Source of the DNA: Thermoleophilia bacterium
GTDB taxonomy: Bacteria > Actinomycetota > Thermoleophilia > Gaiellales > Gaiellaceae
DNA length: 47,359 nucleotides
Assembly (NCBI GenBank): GCA_014534345.1
Contig: JACVRR010000004.1
Span: 1 to 47,359, forward strand
Direction of reading: 5' to 3'
Both the position numbers and the translations under genes were made by a program. Below are positions 1 through 47,359 of the stretch, piece after piece (within the stretch, counting starts at the first letter, position 1; every line of letters begins with the position of its first letter). The notes beneath the pieces were generated by a model. It saw only the letters and a list, made by a program, of their open reading frames with translations. It was not told the DNA's origin and searched no databases.

Positions 1-107
1 ACCATGCCGTCGTTGAGCTCGCGCGCCATCCAGATCGGGCCGCCGAAGGCGAGCGCGGGCCAGTAGGCGGGCGCGGCGAACAGGATCCTGAGTGGCCCGT
101 CGTTCAC
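1..107 (-). CDS. Glycosyltransferase, N-terminal fragment (runs off window)
   Basis: The minus strand opens with GTG at 107 and encodes about 35 residues before the window edge. The peptide includes ILFAAPAYWPALAFGG and PIWMARELN, which is how many GT4-type glycosyltransferases begin: a first beta strand, then a Gly-rich loop that contacts the sugar nucleotide. The catalytic half lies outside the window. It is divergent from the GT4 gene at 133 with only 25 bases between the two start codons. A -10-like TACCCT sits 7 bases before its GTG, so its transcript is probably leaderless. It most likely belongs to the same polysaccharide locus. The family assignment rests on the short N-terminus only. 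Confidence 0.7.
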   Translation of the reverse strand, partial: MNDGPLRILFAAPAYWPALAFGGPIWMARELNDGM

Positions 108-114
108 GGCGCGG

Positions 115-124
115 AGGGTAGATT
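115..124. promoter_or_regulatory. Overlapping divergent -10 elements
   Basis: The 10-base string AGGGTAGATT reads as TAGATT (119-124) on the plus strand, 8 bases before the GTG at 133. On the minus strand it reads as TACCCT (120-115), 7 bases before the GTG at 107. The two -10-like hexamers share the central TA, so one melted region could serve both glycosyltransferase genes. No convincing -35 element was identified for either. Confidence 0.55.
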
Positions 125-132
125 CGCGGCCC

Positions 133-1344
133 GTGCGCGCGCCGGTCGAGCGTCCTCGCCTGCTGGTCGTGAACCAGTACTACCGGCCGGGGATCGAGGC
201 GACCGCCCGCGTCCTGACCGAGCTGTGCGAGGCGCTCGCCGACGAGTGGGAGATCACCGTGGTGGCGGGGACGGTCGCGGGCGCCGCGGGGGCGGGGCGC
301 GAGCGGCGAAACGGCGTCCACGTGCGGCGGGTCGCGTCCACGGCGTTCGCACGGCGGCGGCGCTCGCTGCGTGCGCTCAACTACCTCAGCTACCTGCTGC
401 TCGCGCTCGCGGCGGGGGTGCGCGAGCGCCGGCCGGACGTGGTGCTGGCGATGACCGACCCGCCGCTCGTCGGCGCGGTCGCGGCGGCGGTCGCTCGCCG
501 GCATCGGGCCCCGCTCGTGGCGGTCAGCCAGGACGTCTTCCCCGAGGTGGCCGAGGCGCTCGGGCAGCTCGCCCGGCCGGCCGTCGCCGCGCTGCTGCGC
601 CGGCTGGCGGCCGTGCCGCTTCGCCGGGCCGAGCGGGTGGTCGCGATCGGCGAGACGATGCGCGCCCGCCTCGAGATGAAGGGCGTGCCGGCCGCACGGC
701 TGGCCGTGATCCCGAACTGGGTCGACACCGGCGCGCTGCGGCCCGCCCCCCGCCGGAACGCCTGGGCGCGCGAGCATGGCCTGGAGGACGCCTTCGTCGT
801 CATGCACTCGGGCAACCTCGGCTATGCGCAGGACCTCGAGACGCTGGTGCGCGCCGCGGCGCTGCTCGGCGAGGAGGCGCGCGTGGTGGTCGTCGGCGGC
901 GGTGCCCGGCGGGCCGACCTGGCCGCGCTCGCCCGGCGGGAGCGCGCGCCGGTGCGCTTCCTGCCATACCAGCCGACCGGGGCCCTCCCGCTCTCGCTCT
1001 CGGCCGCCGACGTCCACGCCGTCGGCCTGGCGCGCGGGCTGGCCGGCCTCGTCGTCCCCAGCCGGATCTACGGCATCCTCGCGGTCGGGCGGCCGGTCGT
1101 CGTCCACGCCGAGGAGGAGAGTGAGACGGCGCAGCTCGTCCGCCAGGCGGGCTGCGGCCTGGTCGTCCCGCCCGGCGAGCCGGAGGCGCTCGCCGCCGCC
1201 GTGCGCGAGGCGCGGACCCTGGATCTGGACGAGCTCGGGCGGCGCGCGCGCGAGTGGGTCGTCGCCCACGGAGGCCGCGACGCCGCCGTCGCGCGCTACC
1301 GGGCGCTGCTCGCGGAGGTACGCTCGGCGGCCGGTGCTCGCTAG
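133..1344 (+). CDS. GT4-family glycosyltransferase (WcaI/WbuB-like)
   Basis: This 403-residue protein has the GT-B fold pattern of cytoplasmic GT4 glycosyltransferases, which move a sugar from a nucleotide donor onto a lipid-linked glycan. The N-terminal donor-independent half starts LLVVNQYYRPGIEATAR, the opening typical of WcaI/WbuB-like enzymes. The C-terminal half has the Gly-rich HSGNLGYAQDLETL segment and the conserved VPSRIYGILAVGRPV stretch (about residues 314-328), where the nucleotide-sugar phosphates bind. Length is normal for the family. The GTG start is supported by a -10-like TAGATT 8 bases upstream. The next gene begins 11 bases before this one stops, so the two are translationally coupled. 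Donor and acceptor sugars cannot be read from sequence. Confidence 0.88.
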   Translation: MRAPVERPRLLVVNQYYRPGIEATARVLTELCEALADEWEITVVAGTVAGAAGAGRERRNGVHVRRVASTAFARRRRSLRALNYLSYLLLALAAGVRERRPDVVLAMTDPPLVGAVAAAVARRHRAPLVAVSQDVFPEVAEALGQLARPAVAALLRRLAAVPLRRAERVVAIGETMRARLEMKGVPAARLAVIPNWVDTGALRPAPRRNAWAREHGLEDAFVVMHSGNLGYAQDLETLVRAAALLGEEARVVVVGGGARRADLAALARRERAPVRFLPYQPTGALPLSLSAADVHAVGLARGLAGLVVPSRIYGILAVGRPVVVHAEEESETAQLVRQAGCGLVVPPGEPEALAAAVREARTLDLDELGRRAREWVVAHGGRDAAVARYRALLAEVRSAAGAR

Positions 1345-2437
1345 GGCGGTCTTCTGGGGCGCCGCGTCCGCGCTCGCGTGGACGCACGCCGGCTACCCGC
1401 TCGCGGCGCGGGCGCTCGCGCGGAGGCGCGCGCGTCGGGTGCGCGCGGCCGACTGGACGCCCTCGGTGACCGTGGTCGTCGCCGCCCACGACGAGGAGCC
1501 CGTGATCGAGCGGCGGCTCGAGAACCTGCTCGCGCTCGACTACCCGCCCGACCGGCTGGAGATCGTCGTCGCCTCGGACGCGTCGAGCGACCGCACGGAC
1601 GAGCTGGTCGAGGCCGTGGCCGCGCGCGACGGGCGGGTGCGGTTGCTGCGCTGTGAGCGGGGCGGCAAGGTCGCAGCCCAGAACCGGGCCGTGCGCGAGA
1701 CGGGCGGCGAGATCGTCGCCTTCACCGACGCGAACGCCACCTGGGCGCCGGACGCGCTGCGCGCGCTCGTCCGCACGTTCGCCGACCCGGACGTGGCGTA
1801 CGCGTGCGGCCGGTTGCAGCTCGAGCGGGCCGACGGGACGAACCGCGAGGGCGCGTACTGGCGCTACGAGCTCTGGCTGCGCGAGAGCGAGTCGCTGCTC
1901 GGCTCGATCACGGGCGGCAACGGCGCGATCTACGCCGTCCGCCGGGACGACTACGCCGAGGTCGACGCCCGCTTCGGGCACGACCTCTCCTTCCCGTACC
2001 TGATGGTGCAGCGCGGCCGCCGCGCCGTCTACGAGCCGGCCGCCGTCGCGTTCGAGAAGCCGACGCCGACCATCGAGAGCGAGTACCGCCGCAAGGTGCG
2101 GATGTTCGAGCACTGCTGGGCGATCACGCTCGAGGGCGAGATGCTGCGGCGCCTGCCACCGCTCTACCTCGTCCAGATCCTCTCGCACCGCGTGCTCCGC
2201 TACGGCAGCGGGCTGCTGCACCTCGCGCTGCTCGCGGCGACGTTGCGGCTGGCCGGGGCGGGCGGGGTGTACCGGAGCGCGCTCGCCGCGCAGGCGGCAA
2301 TCGTCGCCCACGCGGCGGCGCGGCCCGGGCTGCCGCGCTACTACACCCTGGTCACCGCCGCGACGGCGACCTCCCTCTGGCGCTACCTGCGGAGCGGCGT
2401 CCCGGCGACGTGGGACAAGGCGGAAGGCACGCGGTGA
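1334..2437 (+). CDS. GT2-family membrane glycosyltransferase
   Basis: The 367-residue product is a processive-type GT2 enzyme. After a short N-terminal hydrophobic stretch it has VTVVVAAHDEEPVIERRL, then VVASDASSDRTDELV with the donor-binding aspartates, FTDANATWAPDAL as the DXD-like metal site, and ITGGNGAIYAVRR. The acceptor/catalytic region follows near HDLSFPYLMVQRG. Two or more hydrophobic segments at the C-terminus (about 275-345) suggest membrane anchoring. The GTG at 1334 overlaps the upstream GT4 gene by 11 bases and is the first plausible start. The stop overlaps the next gene's GTG by 4 bases. Its role is probably extension of the exopolysaccharide repeat. Confidence 0.87.
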   Translation: MLARAVFWGAASALAWTHAGYPLAARALARRRARRVRAADWTPSVTVVVAAHDEEPVIERRLENLLALDYPPDRLEIVVASDASSDRTDELVEAVAARDGRVRLLRCERGGKVAAQNRAVRETGGEIVAFTDANATWAPDALRALVRTFADPDVAYACGRLQLERADGTNREGAYWRYELWLRESESLLGSITGGNGAIYAVRRDDYAEVDARFGHDLSFPYLMVQRGRRAVYEPAAVAFEKPTPTIESEYRRKVRMFEHCWAITLEGEMLRRLPPLYLVQILSHRVLRYGSGLLHLALLAATLRLAGAGGVYRSALAAQAAIVAHAAARPGLPRYYTLVTAATATSLWRYLRSGVPATWDKAEGTR

Positions 2438-3663
2438 GCGCCGTCGCGCGCGGGGCGGTCCTCGCCGCCTGGGTCGCGTTCGTGCTCGTAACGACGCGCT
2501 GGATGGCCTGGGGCGAGCCCGTGCGGGAGGGCTACGCGCTCGACGTCCTGCAGTACGAGGCGGTCGCCGAGGCCGCGCCGGGGCTTCCGCCGGGCGGGGC
2601 GTCGGCGGTCGTCCTCCAGCGCCTGCCGGTGCACTGGACCGTCGGGATCCTGAGCGACGCGACCGGCCTCGACCTCCACGCGACCTACCGGGTGGCGACC
2701 GGACTCGTGCTGGCCGCGCTCGTGCTGGTCGTCGACCGTCTGCTGGCGCCGCTCCGCCTGGGCGTGGGGGCGTACGCCGTGTGTGCGGGGATCGCGCTCA
2801 CGAACCCGTACACCACGCGCTTCTACCTGGTCGCACCGGGGCTGCTCGGAGACGCGGTGTTCGTCCTGGGGACCGCGCTCGCGCTGCTCGGGCTCGTCCG
2901 TGTCCGGGCGGCGCTCGTGCTCGGCGGGCTCGCGCTCGCGCTGCTCGCCCGCCAGAGCGCGCTCCCGGTCGCGGTCGTGGCGGCGCTCTGGGTGCTGCGC
3001 GCAGGGGCATGGCGGGCGGCGGGGCGCGCCGCGCTGGCGGCGTACGCGGGCGCGGTCGCGGTCCCGCTCGCCGCGCTCACCGCCTGGATCGCGGTCGCCG
3101 CCGCGCGGCCCGCCTCCGACATCCCGGCCGCCGGCGACTTCACCGTCCTGGGGGTCCTCGACGACCTGCCGGGGACGGCGTCGCTGCTCGCCGAGCACGT
3201 CGGGCGGGCGGCGATCGCGTTCCCCTCGCTGATCGCGCTCCTTGCCGTTGTGCTCGCCCTTCTCCTCCGCGCGCGGCGGCTCGGCGCCGTCCCCTTCCCG
3301 GGGTGGGGCGCGCTCGCCGTCGGGGGCGCGGTCGCGGCCCAGCCGCTCGTCTTCAACCCGCTCTGGCTGCACGGCAACGAGACGCGGCTCGCGGCGCTCG
3401 GCGTCGTCCCGCTCGCCACCGCGCTCGGGGTCCTGCTCGCCGTCTCGGGCGTGGCGGCGGCCTGGGACAGCGGGCGGCTCGCGGTCGTGCTCGGCGCCCT
3501 GGTGGCCGCGACCTCGCTCCACCACCTCTACACCGCCGTGCCGGTGACCCGCGGGCAGTACCTCGGGCTCGCGCTGCTCGCCTCGACCGCGCTGGCGGTG
3601 CTCGCCGTCCTCCCGCTGCGCGCGCCGGCGCCGGCGGACGGGCTCGCCGCGGAGGGGCGATGA
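2434..3663 (+). CDS. Polytopic membrane protein of the polysaccharide locus
   Basis: I do not recognise a named family. The 409-residue product is almost entirely hydrophobic, with about 9-11 predicted membrane segments, and it starts with a membrane helix (AVLAAWVAFVLVTTRW). A short luminal-type loop after helix 1 carries acidic and aromatic residues (EGYALDVLQYEAVAE). This layout is reminiscent of GT-C glycosyltransferases and O-antigen-polymerase-like proteins, which keep acidic catalytic residues in the first outer loop. The GTG start overlaps the upstream GT2 stop by 4 bases. No other Wzx or Wzy candidate is visible nearby, so this is the best local candidate for a membrane glycosyl-transfer or polymerisation step. 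That role is inference from topology and position. Confidence 0.75.
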   Translation: MSAVARGAVLAAWVAFVLVTTRWMAWGEPVREGYALDVLQYEAVAEAAPGLPPGGASAVVLQRLPVHWTVGILSDATGLDLHATYRVATGLVLAALVLVVDRLLAPLRLGVGAYAVCAGIALTNPYTTRFYLVAPGLLGDAVFVLGTALALLGLVRVRAALVLGGLALALLARQSALPVAVVAALWVLRAGAWRAAGRAALAAYAGAVAVPLAALTAWIAVAAARPASDIPAAGDFTVLGVLDDLPGTASLLAEHVGRAAIAFPSLIALLAVVLALLLRARRLGAVPFPGWGALAVGGAVAAQPLVFNPLWLHGNETRLAALGVVPLATALGVLLAVSGVAAAWDSGRLAVVLGALVAATSLHHLYTAVPVTRGQYLGLALLASTALAVLAVLPLRAPAPADGLAAEGR

Positions 3664-3678
3664 GCGCGACCGTCCTGC

Positions 3679-3711
3679 CCGGCCGCATGCGGTGCCAGGC
3701 ACCGGACATGG
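3679..3711. repeat. REP-like palindromic repeat, copy 1
   Basis: This is a 33-base unit built on the perfect palindrome CGGTGCCAGGCACCG (7-base arms around one A) and followed by GACATGG. It matches copy 2 at 3768-3800 at 30 of 33 positions. It lies in the 157-base gap between the membrane protein and the sugar transferase. Such short, imperfectly duplicated hairpins resemble REP elements that are mobilised in trans by Y1 (RAYT) transposases. No such transposase is in the window. Confidence 0.6.
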
Positions 3712-3767
3712 CTCCCGCGGCCGTGTCCGAACGCCCGCGCGGCTGCGGAACAAGCGCGTCCCGCGCT

Positions 3768-3800
3768 CCGGCCGTATCCGGTGCCAGGCACCGGTCATGG
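3768..3800. repeat. REP-like palindromic repeat, copy 2
   Basis: This is the direct-orientation second copy of the 33-base unit at 3679-3711, 56 bases further on. Here the palindrome extends to 8-base arms (CCGGTGCC, A, GGCACCGG). The copy ends just before the sugar-transferase coding region and overlaps a possible ATG start at 3797, which is one reason the downstream GTG at 3821 is preferred. An RNA hairpin here could also affect read-through between the two genes. Confidence 0.6.
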
Positions 3801-3820
3801 CCGCGGGGGACGAGGCGGCG

Positions 3821-4402
3821 GTGAACCGGGCGGCCGACATCGCCGGCGCCGCGCTCGGGCTGGCGCTCGCCTCGCCCGTGCTCGCGGCCGCCGCGATCGC
3901 GATCAGGCTCGAGGACGGCGGGCCGATCCTCTACCGCCAGCGCCGCGTCGGGCGCCACGGGAAGGAGTTCGAGCTCCTCAAGCTGCGGACGATGGTCGTC
4001 GGTGCCGAGCGGCAGGGCGCGGGGTGGGCGGTCAACGAGGGCGACCCGCGCATCACCCGCGTCGGCCGCCTGCTCCGCCGCGGCTCGCTCGACGAGCTGC
4101 CCCAGCTCTGGAACGTCGTGCGCGGCGACATGTCGCTGATCGGCCCGCGGCCGACGCTGCGCTACCAGGTCGAGCGCTACACGCCGCGCCAGCGCAAGCG
4201 CCTCGAGGTGAAACCCGGGCTGACCGGCTGGGCGCAGGTGCATGGACGCGCGCGGCTGCCCTGGGAGGAGCGGATCGAGCTCGACGTCTGGTACGTCGAG
4301 CACCGCTCGCCGCGCGTCGACCTCGAGATCCTGCTGCGCACGCCGCTGGCGCTCTTCACCGGGACGTACAAGGGCGAGACGGGGGGGTGGCGCGCGCGCT
4401 GA
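3821..4402 (+). CDS. Initiating sugar-phosphate transferase (PglC/WcaJ C-terminal type)
   Basis: This is a bacterial sugar transferase of about 193 residues. Such enzymes move a phospho-sugar from a nucleotide sugar onto undecaprenyl phosphate, the committed first step of exopolysaccharide synthesis, at the inner membrane face. Visible motifs in order: an N-terminal re-entrant hydrophobic helix (LGLALASPVLAAAAIAI), the GGPILYRQRRVGRHG basic loop, KLRTM, RRGSLDELPQLWNV with the catalytic Asp-Glu pair, GDMSLIGPRP, and KPGLTGWAQVHGR. It has the small monotopic form without the four-helix N-terminal domain of full WcaJ. The GTG at 3821 has GAGG about 6 bases upstream and gives the usual short N-terminus. 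An in-frame ATG at 3797 inside the repeat is the alternative. Confidence 0.9.
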   Translation: MNRAADIAGAALGLALASPVLAAAAIAIRLEDGGPILYRQRRVGRHGKEFELLKLRTMVVGAERQGAGWAVNEGDPRITRVGRLLRRGSLDELPQLWNVVRGDMSLIGPRPTLRYQVERYTPRQRKRLEVKPGLTGWAQVHGRARLPWEERIELDVWYVEHRSPRVDLEILLRTPLALFTGTYKGETGGWRAR

Positions 4403-4410
4403 CGCCGTTC

Positions 4411-4416
4411 TAGGAT
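4411..4416 (+). promoter_or_regulatory. -10 element, leaderless start of 4423 gene
   Basis: TAGGAT lies exactly 6 bases before the ATG at 4423, a spacing that puts the transcription start at or next to the start codon. No ribosome-binding sequence is present. This is a predicted promoter. Confidence 0.5.
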
Positions 4417-4422
4417 CCGGTG

Positions 4423-4962
4423 ATGGGACGGGCCCCCGTCGCGCTCGTCGCCTCGCTCTGCGTGCTCGCCTCGGGCGCCGTCGCACACGCAGCCGCGGGC
4501 GACCCGTGGAAGCCGCTCCGGCGGCCGCTTCACTTGCCGTCGCTCGCGGTCGGCGAGCCGTGCCCGTTCTCGCAGGTGCGTCGGCGGCAGGGCGTGGCCG
4601 ACGCCCTCGGCGAGGAACCGCCGTGGGTCCACCCCTTCCCCGGCGGCTACCTGCCGCTGTCGCGCGCGCGGCCGCGCCGCGACGGCTGGTTCGCGTACCG
4701 GGTCGGCTGGATCGCGCCGCGCCGCCTCGCCGGCCACGTCCTCGTCCGCGGCCGCCGGATCGACCGGCTCGGTCCCCTCCGCTTCGCCGCGACCGCGACC
4801 GCGCGGCCGCGCGCCGAGCTGCGGCTGACGTTCACCGCCTCCCGGCGCGCCCGCCCGCACCGAGCGTGGCTGCTCGTTCGCTCACCCGGCTGCTTCGGCC
4901 TGCAGCAGGACGGCGCGACCTTCAGCGGCACGCTCGTGTTCGGCGCCCGGCTGTCCTCGTAG
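4423..4962 (+). CDS. Small secreted protein of unknown function
   Basis: The family is not recognised. The 179-residue product has a clear Sec-type signal peptide (GRAPVALVASLCVLAS, with a likely AHA-A cleavage at about residues 22-24). The mature domain is Arg-rich and predicted mostly beta. It has two widely spaced cysteines (GEPCPFS near residue 46 and SPGCFGLQ near 153) that could form an export-dependent disulfide. The ATG at 4423 is chosen because the -10-like TAGGAT is 6 bases upstream; a GTG one codon earlier is possible. Its position between the initiating transferase and the ATP-grasp gene suggests a surface or periplasmic role linked to the polysaccharide. That is context only. Confidence 0.72.
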   Translation: MGRAPVALVASLCVLASGAVAHAAAGDPWKPLRRPLHLPSLAVGEPCPFSQVRRRQGVADALGEEPPWVHPFPGGYLPLSRARPRRDGWFAYRVGWIAPRRLAGHVLVRGRRIDRLGPLRFAATATARPRAELRLTFTASRRARPHRAWLLVRSPGCFGLQQDGATFSGTLVFGARLSS

Positions 4963-4988
4963 CGGCTGGCGCCCGTCCACGCCGCCGT

Positions 4989-4994
4989 TACCCT
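4989..4994 (+). promoter_or_regulatory. -10 element, leaderless start of 5003 gene
   Basis: TACCCT ends 8 bases before the GTG at 5003, and there is no Shine-Dalgarno sequence. It is probably the promoter of a leaderless transcript carrying the ATP-grasp, Wzz-like and GT2 genes. Confidence 0.5.
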
Positions 4995-5002
4995 CTGCCC
5001 CG

Positions 5003-6007
5003 GTGACCGCCGTCCTGTTCACCTGCGCCGGCCAGCGCGTCGACATCGTCTCGGCGTTCGGCCGCGCCGGCGCGGTCACCGTGGCGGTCGACGTCGACCC
5101 GCTGGCGCCGGCGCTCTACCACGCCCACCGGCACACCCTCGTCCCGCGCGTGAACGACCCCGGCTACCTCCCGCGCCTGCGCGAGCTGGTCGCCGAGCAC
5201 GACGTCGCCCTCGTCGTCCCGCTGACCGACCTCGACCAAGAGCTGCTCGCCGAGCGGCGAGAGACCCTCCGCACGCCCGTGCTGCTCTCGCCCGCACCCG
5301 TCGTCGAGGCCATGGCCGACAAGTACCGGGCGGCCGCCTTCCTCGCCGAGCGCGGCATCGCCTCGCCGCCGACCTGGCTGCCGGCGGAGCTCCCCGCCGA
5401 CCCGCCTTTCCCGCTGCTCGTGAAGGCGCGCGCGGGCTTCGGCTCGCGTCACATCTACCGCGCCCACGATCGCGCCGAGCTCGACTTCTTCCTCCGCTAC
5501 ACGCCGGTCGACTCGATGGTGCAGGCGTGCTGCCGGGGCGAGGAGTTCTCGATCGACGTGCTCAGCGACTTCGAGGGGCGCTGCCTCAACGCGATTCCCC
5601 GCACGATGATCCAGTCGAAGGGCGGCGAATCCATCAAGGGGATGACGATCAAGGACTGGGAGCTGATCGATTTCGCCCGGACGGTCGCGGAGGCGCTCCC
5701 GATCTGGGGCCCGGCGAACGTGCAGTGCTTCCGCGAGCCGGGCGGCGGGCTGGAGGTGACGGATGTCAACCCGCGCTTCGGCGGCGGCTTTCCGCTGCCG
5801 CTGGCCGCGGGGAGCCGCTATCCGGAGCTCGCGCTCGCGCTGGCCACCGGGGCGAGGCCGGAGCCCGCGGTGGGCGACTTCCGCGAGGGCGTCGTGATGA
5901 CCCGCTTCTTCTCGGATCTCTGCCTCCTGCGCGACGGCGACGGCGCGCTCGTGCCGTTCGCCGAGGAGCTGCCCCGGGCCCTGGCCGCCAAGCCGGGCGA
6001 GGCGTAG
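5003..6007 (+). CDS. ATP-grasp carboxylate ligase, carbamoyl-phosphate-synthase-like
   Basis: The 334-residue enzyme has an N-terminal Rossmann-like pre-ATP-grasp domain (VLFTCAGQRVDIVSAF, about 1-110) followed by an ATP-grasp fold. That fold has the Gly-rich nucleotide loop LLVKARAGFGSRHIYR near residue 140, the basic strand FSIDVLSD, and the Mg/ATP-binding DVNPRFGGGFPLP near residue 250. ATP-grasp enzymes join a carboxylate to an amine or thiol through an acyl-phosphate. Stand-alone carB-like members occur in capsule and teichuronic-acid clusters, where they are thought to add amino-acid or amide decorations to sugars. Here it sits 4 bases upstream of a Wzz-like gene, which suggests glycan modification. 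The substrate is unknown. Confidence 0.85.
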   Translation: MTAVLFTCAGQRVDIVSAFGRAGAVTVAVDVDPLAPALYHAHRHTLVPRVNDPGYLPRLRELVAEHDVALVVPLTDLDQELLAERRETLRTPVLLSPAPVVEAMADKYRAAAFLAERGIASPPTWLPAELPADPPFPLLVKARAGFGSRHIYRAHDRAELDFFLRYTPVDSMVQACCRGEEFSIDVLSDFEGRCLNAIPRTMIQSKGGESIKGMTIKDWELIDFARTVAEALPIWGPANVQCFREPGGGLEVTDVNPRFGGGFPLPLAAGSRYPELALALATGARPEPAVGDFREGVVMTRFFSDLCLLRDGDGALVPFAEELPRALAAKPGEA

Positions 6008-6010
6008 GGC

Positions 6011-6877
6011 GTGGCGCGCCCCGTCACCCGCGTCGAGTTCGAACCCGAGGAGGAGGTCGACCTCTCCCGCTACGCCTCCGCGCTCGCGGCCCGCTGGTGG
6101 CTCGCGCTGCTGGGGCTCGTCGCGGGCGCGCTGGTCGGGTACGCGCTGGCGCTCGGGGGCTCGGACGTCTACCGCGCGCAGGCGCTCGTCGACCTCGGAA
6201 GCCCGCAGGCGCCGGGGGCGAGCGGGACGGTGCAGAGCCCCGGATCGCTGGTGACCAGGAGCCGAGAGATCGCCCGCTCGGAGCGGGTCGTGCGCCAGGT
6301 CGCCGGCGAGGTCGGCATCGCGCCCGGCCGGCTCCGCTCCGGCCTCTCGGTCCAGCCGGTGACGCAGACGGGCCGGGCGGCGGCGACGAGCCTGCTCGGG
6401 ATCACGGTCACCGGGGGCTCGCCGCGGCGGGTGTCGCGGGCCGCGAACGTACTCGCCACGGCCGTGGTCGAGCGTGCCTCGCCGTACGTGGAGGACAAGA
6501 TCCGGCTGATGCGCGAGCAGATCGCCGCGGAGCGGGAGCAGCTCGAGCTCGCCGAGCGGCAGATCCGCGCCGCGCTCGCCGTCGCCGACGACCCCGGCTC
6601 TTCGCCGAGCGAGCGGTTGCTCGCCGTCAGCCAGGCCGGCATCTACGAGCAGCGGCGCGCGGCCGCGCGGGACAACATCTTCCGGCGGCGCACCGAGCTC
6701 GCGCTCGCCGAGCACGTCGAGCAGCCGCGCCTGGTCGACCGGGCGACGGCGGTCAAGACGACCGCGCGGAGCCCGCGCAACTCCGCGGTCGTCGGCGCCG
6801 TGATCGGGCTGCTGCTCGGGATCGTCGCGGCGCTCGCCTGGGACCCGGTCGCGGGCGCGGTGCGCCGGCGCGCCTGA
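6011..6877 (+). CDS. Wzz/YveK-like polysaccharide chain-length/co-polymerase protein
   Basis: The 288-residue protein has the polysaccharide co-polymerase layout: a short cytoplasmic N-terminus (EEEVDLSRYASALAARWW), a membrane helix at about 30-50, a long external domain with a charged helical hairpin (IRLMREQIAAEREQLELAERQIRAAL is its core, about 160-195), and a second membrane helix at about 255-280. These proteins form rings in the inner membrane that set glycan chain length. The attached tyrosine-kinase domain found in some relatives is absent, as in YveK/CapA-type proteins. GTG start, 3 bases after the ATP-grasp stop. A separate kinase partner, if any, is not in the window. Confidence 0.85.
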   Translation: MARPVTRVEFEPEEEVDLSRYASALAARWWLALLGLVAGALVGYALALGGSDVYRAQALVDLGSPQAPGASGTVQSPGSLVTRSREIARSERVVRQVAGEVGIAPGRLRSGLSVQPVTQTGRAAATSLLGITVTGGSPRRVSRAANVLATAVVERASPYVEDKIRLMREQIAAEREQLELAERQIRAALAVADDPGSSPSERLLAVSQAGIYEQRRAAARDNIFRRRTELALAEHVEQPRLVDRATAVKTTARSPRNSAVVGAVIGLLLGIVAALAWDPVAGAVRRRA

Positions 6878-6887
6878 CCCGCGTTCG

Positions 6888-7832
6888 ATGGTCGAGGGCA
6901 AGTCGGTCGCGGTCGTCGTCCCGGCCCACCAGGAGGAGGCGCTTGTCGCCACGACCCTGGCCGGCATCCCCGACTTCGTCGACCGCATCTTCGTCGTCGA
7001 CGACGCCTCGACCGACGAGACCGCGGCGCGCGCGCGGGCCAGCGGCGACGGCCGCGTCGAGGTGCTCTCGCACGCGGCCAACCAGGGCGTCGGCGCGGCG
7101 ATCGTGACCGGCTACAAGCGCGCGCTGGCCGAGGCGATCGACGTGACCTGCGTGATGGCGGCCGACAACCAGATGCCGCCCGACGACCTCATCCGGCTGG
7201 TCGAGCCGGTCGCCCGCGGCGAGGTCGACTACGCGAAGGCGAACCGGCTGTTCACCGGCGAAGCCTGGAACGTGATCCCGCGCACGCGCTACCTCGGCAA
7301 CGCGGCGCTCTCGCTGCTGACCAAGATCGCCTCGGGGTACTGGCACGTGGCCGACTCGCAGGCGGGCTTCACCGCGATCGGCCGCAGCGTGCTCGCCCGG
7401 CTCGACCTCGACGGCCTCTACCGCGGCTACGGGTTCCCCAACGACCTGCTCGTGCACCTCAACGTCTGGAGCGCGCGTGTCCGCGACGTCCCCTCGCGCC
7501 CGGTCTACGGCGTCGGCGAGCAGTCGGGCATCCGCATCCGCAAGGTCGTCCCCCGCATCTCGTGGCTGCTGCTGAAGCGGTTCCTCTGGCGCCTGCGCGA
7601 GAAGTATGTGATCCGCGACTTCCACCCCCTCGTCTTCTTCTACGCGCTCGGCCTCCTGCTGACCGCGGCCGGGCTCGCGCTCGGGACGATCGTCGCGATC
7701 CTCCGCATCGTCTCGGGCAACGAGCTCACCGCCGGGACCGCCGTGCTGGTCGCGCTCCTGCTCATCTCCGGCTCCCAGTTCACGCTGTTCGCCATGTGGT
7801 TCGACATGGAGTCGAACAAGGACCTGAAGTGA
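6888..7832 (+). CDS. GT2 glycosyltransferase, dolichol-phosphate-mannose-synthase/GtrB-like
   Basis: This is a 314-residue GT2 enzyme. The nucleotide-binding strand VAVVVPAHQEEALV is followed by VVDDASTDETA, then MAADNQMPPDDL as the DXD-type metal site, DSQAGFTAIGR as the acceptor-side motif, and two C-terminal membrane helices (about 245-270 and 283-305). That arrangement matches enzymes that load a sugar onto a polyprenyl phosphate carrier on the cytoplasmic face, for later transfer outside the cell. It is the last gene of the polysaccharide run, 10 bases after the Wzz-like gene. A polyprenyl-linked sugar is the expected product; the sugar is unknown. Confidence 0.87.
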   Translation: MVEGKSVAVVVPAHQEEALVATTLAGIPDFVDRIFVVDDASTDETAARARASGDGRVEVLSHAANQGVGAAIVTGYKRALAEAIDVTCVMAADNQMPPDDLIRLVEPVARGEVDYAKANRLFTGEAWNVIPRTRYLGNAALSLLTKIASGYWHVADSQAGFTAIGRSVLARLDLDGLYRGYGFPNDLLVHLNVWSARVRDVPSRPVYGVGEQSGIRIRKVVPRISWLLLKRFLWRLREKYVIRDFHPLVFFYALGLLLTAAGLALGTIVAILRIVSGNELTAGTAVLVALLLISGSQFTLFAMWFDMESNKDLK

Positions 7833-8371
7833 AAGTGCTCCCTTGCAGATTCATCGACGCCCTGGCTACGTCGAACGTCTGCGTACGACGGTCGCTTCGC
7901 CGCGCACAGCGGTGCTACGCCGCCGCCTGATCGCGCGGGAGCGGACGATCGACGAAGAGCGCAAGATCCTGACTGAGCTGGCTCGTTGAAGATCGACCTT
8001 TGCCGCGTGTTCCCCGACGACCTGCCTCACCGCTGCGAGGAACTCACCGAAGTGCGCGCTGCGCCGCAAGCCGCTGAGGTGACCGGCTCGGGAAATCTCA
8101 GACGATCCGGAGCACCACCGCGCCTGGTCGTCCGCCGGGTCGCATGCCGGAGGAGCTCTGGTGCTCGCGTGCGCGACGGGATGCGGCGTCTGCGAAGGGG
8201 TGGCGGTGGGCGTGGGCGGTCACACTGGCGAGGGCCTCGGCGTCGAGCCCGACGCCGCCATCAACCACCGCCCGCTCGGGTTGGCCGACCGGCTCGCCGG
8301 GTACGCGGGCGGGACGCACTGAGCGGGCGCCTCGCTCGTCCGGGCGCGGCGCCGCCTGACTGCGAGCGCGC
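7833..8371. other. Low-coding interval with short unassigned reading frames
   Basis: This 539-base stretch has no gene I can name. Two plus-strand frames look protein-like but lack good starts. A 48-codon frame at 7843-7989 begins TTG and ends IDEERKILTELAR. A frame of about 80 codons ending at 8322 closes AINHRPLGLADRLAGYAGG, with four cysteine or glycine-rich turns before it. A minus-strand frame ending near 7866 is an alternative. Base composition looks slightly less GC-rich than the flanks. The likely content is decayed gene fragments between the polysaccharide locus and the reductase gene. No terminator was identified. Confidence 0.4.
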
Positions 8372-8971
8372 TCAGGAAGCGGGCTGCGTGCCGGGTGGGA
8401 CGACAAGCACCGTGGGGCGATAGTCGAGCAGCTGGAGTCTGCCGTCGAACGTTCGGCTGGCCAGCAGGTCGAGGGCGACGTCGGGATAGCGGTCGTAGAT
8501 CCGGTCTCGGCCGGTCGTTCCGGTGATCACGGGGAAGACGACCACCCGGAAACGGTCCACCAGGCCGGCCTCGAGCAGCGACCGACACAGGGTGAGGCTC
8601 CCGAGGGTGCGCATCGGGCTGGCGCCGTCCCGCTTCATTGCTGCCACAGCCTCCACCGCATCCGCGCTGACGAGCCGGGTGTTGGCCCAAGCCAGCGGGG
8701 CCTGGAGCGTCGAGGAGAACACCACCTTGGACGTTCTGGCAAGCCCGGCCGTGGCGGCGTCCTCCTCATCGGTCAGGGTTCCGGCCGAGGCGGCAATTCC
8801 GGACATCAGACGGTAGGTGTTCGCTCCCATCAAGATCGTGTAGTCGCGTTCCGGCTGCTGGCCGAGCCAGGCGAGATACTCGGGGCCCTGGAGCCCCCAC
8901 CAGCCAGGCCAGCCTTCCGCGGCGCCGTAGCCGTCGAGTGAGGTGATGAAGTCAACGACGAGCTCCTGCAT
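8372..8971 (-). CDS. Dihydrofolate-reductase/RibD C-terminal family protein
   Basis: This 199-residue protein has the DHFR-like fold used by RibD C-terminal reductases. It opens QELVVDFITSLDGYGAAEGW, with the SLDG turn after strand 1, continues with YTILMGANTYRLMSG (cofactor-side loop), KVVFSSTL, LGSLTLCRSLLEAGLVDRF (the Gly-rich NADPH-binding helix start) and VVFPVITGTTGRDRIY. These stand-alone proteins are common in actinobacteria, and their substrates are mostly unknown. The true folate enzyme is less likely because the sequence follows the YyaP/RibD_C pattern. The start is fixed by a strong AGGAGGGA 5 bases before the ATG. That is unusual in this window, where most gene starts lack such a site, and may mark an acquired gene. 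Confidence 0.86.
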   Translation of the reverse strand: MQELVVDFITSLDGYGAAEGWPGWWGLQGPEYLAWLGQQPERDYTILMGANTYRLMSGIAASAGTLTDEEDAATAGLARTSKVVFSSTLQAPLAWANTRLVSADAVEAVAAMKRDGASPMRTLGSLTLCRSLLEAGLVDRFRVVVFPVITGTTGRDRIYDRYPDVALDLLASRTFDGRLQLLDYRPTVLVVPPGTQPAS

Positions 8972-8976
8972 CGAAG

Positions 8977-8984
8977 TCCCTCCT
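8977..8984 (-). promoter_or_regulatory. Strong ribosome-binding site for the 8971 start
   Basis: On the minus strand, AGGAGGGA is followed by CTTCG and then ATG, close to an ideal Shine-Dalgarno. It fixes the reductase start and contrasts with the leaderless or weak sites of the neighbouring genes. Confidence 0.75.
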
Positions 8985-9077
8985 TGCAGGTCGCATACGG
9001 GTCGTACGCAATGGTTGGGTTCGCGCCGAGCTCCGGCGTTTGACGAGGCAGCGCGTGTCCGAGGCCGCTGCGACCGC

Positions 9078-9224
9078 ATGGTTCCACGTGACATGCGTGA
9101 CGCCGCCGAGCGAGGAGGCGGCCTCGATCTCGTAGTCCTGCTCAAGGCCTTCCAGCCCGTCCCAGACGCATACGCCTCGGCCGAGCAGGATCGGGATCGG
9201 CGCGAACAGAGTTCCCCATGCTCG
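9078..9224 (-). pseudogene. Decayed C-terminal fragment of a second DHFR-like protein
   Basis: The minus-strand frame reads AWGTLFAPIPILLGRGVCVW, then DGLEGLEQDYEIEA and GGVTHVTWN. This is the standard end of actinobacterial dihydrofolate-reductase-family proteins: PxLLGxGxRLxDGL, then a strand, then GVTHxxF. No matching N-terminal half with SLDG or the NADPH-binding glycine motif precedes it, and the frame runs on past the normal C-terminus. It lies 107 bases upstream of the intact reductase in the same orientation. It looks like a remnant of a tandem paralogue rather than a working gene. The rest of 8972-9393 shows nothing I can assign except the promoter at 9381. Confidence 0.55.
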
Positions 9225-9380
9225 ACGACAGCACGATCCAACCGTCGCGGCGCGCTGCCGCTCTTCGATGCGAACCGTCGCTTCCTCGGTGTGGAGGTGG
9301 TGGCGATCGGACGACGTGCACGTAGCTCGATAGCGACGACTGCGAGCGAGCCCGCGCTTGTGACGGCGGCCGCGTGTCCC

Positions 9381-9386
9381 GATAAT
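9381..9386 (+). promoter_or_regulatory. -10 element, leaderless start of 9394 gene
   Basis: GATAAT (five of six matches to TATAAT) ends 7 bases before the ATG at 9394. No ribosome-binding site is present, so a leaderless transcript for the kinase-receiver pair is likely. Confidence 0.5.
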
Positions 9387-9393
9387 CGGTTCC

Positions 9394-10470
9394 ATGACCA
9401 CGATCGCCAACGGCGACGCGGTGCTCCTCGACCCGCAGGACCTGCTCGAGTCGGCGCCGGACGCAATGGTGGTCGTGGACGAGCAGGGGATCATCCGCCA
9501 GGTCAACCGCCAGACGGAGCGTCTGTTCGGACATCCGCGCGAGAGGCTCCTCGGCCACCCGGTCGAGGAGCTGATTCCGGAGCGGTTCCGACAGAACCAC
9601 CAACGACACCGCGCGGGCTATGTGGCCGAGCCGCGGATGCGGCCGATGGGCGCCGGGCTCGAGCTCTACGGCCTCCGCCGCGACGGGACCGAGTTTCCGG
9701 TCGAGATCAGCCTCAGCCCGGTTCAGACGCGGGAGGGCCGGATCGTCATCTCCGCGATTCGGGACGTCACTGCCTGGAAGGAGGCCGACCAGCTCAAGGA
9801 CGAGTTCCTCTCGATCGTCTCGCACGAGCTCCGTACGCCGCTCACGACGATCAGCGGGTTCGCGCAGACCCTCGTTGCGCAAGCGGATCTGCTGCCAGAC
9901 GACATGAAGCGCGAGCTTCTTGGTCAGGTCATCGAGAGTTCCGACGAGATGACAGAGATGATCGATCAGCTGCTCGACTTCTCCCGCCTCCAAGCGGGCA
10001 AGGTCGCGCTGAGCCCCGAGCCCGTCGACCTGCGCAGCGTCGTCGATACCACTATCCGCGGCGCGGCTCGGGCTCTCGCCGAGCATGACGTCGAGATCGA
10101 CCTCCGGCAGGGTGTTCGGGTAACGACGGATCAGCGGGCGCTCCACCGGATACTCGTCAATCTGCTGACGAACGCCGCGAAGTTCTCGCCGGAGGGCTCG
10201 AAGATCACCGTCGGCGGCGGAGACGGCGACTCCGGAGTCGCCATCTTCGTCCGCGACGAAGGCGCGGGGATCGCGCCCGAGGACCAGGAGAAGATCTTCG
10301 AGCGGTTCCACCAGACGCGCGTCGTGCCCGGCAGACGCGGGACGGGGATCGGCCTCTCCATCGTCCGCCGTTACGTCGACCTCCTCGGCGGTTCCGTCGG
10401 CGTCGACAGCGAGCTCGGTCGAGGCTCCTGCTTCTCGCTCTGGCTGCCTCATCTCAACGAGTCGGCGTGA
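9394..10470 (+). CDS. PAS-domain sensor histidine kinase
   Basis: This is a 358-residue soluble kinase. A PAS domain (about 15-130, with [20 protein letters not shown] and [12 protein letters not shown]) is followed by a HisKA dimerisation helix with the phospho-acceptor His144 in SHELRTPL. The HATPase domain has the N box ([13 protein letters not shown]), the G1 box [10 protein letters not shown], the F box (IFERFHQT) and the G2 box GTGIGLSIV. There is no membrane segment, so it senses a cytoplasmic signal, possibly redox, oxygen or a small ligand through PAS. The ATG is supported by GATAAT 7 bases upstream. Its stop overlaps the GTG of the receiver gene by 4 bases, so the two form a pair. 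Confidence 0.92.
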
Positions 10471-10835
10471 ACGGGGCGCGAAGCGTCCTCGTCGTCGATG
10501 ACGAGGCCTCCCTCCGCCTGCTCGCCCGACTCAACCTCGAGGCGCACGGCTTCCGCGTCCGCGAAGCGGCGAGCGGCGAGGAGGCGATCGAGATCCTCGA
10601 GAGCTACGAGCCCGACGTCCTCCTCCTCGACATCCGGATGCCCGGCGTCGACGGGTGGGCGGTGCTCGAATGGCTCGAGTCGAATCAGCGGCTGCCGGCC
10701 TCCCGGATCATCGTCCTGTCCGCGCACGCGACGGGGCATGCCCTCGATCGGGCTCGCCGCAAAGGGCTCCGCTACATCAAGAAGCCGTTCCGGATCAACG
10801 AACTTGTCGACGCGGTGACCAAAGCCGCTGCGTGA
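10467..10835 (+). CDS. Single-domain response regulator (CheY-like receiver)
   Basis: The 122-residue receiver has no output domain. It has the acidic pocket (VVDDEASLR, Asp11-Asp12), the phosphorylation site Asp55 in [12 protein letters not shown], the switch Ser in IIVLSAHA, and the conserved Lys in YIKKPF. It is the presumed partner of the overlapping PAS kinase. With no DNA-binding domain, it must signal by protein contact or act in a phosphorelay. GTG start with a 4-base overlap. Confidence 0.9.
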
Positions 10836-11159
10836 ACGACGAGCCCGTCCGGCGGACGATCCTCCGTCTGCGCCGGCTCGTTCAGTGCCGATCGGCGGCT
10901 GCGCGATCTCGAGGAGGCGCGGCGCCGCGATCGCACGCAGGAGGTCGCACGTACGTTCCAATGCGCACGGTTCGGCTGGCAGTGGTTCGACTTCCACTCG
11001 AACGGATCGTTCGCGGAGGTCACGGTGAAGAGGTAACCCGTAGCCTTGCTTCTCGCCACGGTGGCCGCTCGAGCAGCCACACCAGTACAAGGCTGATCGC
11101 GGTCGCACCGTCGTCGTGTTCTCCGGTAGCGCGCGTAGGATCAGCGGCGAGGACGGGGC
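10836..11159. other. Interval with a possible gene fragment and a promoter
   Basis: No intact gene is seen in these 324 bases. A plus-strand open frame from about 10881 to the TAA at 11034-11036 reads RRLRDLEEARRRDRTQEVAR, then FGWQWFDFHSNGSF. It looks protein-like but has no start codon in a sensible place, so it is probably the tail of a lost gene. The last 25 bases hold a -10-like TAGGAT (11136-11141) for the downstream binding-protein gene. Confidence 0.4.
11136..11141 (+). promoter_or_regulatory. -10 element upstream of 11160 gene
   Basis: TAGGAT lies 18 bases before the ATG at 11160, with GAGG (11149-11152) between them as a modest ribosome-binding site. A short leader of about 10-12 bases is expected. 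Confidence 0.4.
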
Positions 11160-12536
11160 ATGGCGGCGAGGATGACCAGGCGGGAGTTCGTCGGCCGGGC
11201 GGCGGCCGTCGGTCTCGGCGCGCTCGCGGCGCCGGTGCTTTCCGCGTGCGCGGGTGGCTCCCAGGGCGGCTCCGTCGACCTGCGCGCCTGGTCACAGGTG
11301 ACCCCGCGCATCGACCGCTGGCGGATGAGGGCGCTCCGTGCCGCGGTGGCGGATGTCGAGGACTTCGAGGTCGAGCTGACCGCTCGCAACTTCGCGGAGG
11401 ATTGGCCCGAGTACCTGAACAGGTTCACGCTCGCTGCCTCGGCGCGGAACGCGCCCCACGTCGTCGTCGCCGGCCACGAGCTGTCGGCGCCTTGGTCCGC
11501 GGCGGGCTGGATCGAGCCCTTCGACGACTGCCGGGAGCGGTACGACGAGTTCGACGCGTTCGTTCCCGGGCTCTGGGACGCGGTCGAGTTCGAAGGCAGG
11601 GTCTGGGGCGCGCCCTTCGAGCCCGAGGCGCGACCGATGTTCTTCCACAAGCGCAAGCTGCGCGAGCTCGGGTGGTCGCAGGCGCAGGTCGACGAGCTTC
11701 CCGACCGCTTGGACGCCGGCACGTTCACGCTCGACGACCTCGTGCACACGAGCCGGCAGGCGATCGACCGGGGTGTCGTGCGCAAGGGCTTCGCCTACTG
11801 GCACCGGCCGCAGCCGGGCTTCGACTTCCTGCAGTACTACGTCGCGTACGGGGGCACGCTGCACGACGCGCAGCGCGGGAAGCTCGTCGTCCGCCGCGAC
11901 CCGCTTCGCGATTTCTTCGCGTTCCAGCGCCGTGTGGTCGAGGAGGAGCTGACGCCGAGGAACTTCATTCCCACGGAGTGGGAAACCTGGCACTCGACCG
12001 TGGCGGGCGGCGAGACGCTGTTCTGGAACGGCGGCATCTGGATGTGGGCCGAGTGGCTCGCCGGCTACATCGGCGACAGGGCCGAGGCGCACTTGTTCGA
12101 CTTCGTCGGGTACGGCGTCCAGCCGACCGGGGTGCGGGGCGAACGCGGGCGGACGCTCTCGCGTCCGCTCGCCTACTTCGTGACGTCCAGCCAGGCCTCC
12201 GGCGCGAGCCCCGAGCAGGTCGACGCAGCATGTGCGCTCGTCGCGAAGTCGATGACGCCGGACACCCGCACGCCCGAGGTGCTGGAAAGCGCGCATCTCG
12301 GCTGGCTGGAGTCTCAGGATCTTTCGCGTGACCGGTTCCTGGAGTCCGTCTCGTACATGATCCAGGACGGCCGTGCCTTCTTCATCCCGAACGACGTCAA
12401 CTTCGGTCAGTACAACACGATCATCTACGACCACATGCTGCGGGCCGAGCAGGGCGAGATGACCCCCGCCCAGGCCGCCGACGCCGTGGTCGCCCGCATG
12501 AAGCTCGAGCTGCGGGACGCCGTCGTCTTCGAGTAG
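11160..12536 (+). CDS. Orphan extracellular solute-binding lipoprotein (Tat-type signal, ABC family 1)
   Basis: This is a 458-residue family 1 (sugar-type) solute-binding protein. The N-terminus TRREFVGRAAAVGLGALAAP is a twin-arginine signal, and the following LSAC is a lipobox, so the mature protein should be a membrane-anchored lipoprotein from Cys at about residue 30. The rest shows the two-lobed binding-protein pattern: WGAPFEPEARPMFFHKRKLREL early, SRQAIDRG, and a WETWHSTVAGGETLFWNGGI segment in the middle. No permease or ATPase gene is adjacent. It sits between a kinase-receiver pair and a DUF4097/kinase operon, so it could feed a transporter elsewhere or act in sensing. An ATG four codons later (11172) would start closer to the twin-arginine motif. 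Confidence 0.85.
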   Translation: MAARMTRREFVGRAAAVGLGALAAPVLSACAGGSQGGSVDLRAWSQVTPRIDRWRMRALRAAVADVEDFEVELTARNFAEDWPEYLNRFTLAASARNAPHVVVAGHELSAPWSAAGWIEPFDDCRERYDEFDAFVPGLWDAVEFEGRVWGAPFEPEARPMFFHKRKLRELGWSQAQVDELPDRLDAGTFTLDDLVHTSRQAIDRGVVRKGFAYWHRPQPGFDFLQYYVAYGGTLHDAQRGKLVVRRDPLRDFFAFQRRVVEEELTPRNFIPTEWETWHSTVAGGETLFWNGGIWMWAEWLAGYIGDRAEAHLFDFVGYGVQPTGVRGERGRTLSRPLAYFVTSSQASGASPEQVDAACALVAKSMTPDTRTPEVLESAHLGWLESQDLSRDRFLESVSYMIQDGRAFFIPNDVNFGQYNTIIYDHMLRAEQGEMTPAQAADAVVARMKLELRDAVVFE

Positions 12537-12586
12537 CCGGGACGTACCCGCCCGGCCGTCGACTATCCATCGCGTCCAACGAGGGT

Positions 12587-12592
12587 TACCCT
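12587..12592 (+). promoter_or_regulatory. -10 element, leaderless start of 12600 operon
   Basis: TACCCT ends 7 bases before the ATG at 12600, and no ribosome-binding site is present. It is the likely promoter of the DUF4097-kinase-binding-protein operon. Confidence 0.5.
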
Positions 12593-12599
12593 TACTCGC

Positions 12600-13373
12600 A
12601 TGAGTACCGGGTACGCCGCCGCGCCGGCCGAGACCGCACACCGCGGGGCGTGGGCCCGCGTGCGCGGCCTGTCGCCGTGGCGGCTGGCCGTCGCCGCCTC
12701 CGCCGCCTCGCTCGGCGTGGCGGTCGCGCTGATGGCCGGCCTCTGGCTGGCGACGTCGGGAACGCGCTCGGCGTCGTATCCCTTCGCGGGGCCGCTGCTC
12801 GGGATCGAGATCGCGGTCGGGCACGGAGACGTCGAGATCCTCGGCGGCGGCCGCTCGAGCGTCCACGTCAGGCGGACGGAGCGCTACGCGTACGACCACG
12901 GGCCGCGGGAGCAGCTCGCGCTGGAAGACGGGGTGCTGAAGATCCGCTCCGACTGCGCGTCGCTCGTGATCGGTACCTGCTCGGCCGACTACGTCGTCGC
13001 GATCCCGGACAACGTCTCGGTGACGATTCGGGCCGCGAACGGCGACGTGCGGCTGCGCGGCTACCGCGGCTCCGCCGATGTCACGACGACGCGAGGCGGC
13101 ATCGCCGTGGACGGTTTCTGCGGGTTCGTCCTCCACGCGACGGCGGGCCGGGGAGACATCGACGTCGCCACCGCCTGCGCCCCCGAGCGCCTCGAGCTCC
13201 GCAGTGAACGCGGCGACGTGACGGCAGTCGTGCCGCCGGGGCGCTACCAGGTCGACGCCGACACCAACGAGGGCCGCGCGACGGTTCGCGGCATCGCCAC
13301 GGCCGACGACGCGCCGTGGAAGATCCAGGCGTTGAGCGGTCGCGGCGACGTGACCGTCAAGGCGGGCTCGTGA
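12600..13373 (+). CDS. Membrane-anchored DUF4097-like beta-repeat protein
   Basis: The 257-residue protein has a short cytoplasmic N-terminus, one membrane helix (LAVAASAASLGVAVALMAGLWLA is its region, about 31-52) and an outside beta-rich domain. The domain repeats strands of the type GHGDVEILGG, NGDVRLRGYRGSADVTTTRG, GRGDIDVATA and SERGDVTAVV. These short GD(V/I)-centred repeats are the mark of the DUF4097 (putative adhesin/auto-transporter-like) right-handed beta fold. DUF4097 proteins often sit beside two-component or anti-sigma genes. This one overlaps the downstream kinase by 4 bases (GTGA), which implies co-translation and perhaps an extracytoplasmic accessory role. Biochemical function is unknown. 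Confidence 0.82.
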   Translation: MSTGYAAAPAETAHRGAWARVRGLSPWRLAVAASAASLGVAVALMAGLWLATSGTRSASYPFAGPLLGIEIAVGHGDVEILGGGRSSVHVRRTERYAYDHGPREQLALEDGVLKIRSDCASLVIGTCSADYVVAIPDNVSVTIRAANGDVRLRGYRGSADVTTTRGGIAVDGFCGFVLHATAGRGDIDVATACAPERLELRSERGDVTAVVPPGRYQVDADTNEGRATVRGIATADDAPWKIQALSGRGDVTVKAGS

Positions 13374-14866
13374 GCACGGCAGCCGTCGCCGGCGACCAGC
13401 TCGCGCTGCGAGCCCACGGAGCCGGCGCGGCTCGGACCGCCGTCTACATCCTCCTCGCGCTGCCGCTCGGCGTCGTGCACTTGGTCGCGCTGCTGCCGCT
13501 CGCCGTCGTCTCTCCGGCCGCGCTGTGGCGCCTGGCCGAGGTCGAGCGGACGCTGGCGAACCGGCTGCTCGGCGCCCGCATCCCCCCGCTTCCGTACCGT
13601 CGCGCCGAGGCCGTCGGGGGTCCCCCGCGCAGTGTGCTCGCCCTCATACTGCTGCGGCTCCCGCTCACCGTTCCCGTCGCCGTCCTCGCCCTGCTCCCGC
13701 TGGCGGTCACGGTCCAGCTGGCTCGTTACGGGCTCGAGGGCGTCTGGAACACCTCCGATCGGTACCTGGGGCCGTGGGCGCTCGGCCCCGTCGTCGGCGT
13801 GTTGCTCTGGGTCTTCGCCGCTGCCGCGGGCGTCGTCTCGCTCGCGGTGCTCGACGAGCTGCGGGGACCGCTGCGAGCGCTCGTGATCCGCCCTCTCGCC
13901 TCGGTACCGACCGCGGCCGTCGCCGTGCGCGAAGCGCTCGCCGAGCGCATCGGCGACCGGACGCTCGCGCTCGCGTACTGGCTGCCCGAGCGGGAGGCGT
14001 TCGTCGACGAGCGCGGCCTGCCGGTGGAGCTCCCCGACCCCGCGTCCGGCCGCGCCTGGACGGAGGTGGCCCACGAGGGGCGCCGGGTCGCCGCGATCGT
14101 GCACGACGCCGAGCTCGACGCCCGGCCGGAGCTCGTCCGCGCCGCCGCCAGCGGCGCGGTGCTCGCGCTCGACAACGAGCGTCTGAAGGCCGAGCTCCGG
14201 GCGCGCATCGAGGCCCTGCAGACGTCTCGTACGCGCATCGTCGAGGCCGGGCTCGAGGCGCGGAGGCGCATCGAGCGGGACCTGCACGACGGGGCGCAGC
14301 AGCAGCTCGTCGCCCTCGCGCTCGACCTGCGGATGCTGCGGGCACGTCTCGCGTCCGACCCGGCTGCGGCGCAGCTCGCCGACGCGTCGCTCGAGAAGCT
14401 GCAGGCCGCGCTCGACGAGCTGCGGGAGCTCGCCCGCGGAATCCACCCGGCGATCCTGACCGACCGCGGGCTCCCCGCCGCGCTGGACGCGCTCGTCGCG
14501 CGCGTGCCGGTCCCGGTCGAGTCCTCGGTCGAGCTCGAGGAGCGCCCACCCCGGGCCGTGGAGGCGGCCGCGTACTTCGTCGTCGCCGAAGCGCTCACGA
14601 ACGTCGCCAAGTACGCCCGGGCGAGCCAGGCCTGGGTCCGTGTCCGGCGCGTCGACGACGCGCTCGAGGTGGACGTCGTCGACGACGGCGTCGGCGGCGC
14701 CGATCCCGCGAACGGCTCGGGACTCCGAGGACTCGAAGACCGCGCGGTCGCCGTCGACGGCACGCTCGACGTCCACAGCCCGCCGGGCGGTGGGACGCGC
14801 ATCGCCGCCCGTTTCCCGATCGACGCGCTCGCGCCGTCCCCCTCCGCGGGGCCGGCCGCTTCGTGA
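13370..14866 (+). CDS. Membrane sensor histidine kinase (HisKA_3/NarL-partner type)
   Basis: The 498-residue kinase has an N-terminal four-helix membrane sensor domain (about 20-170, the 'putative sensor' type with paired helices and a short outer loop near RYGLEGVWNTSDRYLG). A coiled linker (about 265-300) leads to the HisKA_3 motif RRIERDLHDGAQQQLVALAL containing the acceptor His. The HATPase domain has ALTNVAKYARAS (N box) and DDGVGGADPANGSGLRGL (G boxes). Such kinases normally phosphorylate LuxR-type regulators. Both ends overlap neighbours by 4 bases: DUF4097 upstream and a solute-binding lipoprotein downstream. That is unusual and suggests the binding protein is part of the sensor. Confidence 0.92.
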   Translation: MSTAAVAGDQLALRAHGAGAARTAVYILLALPLGVVHLVALLPLAVVSPAALWRLAEVERTLANRLLGARIPPLPYRRAEAVGGPPRSVLALILLRLPLTVPVAVLALLPLAVTVQLARYGLEGVWNTSDRYLGPWALGPVVGVLLWVFAAAAGVVSLAVLDELRGPLRALVIRPLASVPTAAVAVREALAERIGDRTLALAYWLPEREAFVDERGLPVELPDPASGRAWTEVAHEGRRVAAIVHDAELDARPELVRAAASGAVLALDNERLKAELRARIEALQTSRTRIVEAGLEARRRIERDLHDGAQQQLVALALDLRMLRARLASDPAAAQLADASLEKLQAALDELRELARGIHPAILTDRGLPAALDALVARVPVPVESSVELEERPPRAVEAAAYFVVAEALTNVAKYARASQAWVRVRRVDDALEVDVVDDGVGGADPANGSGLRGLEDRAVAVDGTLDVHSPPGGGTRIAARFPIDALAPSPSAGPAAS

Positions 14867-15891
14867 GCCGGTCGCGCTCGCTCGTCACGCTGCTCGCTGT
14901 CCTCGCCGCGCTGCTGCCGGCGGCGTGCAGCGGCGACTCGAGCGAGCCCGACGCGGCGCCTGCCGAGCCGGTCGGGACGGTCGCCGACACGGGGACGGCG
15001 CGGCCGCTCGAGCGGAGCGTCGACATCGCGGTCGTCACGCACGGCGAAGCGTCGGACCCGTTCTGGGCGGTCGTGAAGAAGGGCATCGATCATGCCGCCC
15101 GCGACATGGGCGCGACGGTCACGTACAGCGCGCCCGACGTGTACGAGCCGATCCGCATGCGGGAGCTGATCGAGGTCGCCGTCGCGAGCCGGCCGAACGG
15201 GCTCGTGGTCACGATTCCCGACGCGGACGTCCTCGCGCCGGCACTCGCGAAGGCCGTGCGCGCCGGCATCCCGGTCGTCGCGTTCAACACCGGGCTGGGC
15301 GTCTACCGTCGCCTCGGGGCCCGGCTCTACGTCGGTCAGCCCGAGGACGACGCCGCCTTCGCGGCTGGACGGCGGATGGCGTCCCAGGGCGTCCGCAACG
15401 CGCTGTGCGTGAACCACGAGCCGGGCGTCGCGAGCCTCCGCGAGCGTTGCCGGAGCTTCACTGCGGCGCTCGCGAGGTCGGGCGGGACGGCGCGGGTGGT
15501 GACGGTTCAGCTCCAGGACCCCGAAGCGGCCAGGCGTCGCATCGCCGCGGCCGTCTCCACGCGGGGCGTCGACGGCATCCTCACGCTGGGACCCGGCGGG
15601 GCGGCGCCGGCGCTCGAGGCGCTCCGCGCGACCCGTCGCCTCGGGAAGGTCGCGTTCGGGACGTTCGACCTGTCCCCCGAGGTGCTGCGCGCCGTGCACG
15701 CGGGTGAGATGGAGTTCGCGATCGATCAGCAGCCGTTCCTGCAGGGCTACCTCCCGGTCGTTCTGCTGACGCAGTACGAGCTGTACGGCGTGCTGCCTGC
15801 CCGTGGCTCCGTCGTGCCGACGGGGCCCAGCTTCGTCACCGAGCGCGACGTCGCGCGCGTCGTGCGGCTGAGCGAAGCGGGGATTCGCTAG
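14863..15891 (+). CDS. Periplasmic sugar-binding-type lipoprotein (Peripla_BP_4) coupled to the kinase
   Basis: The 342-residue protein has a lipoprotein signal (SLVTLLAVLAALLPAACSGD, lipobox PAAC) followed by a LacI-like type I periplasmic binding fold. Marks of that fold are VDIAVVTHGEASDPFWAVVK at the first strand, GIDHAARDMGATVTYSAPD, GLVVTIPDADVLAPAL, VGQPEDDAAFAAGRRM and FGTFDLSPEVLRAV. These resemble ribose/xylose-binding proteins that can also present ligand to chemoreceptors or kinases. It overlaps the histidine kinase stop by 4 bases, and no sugar ABC permease or ATPase follows. A sensory partner role is therefore more likely than import. Ligand unknown. Confidence 0.87.
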   Translation: MSRSRSLVTLLAVLAALLPAACSGDSSEPDAAPAEPVGTVADTGTARPLERSVDIAVVTHGEASDPFWAVVKKGIDHAARDMGATVTYSAPDVYEPIRMRELIEVAVASRPNGLVVTIPDADVLAPALAKAVRAGIPVVAFNTGLGVYRRLGARLYVGQPEDDAAFAAGRRMASQGVRNALCVNHEPGVASLRERCRSFTAALARSGGTARVVTVQLQDPEAARRRIAAAVSTRGVDGILTLGPGGAAPALEALRATRRLGKVAFGTFDLSPEVLRAVHAGEMEFAIDQQPFLQGYLPVVLLTQYELYGVLPARGSVVPTGPSFVTERDVARVVRLSEAGIR

Positions 15892-15967
15892 CGCACGGCG
15901 GACGCGACGGAAAGAGTGTGGCCAGCCGTACCGCCAGACCCGGCTCTGCCTGCCACCATCCGGTTCG

Positions 15968-16318
15968 ATGACGACCATTCTCCTCGTCGACGACCACTCG
16001 AGCTTTCGGCGGACCGCGCGCGCGCTTCTCGAGAGCGAGGGATTCGACGTCGTCGGCGAAGCGGCCGACGGCGCGTCCGCGCTCGAAGCGGTCGAGGCGC
16101 TCGCCCCGGACGTCGTCCTCTTGGACGTTCACCTCCCCGACATCGACGGCTTCGAGGTCGCCGCGAGGCTGCGGCGAAGCGGCGACGCGGCGGCCGTCGT
16201 CATGATCTCGAGCCACGACGCGCGCGACTACGGCGGGCTGGTGGAGGAGAGCGGCGCGCGGGGCTTCGTCCCGAAGGCAGAGCTCTCGGGTGCGGCGCTG
16301 TCCGCGCTCCTCGGATGA
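15968..16318 (+). CDS. Single-domain response regulator
   Basis: The 116-residue receiver domain has LLVDDHSSFRR (acidic pair Asp8-Asp9), the phospho-acceptor Asp53 in LLDVHLPDIDG, a conserved MISSHDA switch serine and FVPKAEL with the Lys. The NarL-type N-terminus (DDHSSFRRTARALLESEGF) normally precedes a LuxR helix-turn-helix, but the frame stops just after the receiver. It is either a dedicated short regulator or a truncated NarL protein. It lies 76 bases after the solute-binding gene and is the obvious receiver for the 13370 kinase. Confidence 0.88.
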   Translation: MTTILLVDDHSSFRRTARALLESEGFDVVGEAADGASALEAVEALAPDVVLLDVHLPDIDGFEVAARLRRSGDAAAVVMISSHDARDYGGLVEESGARGFVPKAELSGAALSALLG

Positions 16319-16427
16319 GGCCGGCCGCCGGCCCCGTCGCCCACGCGCTTCTCGTCCGCGCGACTCGGTAGGCGAAGCCCGAACTGCTTCGCGGGTGCGT
16401 CCGTTCCGGTCGGCGGTCCCCGCGCTC

Positions 16428-16433
16428 TAGACT
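16428..16433 (+). promoter_or_regulatory. -10 element, leaderless start of 16440 gene
   Basis: TAGACT is followed by exactly 6 bases and then the ATG at 16440. No ribosome-binding sequence is present. Confidence 0.55.
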
Positions 16434-16439
16434 CGCCGC

Positions 16440-17690
16440 ATGGCCGAGCTGCCGACGGGGACCGTGACGTTCGTGTTCACGGACCTGGAGGACTCGACCG
16501 GCCTCGTCTACCGCCTCGGTGACGGCTATCGCCGCGTGATCGGCGAGCACCGCAGCCTGGTGCGCGCGGCCGTCCGCGAGTGGCGAGGGTACGAGATCGA
16601 CTCTCGCGGCGACGAGTTCTTCCTGGCCTTCGAGAGCGCGCAGGACGGCGTCGACGCCGCGCTCGCGATTCAGCGCGCCCACGAGTCGCATCGCTGGAGC
16701 GGCGGGCGCCCCGTCCGGGTGCGGATCGGGATCCACACGGGAGAGCCCGCGATCGAGGACGACGACTACGTCGGCATCGACGTGCACCGTGTCGCGCGGC
16801 TGTGCGCCGTCGCCCACGGCGGCCAGGTGCTGCTCTCGCAGGCGACCGTCGACGCGGTCGACGACGTCGAGGTCAGGGACCTCGGCGCGTATGAGCTCAA
16901 GGGGCTCCCCGAGCGCGAGCGCGTCTACCAGCTCGTCCGGGCCGGAGGCGAGAACGAGTTCCCGCCGCTTCGCGACGTCGGCGGGATCGGCACCGGCGCG
17001 CAGGCCGAGCCGGTCGGGGGAGGCTCCGGCAGGGACGGCCGGAGGCTGCGGGTCGCCCTCGCCGACGACTCGGTGCTGCTGCGCGAGGGGATCGCCCGCC
17101 TGCTCGCCGACGCCGGCTTCGAGGTCGTCGGGCAGTCGGGCACCGCCGAGGACCTCCTGCTCAAGGTGCGGAGCTGGGCGCCCGACGTCGCGGTCGTCGA
17201 CATCCGCATGCCGCCGACGCAGACGGACGAAGGGCTGCGCGCCGCGCAGGAGATCCGCGAGAAGCACCCGGATGTCGGCGTGCTCGTCCTGTCGCAGCAC
17301 GTCGAGCCCGCGTACGCGATGGAGCTCCTGGCCGAGAACGCGGAGGGCGTCGGCTACCTGCTCAAGGACAGGGTGTCGGACGTCGACGAGTTCGCAGCCG
17401 CGGTGCGCCGGGTCGCCGAAGGGGGTTCGGCGCTCGATCCCACGCTCGTCACGCAGCTCGTGGGGCGGCGGCGAAAGCACGACCCGATCGACGAGTTGAC
17501 GCCGCGCGAACGGGAGGTGCTCGCGCTGATGGCGGAGGGCCGGTCGAATCACGCGATCGGCGAGCGGCTCTTCATCACGCCGCGTGCCGTCGAGAAGCAC
17601 GTGACGAGCATCTTCGGGAAGCTCCGCCTCCCGCCGGCGGCTGAGGATCACCGTCGCGTGCTCGCGGTCCTCGCCTTCCTGCGGGCGTAG
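16440..17690 (+). CDS. Class III nucleotide-cyclase domain fused to NarL/LuxR-type response regulator
   Basis: The 416-residue protein has three parts. Residues 1-165 are a class III adenylyl/guanylyl cyclase-homology domain: GTVTFVFTDLEDSTGLVYRL (first metal Asp), SRGDEFFLAF (second metal region), VRIGIHTGEP, and DYVGIDVHRVARLCAVAHGG followed by GQVLLS. Residues about 200-320 are a receiver (VALADDSVLLREGIARLL, phospho-site Asp254 in AVVDIRMPP, LLKDRVSD). Residues about 350-410 are a LuxR helix-turn-helix (LTPREREVLALMAEGRSN, then PRAVEKHVTSIFGKL). The usual transition-state Asn is replaced by His in DVHRVARL, so catalysis is doubtful and the domain may only bind nucleotide. The start is supported by TAGACT 6 bases upstream. 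No kinase gene is adjacent. Confidence 0.9.
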   Translation: MAELPTGTVTFVFTDLEDSTGLVYRLGDGYRRVIGEHRSLVRAAVREWRGYEIDSRGDEFFLAFESAQDGVDAALAIQRAHESHRWSGGRPVRVRIGIHTGEPAIEDDDYVGIDVHRVARLCAVAHGGQVLLSQATVDAVDDVEVRDLGAYELKGLPERERVYQLVRAGGENEFPPLRDVGGIGTGAQAEPVGGGSGRDGRRLRVALADDSVLLREGIARLLADAGFEVVGQSGTAEDLLLKVRSWAPDVAVVDIRMPPTQTDEGLRAAQEIREKHPDVGVLVLSQHVEPAYAMELLAENAEGVGYLLKDRVSDVDEFAAAVRRVAEGGSALDPTLVTQLVGRRRKHDPIDELTPREREVLALMAEGRSNHAIGERLFITPRAVEKHVTSIFGKLRLPPAAEDHRRVLAVLAFLRA

Positions 17691-17825
17691 CCGCGCGGCC
17701 GCCGGGAGGTGCGGTCACCCGCACCGGATGAGGCCTGCTGCCCGCATTCCGCCGCGACCCGAGCGCTGCGATCGTGCCGTTTCAAGGGCCGCAGTGCCGC
17801 GAACGAGACGAAGCGAGGTCACGAG

Positions 17826-20114
17826 ATGAGCGAGAGAGCGAACAACGGAGACGCGAAGCGCCGAGCCGCCCACGAACGGCGTTCCACGGGGGCGCTCGCC
17901 GGCTTGACGAGGGCGTTCGCCAGCCACCCGTGGCGCGTCGTCGCCGGCTGGGTCGGAATCGTCGCGGCCCTGATCGTCCTGGTGGCGGCGGTCGGCGGCG
18001 GCCTGCGCGACGAGTTCCAGATCCCGGGCTCGGACTCGCAGCGGGCGATCGACCTGATCGAGTCCGAGTTCGCCTCGGAGCAGGGCGGCGTGCTCAACGT
18101 CGTCTTCGCCGCGCCCGCGGGCGAGCGGCTCGACACGCCGAAGCGGCGCGCGACGATCGAAGCGGCGATCGCGCGCCTGCGGTCGAAGGAGTTCGCGCCG
18201 ACCCCGGACGAGGCCGGCCTCGTGAACGTCGGCGACCCCTTCGGCGGGGGCACGGTCTCGGACGACGCGCGCATCGCGTACGCGGAGGCGCAGTTCGACC
18301 GCGCGATCTACGAGGACGACCGCGACGCCGTCGTCGCGGTGCAGGAGGCGGTCCGTGCGAGCGTCGCGCCGGCCGGCGTCACCGTCGAGTTCAACGGCGA
18401 AGCCGAGTTCCCGCCCGTCGAGCAGGGCGCCTCGGAGGTGCTCGGGCTGCTGGCGGCGATCCTCGTCCTGCTCGTCGTCTTCCGGACGTTCGTCGCCATG
18501 TTGATCCCGATCGCGCTCGCGATCACGGCCGTCGCCACGGCGTTCCTGCTGCTGTTCATCCTCGCGGGCCTGACCGACATCAACACGATCACGCCGATCC
18601 TCGTCTCGATGATCGGGCTCGGCGTCGGAATCGACTACTCCCTCTTCATCGTCACGCGCTTCCGCCAGCTGCTGCACGAGGGCCTCTCTCCGCGAGACGC
18701 CGCGGCCGAGGCGGGGGCGTCGGCCGGGCGCGCCGTGGTGTTCGCCGGGCTCACGGTCGCGATCTCGGTCACCGGCCTCGCCTTCTTCGGGCTGGACTTC
18801 GTGACCAAGCTGGGCATCGGCAGCGCCCTGGGCGTGCTCACCACCGTGCTGATCGCGAACTCGCTGCTCCTGGCCGTCCTCGCGCTGCTCGGGCACAAGA
18901 TCGACCGGGTGAGGGTCCCGTTCCTCGCGCGAGTGGACGACTCGGAGGCCGCCCGCGAGAACACGCTCGTCGCCCGCTGGGGCCGGTTCGTGACCGCGAA
19001 CGCCCGGATCGTGTTTCCGGTCGTCCTGCTCGTCATCCTCGGCCTGGCCTCCACGTCGGCGCTCGTGCGCCTCGGCGCCGCCGACCAGGGAACGCAGCCG
19101 AGGGAGCAGACGAGCCGGAGGGCGTACGACCTGCTCGCCGAGGGCTTCGGCCCGGGGTTCAACGGCCCCATCCCGATCGTCGTGGACGTGAACGCCGACC
19201 CGCAGGCGCCGCGGCGGGTCTACGAGGGGCTGCAGGACCTCGAGGGAGTCGCCTCGGTGCGCGAGCCGCAGCTCAACGAGGAGAAGACGGTCGGGATCGT
19301 CTTCGTCACGCCGACGTCCGCCCCCCAGGACGACGCGACCGCCGAGCTGGTCGACCGTCTGCGCAGCGAGGTCGTTCCCGCCGCCACGGACGGTGGCGAC
19401 GCGGTCGCCTACGTCTCCGGCCAGACGGCGGCGTTCAAGGACATCGCCGATCGGATCATGGAGCGGCTGCCCCTCTTCCTGCTCTTCATCGTCGGCGTCA
19501 CGTTCGTCGTGCTGGCGATGGCCTTTCGCTCGATCGTCGTCTCGGCGACCGCGGCGATCACCACCGTCCTCTCGGCGTTCGTCGGCTTCGGCGTGCTGAC
19601 GCTGGTGGTGCAGGAAGGCCACCTGCTCGGGCTCACCGGTCTCGACCGGACCGGTCCGATCGAGACGTTCGTGCCGCCGATCGCCTTCGCGATCCTGTTC
19701 GGGCTCTCCATGGACTACATGGTGTTCCTGATGAGCCGGATCCGCGAGGAGCACGTGCACGGCCTCGAGACGCGCGCCGCCGTCGACCACGGAATCGCGG
19801 CGATCGGGCGGGTGGTCGTCGCCGCGGCCGTGATCATGGGGACGGTGTTCGCGGCCTTCGTCCTGAGCGCCGACCGCGTGCCGAAGGAGTTTGGCCTCCT
19901 GCTCGCCGTCGCCATCCTCACCGACGCGCTGATCGTGCGCATGACGCTCGTGCCGGCGCTGCTCACGCTGCTGCGCGAGCGGTCGTGGTACATCCCGGCC
20001 TGGCTCGACCGGTCGCTCCCCAACGTGACGATCGAGCCGCCGCACGACGGCGAGGCGCGTCGGCGCGTGCGCGGCGCCGAGCCGGCCGCGCGCCCCCGGC
20101 CGAGCGAGGCCTGA
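17826..20114 (+). CDS. MMPL/RND-family membrane exporter
   Basis: The 762-residue protein has the two-half MMPL plan: helix 1 (VVAGWVGIVAALIVLVAAVG), an external domain (about 65-205), five to six helices, then a second helix with a second external domain and a final helix bundle. The proton-relay Asp-Tyr pairs are present in both halves, in GVGIDYSLFIVTR and GLSMDYMVFLMSR. These proteins use the proton gradient to move lipids or hydrophobic compounds across the inner membrane. The ATG at 17826 follows GCGAGG by a short spacer and removes an unlikely upstream extension. Length is usual for non-mycobacterial MMPLs. It ends 18 bases before a strong hairpin. Substrate unknown; no regulator gene is directly attached. 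Confidence 0.92.
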   Translation: MSERANNGDAKRRAAHERRSTGALAGLTRAFASHPWRVVAGWVGIVAALIVLVAAVGGGLRDEFQIPGSDSQRAIDLIESEFASEQGGVLNVVFAAPAGERLDTPKRRATIEAAIARLRSKEFAPTPDEAGLVNVGDPFGGGTVSDDARIAYAEAQFDRAIYEDDRDAVVAVQEAVRASVAPAGVTVEFNGEAEFPPVEQGASEVLGLLAAILVLLVVFRTFVAMLIPIALAITAVATAFLLLFILAGLTDINTITPILVSMIGLGVGIDYSLFIVTRFRQLLHEGLSPRDAAAEAGASAGRAVVFAGLTVAISVTGLAFFGLDFVTKLGIGSALGVLTTVLIANSLLLAVLALLGHKIDRVRVPFLARVDDSEAARENTLVARWGRFVTANARIVFPVVLLVILGLASTSALVRLGAADQGTQPREQTSRRAYDLLAEGFGPGFNGPIPIVVDVNADPQAPRRVYEGLQDLEGVASVREPQLNEEKTVGIVFVTPTSAPQDDATAELVDRLRSEVVPAATDGGDAVAYVSGQTAAFKDIADRIMERLPLFLLFIVGVTFVVLAMAFRSIVVSATAAITTVLSAFVGFGVLTLVVQEGHLLGLTGLDRTGPIETFVPPIAFAILFGLSMDYMVFLMSRIREEHVHGLETRAAVDHGIAAIGRVVVAAAVIMGTVFAAFVLSADRVPKEFGLLLAVAILTDALIVRMTLVPALLTLLRERSWYIPAWLDRSLPNVTIEPPHDGEARRRVRGAEPAARPRPSEA

Positions 20115-20131
20115 CTCGCAGGCGCCTCCCA

Positions 20132-20168
20132 CGAGAGCCGGCGCGGACTCCACCCGCGCCGGCTCTCG
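20132..20168. terminator. Bidirectional hairpin terminator candidate
   Basis: A perfect 15-base inverted repeat (20132-20146 pairing with 20154-20168) flanks a 7-base loop, ACTCCAC. It lies between the stop of the MMPL gene (20114) and the stop of the convergent minus-strand gene (20185), where a terminator for both is expected. There is no T-tract, which is common in very GC-rich genomes. Confidence 0.75.
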
Positions 20169-20184
20169 CTCGCGTGCGAGCCGC

Positions 20185-21432
20185 CTACGGGCAGGGCGGG
20201 TGGCCCGCGGGCAGCGGGCGCGCCGTCTGACAGCGGTTCCCCGTCTCGTCCACCGGGACGCGGAAGATCTCGCGGCCGGCCGCGTCGTAGGTCGCGAGCT
20301 CGCTGACCGCGCTTCGGCCGGCGAGCTGCTCAGGGGGTACCTCGGCGAGCAGATAGCCGTCGCGCGGCTCGTACGCTCGGCGCGTCCCGTCGGCGAAGGT
20401 CAGCTCGACGCGGGCGTAGCGCTCGCCGAACCGCCCGACCAGGAGCACCGTCTCGTGCGTGGGGTAGAAGCGGAACCCAGCCCCCGCCACCCGGTCGTAC
20501 CCCTTCGGCAGGCACGGCGCGACCGCGGTCGCACGCCCGGCGACCTCCAGCCAGGCGCAGCGCCCCTCGTAGCGCGTCGGCGCGGCCCAGACGACGGCCT
20601 CGCCGCTTCGCGTGTCGACGAGCACGGCGGCCGAGCGCTCCGCGACGAGGGCGTCGCGCGGCACGCCCGGCTCATGGCCGAGCGGCGTCGACTCGGCGAT
20701 GCGCCGGCCCTCCGAGTCGAGCGCGACGACGGCCGTGATGGTGGCGTCGCGCTCCTCGGCGACCTCGTAGGCGAAGAAGCCGGCCTCGATCGGGGCGGAC
20801 ACCCAGACGATCGGCGGCCGGGCGACGGTGCGGTCGCTGAGTCGCACCTCCACAGTTGCGACGTACTCCAGGTCGACGTGGCCGGTCACGAGCTGCCACG
20901 AATCGGGGGCGGTGTCCGCAGAAGCGACCTCCGGACCTGCCCAGGTCACGTCCAGCGGGACGGTGCCGAGCCGGTCGCAGCCGCCCCCGTGCCGCTCCCA
21001 CAGCGCGCAGTACCCGCCCTCTTGCGTCGGCGCGACCCAGAGCGTCCGCTCGGCGCCGCGGAACCGCGCCCTCGTCACCGCGCGCGTCTCGGTCGCGATC
21101 ACGCCCGTTTCCATTCCCTCGGGCGCTCCGCGGTCGAGCGACTCGAAGTGGAGAACGGTCCGCTCGGTCGCGGGCTCGGCGACGAAGAAGTCGAGGAGCG
21201 TGCGATGCAGGCCGAAGGCGGGCGCGGCGACGGCGAGCAGCGCGGCGGCCAGCGCGAACGCGAGCGCGATCCGGACACGGCCCGGGCGTGGCGACGCGAC
21301 GGGCGCGGGCCGGCGGGCGGGCGGCTCGCCGGAGAGGCTCTCCGCACGGCGGAGGACGTCGTCCCAGCGCCGCGGCTCGTCGGCGAACGCCGGCACGAGA
21401 CGGTCGAGCGACTGCGTAAGTGGCGGGTTCAT
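20185..21432 (-). CDS. Single-pass membrane protein paired with ECF sigma factor (anti-sigma-like)
   Basis: The 415-residue product has a cytoplasmic N-terminus (about 1-55, LDRLVPAFADEPRRWDDVLRRAE), one membrane helix (IALAFALAAALLAVAAPAFG) and a large outside domain with several cysteines and beta-type sequence that I do not recognise. The ATG overlaps the sigma factor stop by 4 bases, the usual arrangement for an ECF sigma and its membrane regulator. The classic zinc-binding HxxxCxxC anti-sigma motif is absent from the N-terminus, so the regulatory assignment rests on position and topology. The outer domain could sense a surface signal. Confidence 0.75.
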   Translation of the reverse strand: MNPPLTQSLDRLVPAFADEPRRWDDVLRRAESLSGEPPARRPAPVASPRPGRVRIALAFALAAALLAVAAPAFGLHRTLLDFFVAEPATERTVLHFESLDRGAPEGMETGVIATETRAVTRARFRGAERTLWVAPTQEGGYCALWERHGGGCDRLGTVPLDVTWAGPEVASADTAPDSWQLVTGHVDLEYVATVEVRLSDRTVARPPIVWVSAPIEAGFFAYEVAEERDATITAVVALDSEGRRIAESTPLGHEPGVPRDALVAERSAAVLVDTRSGEAVVWAAPTRYEGRCAWLEVAGRATAVAPCLPKGYDRVAGAGFRFYPTHETVLLVGRFGERYARVELTFADGTRRAYEPRDGYLLAEVPPEQLAGRSAVSELATYDAAGREIFRVPVDETGNRCQTARPLPAGHPPCP

Positions 21433-21953
21433 TGCTGCGGTACCTCCTGTTCGAGCGCGCGGCGCAGGTTCGTCCGCGCGGCGTTCAGCGTCGCGGCGAC
21501 GGTGCCCTGTCGAATGTCGAGCGCCCCGGCGATCGTGGGGTAGTCGAGGTCGGCGAAGTAGTGGAGAAAGACGACGAGCCGCTGGCGCTCGGGGAGCGCT
21601 GCCAGCGCGGCGCGCAGCGCGCCCGTCTCGCGGGCGCCGTTCGTCGCGGCCACGTCCACCAGCTCGCGCTCGAGCGGCGCCGTCGGCGCGCCGCGGTCGC
21701 GGCGGTAGTTGCGCGCGCGATTGACGACGACCCGCCACACCCACGCCTCGAGCGGCCCGCGGCCGGAGTACGTATCCCGCCTGGCGACGGCGTGCGCGAA
21801 CCCCTCCTGGACGGCGTCGCGCGCGGCGTCGCGGTCGCCGAGCAGCGCCGCCGCGACGCGCAGGAACCGCTCGAGGTCGCGCCGGTAGACCTGCTCGATC
21901 GCGGCGAGCGTCGCGTCGCCGCGCGCCTGACCGCTCATCACCTCATCTGACAT
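21429..21953 (-). CDS. ECF-type RNA polymerase sigma factor
   Basis: The 174-residue sigma factor has a region 2 (VYRRDLERFLRVAAALLGDR, then AARDAVQEGFAHAV with the -10 recognition helix and WVWRVVVNRARN) joined by a short linker to a region 4 (ALAALPERQRLVVFLHYFAD, then YPTIAGALDIRQGTVAATLN with the -35 recognition helix). Region 3 and region 1.1 are absent, as expected for ECF factors. It directs polymerase to a small regulon, probably including its own operon. A second ATG at 21938 would shorten it by five residues. It is followed by a membrane protein with a 4-base overlap and is divergent from the SDR gene. Confidence 0.92.
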   Translation of the reverse strand: MSDEVMSGQARGDATLAAIEQVYRRDLERFLRVAAALLGDRDAARDAVQEGFAHAVARRDTYSGRGPLEAWVWRVVVNRARNYRRDRGAPTAPLERELVDVAATNGARETGALRAALAALPERQRLVVFLHYFADLDYPTIAGALDIRQGTVAATLNAARTNLRRALEQEVPQQ

Positions 21954-22078
21954 GGACGGACGCTCCGCCCTCTAGCCGCCCCGCGACCGCCCGATGCGTC
22001 CCGCGCGCGGCGCGCGGGTAGACGGGGGAGTGTGGCGAGCGAGCGAGGCTGGCGCGCCGTGAACGGCGCCTGGGCGCG

Positions 22079-23074
22079 ATGAGGCAGCGCGAGGTCGTCG
22101 TCGTGACGGGGGCGTCCGCGGGCGTCGGGCGGGCGACGGCGGTCGAGTTCGCGCGCCAGGGGGCGGCCGGGATCGCGCTGCTCGCGCGCGGCGAGGACGG
22201 GCTCGAGGGCGCGCGCCGCGAGGTCGAGCGGCTCGGGGCCGAGGCGCTCGCGCTGCCGCTCGACGTCGTCGACCACGAGGCCGTCGAGCGGGCGGCGGCG
22301 ACCGCCGAGGAGCGGCTCGGCCCGATCGACGTGTGGGTGAACAACGCGATGGCCACGATCTTCGCCCGCTTCCTGGACGTGACGCCGGAAGAGTTCCGCC
22401 GCGCGACCGAGGTGACCTACCTGGGGTACGTCTGGGGGACGAGGGCGGCGCTGCGGCGGATGGCGCCGCGTAACCGCGGGACGATCGTGCAGGTCGGATC
22501 GGCGCTCGCCTACCGCGGGATTCCGCTCCAGTCGCCGTACTGCGGCGCGAAGCACGCGATCCAGGGCTTCACCGAGGCGCTGCGCTGCGAGCTGCTGCAC
22601 GACCGCGTGGACGTGCACCTCACCATGGTGCAGCTGCCGGCGCTGAACACTCCACAGTTCGAGTGGGGGCGGACGCGGATGCCGAGCCAGCCGCAGCCCG
22701 TCCCGCCGATCTACCAGCCCGAGGTCGCCGCGCGCGGCGTCGTCTGGGCGGCGCGGCAGCGCCGCCGCGAGGTGAACGTCGGGCTCCCGACCCGGGTCAC
22801 GATCACGGGCGACAAGCTCGCCCCCGGGCTCGGCGACCTCTACCTGGGGCGGAGCGGGATCTCCTCGCAGCAGACGAGCCAGCCCGTCGACCCCGACCGG
22901 CCCGACAACCTGTTCGAGCCGGTTCCCGGCGACCACGGCGCGCGCGGGCGCTTCGGCGAGCGGGCGCGCGCCGCCGACCGGTACTTCTGGCTGACCACGC
23001 ACCGCGACGCGATTGTGGCCGCGGCCGGCGGCGCGTTGTCCGCTCTCGGCCTGCGCGGACTGCGGCGGCGCTGA
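22079..23074 (+). CDS. Short-chain dehydrogenase/reductase
   Basis: This 331-residue SDR shows the classical motifs: TGASAGVGRATA for dinucleotide binding, DVVDHEAVERA, VNNAMATIFARF, GSALAYRGIPLQSPYCGAKH with the Ser and the YxxxK catalytic pair, and QLPALNTPQFEW. A C-terminal extension of about 70 residues (ISSQQTSQPVDPDRPDNLFE) goes beyond the basic 250-residue SDR and ends in a hydrophobic stretch (RDAIVAAAGGALSALGL), which may anchor it to the membrane. This long form is frequent in actinobacteria. Substrate unknown. It converges with the YihY gene, with 13 bases between the stops. Confidence 0.9.
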   Translation: MRQREVVVVTGASAGVGRATAVEFARQGAAGIALLARGEDGLEGARREVERLGAEALALPLDVVDHEAVERAAATAEERLGPIDVWVNNAMATIFARFLDVTPEEFRRATEVTYLGYVWGTRAALRRMAPRNRGTIVQVGSALAYRGIPLQSPYCGAKHAIQGFTEALRCELLHDRVDVHLTMVQLPALNTPQFEWGRTRMPSQPQPVPPIYQPEVAARGVVWAARQRRREVNVGLPTRVTITGDKLAPGLGDLYLGRSGISSQQTSQPVDPDRPDNLFEPVPGDHGARGRFGERARAADRYFWLTTHRDAIVAAAGGALSALGLRGLRRR

Positions 23075-23087
23075 CTGAGCGCCGGCC

Positions 23088-23981
23088 TCAGCGTTCCCCA
23101 GCGCGCGGGCCGCCCCCGCGGACGAGCGCGTCGAGCTGCAGGCCGGCGAGGAAGACGACGACGGACAGGTAGACGTACGTGAGCACGAGGATGACCGCGG
23201 CAAGGCTGCCGTAGACGGAGGTGTACGTGCCGACGCGGAGCACGTACAGGCCGAACAGGAGCGAGGCGAGGAGCCAGGACGCGACGATCGCGAGCGCGAC
23301 TAGGCCCATCCAGGGCGCCGGCTGCCGCCGCGCCGGCGCGTAGCGGGCGAGCGCGGTGACCGCGACGAGCAGGAGCAGCGCCGCCGGCAGCCAGCGGGCG
23401 ACCGAGCCGAGCGCCTCGGGCAGCCCGGTGATCTTCAGGAGCCGGGGGCCGAGGTGGAAGAGCAGCAGCGCGAGCGTGACCGCCGTCGAGACGAGCGCCG
23501 CCAGCCCGAGCGAGATCGCCAGTCGCCGACCGAGTGCGCGGCCCTCCTCGACCCGGTAGACGCGGTTCAGCGCGCCCATCGTCGCGCGCACCGCGCCCGA
23601 GACCTGCCAGAGGGCGATCGCGGCACCGGCGGTCAGCCAGAACACCTGCCCGCTGCCGAGGATGCGCGTCGCGGCCCGGTCGAGCAGCGCGAACGCCTCG
23701 GCCGAGAGCCGCTCGCGGGCCAGCGGCGCCACCTGCTCCGACCAGATGTCGCCGAGCTGGAGGAAGCCGAGCAGGGCGAGCACCGCGAGCGCCGTCGGGA
23801 TGATCGCGTAGACGATCTGGTACGAGATCGCGCTCGCGTAGGTGAGCAGGTCGTTGTCCCGGATTGCCGCGACCAGCTCGCGCGCGACCGTCGCCGCTCC
23901 GCGGCGCGACACGTAGCGGGAAACGCGATGCCACTCCGCCCGCGGCGACTCCCACCCGTCGGGCTGCGCGCGCGCGGGCAC
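23088..23981 (-). CDS. YihY/BrkB-family membrane protein
   Basis: The 297-residue protein has the YihY/UPF0761 pattern: an amphipathic N-terminus, then DNDLLTYASAISYQIVYAII at the first helix (the conserved AxxxxxY face), a loop with LGSGQVFWLTAG, ALNRVYRVEEGR before helix 3, and a final pair of helices ending in VFLAGLQLDAL. About six membrane segments are predicted. The family was once called ribonuclease BN in error; it is now seen as a membrane transporter or envelope protein of uncertain function. GTG start at 23981. It is divergent from the L,D-transpeptidase gene across 159 bases. Confidence 0.88.
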   Translation of the reverse strand: MPARAQPDGWESPRAEWHRVSRYVSRRGAATVARELVAAIRDNDLLTYASAISYQIVYAIIPTALAVLALLGFLQLGDIWSEQVAPLARERLSAEAFALLDRAATRILGSGQVFWLTAGAAIALWQVSGAVRATMGALNRVYRVEEGRALGRRLAISLGLAALVSTAVTLALLLFHLGPRLLKITGLPEALGSVARWLPAALLLLVAVTALARYAPARRQPAPWMGLVALAIVASWLLASLLFGLYVLRVGTYTSVYGSLAAVILVLTYVYLSVVVFLAGLQLDALVRGGGPRAGER

Positions 23982-24140
23982 GCGTCGGTCGTCGCCCGGC
24001 GCGCGCGGGCGAAAACTCCACCCGCGCCCGCCGTCCGGCTTCGGGATCGGGTGCTACGCTGCGACTCCGGCGCGAGCGATCGTGACGGAACGACGCCCGA
24101 GGCGTCCGCGAACACGTAGTCCGTCGATCGCGAGGTTGCC

Positions 24141-25235
24141 ATGCCGGCCCCGAACAACCGACCCGCGCGCGCCGTCTTCGGCCGCATCCGCTCGCCGCTC
24201 GCCTTCCTCGCCGCCCTGCTCGCGCTCGCGAGCACGGCCGCGGCCGCCTCCGCGCCCGACCCGCGCGTGTCCGTCTACTTCACCCGCGGCGAGCAGCTCG
24301 CCGCCGTCCAGCGGCAGGCCGGCGAGCGCGCGCCTGTCGAGGCGGCGCTGCGCGCGCTGTTCGAGGGACCGACGGACGCCGAGCGGAGCCGCGGCTTCCG
24401 GACGAACATCCCGGCGGCCGCCGTGCTGAGGAGCGTCGTCGTTCGCGATCGGGTGGCGACCGTGGACGTCTCCCGGCGGTTCACGCTCGGCGGGCGGCCG
24501 TCGCTGCACGCCCGGTTGGCGCAGGTGGTGTTCACCGCGACGGCCGTCGACGGCGTCGAGCGCGTGCGGCTGGAGGTCGAGGGCGCCGTCCGGCGGCGGC
24601 TGGGCGGTCTCGAGCTCGGCGGCGCCGTCGGACGTGACGTCTTCGCCCCGGCGCCGGCGGGCGGTGCGCCGGCTCCGCCCCCGCCGCCGGCGTACTCGAC
24701 GCTCGTGCTGCAGGTCCAGGAGCGGCTCGTCGCGCTCCGCTACCTGCCGGCCGGCGGGGCGGACGGCCTGCTCGGCCAGCAGACACGACACGCGATCCTG
24801 GCGTTCCAGGGCTGGGAGCGCGTCCCCCGCGACGGCCGGGCGACCCGCGCGCTCCTCGGCCGCCTGCAGCGCGCAGCACCGCCGCGGCCGCGCGCCGGTT
24901 CGGCGCGCCGGATCGAGGTCAGCATCGCCCGGCAGGTCGCCCTGCTCGTGCAGGGGCCGGCGGTCGTACGCGCGATCCACGTCTCCACGGGCGCCCGCGG
25001 CTTCGAGACGCCGCGCGGGACGTACCGCGTCTACCGCAAGGAGCTGCGGTCGTGGTCGTACCCGTACCGCGTTTGGCTGCCCTACGCGAGCTACTTCGTC
25101 CGCGGCGTCGCGTTCCACGAGTCGCCGGACGTGCCGACCTACCCGGCCTCGCACGGCTGCGTCCGCGTCCCGATCGTCGAGGCGCCGTTCGTCTACCGCT
25201 TCGCGACGATGGGGACGCGGGTCGTCGTCTGGTAG
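24141..25235 (+). CDS. GerMN-PG_binding-YkuD L,D-transpeptidase-like fusion
   Basis: The 364-residue exported protein has four parts. A signal peptide (LAFLAALLALASTAAAASA) is followed by a GerMN-type domain (about 42-165; VSVYFTRGEQLAAVQR, LRALFEGPT, ATVDVSRRF). Next comes a Pro-rich linker and a PG_binding_1 domain (about 190-240; VQERLVALRYLPAGGADGLL, then THAILAFQGWERV-like residues). The C-terminal YkuD domain (about 255-364) has SHGCVRVP containing catalytic Cys340 and its paired His338, so the enzyme should be an active L,D-transpeptidase that makes 3-3 cross-links in peptidoglycan or attaches proteins to it. GerMN is best known from spore germination and sporulation proteins, so its presence here is notable. 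The ATG has GAGG upstream. Confidence 0.88.
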   Translation: MPAPNNRPARAVFGRIRSPLAFLAALLALASTAAAASAPDPRVSVYFTRGEQLAAVQRQAGERAPVEAALRALFEGPTDAERSRGFRTNIPAAAVLRSVVVRDRVATVDVSRRFTLGGRPSLHARLAQVVFTATAVDGVERVRLEVEGAVRRRLGGLELGGAVGRDVFAPAPAGGAPAPPPPPAYSTLVLQVQERLVALRYLPAGGADGLLGQQTRHAILAFQGWERVPRDGRATRALLGRLQRAAPPRPRAGSARRIEVSIARQVALLVQGPAVVRAIHVSTGARGFETPRGTYRVYRKELRSWSYPYRVWLPYASYFVRGVAFHESPDVPTYPASHGCVRVPIVEAPFVYRFATMGTRVVVW

Positions 25236-25268
25236 CGGCGGGCGGCCGGCCGGCGGGGCCCGCCCGCG

Positions 25269-25577
25269 TCAGTGGCCGCCGGCGTGGCGGGCGACCAGGT
25301 CGGCGTACTCGGGGTTCCGCGCGACGAATGACGCGACGAACGAGCAACGCGGGACGACCGTCAGCCCGCGCGCGCGGACGTCGTCGAGCGCCCCGGCGAC
25401 CAGCCGCGAGCCGAGGCCGTGGCCGCGGCTGGCGGGCTCGATCTCGGCGTGGACGAGCAGGAGCGCGCCCGGCTCGGTCCGGTAGTCGAGCGAGCCGACC
25501 ACGCGCTCGCCGAGGCGGAGCTCGTACCGCTCCCGCGCCGGGTTGTCCCCGACCTCGAGCACCACGGGGTCGCCCAC
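25269..25577 (-). CDS. Small GNAT-family acetyltransferase (YjdJ type)
   Basis: This is a minimal GNAT protein of 102 residues. It has the N-terminal strand pair (YELRLGERVVGSLDYR), LLLVHAEIEPASRGHGLGSR with the RGxGxG/A-type acetyl-CoA pyrophosphate loop, then LVAGALDDVRARGLTVVPRC and FVARNPEYADLV. This YjdJ-like short form is common as a stand-alone protein with unknown substrate. A weak -10-like TAGTGG lies 6 bases before its GTG. It converges with the transpeptidase gene (33 bases between stops) and is divergent from the phosphoglucomutase gene. Confidence 0.87.
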   Translation of the reverse strand: MGDPVVLEVGDNPARERYELRLGERVVGSLDYRTEPGALLLVHAEIEPASRGHGLGSRLVAGALDDVRARGLTVVPRCSFVASFVARNPEYADLVARHAGGH

Positions 25578-25676
25578 GGCCGTCCACTACCCGCTCCCGC
25601 GCCGCGGTACGCGCGCGGCCGGTCGACGCGACGCCGCCCGGCGTAGCGAGGCCGCGTCGCGGGTAGCGGAACGGTC

Positions 25677-26429
25677 GTGGCGCCCGTCCCTACCCTCCCC
25701 GACCACATCACGGCCTGCCTGTTCGACCTCGACGGCGTGCTCACCGCGACGGCGCGGGTGCACGCGGCCGCCTGGAAGGAGATGTTCGACGCGTACCTGC
25801 GCGAGCGGTCGCAGCGGACGGACGAGCCCTTCCGCCCGTTCGAGCTCCCCGGCGACTACGCCGCGCACGTCGACGGGAAGCTGCGCCAGGACGGCGTCCG
25901 CTCGTTCCTCGCCTCGCGGGGGATCGTCCTCCCCGACGGCTCGCCCGACGACCCGCCGGCCGCCGAGACCGTGCACGGGCTGGGCAACCGCAAGAACGAG
26001 CTCGTGCTCGAGCTGATCGAGCGCGACGGGGTGGAGGTGTACGCGGGGTCGGTCCGCTTCGTCGAGGCGGCGCGCGACGCGGGGCTGCGCCGCGCGGTCG
26101 TCTCCGCGAGCCGGAACACGCGCGCGGTGCTCGCCGCCGCCGGGATCGAGGAGCTGTTCGAGGCGCGCGTGGACGGCGTCGTCGCGGGCGAGCGCGGCCT
26201 GCGCGGCAAGCCGGCGCCCGACACGTTCCTCGCCGCCGCCGAGGAGCTCGGGGTGGAGCCCGCCCGCGCCGCCGTCTTCGAGGACGCGCTCGCCGGCGTC
26301 GAGGCCGGCCGCGCAGCGCCGTTCGGCTGGGTCGTGGGGGTCGACCGCGCCGGCCACGGCGATGCGCTTCGCGCCCGCGGCGCGGACGTCGTGGTCGCCG
26401 ACCTCTCCGAGCTCCTGCACGAGCGGTGA
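25677..26429 (+). CDS. pgmB: Beta-phosphoglucomutase-like HAD hydrolase
   Basis: The 250-residue HAD-fold enzyme has [12 protein letters not shown] (nucleophile Asp17 and acid/base Asp19), a helical cap, [16 protein letters not shown] (motif II Ser/Thr), [16 protein letters not shown] (motif III Lys) and [12 protein letters not shown] (motif IV acidic pair). The HxxW-type cap and FDLDGV opening fit beta-phosphoglucomutase, which turns beta-glucose-1-phosphate into glucose-6-phosphate. It overlaps the GH65 phosphorylase by 4 bases. That enzyme would release beta-glucose-1-phosphate, and this pairing is well known in bacteria. GTG start at 25677, with TAGCGG 7 bases upstream as a weak -10. Confidence 0.9.
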
Positions 26430-28783
26430 TCGACCCGGGCACCCTCTCGGTCGAGCCGTGGGCGGTCGCCGAGCGCGACCTGCGGCTCGATCTGCTCGCG
26501 GAGACGGAGACGCTGTTCGCGCTCTCGAACGGCCATCTCGGGCTGCGCGGGAACCTGGACGAGGGCGAGCCGCACGGCATCCCGGGCACCTACCTGAACG
26601 GGTTCTTCGAGAGCGTGCCGCTGCCGTATGCCGAGGGCGGCTACGGCTACCCCGAGGAGGGGCAGACGCTGATCGACGTCACGAACGGCAAGCTCATCCG
26701 CCTGCTGGTCGACGACGCCGCCTTCGACGTCGCCTACGGGAAGCTCGGCCGCCACGAGCGCGTGCTCGACCTGCGCGACGGCGTCCTGCGCCGCGAGGTC
26801 GAGTGGACGACGCCGCCCGGGAAGACCGTCCGCATCCGCTCGACCCGGCTCGTCTCGTTCGTCCACCGCGCGATCGCGGCCGTCCGGTACGAGGTCGAGC
26901 CGGTCGGCGTGCCCGCGCGGGTCGTCGTCCAGTCTTCGCTCGTCGCGAACGAGCCCGTGCCCCGCCGCACCGACGATCCGCGCGAGGCGGCCGCGCTCCG
27001 CTCGCCGCTGGTTCCCGAGTACCACACCCACCGCGGGCTCGAGGTCGGGCTCGGGCACCGGGCTCGCGCGAGCGGTCTGCGGATCGCGGCCGCGCTCGAC
27101 CACATGGTCGAGGGGCCCGACCGCACCGTCACCGCCGCCGAGAGCGAACACGATCTCGCCCGCGTCACGGTCAGCACGGAGCTGCAGCCCGGGCAGACGC
27201 TGCGGCTCGTCAAGCTGCTCGGGTACGGCTGGTCGAGCCGGCGCTCGCTGCCGGCCCTGCGCGACCAGGTCGACGCGGCGCTCGCCGCCGCCAGGCGCGA
27301 CGGCTGGGAGGGGCTCTGCGCGGGGCAGCGCGCCTACCTCGACGACGTGTGGGAGCGGGCGGACGTCGAGCTGGACGGCGACCCTGAGCTGCAGCAGGCG
27401 GTCCGGTTCGCCCTCTTCCAGGTCGTCCAGGCGGCCGCCCGCGCCGAGGGGACGGCCATCCCCGCGAAGGGGCTGACCGGCCGCGGCTACGACGGGCACG
27501 CCTTCTGGGACACCGAGCAGTACACGCTGCGCGCGCTCTCGTACATCGCGCCCGACGCCGCCCGCGACGCGCTGCTGTGGCGGCACGCGACCCTGCCGAA
27601 GGCGTGCGCGCGGGCGCGCGAGCTGCGGCTCGCCGGCGCGGCCTTCCCGTGGCGGACGATCCGCGGCGAGGAGTGCTCCGGCTACTGGCCCGCCGGGACG
27701 GCGGCCTTCCACGTCAACGCCGGCGTCGCCGACGCCGTTCGCCGCTACGTCCTCGCGAGCGACGACCGGCAGTTCGAGCAGGGGCCCGGCGTCGAGCTCC
27801 TGGTCGAGACGGCACGGCTGTGGTGCTCGCTGGGGCACCATGACGCCGCGGGCAGCTTCCGCGTCGACGGCGTCACGGGGCCGGACGAGTACTCGGCCCT
27901 CGCCGACAACAACGTCTTCACCAACCTGATGGCGGCCCGGAACCTGGTCGCGGCCGCCGACGCGGCCGAGCGGCACCCGGACCGCGCGGCGGAGCTCGGC
28001 GTCGACGAGGAGGAGCGGCGCGCCTGGCGGACGGCCGCCGGCGCGATCGCGATCCCCTTCGACGGCGAGCTCGGCGTGACCCAGCAGGCGGAGGGCTTCA
28101 CGCGCTACCGCGCGTGGGACTTCGAGGCCGAGCCGCCGCGCGACCAGCCGCTGATGCTCCGCTACCCGTACTACCTCCTCTACTCCAGCCAGGTGGTCAA
28201 GCAGGCGGATCTCGTGTTCGCGCTCTACGCCTGCGGCGACCGGTTCGACGCCGAGCAGAAGCGGCGCGACTTCGAGTACTACGAGCCGCTCACGGTGCGC
28301 GACTCCTCGCTGTCCGCCTCGGTCCAGGCGGTCGTCGCGGCGGAGGTCGGTCACCTGGAGCTCGCGTACGCGTACTTCCGCGAGACCGCGCTGGTCGACC
28401 TGCGCGACCTCTCGGGCAACGCCGAGGACGGCGTCCACCTCGCGGCGCACGCGGGCGCCTGGCTGGTGGCGGTGGCCGGGTTCGGCGGGCTGCGCGACCA
28501 CGACGGGACGCTCGCGTTCGCCCCGCAGCTCCCGCCCACACTGGGGCGGCTCGCCTTCCGCCTCGCGTACCGGGGCCGGCGCGTTCGCGTGGAGATCGAG
28601 GGCGACCGCGCCGCGTACGAGCTGCTCGCCGGCGAGCCGCTCGAGCTGCTGCACCGCGGCGAGCGGTTCACGCTCGCGGCCGGCGCGCCGCACGAGTTCG
28701 CCTGCCCGTCACCGCCGCCGCTCGAGCCGGTCGCGCCGCCGCGCGGGCGCCCGGCCGAGCGCCAGCACGCCGGCCTCGACTAG
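26426..28783 (+). CDS. Glycoside hydrolase family 65 disaccharide phosphorylase
   Basis: This 785-residue GH65 enzyme (maltose, trehalose or kojibiose phosphorylase type) has an N-terminal beta-sandwich ([20 protein letters not shown]), a helical linker, an (alpha/alpha)6 barrel and a C-terminal beta domain. In the barrel, [12 protein letters not shown] lines the sugar site and [18 protein letters not shown] holds the catalytic acid Glu488; the phosphate site is near the [16 protein letters not shown] stretch. It splits an alpha-linked disaccharide with phosphate, giving glucose and beta-glucose-1-phosphate for the overlapping phosphoglucomutase. No signal peptide, so it acts in the cytoplasm, probably on stored or osmoprotective trehalose. 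The exact disaccharide cannot be told from motifs. Confidence 0.9.
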
Positions 28784-28843
28784 GCGGCGATGCGACGGCC
28801 GCCGGCCGCTCGACCGGCCGGCCGCTCTGACAAGATCCAGCGG

Positions 28844-28957
28844 ATGCCGGTGCCGGCCGCCCCCGCCGTCCGTCTCGCGACGACCGCGGGCGTCGAGCTG
28901 CGAGCGCACGCGCGGGCGCCCGCCCGCGGCGTCGTGACGGGCGAGGCCCGGCCGTAA
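28844..28957 (+). CDS. Very short reading frame, possible truncated gene start
   Basis: This is an ATG-to-TAA frame of 37 codons, with CAAGAT 7 bases before the ATG as a -10-like element. The peptide (VRLATTAGVELRAHARAPAR is its core) resembles the opening strands of an alpha/beta hydrolase, but the frame stops before any catalytic motif. It could be the broken 5' end of a hydrolase gene or a small expressed peptide. The rest of the 28784-29063 gap holds only GC-rich inverted repeats, including GCCGGCC at 28801 facing GGCCGGC ending at 28822, which may help terminate the GH65 transcript. Confidence 0.3.
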   Translation: MPVPAAPAVRLATTAGVELRAHARAPARGVVTGEARP

Positions 28958-29063
28958 CGAGAGGGCGTCCGCAGCGCGGACGCGGGTGGTCGTCGACGAG
29001 CGCTGACCCCACCCGCAGCTCGGCCGTGCCCGCCGGCTGCGCACGACGGGCGGTCACCCCGGC

Positions 29064-30959
29064 GTGACGACGACGACCGACGCGCCGGCCGGCCGGACCG
29101 CCTGGGCGCGGAACGTCGCCGTCCCGCTCCGGGCGTTCCTCCACACCGAGACGAGCGGCGGTCTCGTGCTGCTCGCCGCGGCGCTCGCGGCTCTCGCGTG
29201 GGTCAACTCGCCGTGGGGGTCCAGCTACGAGGCGCTGTGGTCGACCGAGCTCGTCCTCCGGCTGGGCGACTGGTCGGTCGGCGGCGATCTCCACTTCTGG
29301 ATCAACGACGGCCTGATGGCGATCTTCTTCTTCGTCGTCGGCCTCGAGGTTCGGCGGGAGTTCGACATGGGCGAGCTGCGCGACCGGCGCCGCGCGGCGG
29401 TGCCGCTCGTCGCCGCCGTCGGCGGCATGGCTGTGCCGATCGCGATCTACCTGCTGGCCACCGGCGGCACGGGGGCGGTCGGCGGATGGGGCATCGTCAT
29501 GCCCACCGACACCGCGTTCGCGCTCGGCGTCCTGGCGGTCGCCGGGCGGCGGGCGCCGCAGCGGCTGCGCGCGTTCATCCTCACCGTCGTGATCGCCGAC
29601 GACGTCGGCGTCCTGCTGGTGATCGCATTCGCGTACACCGGCGACCTCTCGCTGCCCGCGCTGGCGGCCGCGGCAGCGCTGTACGCGTCGCTCGCTGCCT
29701 GCCGGCGCCTGGGGATCGGCGGGCCGCCGCTCTACACGCTGCTAGCGGTCGGCGTCTGGCTGGCGACGGCGAAGTCGGGCGTGCACGCGACGATCGCCGG
29801 AGTGGTCATGGGGCTGTCGATCACCGCGCGCCCGCCTGAGCGGGAGGAGCTCGAGGAGGTGACCGCGGTCACTCGGCTGCTCCGCGAGCAGCCGACCGCG
29901 AAGGTCGCCCGCGCCGCCCGCCGCCGCCTGCTGGGCGCCGTCTCGCCGAACGAGCGCCTGCAGTACGGGCTGCACCCGTGGTCGAGCTTCGTGATCGTCC
30001 CGCTGTTCGCGCTCGCGAGCGCGGGTGTGCACCTCGAGGGCGAGCTGCTCGCGCGCGCGGCGCGCTCGCCGGTGACGCTCGGGATCCTCCTCGGCCTCGT
30101 GCTGGGGAAGTTCCTCGGCATCTCGCTCGCTACCCTGGTCGCGGCCCACCCGCGGCTGTTCCGGCTGCCGCTGACGGTCGAGCTGCCGCCGGTCTTCGGC
30201 GGGGCGGCCGTCGCGGGGATCGGCTTCACGCTCTCGCTGCTGATCGCCGGGCTCGCCTTCGACGGCCCGACGCTCGAGGAGGCGAAGGTCGGGATCCTGG
30301 GCGCGTCGATCGGCGCGGCGCTGCTCGCGTTCGCGGTCTTCCGGGTGCTCGCCCGCATCCCCGAGTCGGCCCTGCGTCGCAGCGGGCTCGTCGCGGCCCC
30401 TCCGCTGACCGACCTCGCGCTGCCGGTCGATCCGGCGCGCGACCACGTCCGCGGCGGCGCCGACGCGCCGGTTACGCTGCTCGAGTACGGCGACTACCAG
30501 TGCTCGTTCTGCGGGCAAGCAGAGATGGCGATCGGGCTCCTCCTGCGCGAGCACGGGAGCGAGGTGCGCTACGCCTGGCGCCACCTGCCGCTGACCGACG
30601 TCCACCCGAACGCCCAGCTCGCGGCGGAGGCGGCCGAGGCGGCAAGTGCCCAGGGGAGGTTCTGGGAGATGCACGACCGCCTCCTCGCCCACCAGGATGC
30701 GCTGCTGCTTCCCCACCTGCGCCGGTACGCGCGCGAGATCGGCCTCGACGAGGAGCGGTTCTGGGACGAGCTCCGCGGTCGGGCGCATGCGCCGCGCGTG
30801 GCCGAGGACGTGGACAGCGCGGACGCGAGCGGGGTCACCGGGACGCCCAGCTTCTTCGTCAACGGACGCCGCCACGAGGGCGCGTACGACGCGGACACGC
30901 TGGCGCGCCTCGTCCGCGAGGCCGACGCGGCCGGGCGGGGCGCTGCCGTGCCGCGGTGA
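29064..30959 (+). CDS. nhaA: Na+/H+ antiporter NhaA fused to DsbA-like thioredoxin domain
   Basis: In this 631-residue protein, residues about 20-440 form the NhaA antiporter. MPTDTAFALG (Asp149) and VVIADDVGVLL (Asp179-Asp180) are the counterparts of E. coli Asp133 and the ion-binding Asp163-Asp164, and LGKFLGISLA carries the helix-10 Lys. Residues about 455-625 form a DsbA-like thioredoxin domain with the C480-SF-C483 redox pair in YGDYQCSFCGQAE and a cis-Pro loop in VTGTPSFFVNGR. NhaA exports sodium in exchange for protons. The same fusion is known from other actinobacteria, but what the redox domain does is unclear. GTG start with no clear promoter box. No other antiporter subunit is nearby. 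Confidence 0.93.
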   Translation: MTTTTDAPAGRTAWARNVAVPLRAFLHTETSGGLVLLAAALAALAWVNSPWGSSYEALWSTELVLRLGDWSVGGDLHFWINDGLMAIFFFVVGLEVRREFDMGELRDRRRAAVPLVAAVGGMAVPIAIYLLATGGTGAVGGWGIVMPTDTAFALGVLAVAGRRAPQRLRAFILTVVIADDVGVLLVIAFAYTGDLSLPALAAAAALYASLAACRRLGIGGPPLYTLLAVGVWLATAKSGVHATIAGVVMGLSITARPPEREELEEVTAVTRLLREQPTAKVARAARRRLLGAVSPNERLQYGLHPWSSFVIVPLFALASAGVHLEGELLARAARSPVTLGILLGLVLGKFLGISLATLVAAHPRLFRLPLTVELPPVFGGAAVAGIGFTLSLLIAGLAFDGPTLEEAKVGILGASIGAALLAFAVFRVLARIPESALRRSGLVAAPPLTDLALPVDPARDHVRGGADAPVTLLEYGDYQCSFCGQAEMAIGLLLREHGSEVRYAWRHLPLTDVHPNAQLAAEAAEAASAQGRFWEMHDRLLAHQDALLLPHLRRYAREIGLDEERFWDELRGRAHAPRVAEDVDSADASGVTGTPSFFVNGRRHEGAYDADTLARLVREADAAGRGAAVPR

Positions 30960-31165
30960 GCCGCGCGCCCTCGCTCCGCAACGGGCCGCCCCGTCCTGCC
31001 CTCGCCGGTTTCGTACCGCTCTGCCGAGTGGAAGCGCCTCGACGGTCGCGCGCGGTCGGTGGAGCGCGAGCCGCCGGCGTGCGACGCACTACGGCCTGGC
31101 GCCGCCTGCCGCGCGCGGCTCGGCGCGCGTTCCACTCCACGCCGATCGCATCGCGGGACGGAGCC

Positions 31166-31185
31166 TCGTGCGCCTCGGCGCACGA
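31166..31185 (-). terminator. GC-rich hairpin downstream of the 31206 gene
   Basis: TCGTGCGC pairs with GCGCACGA around a CTCG tetraloop, about 20 bases beyond the stop of the minus-strand response regulator. Location and shape suit a terminator. There is no T-tract, so support is moderate. The rest of 30960-31205 shows no gene. Confidence 0.4.
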
Positions 31186-31205
31186 CGTGCCGCATTCGCG
31201 AAGCC

Positions 31206-31886
31206 CTAGGAGTACGCGTCGCTCGCGCGCCGGTCGCCCGGCTGGACGAGGCCGGTCTCGTAGGCGAGCACGACAGCCTGCACCCGGTTCCGGAGGTCGA
31301 GCTTGGTGAGGATGTGCGTCAGGTGCGTCTTGACCGTCGCCTCGGAGACGACGAGCTGCGACGCGATCTCGGCATTCGACAGCCCGCGCGCAACGAGCGC
31401 GAGCACGGTCAGCTCGCGCTCCGTCAGCCCGGCGAGCTCAGGGGGCTTCGCCGTGCCGGGCGGGGGGCGCCGGACGAACTGCTCCACCAGCCGGCGCGTG
31501 ATCGCGGGCGCCAGCAGCGCGTCGCCCGCGGCGACGACGCGGACGGCCTCGGCCAGCTGCTCGGGGCGCACGTCCTTGAGCAGGAACCCGCTCGCGCCCG
31601 CCTTCATCGCCTCGTAGACGTACTCGTCGGCGTCGAACGTCGTCAGCATCAGGACGCGGGGTCCGCCGCTGTCCGCGAGCAGCCGCCGGGTGGCTTCCAG
31701 GCCGTCCAGGTCGGGCATCCGGATGTCCATCAGCACGACGTCGGGCTGCGACTCGTGAGCCCGCGCAAGCGCCTCCCGGCCGTCGCCCGCCTCGGCCACG
31801 ACGGCGATGTCGGGCTGCGAGTCGAGGATCAGGCGGAACCCGCCGCGGACGAGCGCCTGGTCGTCCGCGATCAGGACGCGGATCAC
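31206..31886 (-). CDS. NarL/LuxR-type response regulator
   Basis: This is a 226-residue two-domain regulator. The receiver has VLIADDQALVRGGFRLIL, the phospho-site Asp in VVLMDIRMPDLDG, LMLTTFDADEYVYEAMKAGA and FLLKDVRPEQ. A linker leads to a LuxR helix-turn-helix (LTERELTVLALVARGLSNAE, then VSEATVKTHLTHILTKL). It is a typical DesR/LiaR-like transcription factor that dimerises on DNA when phosphorylated. The GTG start overlaps the kinase stop by 4 bases, which defines the pair. Targets are unknown. The usual membrane or lipid-exporter target of DesK/DesR pairs could be the divergent ABC operon at 33233; this is inference from proximity. Confidence 0.93.
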   Translation of the reverse strand: MIRVLIADDQALVRGGFRLILDSQPDIAVVAEAGDGREALARAHESQPDVVLMDIRMPDLDGLEATRRLLADSGGPRVLMLTTFDADEYVYEAMKAGASGFLLKDVRPEQLAEAVRVVAAGDALLAPAITRRLVEQFVRRPPPGTAKPPELAGLTERELTVLALVARGLSNAEIASQLVVSEATVKTHLTHILTKLDLRNRVQAVVLAYETGLVQPGDRRASDAYS

Positions 31887-33013
31887 CGCGGAGCGCCGTC
31901 CAGCGGCAGGGTCGCCCGGACGGCGTAGCCGTTCTCGCCCCGCGGACCCGCCTCGAGCTCGCCGCCGTAGAGCGCGACCCGCTCCCGCATGCCGACCAGC
32001 CCGTGGCCGGCGCGGCCGTTCGCGGCGACACGGCCGTCGTTGGTGACCACGACCTCCAGCGCGCCGGGCAGGTAGCGGAGGGCGACCTCGGCCCGCGCAG
32101 GCCCGGCATGCTTGAGGGCGTTCGTCAGCGCCTCCTGGACGACGCGATACGCCGCGAGGTCGACGCCCGGAGGGAGCGGCTGCGCCTCCCCCGCGACGAC
32201 CAGCTGCACGGGGAGGCCCGCGCGGCGCACGTGCTCGACGAGGGAGCCGAGCTCCGCTACACCGGGCTGGGGCACGAGCGCGGCCGGCTCCTCGTCGCCT
32301 CGCAGGATGCCGAGCAGGCGGCGCATCTCGGCGAGCGCCTGCCGGCCCGTCTCCTCGACGGCCAGGAGCGGTTCTCGCGCGCGCTCGGGAGTCTCGTCGA
32401 GGAGGACACGCGCGGCCCCCGCCTGGACGGTCATGACGCTCACGCTGTGGGCGATGACGTCGTGGAGCTCGCGCGCGATCCTGGCGCGCTCCTCGGCGAC
32501 CGCGGACTCGTGCCGCCGCTGCAGGCGTTCGGCACGCAGCTCCAGCTCGTCCGCCCGCCGCCCGCGTTCGCCGACCGCGCGGCCGAGCGCCCACGACGCC
32601 GTCCCGATCACGTACATCAGGAACAGGCTCGCGAGCGAGGTGAAGTCGTTCACGAAGACGGAGGCGATCGTCGCGTACCCGAGCGTCGCGCCGGCGATCG
32701 CCAGCCGCAGGTCGGGATGGGTGCCCGCGACCCAGAAGGCCGCCAGCACGGCGATCACGTTGACCTGCGACTGGACGACGGTCTCCCCGGGCAGGAACGA
32801 CTCGGCCGCGAGCGTGGCCAGCACGATCGCCGGAGCGCCGAGCGGGTAGCGGCGGCGCAGCAGGAGCGGGAGGCTCCAGAAGAGCGCGGCGACCGCGGCG
32901 ACGAGGTGCGGCGTCTCGGTCGGCTCGAACCAGAGCTCGGCCTGCGCCGCGACCGCCAGCGCGACGACGAGGGCGTCGATCCCGCGGCGGACGAGCAGCG
33001 AGCGCGTGCGCAC
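31883..33013 (-). CDS. DesK-type sensor histidine kinase
   Basis: The 376-residue kinase has five to six N-terminal membrane helices (about 10-145, from DALVVALAVAAQAELW to FLMYVIGTASWALG), a coiled linker (RRADELELRAERLQRRHESA), the HisKA_3 motif EERARIARELHDVIAHSVSV with the acceptor His, and a HATPase domain (EALTNALKHAGPA, then GHGLVGMRERVALYGG). This is the architecture of DesK/NarL-family kinases that sense membrane or envelope state. The GTG at 33013 is preferred over an ATG 39 bases upstream because TACCGT ends 6 bases before it. It forms an operon with the 31206 regulator. Confidence 0.92.
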   Translation of the reverse strand: MRTRSLLVRRGIDALVVALAVAAQAELWFEPTETPHLVAAVAALFWSLPLLLRRRYPLGAPAIVLATLAAESFLPGETVVQSQVNVIAVLAAFWVAGTHPDLRLAIAGATLGYATIASVFVNDFTSLASLFLMYVIGTASWALGRAVGERGRRADELELRAERLQRRHESAVAEERARIARELHDVIAHSVSVMTVQAGAARVLLDETPERAREPLLAVEETGRQALAEMRRLLGILRGDEEPAALVPQPGVAELGSLVEHVRRAGLPVQLVVAGEAQPLPPGVDLAAYRVVQEALTNALKHAGPARAEVALRYLPGALEVVVTNDGRVAANGRAGHGLVGMRERVALYGGELEAGPRGENGYAVRATLPLDGAPR

Positions 33014-33019
33014 GCACCC

Positions 33020-33025
33020 ACGGTA
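33020..33025 (-). promoter_or_regulatory. -10 element, leaderless start of 33013 gene
   Basis: On the minus strand, TACCGT ends 6 bases before the GTG at 33013. It supports that start over the upstream ATG, which it would leave untranscribed. Confidence 0.5.
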
Positions 33026-33187
33026 AACCGGACCGGCCGCCCGCGCATCCACCTCGGCGAGGATCCCCCTCGCACCAGCGTCTGATCACCACTCCACCGC
33101 GCGTCGGAGAAACGCGGCCCCCGATATCGGCCTCCGCGGCGAGCCGAAATCAGGCCCCGCGCCGACGAGATGCGGCCTGCCGCGTCG

Positions 33188-33193
33188 TAGCGT
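33188..33193 (+). promoter_or_regulatory. -10 element for the ABC/lipid operon
   Basis: TAGCGT lies 39 bases before the ATG at 33233, with GAAAGG (33219-33224) as a ribosome-binding site 8 bases before that ATG. A leader of about 30 bases is expected. The operon faces away from the two-component pair. Confidence 0.4.
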
Positions 33194-33232
33194 CGTTCGC
33201 TGACCCCGGCCAGCGAGCGAAAGGTGACCAGG

Positions 33233-34006
33233 ATGCACGTGGAGACGCCCCCCGCCTCGGCGAACGGCCCGTCGGGACCGCCGGTCCGCGTCGCCGCCCG
33301 CGACGTGACCCGCCGCTACGGCGCGGGCGACACCGCCGTCGACGCGCTCCGGGGCGTCTCGCTCGCCGTGGAAGAGGGTCAGCTGACGGCCGTCATGGGG
33401 CCGTCCGGCTCGGGCAAGTCGACGCTGATGCACATCCTCGCGGGCCTCGACCGGCCGAGCGAGGGCCAGGTCTGGATCGACTCGACCGAGATCGGGCAGC
33501 TCGGCGACGCCGAGCTCACCGCCCTTCGGCGGGCGCACGTCGGGTTCATCTTCCAGTTCTTCAACCTGCTGCCGATGCTGACCGCGGGGGAGAACGTCAG
33601 CCTGCCGCTCGAGCTCGCCGGGGCGAACGGCGACAGAGCCTGGGTCGACGAGCTGATCGAGCGGGTCGGCCTCGCGGCGCGGCGCGACCACCGTCCCTCC
33701 GAGCTCTCGGGCGGACAGCAGCAGCGCGTCGCGATCGCACGGGCGCTCGTCTCGCGCCCGACGGTCGTGTTCGCCGACGAGCCGACCGGCAACCTCGACT
33801 CGTCGACGAGCGCCGAGATCCTCGAGCTGCTGCGCCATTCGGTCGACGCCTACGGCCAGACGACGGTCATGGTCACCCACGACGCGAACGCGGCCGCGGT
33901 GGCCGATCGCGTGCTCTTCCTCGCCGACGGCCGCATCGTCAGGGAGATCGGCCGCTGCAGTGCGCGCGACGTCCTCGCGGTGCTGGAAGAGGTCTCCCGC
34001 GGATGA
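33233..34006 (+). CDS. ABC transporter ATP-binding protein (MacB/LolD type)
   Basis: The 257-residue ATPase has the Walker [10 protein letters not shown], the Q-loop ([18 protein letters not shown]), the signature [15 protein letters not shown], Walker B VVFADEP, and the H-loop MVTHDANAA. The FQFFNLLP and TGNLDS stretches are typical of the MacB/LolD/FtsE group that powers FtsX-like permeases doing mechanotransmission rather than channel transport. The ATG at 33233 is chosen for its GAAAGG site; an upstream GTG lies within that site. It overlaps the permease start by 4 bases. Confidence 0.94.
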
Positions 34007-36555
34007 GGCGCGTCGCGCTCAGGGGGCTCGCCGGGCGCAAGCTCCGCTCGCTGCTGACGGGTCTCGCGATCGTCCTCGGCGTCGCGATGGTCAGCGGCAG
34101 CTTCGTCCTCACCGACACGATCGGCCGCAGCTTCGATCGAATCTTCGACGACTCCTTCGAGAACGCCGACGTCGTGGTGAGCGCGAAGGAGGCGACCTCG
34201 TCGTCGGCTTCGCGAGACGCGCCGGCCTTCCCGGCCACCGTGCTCGACGAGGTCGAGCGCCTCGACGCCGTCGCCGCCACCCTTCCCTCGATCGAGGACG
34301 AGGCACGGCTCGTCGGCGCGCAGGGCGAGCTTCTCGCAGCGGTGGACAGCAGCCTCGCGTTCGGGGTCGACGGTGGGCGGAACGACGAGCTGAATCCCCT
34401 GAGGCTGCTCGAGGGCGAGTGGCCGCAAGGGCCGGGGACGGTCGCGATCGACGCCGGGAGCGCGGACGGCGAAGGGCTCGGAGTCGGGGACTCGATCGGC
34501 GTGGTCGCGAACGGTCCGGTCCGGGACTACCGCATCGCGGGGATCGTGCAGTTCGGCTCGTCGACCTCGATCGGCGGCCTGACGATCGCGGTCTTCGATC
34601 TCGCGACCGCGCAGGCGCTGTTCGCGAAGCGTGACAGGCTCGACGCGATTCAGGTCGCAGGCGTCGACGGCGTCGCGTCCGCCGAGCTCGCGGCCGAGAT
34701 CCGTCCGCTGCTGCCGGAGACGGCGCGGGTGCGGACCGCGGCCGCGCAGGCCGAGCAGCAGAGCAAGGACACGCGCTCCGGGCTCGGCTTCATCCAGTAC
34801 GTCCTGCTCGCCTTCGGCGGGATCGCCCTCTTCGTCGGCAGCTTCGTGATCGCGAACACGCTCTCGATCACGGTCACGCAGCGCGTGCGGGAGCTTGCCA
34901 CGCTGCGGACGATCGGGGCGTCGCGACGCCAGGTCCTGTGGTCGGTCGTCCTCGAGGGGGCGCTGATCGGTCTCCTCGCCTCCGTCGTCGGGCTCTTCGT
35001 CGGGCTGGCGATCGCGCTGGCGCTGAACGAGCTGCTGGCCGCGCTCGGGATCGAGCTTCCGAGCGGGGGCCTGGTCCTCGCGCCGCGCACGGTGGTCGTT
35101 AGCGTGCTCATCGGGACGGGCATCGCAGTGGCCGCGAGCCTCCGTCCCGCGCTGCGCGCGACGCGGGTGCCGCCGATCGCCGCCGTGCGCGAGGGCGCCG
35201 TGCTCCCCGCGTCGCGACTCGCCAGGCTCGGCCTGCCTGTCGCCCTCGCGGTGGTCGGAGTGGCCGTCGCGCTGCTCGCCTACGGAGTGTTCGCCGACGG
35301 GCTGGCGACCGTGGCCCGGCTGCTCGCGATCGCGGGCGGGACGCTGCTCCTGTTCCTGGGCGTCGCGCTGCTCGCGCCGCGGCTCGTCAGCCCGCTGGCC
35401 TGGCTGCTCGGCTGGCCGGGCGCGCGGCTGGGCGGCGTCGCGGCGAGGCTGGCGCGCGAGAACGCCGCGCGGAATCCGGGCCGGACCGCGACGACGGCGG
35501 CCGCGCTGATGGTCGGGCTCGCGCTCGTCACGTTCGTCTCCATCCTCGGCCAGGGACTGCGTACGTCATTCAGCGAGTCCGTCTCGGAGCTGTTCGTGGC
35601 CGACTACTCGCTGAACGCCGGCAACGACCCGCTCAACCGGTCGGCGGCGGGGGCGGCCGCGCGCGCCGAGGGCGTCGAGGTCGTCTCCGCGATCCGGGGC
35701 GACGACGCGCAGGCGCTCGGCGAGCGCGTGCACGTGAACGGCGTCGAGCCGAACGTCGGAGAGGTCCTCCAGCTCACGTGGGAAAGCGGTTCCGACCGAG
35801 TCCCGGCCGAGCTCGGCTCCGCGGGCGCATTCGTGAAGGACGAGTACGCCGAGGAGCACGGCCTGCGGATCGGCTCCCGGCTCGCGCTGAGGACGCCGAC
35901 CGGCGACGTCGTGCCGCTTCGCGTCGCGGGCGTGTTCGCCGAGCCGACCGGCGGCTCGCCGTTCGGCGAGATCGCCGTGTCGAGCGCTAGGTTCGACCGC
36001 TCCTTCACGAGCCGCGACAGCGAGTTCACCTTCGTGAACATGCGCGGGGGCGTGACGGCGGCGAACACGGCGGCGCTCGAGCGGGCCGTCGCCGCCTTCC
36101 CCGAGGCGACCGTCGAGACGCGCGACCAGTTCCGCGATCGGCAGCTCAGTCAGCTCGACGCCGTGCTGAACGCGCTCTACGCGCTGCTCGCCCTGTCCGT
36201 GATCGTCAGCCTGCTCGGCATCGTCAACACGCTCGTCCTGAGCGTGTTCGAGCGCACGCGCGAGCTCGGGATGCTGCGAGCGATCGGCATGTCGCGTCGC
36301 CAGGTGCGACGGATGATCCGGCACGAGAGCATCGTCACCGCCCTGATCGGGGCGGCGCTCGGCATCGCGGTCGGCGTCTTCCTCGCCGCGCTCGTCACGC
36401 GGACGCTGTCCGACCAGGGAATCGTGTTCGCGCTGCCCTACGTCACGCTGGTCGTCTTCGTCGCGGTCGCGATCGCGGCGGGCGTGATCGCGGCGATCCT
36501 GCCCGCCCGCCGTGCGTCGCGGCTGAACGTCCTCCAGGCGCTCCAGTACGAATGA
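34003..36555 (+). CDS. MacB/FtsX-family ABC permease
   Basis: The 850-residue permease has an N-terminal helix (LLTGLAIVLGVAMVSGSFVL) followed by a periplasmic MacB_PCD domain (about 40-250), a first FtsX three-helix bundle (about 260-380, with LATLRTIGASRRQVLWSVVLEG), two central helices, a second periplasmic domain (about 520-710) and a second FtsX bundle (ELGMLRAIGMSRRQVRRMIR, about 725-845). The ELGxLRAxGxSRxQ loop is the contact to the ATPase. With its partner it may extract or export lipids, lipoproteins or peptides. It overlaps both neighbours by 4 bases. Confidence 0.93.
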   Translation: MRRVALRGLAGRKLRSLLTGLAIVLGVAMVSGSFVLTDTIGRSFDRIFDDSFENADVVVSAKEATSSSASRDAPAFPATVLDEVERLDAVAATLPSIEDEARLVGAQGELLAAVDSSLAFGVDGGRNDELNPLRLLEGEWPQGPGTVAIDAGSADGEGLGVGDSIGVVANGPVRDYRIAGIVQFGSSTSIGGLTIAVFDLATAQALFAKRDRLDAIQVAGVDGVASAELAAEIRPLLPETARVRTAAAQAEQQSKDTRSGLGFIQYVLLAFGGIALFVGSFVIANTLSITVTQRVRELATLRTIGASRRQVLWSVVLEGALIGLLASVVGLFVGLAIALALNELLAALGIELPSGGLVLAPRTVVVSVLIGTGIAVAASLRPALRATRVPPIAAVREGAVLPASRLARLGLPVALAVVGVAVALLAYGVFADGLATVARLLAIAGGTLLLFLGVALLAPRLVSPLAWLLGWPGARLGGVAARLARENAARNPGRTATTAAALMVGLALVTFVSILGQGLRTSFSESVSELFVADYSLNAGNDPLNRSAAGAAARAEGVEVVSAIRGDDAQALGERVHVNGVEPNVGEVLQLTWESGSDRVPAELGSAGAFVKDEYAEEHGLRIGSRLALRTPTGDVVPLRVAGVFAEPTGGSPFGEIAVSSARFDRSFTSRDSEFTFVNMRGGVTAANTAALERAVAAFPEATVETRDQFRDRQLSQLDAVLNALYALLALSVIVSLLGIVNTLVLSVFERTRELGMLRAIGMSRRQVRRMIRHESIVTALIGAALGIAVGVFLAALVTRTLSDQGIVFALPYVTLVVFVAVAIAAGVIAAILPARRASRLNVLQALQYE

Positions 36556-37850
36556 CGGCGGCGGGCGCTACGCACCCGCTGGCGCTCGCCCGCGAGTGGG
36601 GCGGCGAGACGCTGGTGTTCCGCGGCGCGACCGCGGTCGCGCTCGTCCACGCACTCGACGACGCGTTCTTCCACCGCCAGCCCGGCGTCCCGCTCGGTCA
36701 GCACGCGCTCGCCGCGGCGGTCACGCTCGCCGCCGGCGTCGGGGCGGGCGTCGCCTTTCCGCGCCTCCGACCTGGCCTGCGGGCCGGGGTCGCGCTCGTG
36801 TTCGGGGTGTTCGCCACCGTGAACGGCGCGATGCACGTCGCCCACGTCGCCGTCGCCGAGATCGCCGGAAGCGACCTGACCGGCGTCCTGGCCGTCGCTG
36901 CGGGTGCCGTCCTGCTCGGGCTCGGCGTCGTCGTTCCGCTCCGCCACCGGGGCGAGCGCGCGGCAACACGCCGGCGACGCTGGGCCCGGCGCGTCGTCGC
37001 CGTCCTCGCCGGCGCACTGCTCGCGTACGCGGTCGTCCTTCCGGCGGCGCTGGCGATCGCGCTCACGCACAAGTACCGCGAGCCGATCGGGCAGCCGCCG
37101 AGCGCGGCCTACGAGCCGGTCGCGTTGACGTCGGCCGACGGCCTGCGCCTGTCCGGCTGGTATCGGCCGTCGGGAAACGGGGCCGCGGTGATCCTCGTGC
37201 ACGGCGGCGGGGGCGACCGGACGGGCGCCGTTCGCCACGCCGAGCTGCTCGCGCGCCACGGCTACGGCGTCCTGCTCTACGACGCCCGCGGCCGCGGCGA
37301 GAGCGAGGGGAGCCCCACCGGCGCGCCCGGCTGGGGATGGGAGAACGACGTCGCGGGCGCGCTGGCATTCGTCCGCGAACGGCGCGACGTCGAGCCCGGT
37401 CGCATCGGCGCGCTCGGGCTCTCGACCGGCGCGCACGTGCTGATCGAGGTCGCCGCCGAGCGACGCGACCTGCGCGCCGTCGTGGCGGACGGCACGACCG
37501 CCCGCTCGTTCGCCGACTACCGGAACCTGCAGGGGATCGACTCCGCGGCGCCGTACTGGTGGTCGCTGTACACGGCGGCGCGCGTCCTCTCGGGCGCGGG
37601 GCCGGGCGCGCCGCTCGTCGATCTCGTCCGGCGTGTGTCGCCGACGCCGCTGCTGCTGATCGCGGCCGGCCGCGGAGTCCCGCTCGAGCGCGAGGTCAAC
37701 CGCCTCTACGCCGAGGCGGCGCGCGAGCCGTTCGAGATGTGGGACCTGCCCGACGTCGGGCACACGGCAGCGATCCGCGAGCGCCCGGCCGAGTACGAGC
37801 GGCGGGTGGTCGGCTTCTTCGACCGCGCGCTCGGGCGGCGGGACCCGTGA
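36552..37850 (+). CDS. Membrane-bound alpha/beta hydrolase
   Basis: The 432-residue protein has four to five N-terminal membrane helices (about 20-170, ending AVVLPAALAIALTHKYRE) and a C-terminal alpha/beta-hydrolase domain (about 185-430). The hydrolase part has VILVHGGGGDRTGAVRHAEL (oxyanion loop), YDARGRGESEG, GALGLSTGAHVLIEVA with nucleophile Ser in GLSTG, the acidic residue near PLLLIAAGRG, and the final His in PDVGHTAAI. The triad appears intact. Being membrane-anchored and inside an ABC/lipid operon, it may cut or transfer an acyl or ester group on an envelope lipid. Substrate is unknown. ATGA overlap with the permease gene and GTGA overlap with the next gene. Confidence 0.88.
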   Translation: MTAAGATHPLALAREWGGETLVFRGATAVALVHALDDAFFHRQPGVPLGQHALAAAVTLAAGVGAGVAFPRLRPGLRAGVALVFGVFATVNGAMHVAHVAVAEIAGSDLTGVLAVAAGAVLLGLGVVVPLRHRGERAATRRRRWARRVVAVLAGALLAYAVVLPAALAIALTHKYREPIGQPPSAAYEPVALTSADGLRLSGWYRPSGNGAAVILVHGGGGDRTGAVRHAELLARHGYGVLLYDARGRGESEGSPTGAPGWGWENDVAGALAFVRERRDVEPGRIGALGLSTGAHVLIEVAAERRDLRAVVADGTTARSFADYRNLQGIDSAAPYWWSLYTAARVLSGAGPGAPLVDLVRRVSPTPLLLIAAGRGVPLEREVNRLYAEAAREPFEMWDLPDVGHTAAIRERPAEYERRVVGFFDRALGRRDP

Positions 37851-38674
37851 CCACCCGGCCCGCGCACGAGCGCCCGCTTGGTGAACGCGCCCCGGCGTGC
37901 GAACATCGAACCCTGCCGCTCCGCTCACCGACGAGAGACGCTGCGCTCGAGACCCCGCCCGGGCGTCTGTCGCTGGCTGCCGTGATGCCCTCGTACAACG
38001 ACGTGCCGACCCGCTCGCTCCTTCGCGGCGTGCTCGACCACGTCGACACGCTCCTGCTCGTCGACGACGGCTCGGACCGCGACGTGGCGCGCGGGCTCGA
38101 CGGGCTCGCGGCCGAGCTCGGGCTCGAGCTGCTCCGGCTCCCGTCGCGCGGCGGGAAGGGCTCCGCGGTCCGGGCGGGCGCCCGCCGGCTAGCCGGCCGC
38201 CACGACGCCGTGCTCGTCGTCGACGCGGACGGCCAGCACCCGCCGGCGGCCATCCCCGCGTTCGTCGCCGCAGCGCGCGACGCCGAGCTCGTGATCGGAG
38301 ACCGGCTCGGCGATCTCTCCGCGATGCCCGTCCAGCGCCGGATCGCCAACCGTCTGACGCGCCGCCTGTTCGCCCTCGTCACGGGACACGACGTGCGCGA
38401 CACCCAGAACGGGATGCGGCTCCTGCGCGGTCGCGCGCTCGACTCGCTCCCCGACGGGAGCTACGAAGCCGAGACGCGGCACCTGAAGCGCGCGCTGGCC
38501 GACGGCGTCCGGGTCACCTGGGTCGCGATCCCGGCGATCTACGGACGGGAGCGGAGCTCGTTCCGGCCGGTCGTCGACAGCTTGCGGGTTCTCGCGGCGC
38601 TCCTTACGCCGACCGGCGCGCGTCCGGCGCCCTCCCCCGCTTCCGCGACCGCGATCCAGCCGAGCGACGCATGA
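37847..38674 (+). CDS. GT2-family glycosyltransferase
   Basis: This is a 275-residue soluble GT2 enzyme of the DPM1/UgtP-like branch. It has AAVMPSYNDVPTRSLL, LLLVDDGSDRDVAR, the Gly-rich [32 protein letters not shown] as the DXD metal site, VIGDRLGDLSAMPVQRRIAN, and DTQNGMRLLRG on the acceptor side. An N-terminal tail of about 40 residues precedes the fold. Related enzymes make polyprenyl-phosphate sugars or glycosylated lipids. The GTG overlaps the hydrolase stop by 4 bases, and its own stop overlaps the kinase gene start by 4. Confidence 0.9.
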   Translation: MTTRPAHERPLGERAPACEHRTLPLRSPTRDAALETPPGRLSLAAVMPSYNDVPTRSLLRGVLDHVDTLLLVDDGSDRDVARGLDGLAAELGLELLRLPSRGGKGSAVRAGARRLAGRHDAVLVVDADGQHPPAAIPAFVAAARDAELVIGDRLGDLSAMPVQRRIANRLTRRLFALVTGHDVRDTQNGMRLLRGRALDSLPDGSYEAETRHLKRALADGVRVTWVAIPAIYGRERSSFRPVVDSLRVLAALLTPTGARPAPSPASATAIQPSDA

Positions 38675-39624
38675 CGCCACGCGAGCCCTTCTTCACCCAG
38701 CCGGCCCCGCTCCCCCCTGCGCGCGAGCGCGTCCCGGCCGCGAACGACGAGATCCTGCTCGTCGCCAACCCGAACGCGACCCGACTGCGCGACGGCGACC
38801 AGATCGCGGAAGCGCGCCGCCTGCTCGAGGCCGCGGGCGCGCGCGTCGAGCTCCGCGTCCCCCGGAACCTGCAGGAGCTGGAGGCCAGCTTCGACCCGCT
38901 CGACTGCGGTCGGCGCATCGCGCTGCTGGGCGGCGACGGGACGCTGCACGCGGTCGCGAACCTCTTCCCCTGCCCGCAGCACGAGATCGCGATCCTCCCC
39001 GTCGGAGGGGCGAACAACGTCGCGCAGAGCCTCGGCGTCCCGCTCGACCTGCGCGCCGCGGCTGAGAACGCCGTCCGGGGCGTGACGCGGCCGCTCGACC
39101 GCATCGTCGCCTCGACGCCGGAGCAGCGCTACGCCGCGATCGAGGGCGTCAGCGTCGGTTTCCAGGCGATGGCGCGCGCCCGCTACCGCGGCGAGAACTC
39201 GACGGCGATCTGGGCTGCGCTAAGCGCCGGCCTCGGCGTCATGGTGACCTTCCGGGCCCCGTGCGTCGAGGTCGACTCCGACGAGCGGCGCGTCTCGGGG
39301 CCGGTCGACCAGCTCTTCGTCGCCAACCTGCGCCGGTACGCGTTCGGCCTGCAGGTGGCCCCCCACGCCGACCCGTCCGACGGCCTGGCCGACGTAATCT
39401 CGATCCGCCGAAGAGGCCGCCTGTCGCTCGTGCCGATGCTCGCCCGCCTGAAGCGCGGCTCGCATCTCGGCCGGCCGGGCGTCGACGTCTGGCGGGCGCC
39501 GCGGCTCCGGATCGACACCGGGGGCCGCTCGCCGGTGATCTGCGACTCCACGAACCTCGGGACCGGGCCCGTGGAGCTCCAGGTCGAGGCCGGTGCCCTG
39601 ACGGTCGTCGTACCTGCGGGTTGA
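38671..39624 (+). CDS. Diacylglycerol-kinase-fold lipid kinase
   Basis: The 317-residue protein of the DAGK catalytic/YegS family starts ILLVANPNATRLRDGD, then has IALLGGDGTLHAVANLF (the GGDGT nucleotide motif), ILPVGGANNVAQSLGVPLD, and a C-terminal domain with AIEGVSVGFQAMARARY, VANLRRYAFGLQVAPHADPS and DGLADVISI. These enzymes phosphorylate diacylglycerol, sphingoid or other lipid alcohols. In this operon it precedes an MFS-PAP2 phosphatase fusion, so kinase and phosphatase could act on the same lipid. Usual length and intact GGDGT. ATG start with a 4-base overlap. Confidence 0.92.
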   Translation: MTPREPFFTQPAPLPPARERVPAANDEILLVANPNATRLRDGDQIAEARRLLEAAGARVELRVPRNLQELEASFDPLDCGRRIALLGGDGTLHAVANLFPCPQHEIAILPVGGANNVAQSLGVPLDLRAAAENAVRGVTRPLDRIVASTPEQRYAAIEGVSVGFQAMARARYRGENSTAIWAALSAGLGVMVTFRAPCVEVDSDERRVSGPVDQLFVANLRRYAFGLQVAPHADPSDGLADVISIRRRGRLSLVPMLARLKRGSHLGRPGVDVWRAPRLRIDTGGRSPVICDSTNLGTGPVELQVEAGALTVVVPAG

Positions 39625-39628
39625 GCCG

Positions 39629-41608
39629 ATGACCTCCCTGTCGTTCCGCCGGGCCTCCATCCCGCTCGCCGACGCCGGGGTCCTCGCGCTGATCGCGTTC
39701 GCGGCGGCGTCGATCGCGGCCGGACTCGCTCGCTCGGTGACGACCGTGTACCTGCCGCTCGTGCTCGAGCACATCCGTGACGCGCCCGGGCTGATCGGAA
39801 CGGTGATGCTCATCAACCCGCTCGCGGGCGCCGTCGTGCCGCTCGTCGCCGGCATCTGGAGCGACCGCCTCCGCGCCCGCGGGCGGAGCGGCCGCCTGCC
39901 CTTCATCCTCGGCGGGAGCCTGCTCGCGTCGGGCGGGCTGCTCGCCGTCGCGCTCGGGCACGGGACGAGCTACCTCGTCCTCGCCGGCGCGGGCCTGCTC
40001 GCCTACGTCGGCATCAACGCGCTGCAGACCGTCCACCGGACGCTCGTGGCCGACTGCTTCCCGCCGGAGCGGCGGCCTCGCGGAAACAGCGCGCAGGAGA
40101 TCGCCATCCTCGTGGGCAGCCTCGTCGGGATCACGGCCGGCGGCCTTCTCGTGGAGGTCGACCGCTGGCTTCCGTTCGCGGTCGCGGCGCTCGTGGTGCC
40201 GCTGCTGGCCGTGCCGACGCTCCTCCGCGTCCGCGAGCCCGCGACCACCGTCGATTCGCGCCCCGAGCTACGGCCTGCGCGGTCCTACCTCGCCGCCGCG
40301 CGGCGCCCCGGCGTCCGCAACTTCCTCGTCGCGGAGGTGCTCTGGACGGCCGGGTACGTGGCGCTGCCGTCGTTCTTCGTGCTCTACGCCGACCGTGTAC
40401 TCGGTCTCAGCCCCGCCACCGCCGCGATCTGGCTCGCCGGGTTCGGCGTCGCGACCGGGGCGGCGATCGTCGTCGGCGGCCGGGTGCGCGAGCCCGCCCG
40501 GCAGGCTCCGCTCCTCGCGCTCGGCGTCGCGCTGATGGGCGGAGGCTTCCTGCTGGTCGCGTTCTCCAGTCAGCTGTGGCTCGTCGGGCTCGGGTTGATC
40601 CCCGCGGCGGTGGGGTTCGGCCTGATCTCGGCGCTCGCGTTCCCGCTGCTCGTCTCGCTCACGCGGGGGGGCGAAGAGGGCACCTACTCGGCGCTCTACC
40701 ACTCCGTCCGCGCGCTGGCGGCGACCGTCGCGCTCCCGGCGGCCGGCTGGACGATCGCCGTGACGGACAGCTATCGCGCGCTGTTCGTCTTCGGAGGGCT
40801 GGTCACGCTGGCCGCGCTCGTCCCGCTGCTTCGTGCGTGCTGGCTCGGAACCCGGGTCGTCCCGGGGCTGTCGCTGCCGCGCCGGCTAGGGAGCGCGCGC
40901 TTCTGGTGGAGCTGGCTGGGAGCAGGCGCCGCGGTCTGGCTCGCCGTGCTCGGGTTCGGCGTGCTCCTCGACCCGACGCCCCTCCAGGAGCTCGACGAGC
41001 GGCTCTTCCTGGCGGTCAACGGTCTCGGCCACGGCCCTGACTGGCTCTGGGACATCTTCAACCCGAACACACGGAACTACGTCATCCTCGTGACGCTCGC
41101 GTTCGCGCTCGCGCTCGCGATCCGCCCTCGCTACGCGCTGCACCTGCCGGCGCTCGCGGCGCTCTCGTTCGGCCTGGCGATCTTCCTCATGGAGTCGATC
41201 TACTGGCTTTTCGCGCGCGACCGGCCGGAGGAGGCGCTGGGCGCCGAAGCGCATCTCGCCGGTCACAGCTGGGCGCCGTTCGAGTCGTACCCGAGCGGAC
41301 ATGCCGGCGCGACGGCGGCGCTCGTGACCGCGATCACGCTCGGGCTCGTCCGGATGGGCGTGCGCCCGTGGCTGACCGCCCCCCTCTGGCTCTACCTCGG
41401 CGCCATCCTGTTCACACGTGTGCTCTTCGGCGCGCACTTCCCGTTCGACGTGCTCACGGGAGCGATCGTGGGGATCGCAGCGGCCCGCCTCGTGGACGCG
41501 CTCCTCGAGACGATCGGCGTCTGGGGCGCGCCGCTCCCGGACCGTCGCCAGCTACGTGAGCTCAGGGCCCGGCCGGCGTCGGCGGCCGCCCCCGAGCGCG
41601 GTCTCTAG
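39629..41608 (+). CDS. MFS transporter fused to PAP2 lipid phosphatase
   Basis: This is a 659-residue two-domain membrane protein. Residues about 15-415 form a 12-helix major facilitator (GIWSDRLRARGRSGRLPF is the loop 2-3 motif), with related half-repeats. Residues about 430-640 form a PAP2 phosphatase: LFARDRPEEA (the RP of motif 1, its preceding Lys not seen), YPSGHAGATAALVT (motif 2, His558) and TRVLFGAHFPFDVLTG (motif 3, nucleophile His). PAP2 enzymes remove phosphate from lipid phosphates, including undecaprenyl pyrophosphate. Fusion to a transporter suggests flipping and dephosphorylation of one lipid. It begins 4 bases after the lipid-kinase stop. Its 3' end overlaps the opposite-strand PAP2 gene. 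Confidence 0.87.
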   Translation: MTSLSFRRASIPLADAGVLALIAFAAASIAAGLARSVTTVYLPLVLEHIRDAPGLIGTVMLINPLAGAVVPLVAGIWSDRLRARGRSGRLPFILGGSLLASGGLLAVALGHGTSYLVLAGAGLLAYVGINALQTVHRTLVADCFPPERRPRGNSAQEIAILVGSLVGITAGGLLVEVDRWLPFAVAALVVPLLAVPTLLRVREPATTVDSRPELRPARSYLAAARRPGVRNFLVAEVLWTAGYVALPSFFVLYADRVLGLSPATAAIWLAGFGVATGAAIVVGGRVREPARQAPLLALGVALMGGGFLLVAFSSQLWLVGLGLIPAAVGFGLISALAFPLLVSLTRGGEEGTYSALYHSVRALAATVALPAAGWTIAVTDSYRALFVFGGLVTLAALVPLLRACWLGTRVVPGLSLPRRLGSARFWWSWLGAGAAVWLAVLGFGVLLDPTPLQELDERLFLAVNGLGHGPDWLWDIFNPNTRNYVILVTLAFALALAIRPRYALHLPALAALSFGLAIFLMESIYWLFARDRPEEALGAEAHLAGHSWAPFESYPSGHAGATAALVTAITLGLVRMGVRPWLTAPLWLYLGAILFTRVLFGAHFPFDVLTGAIVGIAAARLVDALLETIGVWGAPLPDRRQLRELRARPASAAAPERGL

Positions 41609-42226
41609 CCCGGCCGACCCGTTGTCTGCGGCAGACGTCCCGCCGATGGGCCGCGGCGCGACCTCCCGCGCGGCCGATCGCGCGGCGCGCAGCCTCGGTA
41701 CGACGCGACGCGTCAGCGCAGCGGACGCGAGGCCGATCGTCGTACCGAGTACCGCGCCGACGAGGACGTCGGTCGTAAAGTGGACGCCGAGGTAGACGCG
41801 CGAGAGCGCGACGAGCGCCGCGAGGCCGAACAGGGGCAACCGGAGGCGAGGATGGAACGCGCTCACCGCGGCGGCGGCTGCGAAGGCGGTCGTCGCGTGC
41901 CCCGACGGGAACGAGTACCCCTCCGGCAGGGAGACGGCCGCGCTCACCGACGCATCCGCGAGCGGCGGGCGCGCGCGCTCGAACAGCTCCTTCAGCAGAC
42001 CCGACCCCATCCCGGCCAGGAGCACGGCGACCGCGGCGGCGGTCGTACAGGTCGGGAGGCGGCGCCGCGCCCGGATGTCGCCGACCCCGCCGACCGCGGC
42101 GATCAGAAGGCTCTTCACCCACCAGGCCGAGAGGAAGACGAACGTCGCGGTAAGCGGGCCGGACCGAATCCCCTCGAACCACTCGCTCGCGAGCCGGTCC
42201 CACTCGGCGAAGAACGCCACCGCCAT
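41552..42226 (-). CDS. PAP2-family membrane phosphatase
   Basis: The 224-residue protein has about five or six membrane helices and all three PAP2 motifs: KELFERARPP (KxxxxxxRP), YSFPSGHATTAFA and SRVYLGVHFTTDV (SRxxxxxH). This arrangement is typical of BcrC-like undecaprenyl-pyrophosphate phosphatases and small phosphatidate phosphatases. The C-terminal tail of about 40 residues is Arg/Ala-rich and lies antisense to the end of the MFS-PAP2 gene, with 57 bases shared. The ATG at 42226 has TACCGT 7 bases upstream. It probably recycles lipid carrier or trims phospholipid; which one is undecided. Confidence 0.9.
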   Translation of the reverse strand: MAVAFFAEWDRLASEWFEGIRSGPLTATFVFLSAWWVKSLLIAAVGGVGDIRARRRLPTCTTAAAVAVLLAGMGSGLLKELFERARPPLADASVSAAVSLPEGYSFPSGHATTAFAAAAAVSAFHPRLRLPLFGLAALVALSRVYLGVHFTTDVLVGAVLGTTIGLASAALTRRVVPRLRAARSAAREVAPRPIGGTSAADNGSAGLETALGGGRRRRPGPELT

Positions 42227-42233
42227 CGGACGA

Positions 42234-42239
42234 ACGGTA
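42234..42239 (-). promoter_or_regulatory. -10 element, leaderless start of 42226 gene
   Basis: On the minus strand, TACCGT is followed by 7 bases and the ATG at 42226. There is no ribosome-binding sequence. Confidence 0.5.
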
Positions 42240-42352
42240 GCGCGTCGGATGCGCGGGAGCGGCGACGCGGGTCGCGAGCGCGAGCCGATCGTCGACGCCG
42301 CGTCGATGCCGGCCCGGCGGGCGTGCGCATCGCCTCGCGCGCGAGGCGAGCG

Positions 42353-43162
42353 CTACTTGAGCAGCAGGCGCTCCAGCCGCCGGTCGGCGACGACGAGGCC
42401 GGCCGCCCCCATCGCGAGCAGGTAGGCCGCGTGCAGGAGGAGCCCGGGCCCGACCATCCCGAGCGTCAGGCCGCGGAGGAGCTCCACGCCGTGGTACAGC
42501 GGCGTCAGCGGCAGGACCCAGCGGATGGACTCCGGGTAGCTGGCGAGCGGGATGAAGGTGGCCGAGAAGAGGAAGAGCGGCAAGGTCACGACGTTGACGA
42601 ACTCGGTGTCGGCCCACGAGCGGACGAAGGTGACGGCGACCAGCCCGACGCCGCCGAACGCCGCGCCGACGAGCAGCGCCGCCGGGACGGCTGCCACCGC
42701 CCAGGGCGACTCGACCAGGCCGAGCGCGAGCATCACCACCATGAACCCGGTCGCGTACAGCGCGCCGCGCATGAGTGCGTAGACGAGCTCGCCGAGCGCG
42801 ACGTCGCGCACGCGGAGCGGCGTCGCGAGCACGCCCTCGTACGTCCGCGCGAACTTCAGCTTCGCGAACACGTTGATCGTCGACTCGTAGACGGCGCCGT
42901 ACATCGCCGCCGCCGCGAGCATCGCGGGCGCGACGAACTCCCGGTAGCTGACGGTGCGCCCGTCCACCTCGACCCCGCCGACGAGCGCGCCGACGCCGAC
43001 GCCCAAGCCGAGCAGGTAGAAGACCGGCTCGAAGAACCCGGAGACGACCAGCAGCCAGTTGCGGCGGCCCGACAGGACGTTCCGCTGCACGAGCCGCCAG
43101 GCGAGGAGGCCGTGCGCGGGCGGGGCGGCGACGAGGCGGGCCGCGGCGCTCGTGGTCGTCAC
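42353..43162 (-). CDS. ABC-2 type transporter permease
   Basis: The 269-residue permease has six predicted membrane helices and the ABC-2 pattern: an N-terminal amphipathic segment (LLAWRLVQRNVLSGRRNWLL), helix 1 FFEPVFYLLGLGVGVGAL, YREFVAPAMLAAAAMYGAVY, FAKLKFARTYEGVLATPLRV (coupling helix region) and VTLPLFLFSATFIPLASYP near the C-terminal helices. NodJ/DrrB-like permeases of this type export antibiotics, polysaccharides or lipids. The GTG start overlaps the other permease by 4 bases. With 43159 it forms a heterodimer driven by the ATPase at 43973. Confidence 0.9.
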   Translation of the reverse strand: MTTTSAAARLVAAPPAHGLLAWRLVQRNVLSGRRNWLLVVSGFFEPVFYLLGLGVGVGALVGGVEVDGRTVSYREFVAPAMLAAAAMYGAVYESTINVFAKLKFARTYEGVLATPLRVRDVALGELVYALMRGALYATGFMVVMLALGLVESPWAVAAVPAALLVGAAFGGVGLVAVTFVRSWADTEFVNVVTLPLFLFSATFIPLASYPESIRWVLPLTPLYHGVELLRGLTLGMVGPGLLLHAAYLLAMGAAGLVVADRRLERLLLK

Positions 43163-43971
43163 TGGCGGAGCCTCCGCTCGAGGGCACGCGTTGCGAGGAC
43201 CGCGCCGAGCGCCAGCAGCGCCAGCAGGTAGCCGACGTGCACCAGCGCGGCGGCCGCGTCGACGTCGCCGGCGGCGAGCGAGCGGCAGAGCGCGACCCCG
43301 TGCCAGAGCGGGGTCGCCCACGCGACGGGCTCGAGCCACCCCGGCAGCCGCTCGAGCGGGAAGAAGGTGCCCGAGAGCAGGAACATCGGCAGCAGCACGA
43401 AGCGGAAGATCCCGGTCAGCGCCAGGCTGCTGTCGACGGAGGCGGAGACCGCCGCGAGCGGGGCGGCGAACGCGAGCCCGCAGAGGACGGCCGCCGCGGG
43501 CGCGAGCGCGGCGAGCGGGGACGTGAAGGCGCCGAACGCGGCCGCGACCGCCGCGAAGACGACCGTGCCGACCGCGAGCCGCAGGCACGCCCACGCGAGC
43601 ACGCCGGCGAGCAGCTCCGGCACGCGGACGGGGGTGGCCGCGATAGCGTGGTAGCTGCGAACCCACCGGAGCCCGGCCATCACCGGGAACGCGCCCTCGC
43701 CGGCGCCGAGCTGCATCGCGGTCGCCGCCAGCAGGCCGGGCGCGACGAACTCGAGGTAGCTGAGGCCGCCCAGGTCGGCCCCGCGCCGGTCGACGAGGTC
43801 GCCGAGCAGGACGCCCACCGAGAGCAGGAAGAAGATGGGGTTGAGGAACGAGATCGTGACCGTCGCCCGCCACGTGCGCCGGTACGTGCGCGCGTTCCAG
43901 GCGAGCACCATCGCGGCGCGGTAGAGCGAGCCCGGTGCGGGCGCGGGGGCGCGGGCGGCGAGGGCGGTCAC
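43159..43971 (-). CDS. ABC-2 type transporter permease, paralogue
   Basis: The 270-residue ABC-2 permease is related to the 42353 gene (both share the YxEFVAPGLLAA segment and the LLSGTFFPLERLP/FSATFIPLASYP region). The family pattern is ATVTISFLNPIFFLLSVGVL at helix 1 and YHAIAATPVRVPELLAG at the coupling helix. Two related permeases suggest a duplication giving an asymmetric transporter. It starts with GTG or ATG near 43971, a single base before the ATPase stop. Its substrate is not evident. Confidence 0.9.
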   Translation of the reverse strand: MTALAARAPAPAPGSLYRAAMVLAWNARTYRRTWRATVTISFLNPIFFLLSVGVLLGDLVDRRGADLGGLSYLEFVAPGLLAATAMQLGAGEGAFPVMAGLRWVRSYHAIAATPVRVPELLAGVLAWACLRLAVGTVVFAAVAAAFGAFTSPLAALAPAAAVLCGLAFAAPLAAVSASVDSSLALTGIFRFVLLPMFLLSGTFFPLERLPGWLEPVAWATPLWHGVALCRSLAAGDVDAAAALVHVGYLLALLALGAVLATRALERRLRQ

Positions 43972-43972
43972 G

Positions 43973-44905
43973 TCAGTCGACGAGCGTACGGCCGGTGATC
44001 GAGAGGAAGACGTCCTCGAGCGTGCTGCGGCGGACGAGCACGCTGTCGGGCTCGACGCCGCGCGCGTGGACGGCGGCCACCGTCGCGTCGCCGTCGTCCG
44101 TCCCGATCAGGACCCGGTCGGCCAGCACCTCGACCCGCTTCCCGACGCCGTCCAGCGTGCCGGCGCGTCCGTCCCCGCCCGCCGCGAACCGCAGCTCGAC
44201 GACCTCGCGCTCGACGTAGCGCGCGATCAGCTCGCGCGGCGAGCCCTCGGCCACGATCCGCCCCCGGTCCATGACGACCAGGCGGTCGCAGAGCTGCTCG
44301 GCCTCGTCCATGTAGTGCGTCGTCAGGACGAGGGTGACCCCCTGCTGCTTCAGCCGGTACAGGCGCTCCCAGACGGCGTGCCGCGCCTGCGGGTCGAGGC
44401 CGGTCGTCGGCTCGTCGAGCAGCATCAGCTCCGGGGCGTTGACCAGCGCGCGGGCGATCGTCAGCCGGCGCTTCATCCCGCCCGAGAGCGGCTCGACGCG
44501 GTGGTCGCGCCGCTCGGCGAGCTGGACGAACTCGAGGAGCTCCTGCGCCCGCTCGCGCACCAGCTTGGCGGGCAGGCCGAAGTAGCGCCCGTACACGAAC
44601 AGGTTCTCGAACACCGTCAGCTCGAGGTCGAGGTTGTCCTGCTGGGGCACGACCCCCAGCCGCTGGCGGATCGCCGGGCCGTCGGCCGCCGGGTCGAGCC
44701 CGAACACCAGCAGCTCGCCGCCCGCGCGCGGCGAGACGGCGCCGATCATGCGCATCGTCGAGCTCTTGCCGGCTCCGTTCGGCCCGAGGAAGCCGAAGGT
44801 CTCGCCCGCGACGACGGCGAAGTCGACCGAGTCGACGGCGAGGAAGTCGCCGAAGCGCTTGCTCAGCCCGCGGGCCTCGACCACGGGACGCCTCGTGCCG
44901 TCCAC
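43973..44905 (-). CDS. ABC exporter ATP-binding protein (NodI/DrrA type)
   Basis: This is a 310-residue ATPase. Walker A is GPNGAGKSS, the Q-loop is in VPQQDNLDLELTVFENLFVY, the signature LSGGMKRRLTIARALVN, Walker B LMLLDEP, and the switch His lies in TTHYMDEAEQL. A C-terminal extension of about 90 residues after the nucleotide-binding domain is typical of DrrA/NodI and related drug or polysaccharide exporters. The GTG at 44905 is preferred because TAGCGT ends 7 bases before it; an ATG at 44923 would lie upstream of that promoter. It leads an operon with the two permeases. Confidence 0.92.
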   Translation of the reverse strand: MDGTRRPVVEARGLSKRFGDFLAVDSVDFAVVAGETFGFLGPNGAGKSSTMRMIGAVSPRAGGELLVFGLDPAADGPAIRQRLGVVPQQDNLDLELTVFENLFVYGRYFGLPAKLVRERAQELLEFVQLAERRDHRVEPLSGGMKRRLTIARALVNAPELMLLDEPTTGLDPQARHAVWERLYRLKQQGVTLVLTTHYMDEAEQLCDRLVVMDRGRIVAEGSPRELIARYVEREVVELRFAAGGDGRAGTLDGVGKRVEVLADRVLIGTDDGDATVAAVHARGVEPDSVLVRRSTLEDVFLSITGRTLVD

Positions 44906-44912
44906 GGCGCTC

Positions 44913-44918
44913 ACGCTA
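44913..44918 (-). promoter_or_regulatory. -10 element, leaderless start of 44905 operon
   Basis: On the minus strand, TAGCGT is followed by 7 bases and GTG. It supports a leaderless start for the ABC-2 exporter operon. Confidence 0.5.
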
Positions 44919-44989
44919 CCCATCTCGCTCGCCAATGGCGGACGGGCGGCCCGGCGTCCGCGTGCCAGACGCCGACGAGCGCGGCATGC

Positions 44990-45307
44990 CTGGACGCCCC
45001 GATCGGCGCGGTCTGGGATGCGATCTACGACTCGGCCGCGTGGCCCCGCTGGTGGAGGGGCGTCGTGCGCGCGACGAAGCTGCGGGAGGGCGACGACGAC
45101 GGCGTGGGCGCGCTCTGGCGCTTCACCTGGCGCAGCCGGCTCCCCTACGACCTCGAGTTCGAGTCGGAGACGACGCGGGTCGAGCGTCCGCACCTGCTCG
45201 AGGGCCGCGCGCGCGGCGAGCTCCGGGGCGTCGGGAGGTGGAGGCTGTACGAGGGGCGCGGAACCGCCGTCGTGTACGAGTGGGACTTCGAGCGGTCGAC
45301 TAGCTAG
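44990..45307 (+). pseudogene. Truncated SRPBCC/polyketide-cyclase-like gene
   Basis: About 105 codons are open in the plus strand: LDAPIGAVWDAIYDSAAWPRW, WRGVVRATKLREGDDDGVGA, then LPYDLEFESETTRVERPHLLEG and GVGRWRLYEGRGTAVVYEWDFE. This is the first two-thirds of a START/SRPBCC-type ligand-binding protein (usually about 150 residues). There is no start codon in frame near the expected N-terminus. The sequence ends at ERSTS and a stop, just where relatives continue into the long C-terminal helix. The stop shares the palindrome CTAG with the stop of the oxidase gene on the other strand. It looks cut on both sides by rearrangement. Confidence 0.7.
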
Positions 45308-47037
45308 CTGCCGCCGGCGCCGCGCTCGTCGACGGTGAAGGCGAGCATCATCCCGCCCTCGTGGTGCTCGGCGATGTGGCAGTGCGCCATCCAGACCCCG
45401 GGGTTGGTGACGTCGAGCAGGAGGTCGACCGTCTGGCCGGTCGGCACGAGGACGGTGTCCTTCCAGACGAGGTTCGGCTCGACGACGCCGTCGCGGGCGA
45501 GGACGAGGAAGCGTCCCGCCCCGTGGACGTGGAACGGATGGTGCATCGGATGGTCGGAGTCGAGCTCGTTGACGAGCCGGATCTTCACGCGGTCGCCGAC
45601 GCGGAACCGCCAGTCGATCGCGGCGCCCTCCGCACCGGTCGCCCGGTCGACGAGCTTCCAGCGGGTGTTGGCCGGGGTGGTCATCCGGTTCACCTCGACC
45701 ATGTCGTCCTCCCACTCGATGCCGCCGGCGTCGTGGCCGTGCCCGCCGTCGCCGTGGCCGCCGTGGTCGGCGGAACCGGCCGCTCCGTGCGCGACCAGCT
45801 GGGCCGGGACGAGCTTCATCCCGCACCTCGGGCAGCGGCCGGGCGCGTCGCTCCGCACCTCGCGGTGCATCGGGCAGGCGTACGCGATCGGGGCGGTCGC
45901 CGTCGCGAGCAGCTTCATGCCGCACTTCGGGCAGCGACCGGGCTCGCCGGCGATCACCTCCGGGTGCATCGGGCAGACATAGGCGATCGTCCCGCCGGGC
46001 GGCACGTCGGGCTCGCCGAGGTCCATCTCGGCCACGAGGGCGAGCGTCTTGTCGGGCTCGGCGTCGAGGAACGGAGCGATCCGCTCGCGCTCTGCCGCCA
46101 GGTCGGCGCTCGTGCGGAGCACGGCGAACTCCCGAGCGAGCGAGGGCTCCGCGCGCTCCTCGCCGACCTGGATCGTCGCCAGGGGGTAGGTCGCGTCGGG
46201 CGTGCGGTGCTCGAGCGCCAGCGAGCCCGGCTCCTCGAACAGCACGTCGACGACCGCCCGCTCAGACGGCGCGAGCAGCACGGCCTCGACGAACGCCTCG
46301 TGCTCGCAGCGCCCGCTGTCGCCGCCGACGAGCTTCATCCGCGCGCCGGGCAGGCGGACGTTGAAGACGCGCGTGTTCGCCGTGTTCGTCAGGTAGAGAC
46401 GCACGACCTCGCCACGGCGGGCGGCGAGCAGGGGCTCCGGCTCGCCGTTCACTAGCAGGACGTTGCCGAACCGGCCCATCGCGACGTACGTGGTCTCGGC
46501 GCGGCCGAACGGCGCCACCCTCCCGCCCTCGAGCAGGACGTCGTCGAGCGTGAGCGCCAGCTCGCGGTGAGCGGGCGGCCAGTACCCGGGGTCGGCGGGA
46601 ACGACCACGAGGTTCCCGTACAGACCCATCTCCTGACCGTAGTCCTCGCGGATGTGCGGGTGGTACCAGTAGACGCCCGGATCCGGGAATGCGACGCGAT
46701 AGGTGAACGTGCCGCCGACCGGGATCGGGGCCTGCGTGTGCGCCGTGCCGTCGTAGCGGTTGTCGAGGCGCAGGCCGTGCCAGTGGACGGTCGCGTCGAG
46801 ATCGCCCTCGTTGACGACCTCGACGACGATCTCCGACCCCTCCCGGACGCGGAGCGTGGGGCCCGGGATCGAGCCGTTGTAGGCGAGCATCCGCACCGTC
46901 GCGTCGCCGAGCTGCTTCGCGACCGGGGCGATCCGCAGCCGGAAATCGGCGCCGTCGGCGAGCTCGAGGACCTCCGGCGCGCGGGCCGCGGGGAGCCCGG
47001 TCGGGTCGGTCGGGAAGTGATCGGGAGGCGGGCTCAC
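45304..47037 (-). CDS. Multicopper oxidase with two embedded heavy-metal-binding domains
   Basis: This 577-residue protein is a three-domain multicopper oxidase. Domain 1 (about 40-155) has TVHWHGLRLDNRYDGT and YWYHPHIRED. Domain 2 is about 160-310. Domain 3 (about 445-577) has SDHPMHHPFHVHG and HCHIAEHHEGGMM, the last a full type 1/type 3 copper site, so the ten His and one Cys ligands look intact. Between domains 2 and 3 lie two copies of a CPMHPE/REV-GRCPKCGMKL module (about 350-410, HMBD type, usually found in copper or silver efflux proteins), then a His-Gly-Asp-rich linker (AHGAAGSADHGGHGDGGHGH). This insertion is rare to my knowledge. No signal peptide follows the GTG at 47037, so export is uncertain. 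Likely a copper-detoxifying or metal-oxidising enzyme. Confidence 0.88.
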   Translation of the reverse strand: MSPPPDHFPTDPTGLPAARAPEVLELADGADFRLRIAPVAKQLGDATVRMLAYNGSIPGPTLRVREGSEIVVEVVNEGDLDATVHWHGLRLDNRYDGTAHTQAPIPVGGTFTYRVAFPDPGVYWYHPHIREDYGQEMGLYGNLVVVPADPGYWPPAHRELALTLDDVLLEGGRVAPFGRAETTYVAMGRFGNVLLVNGEPEPLLAARRGEVVRLYLTNTANTRVFNVRLPGARMKLVGGDSGRCEHEAFVEAVLLAPSERAVVDVLFEEPGSLALEHRTPDATYPLATIQVGEERAEPSLAREFAVLRTSADLAAERERIAPFLDAEPDKTLALVAEMDLGEPDVPPGGTIAYVCPMHPEVIAGEPGRCPKCGMKLLATATAPIAYACPMHREVRSDAPGRCPRCGMKLVPAQLVAHGAAGSADHGGHGDGGHGHDAGGIEWEDDMVEVNRMTTPANTRWKLVDRATGAEGAAIDWRFRVGDRVKIRLVNELDSDHPMHHPFHVHGAGRFLVLARDGVVEPNLVWKDTVLVPTGQTVDLLLDVTNPGVWMAHCHIAEHHEGGMMLAFTVDERGAGGS

Positions 47038-47181
47038 GTCGGCCGGGATGCGAAGGAGCCATCGTAGGCGACCGCATGCGGGCCGTTGAGCGGACCCGGC
47101 CCTGCTGGTACGTCGCGCGCTGCGTTTGCCGCGCAGCGCTCGCGGGCAAGCCGAAGCGGACGACCCGGGTTGCGGTCCGGC

Positions 47182-47359
47182 ATGCGGCAGCGGAACGAGA
47201 CAGGCAACGAGGAGGAGGCCCGCCTGCACGAGCGGGCGGCGCTGTTCTACGAGCTCCTCGACCACCACGACCGCGCGGCGGCCGAGCGGGAGCGCGCGCA
47301 GCGGGCCCGCGCGGCGGCGCGCGCCGCGTCCGCGGGCGCCCACGCCGGCCCAGGCTCGC
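47182..47359 (+). CDS. Small charged alpha-helical protein, N-terminal part (runs off window)
   Basis: The frame opens with ATG at 47182 and stays open to the window edge (59 codons). The sequence (NETGNEEEARLHERAALFYE, then LLDHHDRAAAERERAQRARA) is rich in Glu, Arg and Ala and should form one long helix or coiled coil. Similar short proteins occur in Thermoleophilia without known function. It is divergent from the oxidase; the 144-base gap between them shows no further gene. The start is unsupported by a clear ribosome-binding site or -10 box. Confidence 0.5.
   Translation, partial: MRQRNETGNEEEARLHERAALFYELLDHHDRAAAERERAQRARAAARAASAGAHAGPGS

What the first reader, a model, noticed from the sequence alone, without database searches (positions are those of the whole stretch)
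12600..16318. Candidate ligand-sensing module: DUF4097, histidine kinase and solute-binding lipoprotein co-translated
Three genes join by 4-base overlaps, with the periplasmic sugar-binding-type lipoprotein directly after the kinase, no import genes, and a receiver lacking its DNA-binding domain 76 bases on. The likely reading is a three-component sensor in which the lipoprotein presents ligand to a kinase whose own outer loop is small, and DUF4097 acts at the surface. I do not know of a described system with this set.
Basis: partly seen in the sequence, partly recalled or inferred. Interest (0 to 1): 0.65.

Follow-up and report, generated by a model that had tools for sequence, protein, structure and literature searches.

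The report
Conserved sugar-sensing three-gene signalling module
A soil-type bacterium carries a small conserved gene set in which a binding protein, related to those that normally import inositol-like sugars, has lost its importer and is tied to a membrane signalling kinase and a surface-anchored helper protein, so it probably senses a nutrient instead of importing it.

Summary
DUF4097 (12600-13373), a NarL-type kinase (13370-14866) and a lipoprotein SBP (14863-15891) overlap by 4 bases each. A lone receiver follows after 76 bases. The same three-gene order recurs in 16 distinct loci of 13 Thermoleophilia genomes. The module SBPs form one clade (support 100) inside the myo-inositol/rhizopine ABC-binding proteins. 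Of the 80 nearest named relatives, 8 sit after DUF4097-kinase without ABC genes; 70 sit beside an inositol-type permease without the kinase. Three single-contig genomes hold a module-type SBP but no inositol-type permease. The kinase has four membrane helices and an outer loop of about 13 residues. Kinase-linked DUF4097s carry an extra cysteine pair (18/18 versus 0/8), pointing to a site outside the cell. One correction: the lone receiver is not the sole output; it pairs with the next gene (cyclase-REC-LuxR, 16440-17690), as in relatives. Most likely this is an SBP-coupled three-component sensor for a cyclitol-like solute. The principle is known (LuxPQ, TorTS, XylFII-LytS, CuaDSR); the DUF4097 plus loop-poor kinase combination appears undescribed. 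Ligand, protein contacts and regulon are inferred, not shown.

The parts
12600..13373 (+). Membrane-anchored toastrack (DUF4097) protein: N-terminal anchor helix about residues 28-54, four cysteines (119, 127, 174, 193), predicted outside the cell
   Evidence: PF13349 36 bits; aligned with 6 module relatives, all four Cys invariant; C174/C193 in 18/18 kinase-linked and 0/8 other copies
13370..14866 (+). Sensor histidine kinase: helices in two hairpins, outer loop about 13 residues (127-139), cytoplasmic linker region, HisKA_3 (phospho-His306 by motif) and HATPase_c
   Evidence: Pfam; PF13796 Sensor in 6 of 7 module kinases but not in this one; helices; 4-base overlap
14863..15891 (+). Lipoprotein solute-binding protein of the inositol/rhizopine SBP family (Peripla_BP_4), without its own transporter
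   Evidence: 145 bits PF13407; NF052284 310 bits, below its cut-off 420; best PDB sequence and fold match 4RU1; one clade with the other module SBPs
15968..16318 (+). Stand-alone receiver (REC) with the usual phosphoacceptor residues
   Evidence: PF00072 90.8 bits; homologues at 59-65% identity beside LuxR-type regulators or kinases in L052, L055, L060/L184, L185, L186, L200-L204
16440..17690 (+). Class III cyclase domain - REC - LuxR (GerE) regulator: likely transcriptional output
   Evidence: Pfam; REC-LuxR half 63-72% identical to regulators next to REC/kinase genes in other genomes; fused form also next to the paralogous kinase of the same genome (L048)
17826..20114 (+). MMPL-family exporter, same strand, possible target gene; link not conserved
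   Evidence: PF03176 280 bits; start from gene call

Best explanation
The three genes form a ligand-sensing module. The SBP descends from an ABC transporter for inositol-like sugars (cyclitols) but has no transporter. It is held on the outer face of the membrane by its lipid and binds a solute, probably a cyclitol. Its closed, loaded form is read by the kinase. Because the kinase has almost no outer domain of its own, contact is made either with its membrane helices and short loop or through the membrane-anchored toastrack protein outside the cell. The kinase then phosphorylates a LuxR-type regulator: here the cyclase-REC-LuxR protein downstream, with the stand-alone receiver as a second phosphate acceptor. 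Shown: gene order, conservation, single origin of the SBP clade, retained sugar pocket, absence of an inositol-type permease in single-contig genomes, tiny outer loop. Inferred: ligand class, SBP-kinase and toastrack contacts, direction of control, target genes.
For: Three-gene order in 16 distinct loci, mostly with 4-base overlaps. SBPs of the module are one clade, SH-aLRT 100, nested among inositol ABC SBPs. Clean split among 80 named relatives: 8 with DUF4097+kinase and no ABC, 70 with permease and no kinase. DUF4097-linked kinases are one clade, SH-aLRT 100. G017 keeps DUF4097-kinase and a module-clade SBP at separate sites. No inositol-type permease in G017, G320, G364. Pocket positions F67 (V in two), W68, N142, R195, D269, Q289 kept. 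Control: 25 PF13796-kinase loci sampled across the phylum have no DUF4097 and no SBP of this kind next to them; 21 have a LuxR-type regulator within the fetched flank. Of 11 characterised SBP-kinase couples, 10 are encoded adjacently or very near (PMC11113362).
Against: No interaction or ligand data. Adjacency can mislead: for the SBPs encoded near AgtS in Pseudomonas aeruginosa no binding to the AgtS ligand-binding domain was detected (PMC11113362). DUF4097-kinase pairs without the SBP exist (L049, L050, L185, L186), so the kinase can work without it. Most module loci have no regulator next to them. The window SBP departs at five columns that are otherwise invariant or nearly so (T143, Y156, A165, V189, S198), so its ligand may differ. 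It is the only genome of its family in which the module was found, and it is a 69%-complete MAG.
Confidence: 0.7

Rival explanations
1. The SBP still serves import: it delivers its sugar to a permease encoded elsewhere and is merely co-transcribed with its regulator.
For: Same family and pocket as importing SBPs; generic CUT2 permeases occur in most of these genomes.
Against: Single-contig genomes G017, G320, G364 lack any inositol-type permease; genomes that do have one (G228, G157, G234) carry a separate SBP with it, in another clade; none of the 18 module SBP loci has a sugar-import ABC gene adjacent.
Confidence: 0.12
2. The module is an envelope-stress system of the Lia/PSP type: toastrack plus kinase sense membrane or wall damage, and the SBP is an accessory that binds a wall or lipid-derived fragment such as an inositol headgroup.
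For: Toastrack proteins couple to two-component systems in Lia-like operons (PMC11237479); DUF4097-kinase pairs without the SBP exist; an MMPL exporter lies downstream.
Against: No LiaI/LiaF, PspC or PspA protein was seen among the genes scanned in the window; that paper predicts toastrack inside the cell, whereas the cysteine pattern here suggests outside; a sugar pocket conserved across the module SBPs fits solute sensing better.
Confidence: 0.15
3. Fortuitous or merely co-regulated neighbours with no joint function.
For: The SBP gene can be separate (G017) or missing (L049, L050, L185, L186).
Against: Order kept while the SBPs diverged to 45-59% identity, over three families and with translational overlaps; where separated (G017), both parts remain in the genome and in the corresponding clades.
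Confidence: 0.03

Closest known systems
SBP-coupled sensor kinases (LuxP-LuxQ, TorT-TorS, XylFII-LytS, CuaD-CuaSR)
   Same: SBP gene beside a kinase gene, SBP works as a sensor part; XylFII is of the same fold (XylFII and the XylFII-LytS complex are among the fold matches)
   Different: Those kinases, as I know them, have a real outer ligand domain that the SBP docks on; here the kinase has a loop of about 13 residues and a separate anchored toastrack protein is always co-encoded
myo-inositol / rhizopine CUT2 ABC transporter SBPs (4RU1 ACEI_1806, NF052284)
   Same: 35-53% identity to the window SBP, same fold, same pocket positions, same conserved Cys pair C182/C196
   Different: No permease or ATPase; separate clade; below the NF052284 equivalog cut-off
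Lia/PSP toastrack systems (LiaG, VraT)
   Same: DUF4097/toastrack protein encoded with a two-component kinase
   Different: No LiaI/LiaF/PspC/PspA seen; toastrack predicted outside; an SBP is present
PF13796 Sensor-kinase + LuxR regulator two-component systems of Actinomycetota
   Same: Kinase architecture
   Different: The gene after the kinase is the SBP, not the regulator; DUF4097 precedes it (0 of 25 control loci show either)

Membership tests
SBP-coupled (three-component) sensor kinase system | SBP gene adjacent to a membrane histidine kinase gene, conserved across genomes | tested here: met
   16 distinct loci
SBP-coupled (three-component) sensor kinase system | SBP not committed to its own transporter | tested here: met
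   No adjacent import ABC genes; no inositol-type permease in three single-contig genomes
SBP-coupled (three-component) sensor kinase system | Kinase with an outer domain that docks the SBP (feature of the structurally known cases, from memory) | tested here: not met
   Outer loop of about 13 residues
SBP-coupled (three-component) sensor kinase system | Loaded SBP changes kinase activity | not testable with these tools
   Needs biochemistry
SBP-coupled (three-component) sensor kinase system | Cognate response regulator | tested here: inconclusive
   REC + LuxR-type regulator adjacent in the window and in L060/L184; absent near most Solirubrobacter modules
Rhizopine/inositol ABC substrate-binding protein (NF052284) | Score above curated cut-off 420 bits | tested here: not met
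   310 bits
Rhizopine/inositol ABC substrate-binding protein (NF052284) | Adjacent permease and ATPase | tested here: not met
   None in the window or in module loci
PF13796 Sensor kinases | PF13796 match | tested here: inconclusive
   6 of 7 module kinases match, best E 2.2e-18; the window kinase itself does not, and it is about 17 residues shorter in the first hairpin
Lia/PSP toastrack stress system | DUF4097 with a two-component system | tested here: met
   PF13349 above cut-off next to the kinase
Lia/PSP toastrack stress system | LiaI/LiaF-TM, PspC or PspA partner | tested here: inconclusive
   None among the window genes that were Pfam-scanned; the neighbours of the other loci were not scanned for these domains

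The most novel reading that the evidence does not exclude
The toastrack protein is a detached outer ligand domain: a membrane-anchored, disulfide-stabilised platform that docks a transporter-less inositol-type SBP and relays its closure to a kinase that has no outer sensor domain. This would be a four-part ligand-sensing design (SBP, toastrack adaptor, loop-poor kinase, REC/LuxR output) not described before, and would give DUF4097 an extracellular receptor role.
Probability: 0.35. Interest if true: 0.65.

Novelty: new variant of a known kind. Interest (0 to 1): 0.52.

Why it matters
It gives a testable ligand class for a large kinase type (PF13796) whose signals are, to my knowledge, unknown. 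It shows an inositol importer SBP recruited once into signalling. It offers a defined system in which the function and topology of the widespread but unexplained DUF4097/toastrack domain can be tested: the published prediction is intracellular, the cysteine evidence here points outside.

Tried and rejected
Distant permease pairing: rejected from the single-contig genomes. The lone receiver as the sole output: rejected, because it comes as a pair with a LuxR-type regulator next to it. A regulatory palindrome AGGGTTACCCT at 12582-12592, 7 bases before the DUF4097 start, is rare in the window (0.05 expected), but its core was not found in the other module loci, so it was dropped. DUF4097 copies in family f5 and elsewhere (L191-L198) are not next to a kinase and were used only as a contrast set. 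A kinase-SBP complex model could not be run; the kinase model alone has modest confidence (pLDDT 69.8). Literature searches found no paper combining these parts; the library holds open-licence papers only. The Herrou and Crosson paper on inositol/ribose discrimination was not held.

Full report
What is there. The four genes lie exactly as described: DUF4097 12600-13373, kinase 13370-14866, lipoprotein SBP 14863-15891, receiver 15968-16318. Both inner junctions are GTGA overlaps, and 76 bases separate the SBP from the receiver. Pfam gives PF13349 for the first, HisKA_3 + HATPase_c for the kinase, Peripla_BP_4 (145 bits) for the SBP and Response_reg for the receiver. The window is a whole contig of a 2.4-Mb MAG, 69% complete.

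Conservation. Searching the class with the SBP and reading the neighbourhoods showed DUF4097-kinase-SBP in the same order in six loci of a second family (f10). A class-wide DUF4097 search and a named-genome scan added more. The total is 18 loci. S. deserti CPCC 204708 and Solirubrobacter sp. CPCC 204708 share a strain label and have identical module proteins in the trees, so I count them once, which leaves 16 loci in 13 genomes. One module (G320, L180) has a frameshift near the kinase's C-terminus. Overlaps of 4 bases recur at most junctions. A phylum-wide sample of 396 genomes found no such DUF4097 outside the class at E 1e-25. In the window's own family, only this genome gave a strong DUF4097 match of the module type in the class-wide sample.

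Origin of the SBP. By sequence its best PDB match is 4RU1, and the AlphaFold model (pLDDT 83.5) also finds 4RU1 first. That protein, ACEI_1806, is described as a verified myo-inositol transporter SBP (PMC10747050). The nearest annotated plasmid relatives sit in inositol operons. In a tree of 104 SBPs the module SBPs, plus one orphan in G017, are one clade with SH-aLRT 100 inside the ABC-linked ones. Among the 80 best named loci, 8 have DUF4097 + kinase and no ABC genes; 70 have an inositol-type permease and no kinase; two (L111, L137) have neither detected. The ribose-type pocket positions F67, W68, N142, R195, D269, Q289 are kept in the module SBPs, with V for F67 in two (the mapping uses RbsB contacts recalled from memory). 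The window copy deviates at T143, Y156, A165, V189 and S198, so its ligand may not be inositol itself.

Not for import. With an inositol-type permease as query, single-contig genomes G017, G320 and G364 gave only weak generic matches (best E 9e-20, 1e-11, 4e-19), although each has a module-clade SBP. Permeases that sit beside such SBPs are about 40-79% identical to the queries. G228, G157 and G234 do have an inositol ABC operon, with its own SBP in a different clade.

Kinase and toastrack. DUF4097-linked kinases form one clade, SH-aLRT 100, apart from the 7-8-helix kinases of REC-kinase-regulator operons. They have two hydrophobic hairpins and an outer loop of about 13 residues. PF13796 Sensor matches 6 of 7 of those tested but not the window's own kinase, whose first hairpin is about 17 residues shorter. 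Toastrack cysteines 174 and 193 are present in 18 of 18 kinase-linked copies and 0 of 8 others; 119 and 127 are in all 26. Paired cysteines plus an N-terminal anchor suggest an outside location. This departs from the intracellular placement proposed for toastrack in PMC11237479; it is inference, not a topology measurement.

Output. The stand-alone receiver is 59-65% identical to receivers that sit beside LuxR-type regulators or kinases in other genomes: REC-kinase-regulator in L052, L055 and L200-L204, REC-regulator-DUF4097-kinase in L185 and L186, REC-regulator convergent with the module in L060/L184. The regulator's REC-LuxR half is 63-72% identical in most of those places. In the window the regulator bears an N-terminal cyclase domain, as does the one next to the paralogous kinase of the same genome (L048). 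Most Solirubrobacter modules have no regulator next door, so their output must be encoded elsewhere. DUF4097-kinase pairs without the SBP also exist (L049, L050, L185, L186); their genomes give only weak SBP matches, so the SBP was either added to, or lost from, a working pair.

Mechanism and known kinds. SBP-stimulated kinases are established, and 10 of 11 characterised couples are encoded side by side or very near (PMC11113362); CuaD-CuaSR is a worked case (PMC10384115). The same source warns that adjacency is not proof: no binding to the AgtS ligand-binding domain was detected there. What differs here is a kinase without an outer docking domain and an always co-encoded outer toastrack partner. 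I therefore rate the three-component sensor reading at 0.7, and the toastrack-as-adaptor reading at 0.35.

Verdict. Real, conserved, and a new variant of a known kind. Ligand, contacts and target genes need experiments.

Noticed in passing
window 9394-12536: PAS-kinase (9394-10470) overlapping a receiver (10467-10835), followed by a second orphan SBP (SBP_bac_1 family, Tat-type lipoprotein signal, 11160-12536) that ends 63 bases before the DUF4097 gene; another kinase-SBP neighbourhood.
   Followed up: no
window 12582-12592: Near-palindrome AGGGTTACCCT just upstream of the DUF4097 start; 0.05 matches expected in the window, core not found in other module loci.
   Followed up: partly
L048 (G000:C90) 3577-6527: The same genome has a paralogous multi-helix kinase directly followed by another cyclase-REC-LuxR regulator, 55% identical to the window's.
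   Followed up: partly
L201 7466-10721; L203 and L204: REC-kinase-LuxR operons in f10 genomes lie next to an ABC exporter-type ATPase (with a large multi-helix protein after it in L201), suggesting exporter control by this regulator family.
   Followed up: no
L035 9567-10589 and L182 6629-8883: In single-contig genome G017 the module is split: DUF4097-kinase and the SBP lie far apart, both still in the module clades.
   Followed up: yes
window 31206-36555: Another regulator-like gene and kinase-like gene divergent from an ABC ATPase and an FtsX/MacB permease (Pfam-confirmed for the permease), a layout often seen in antimicrobial response.
   Followed up: no
L180 about 8600-8700: Frameshift near the C-terminus of the module kinase in G320; sequencing error or decay not resolved.
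   Followed up: partly
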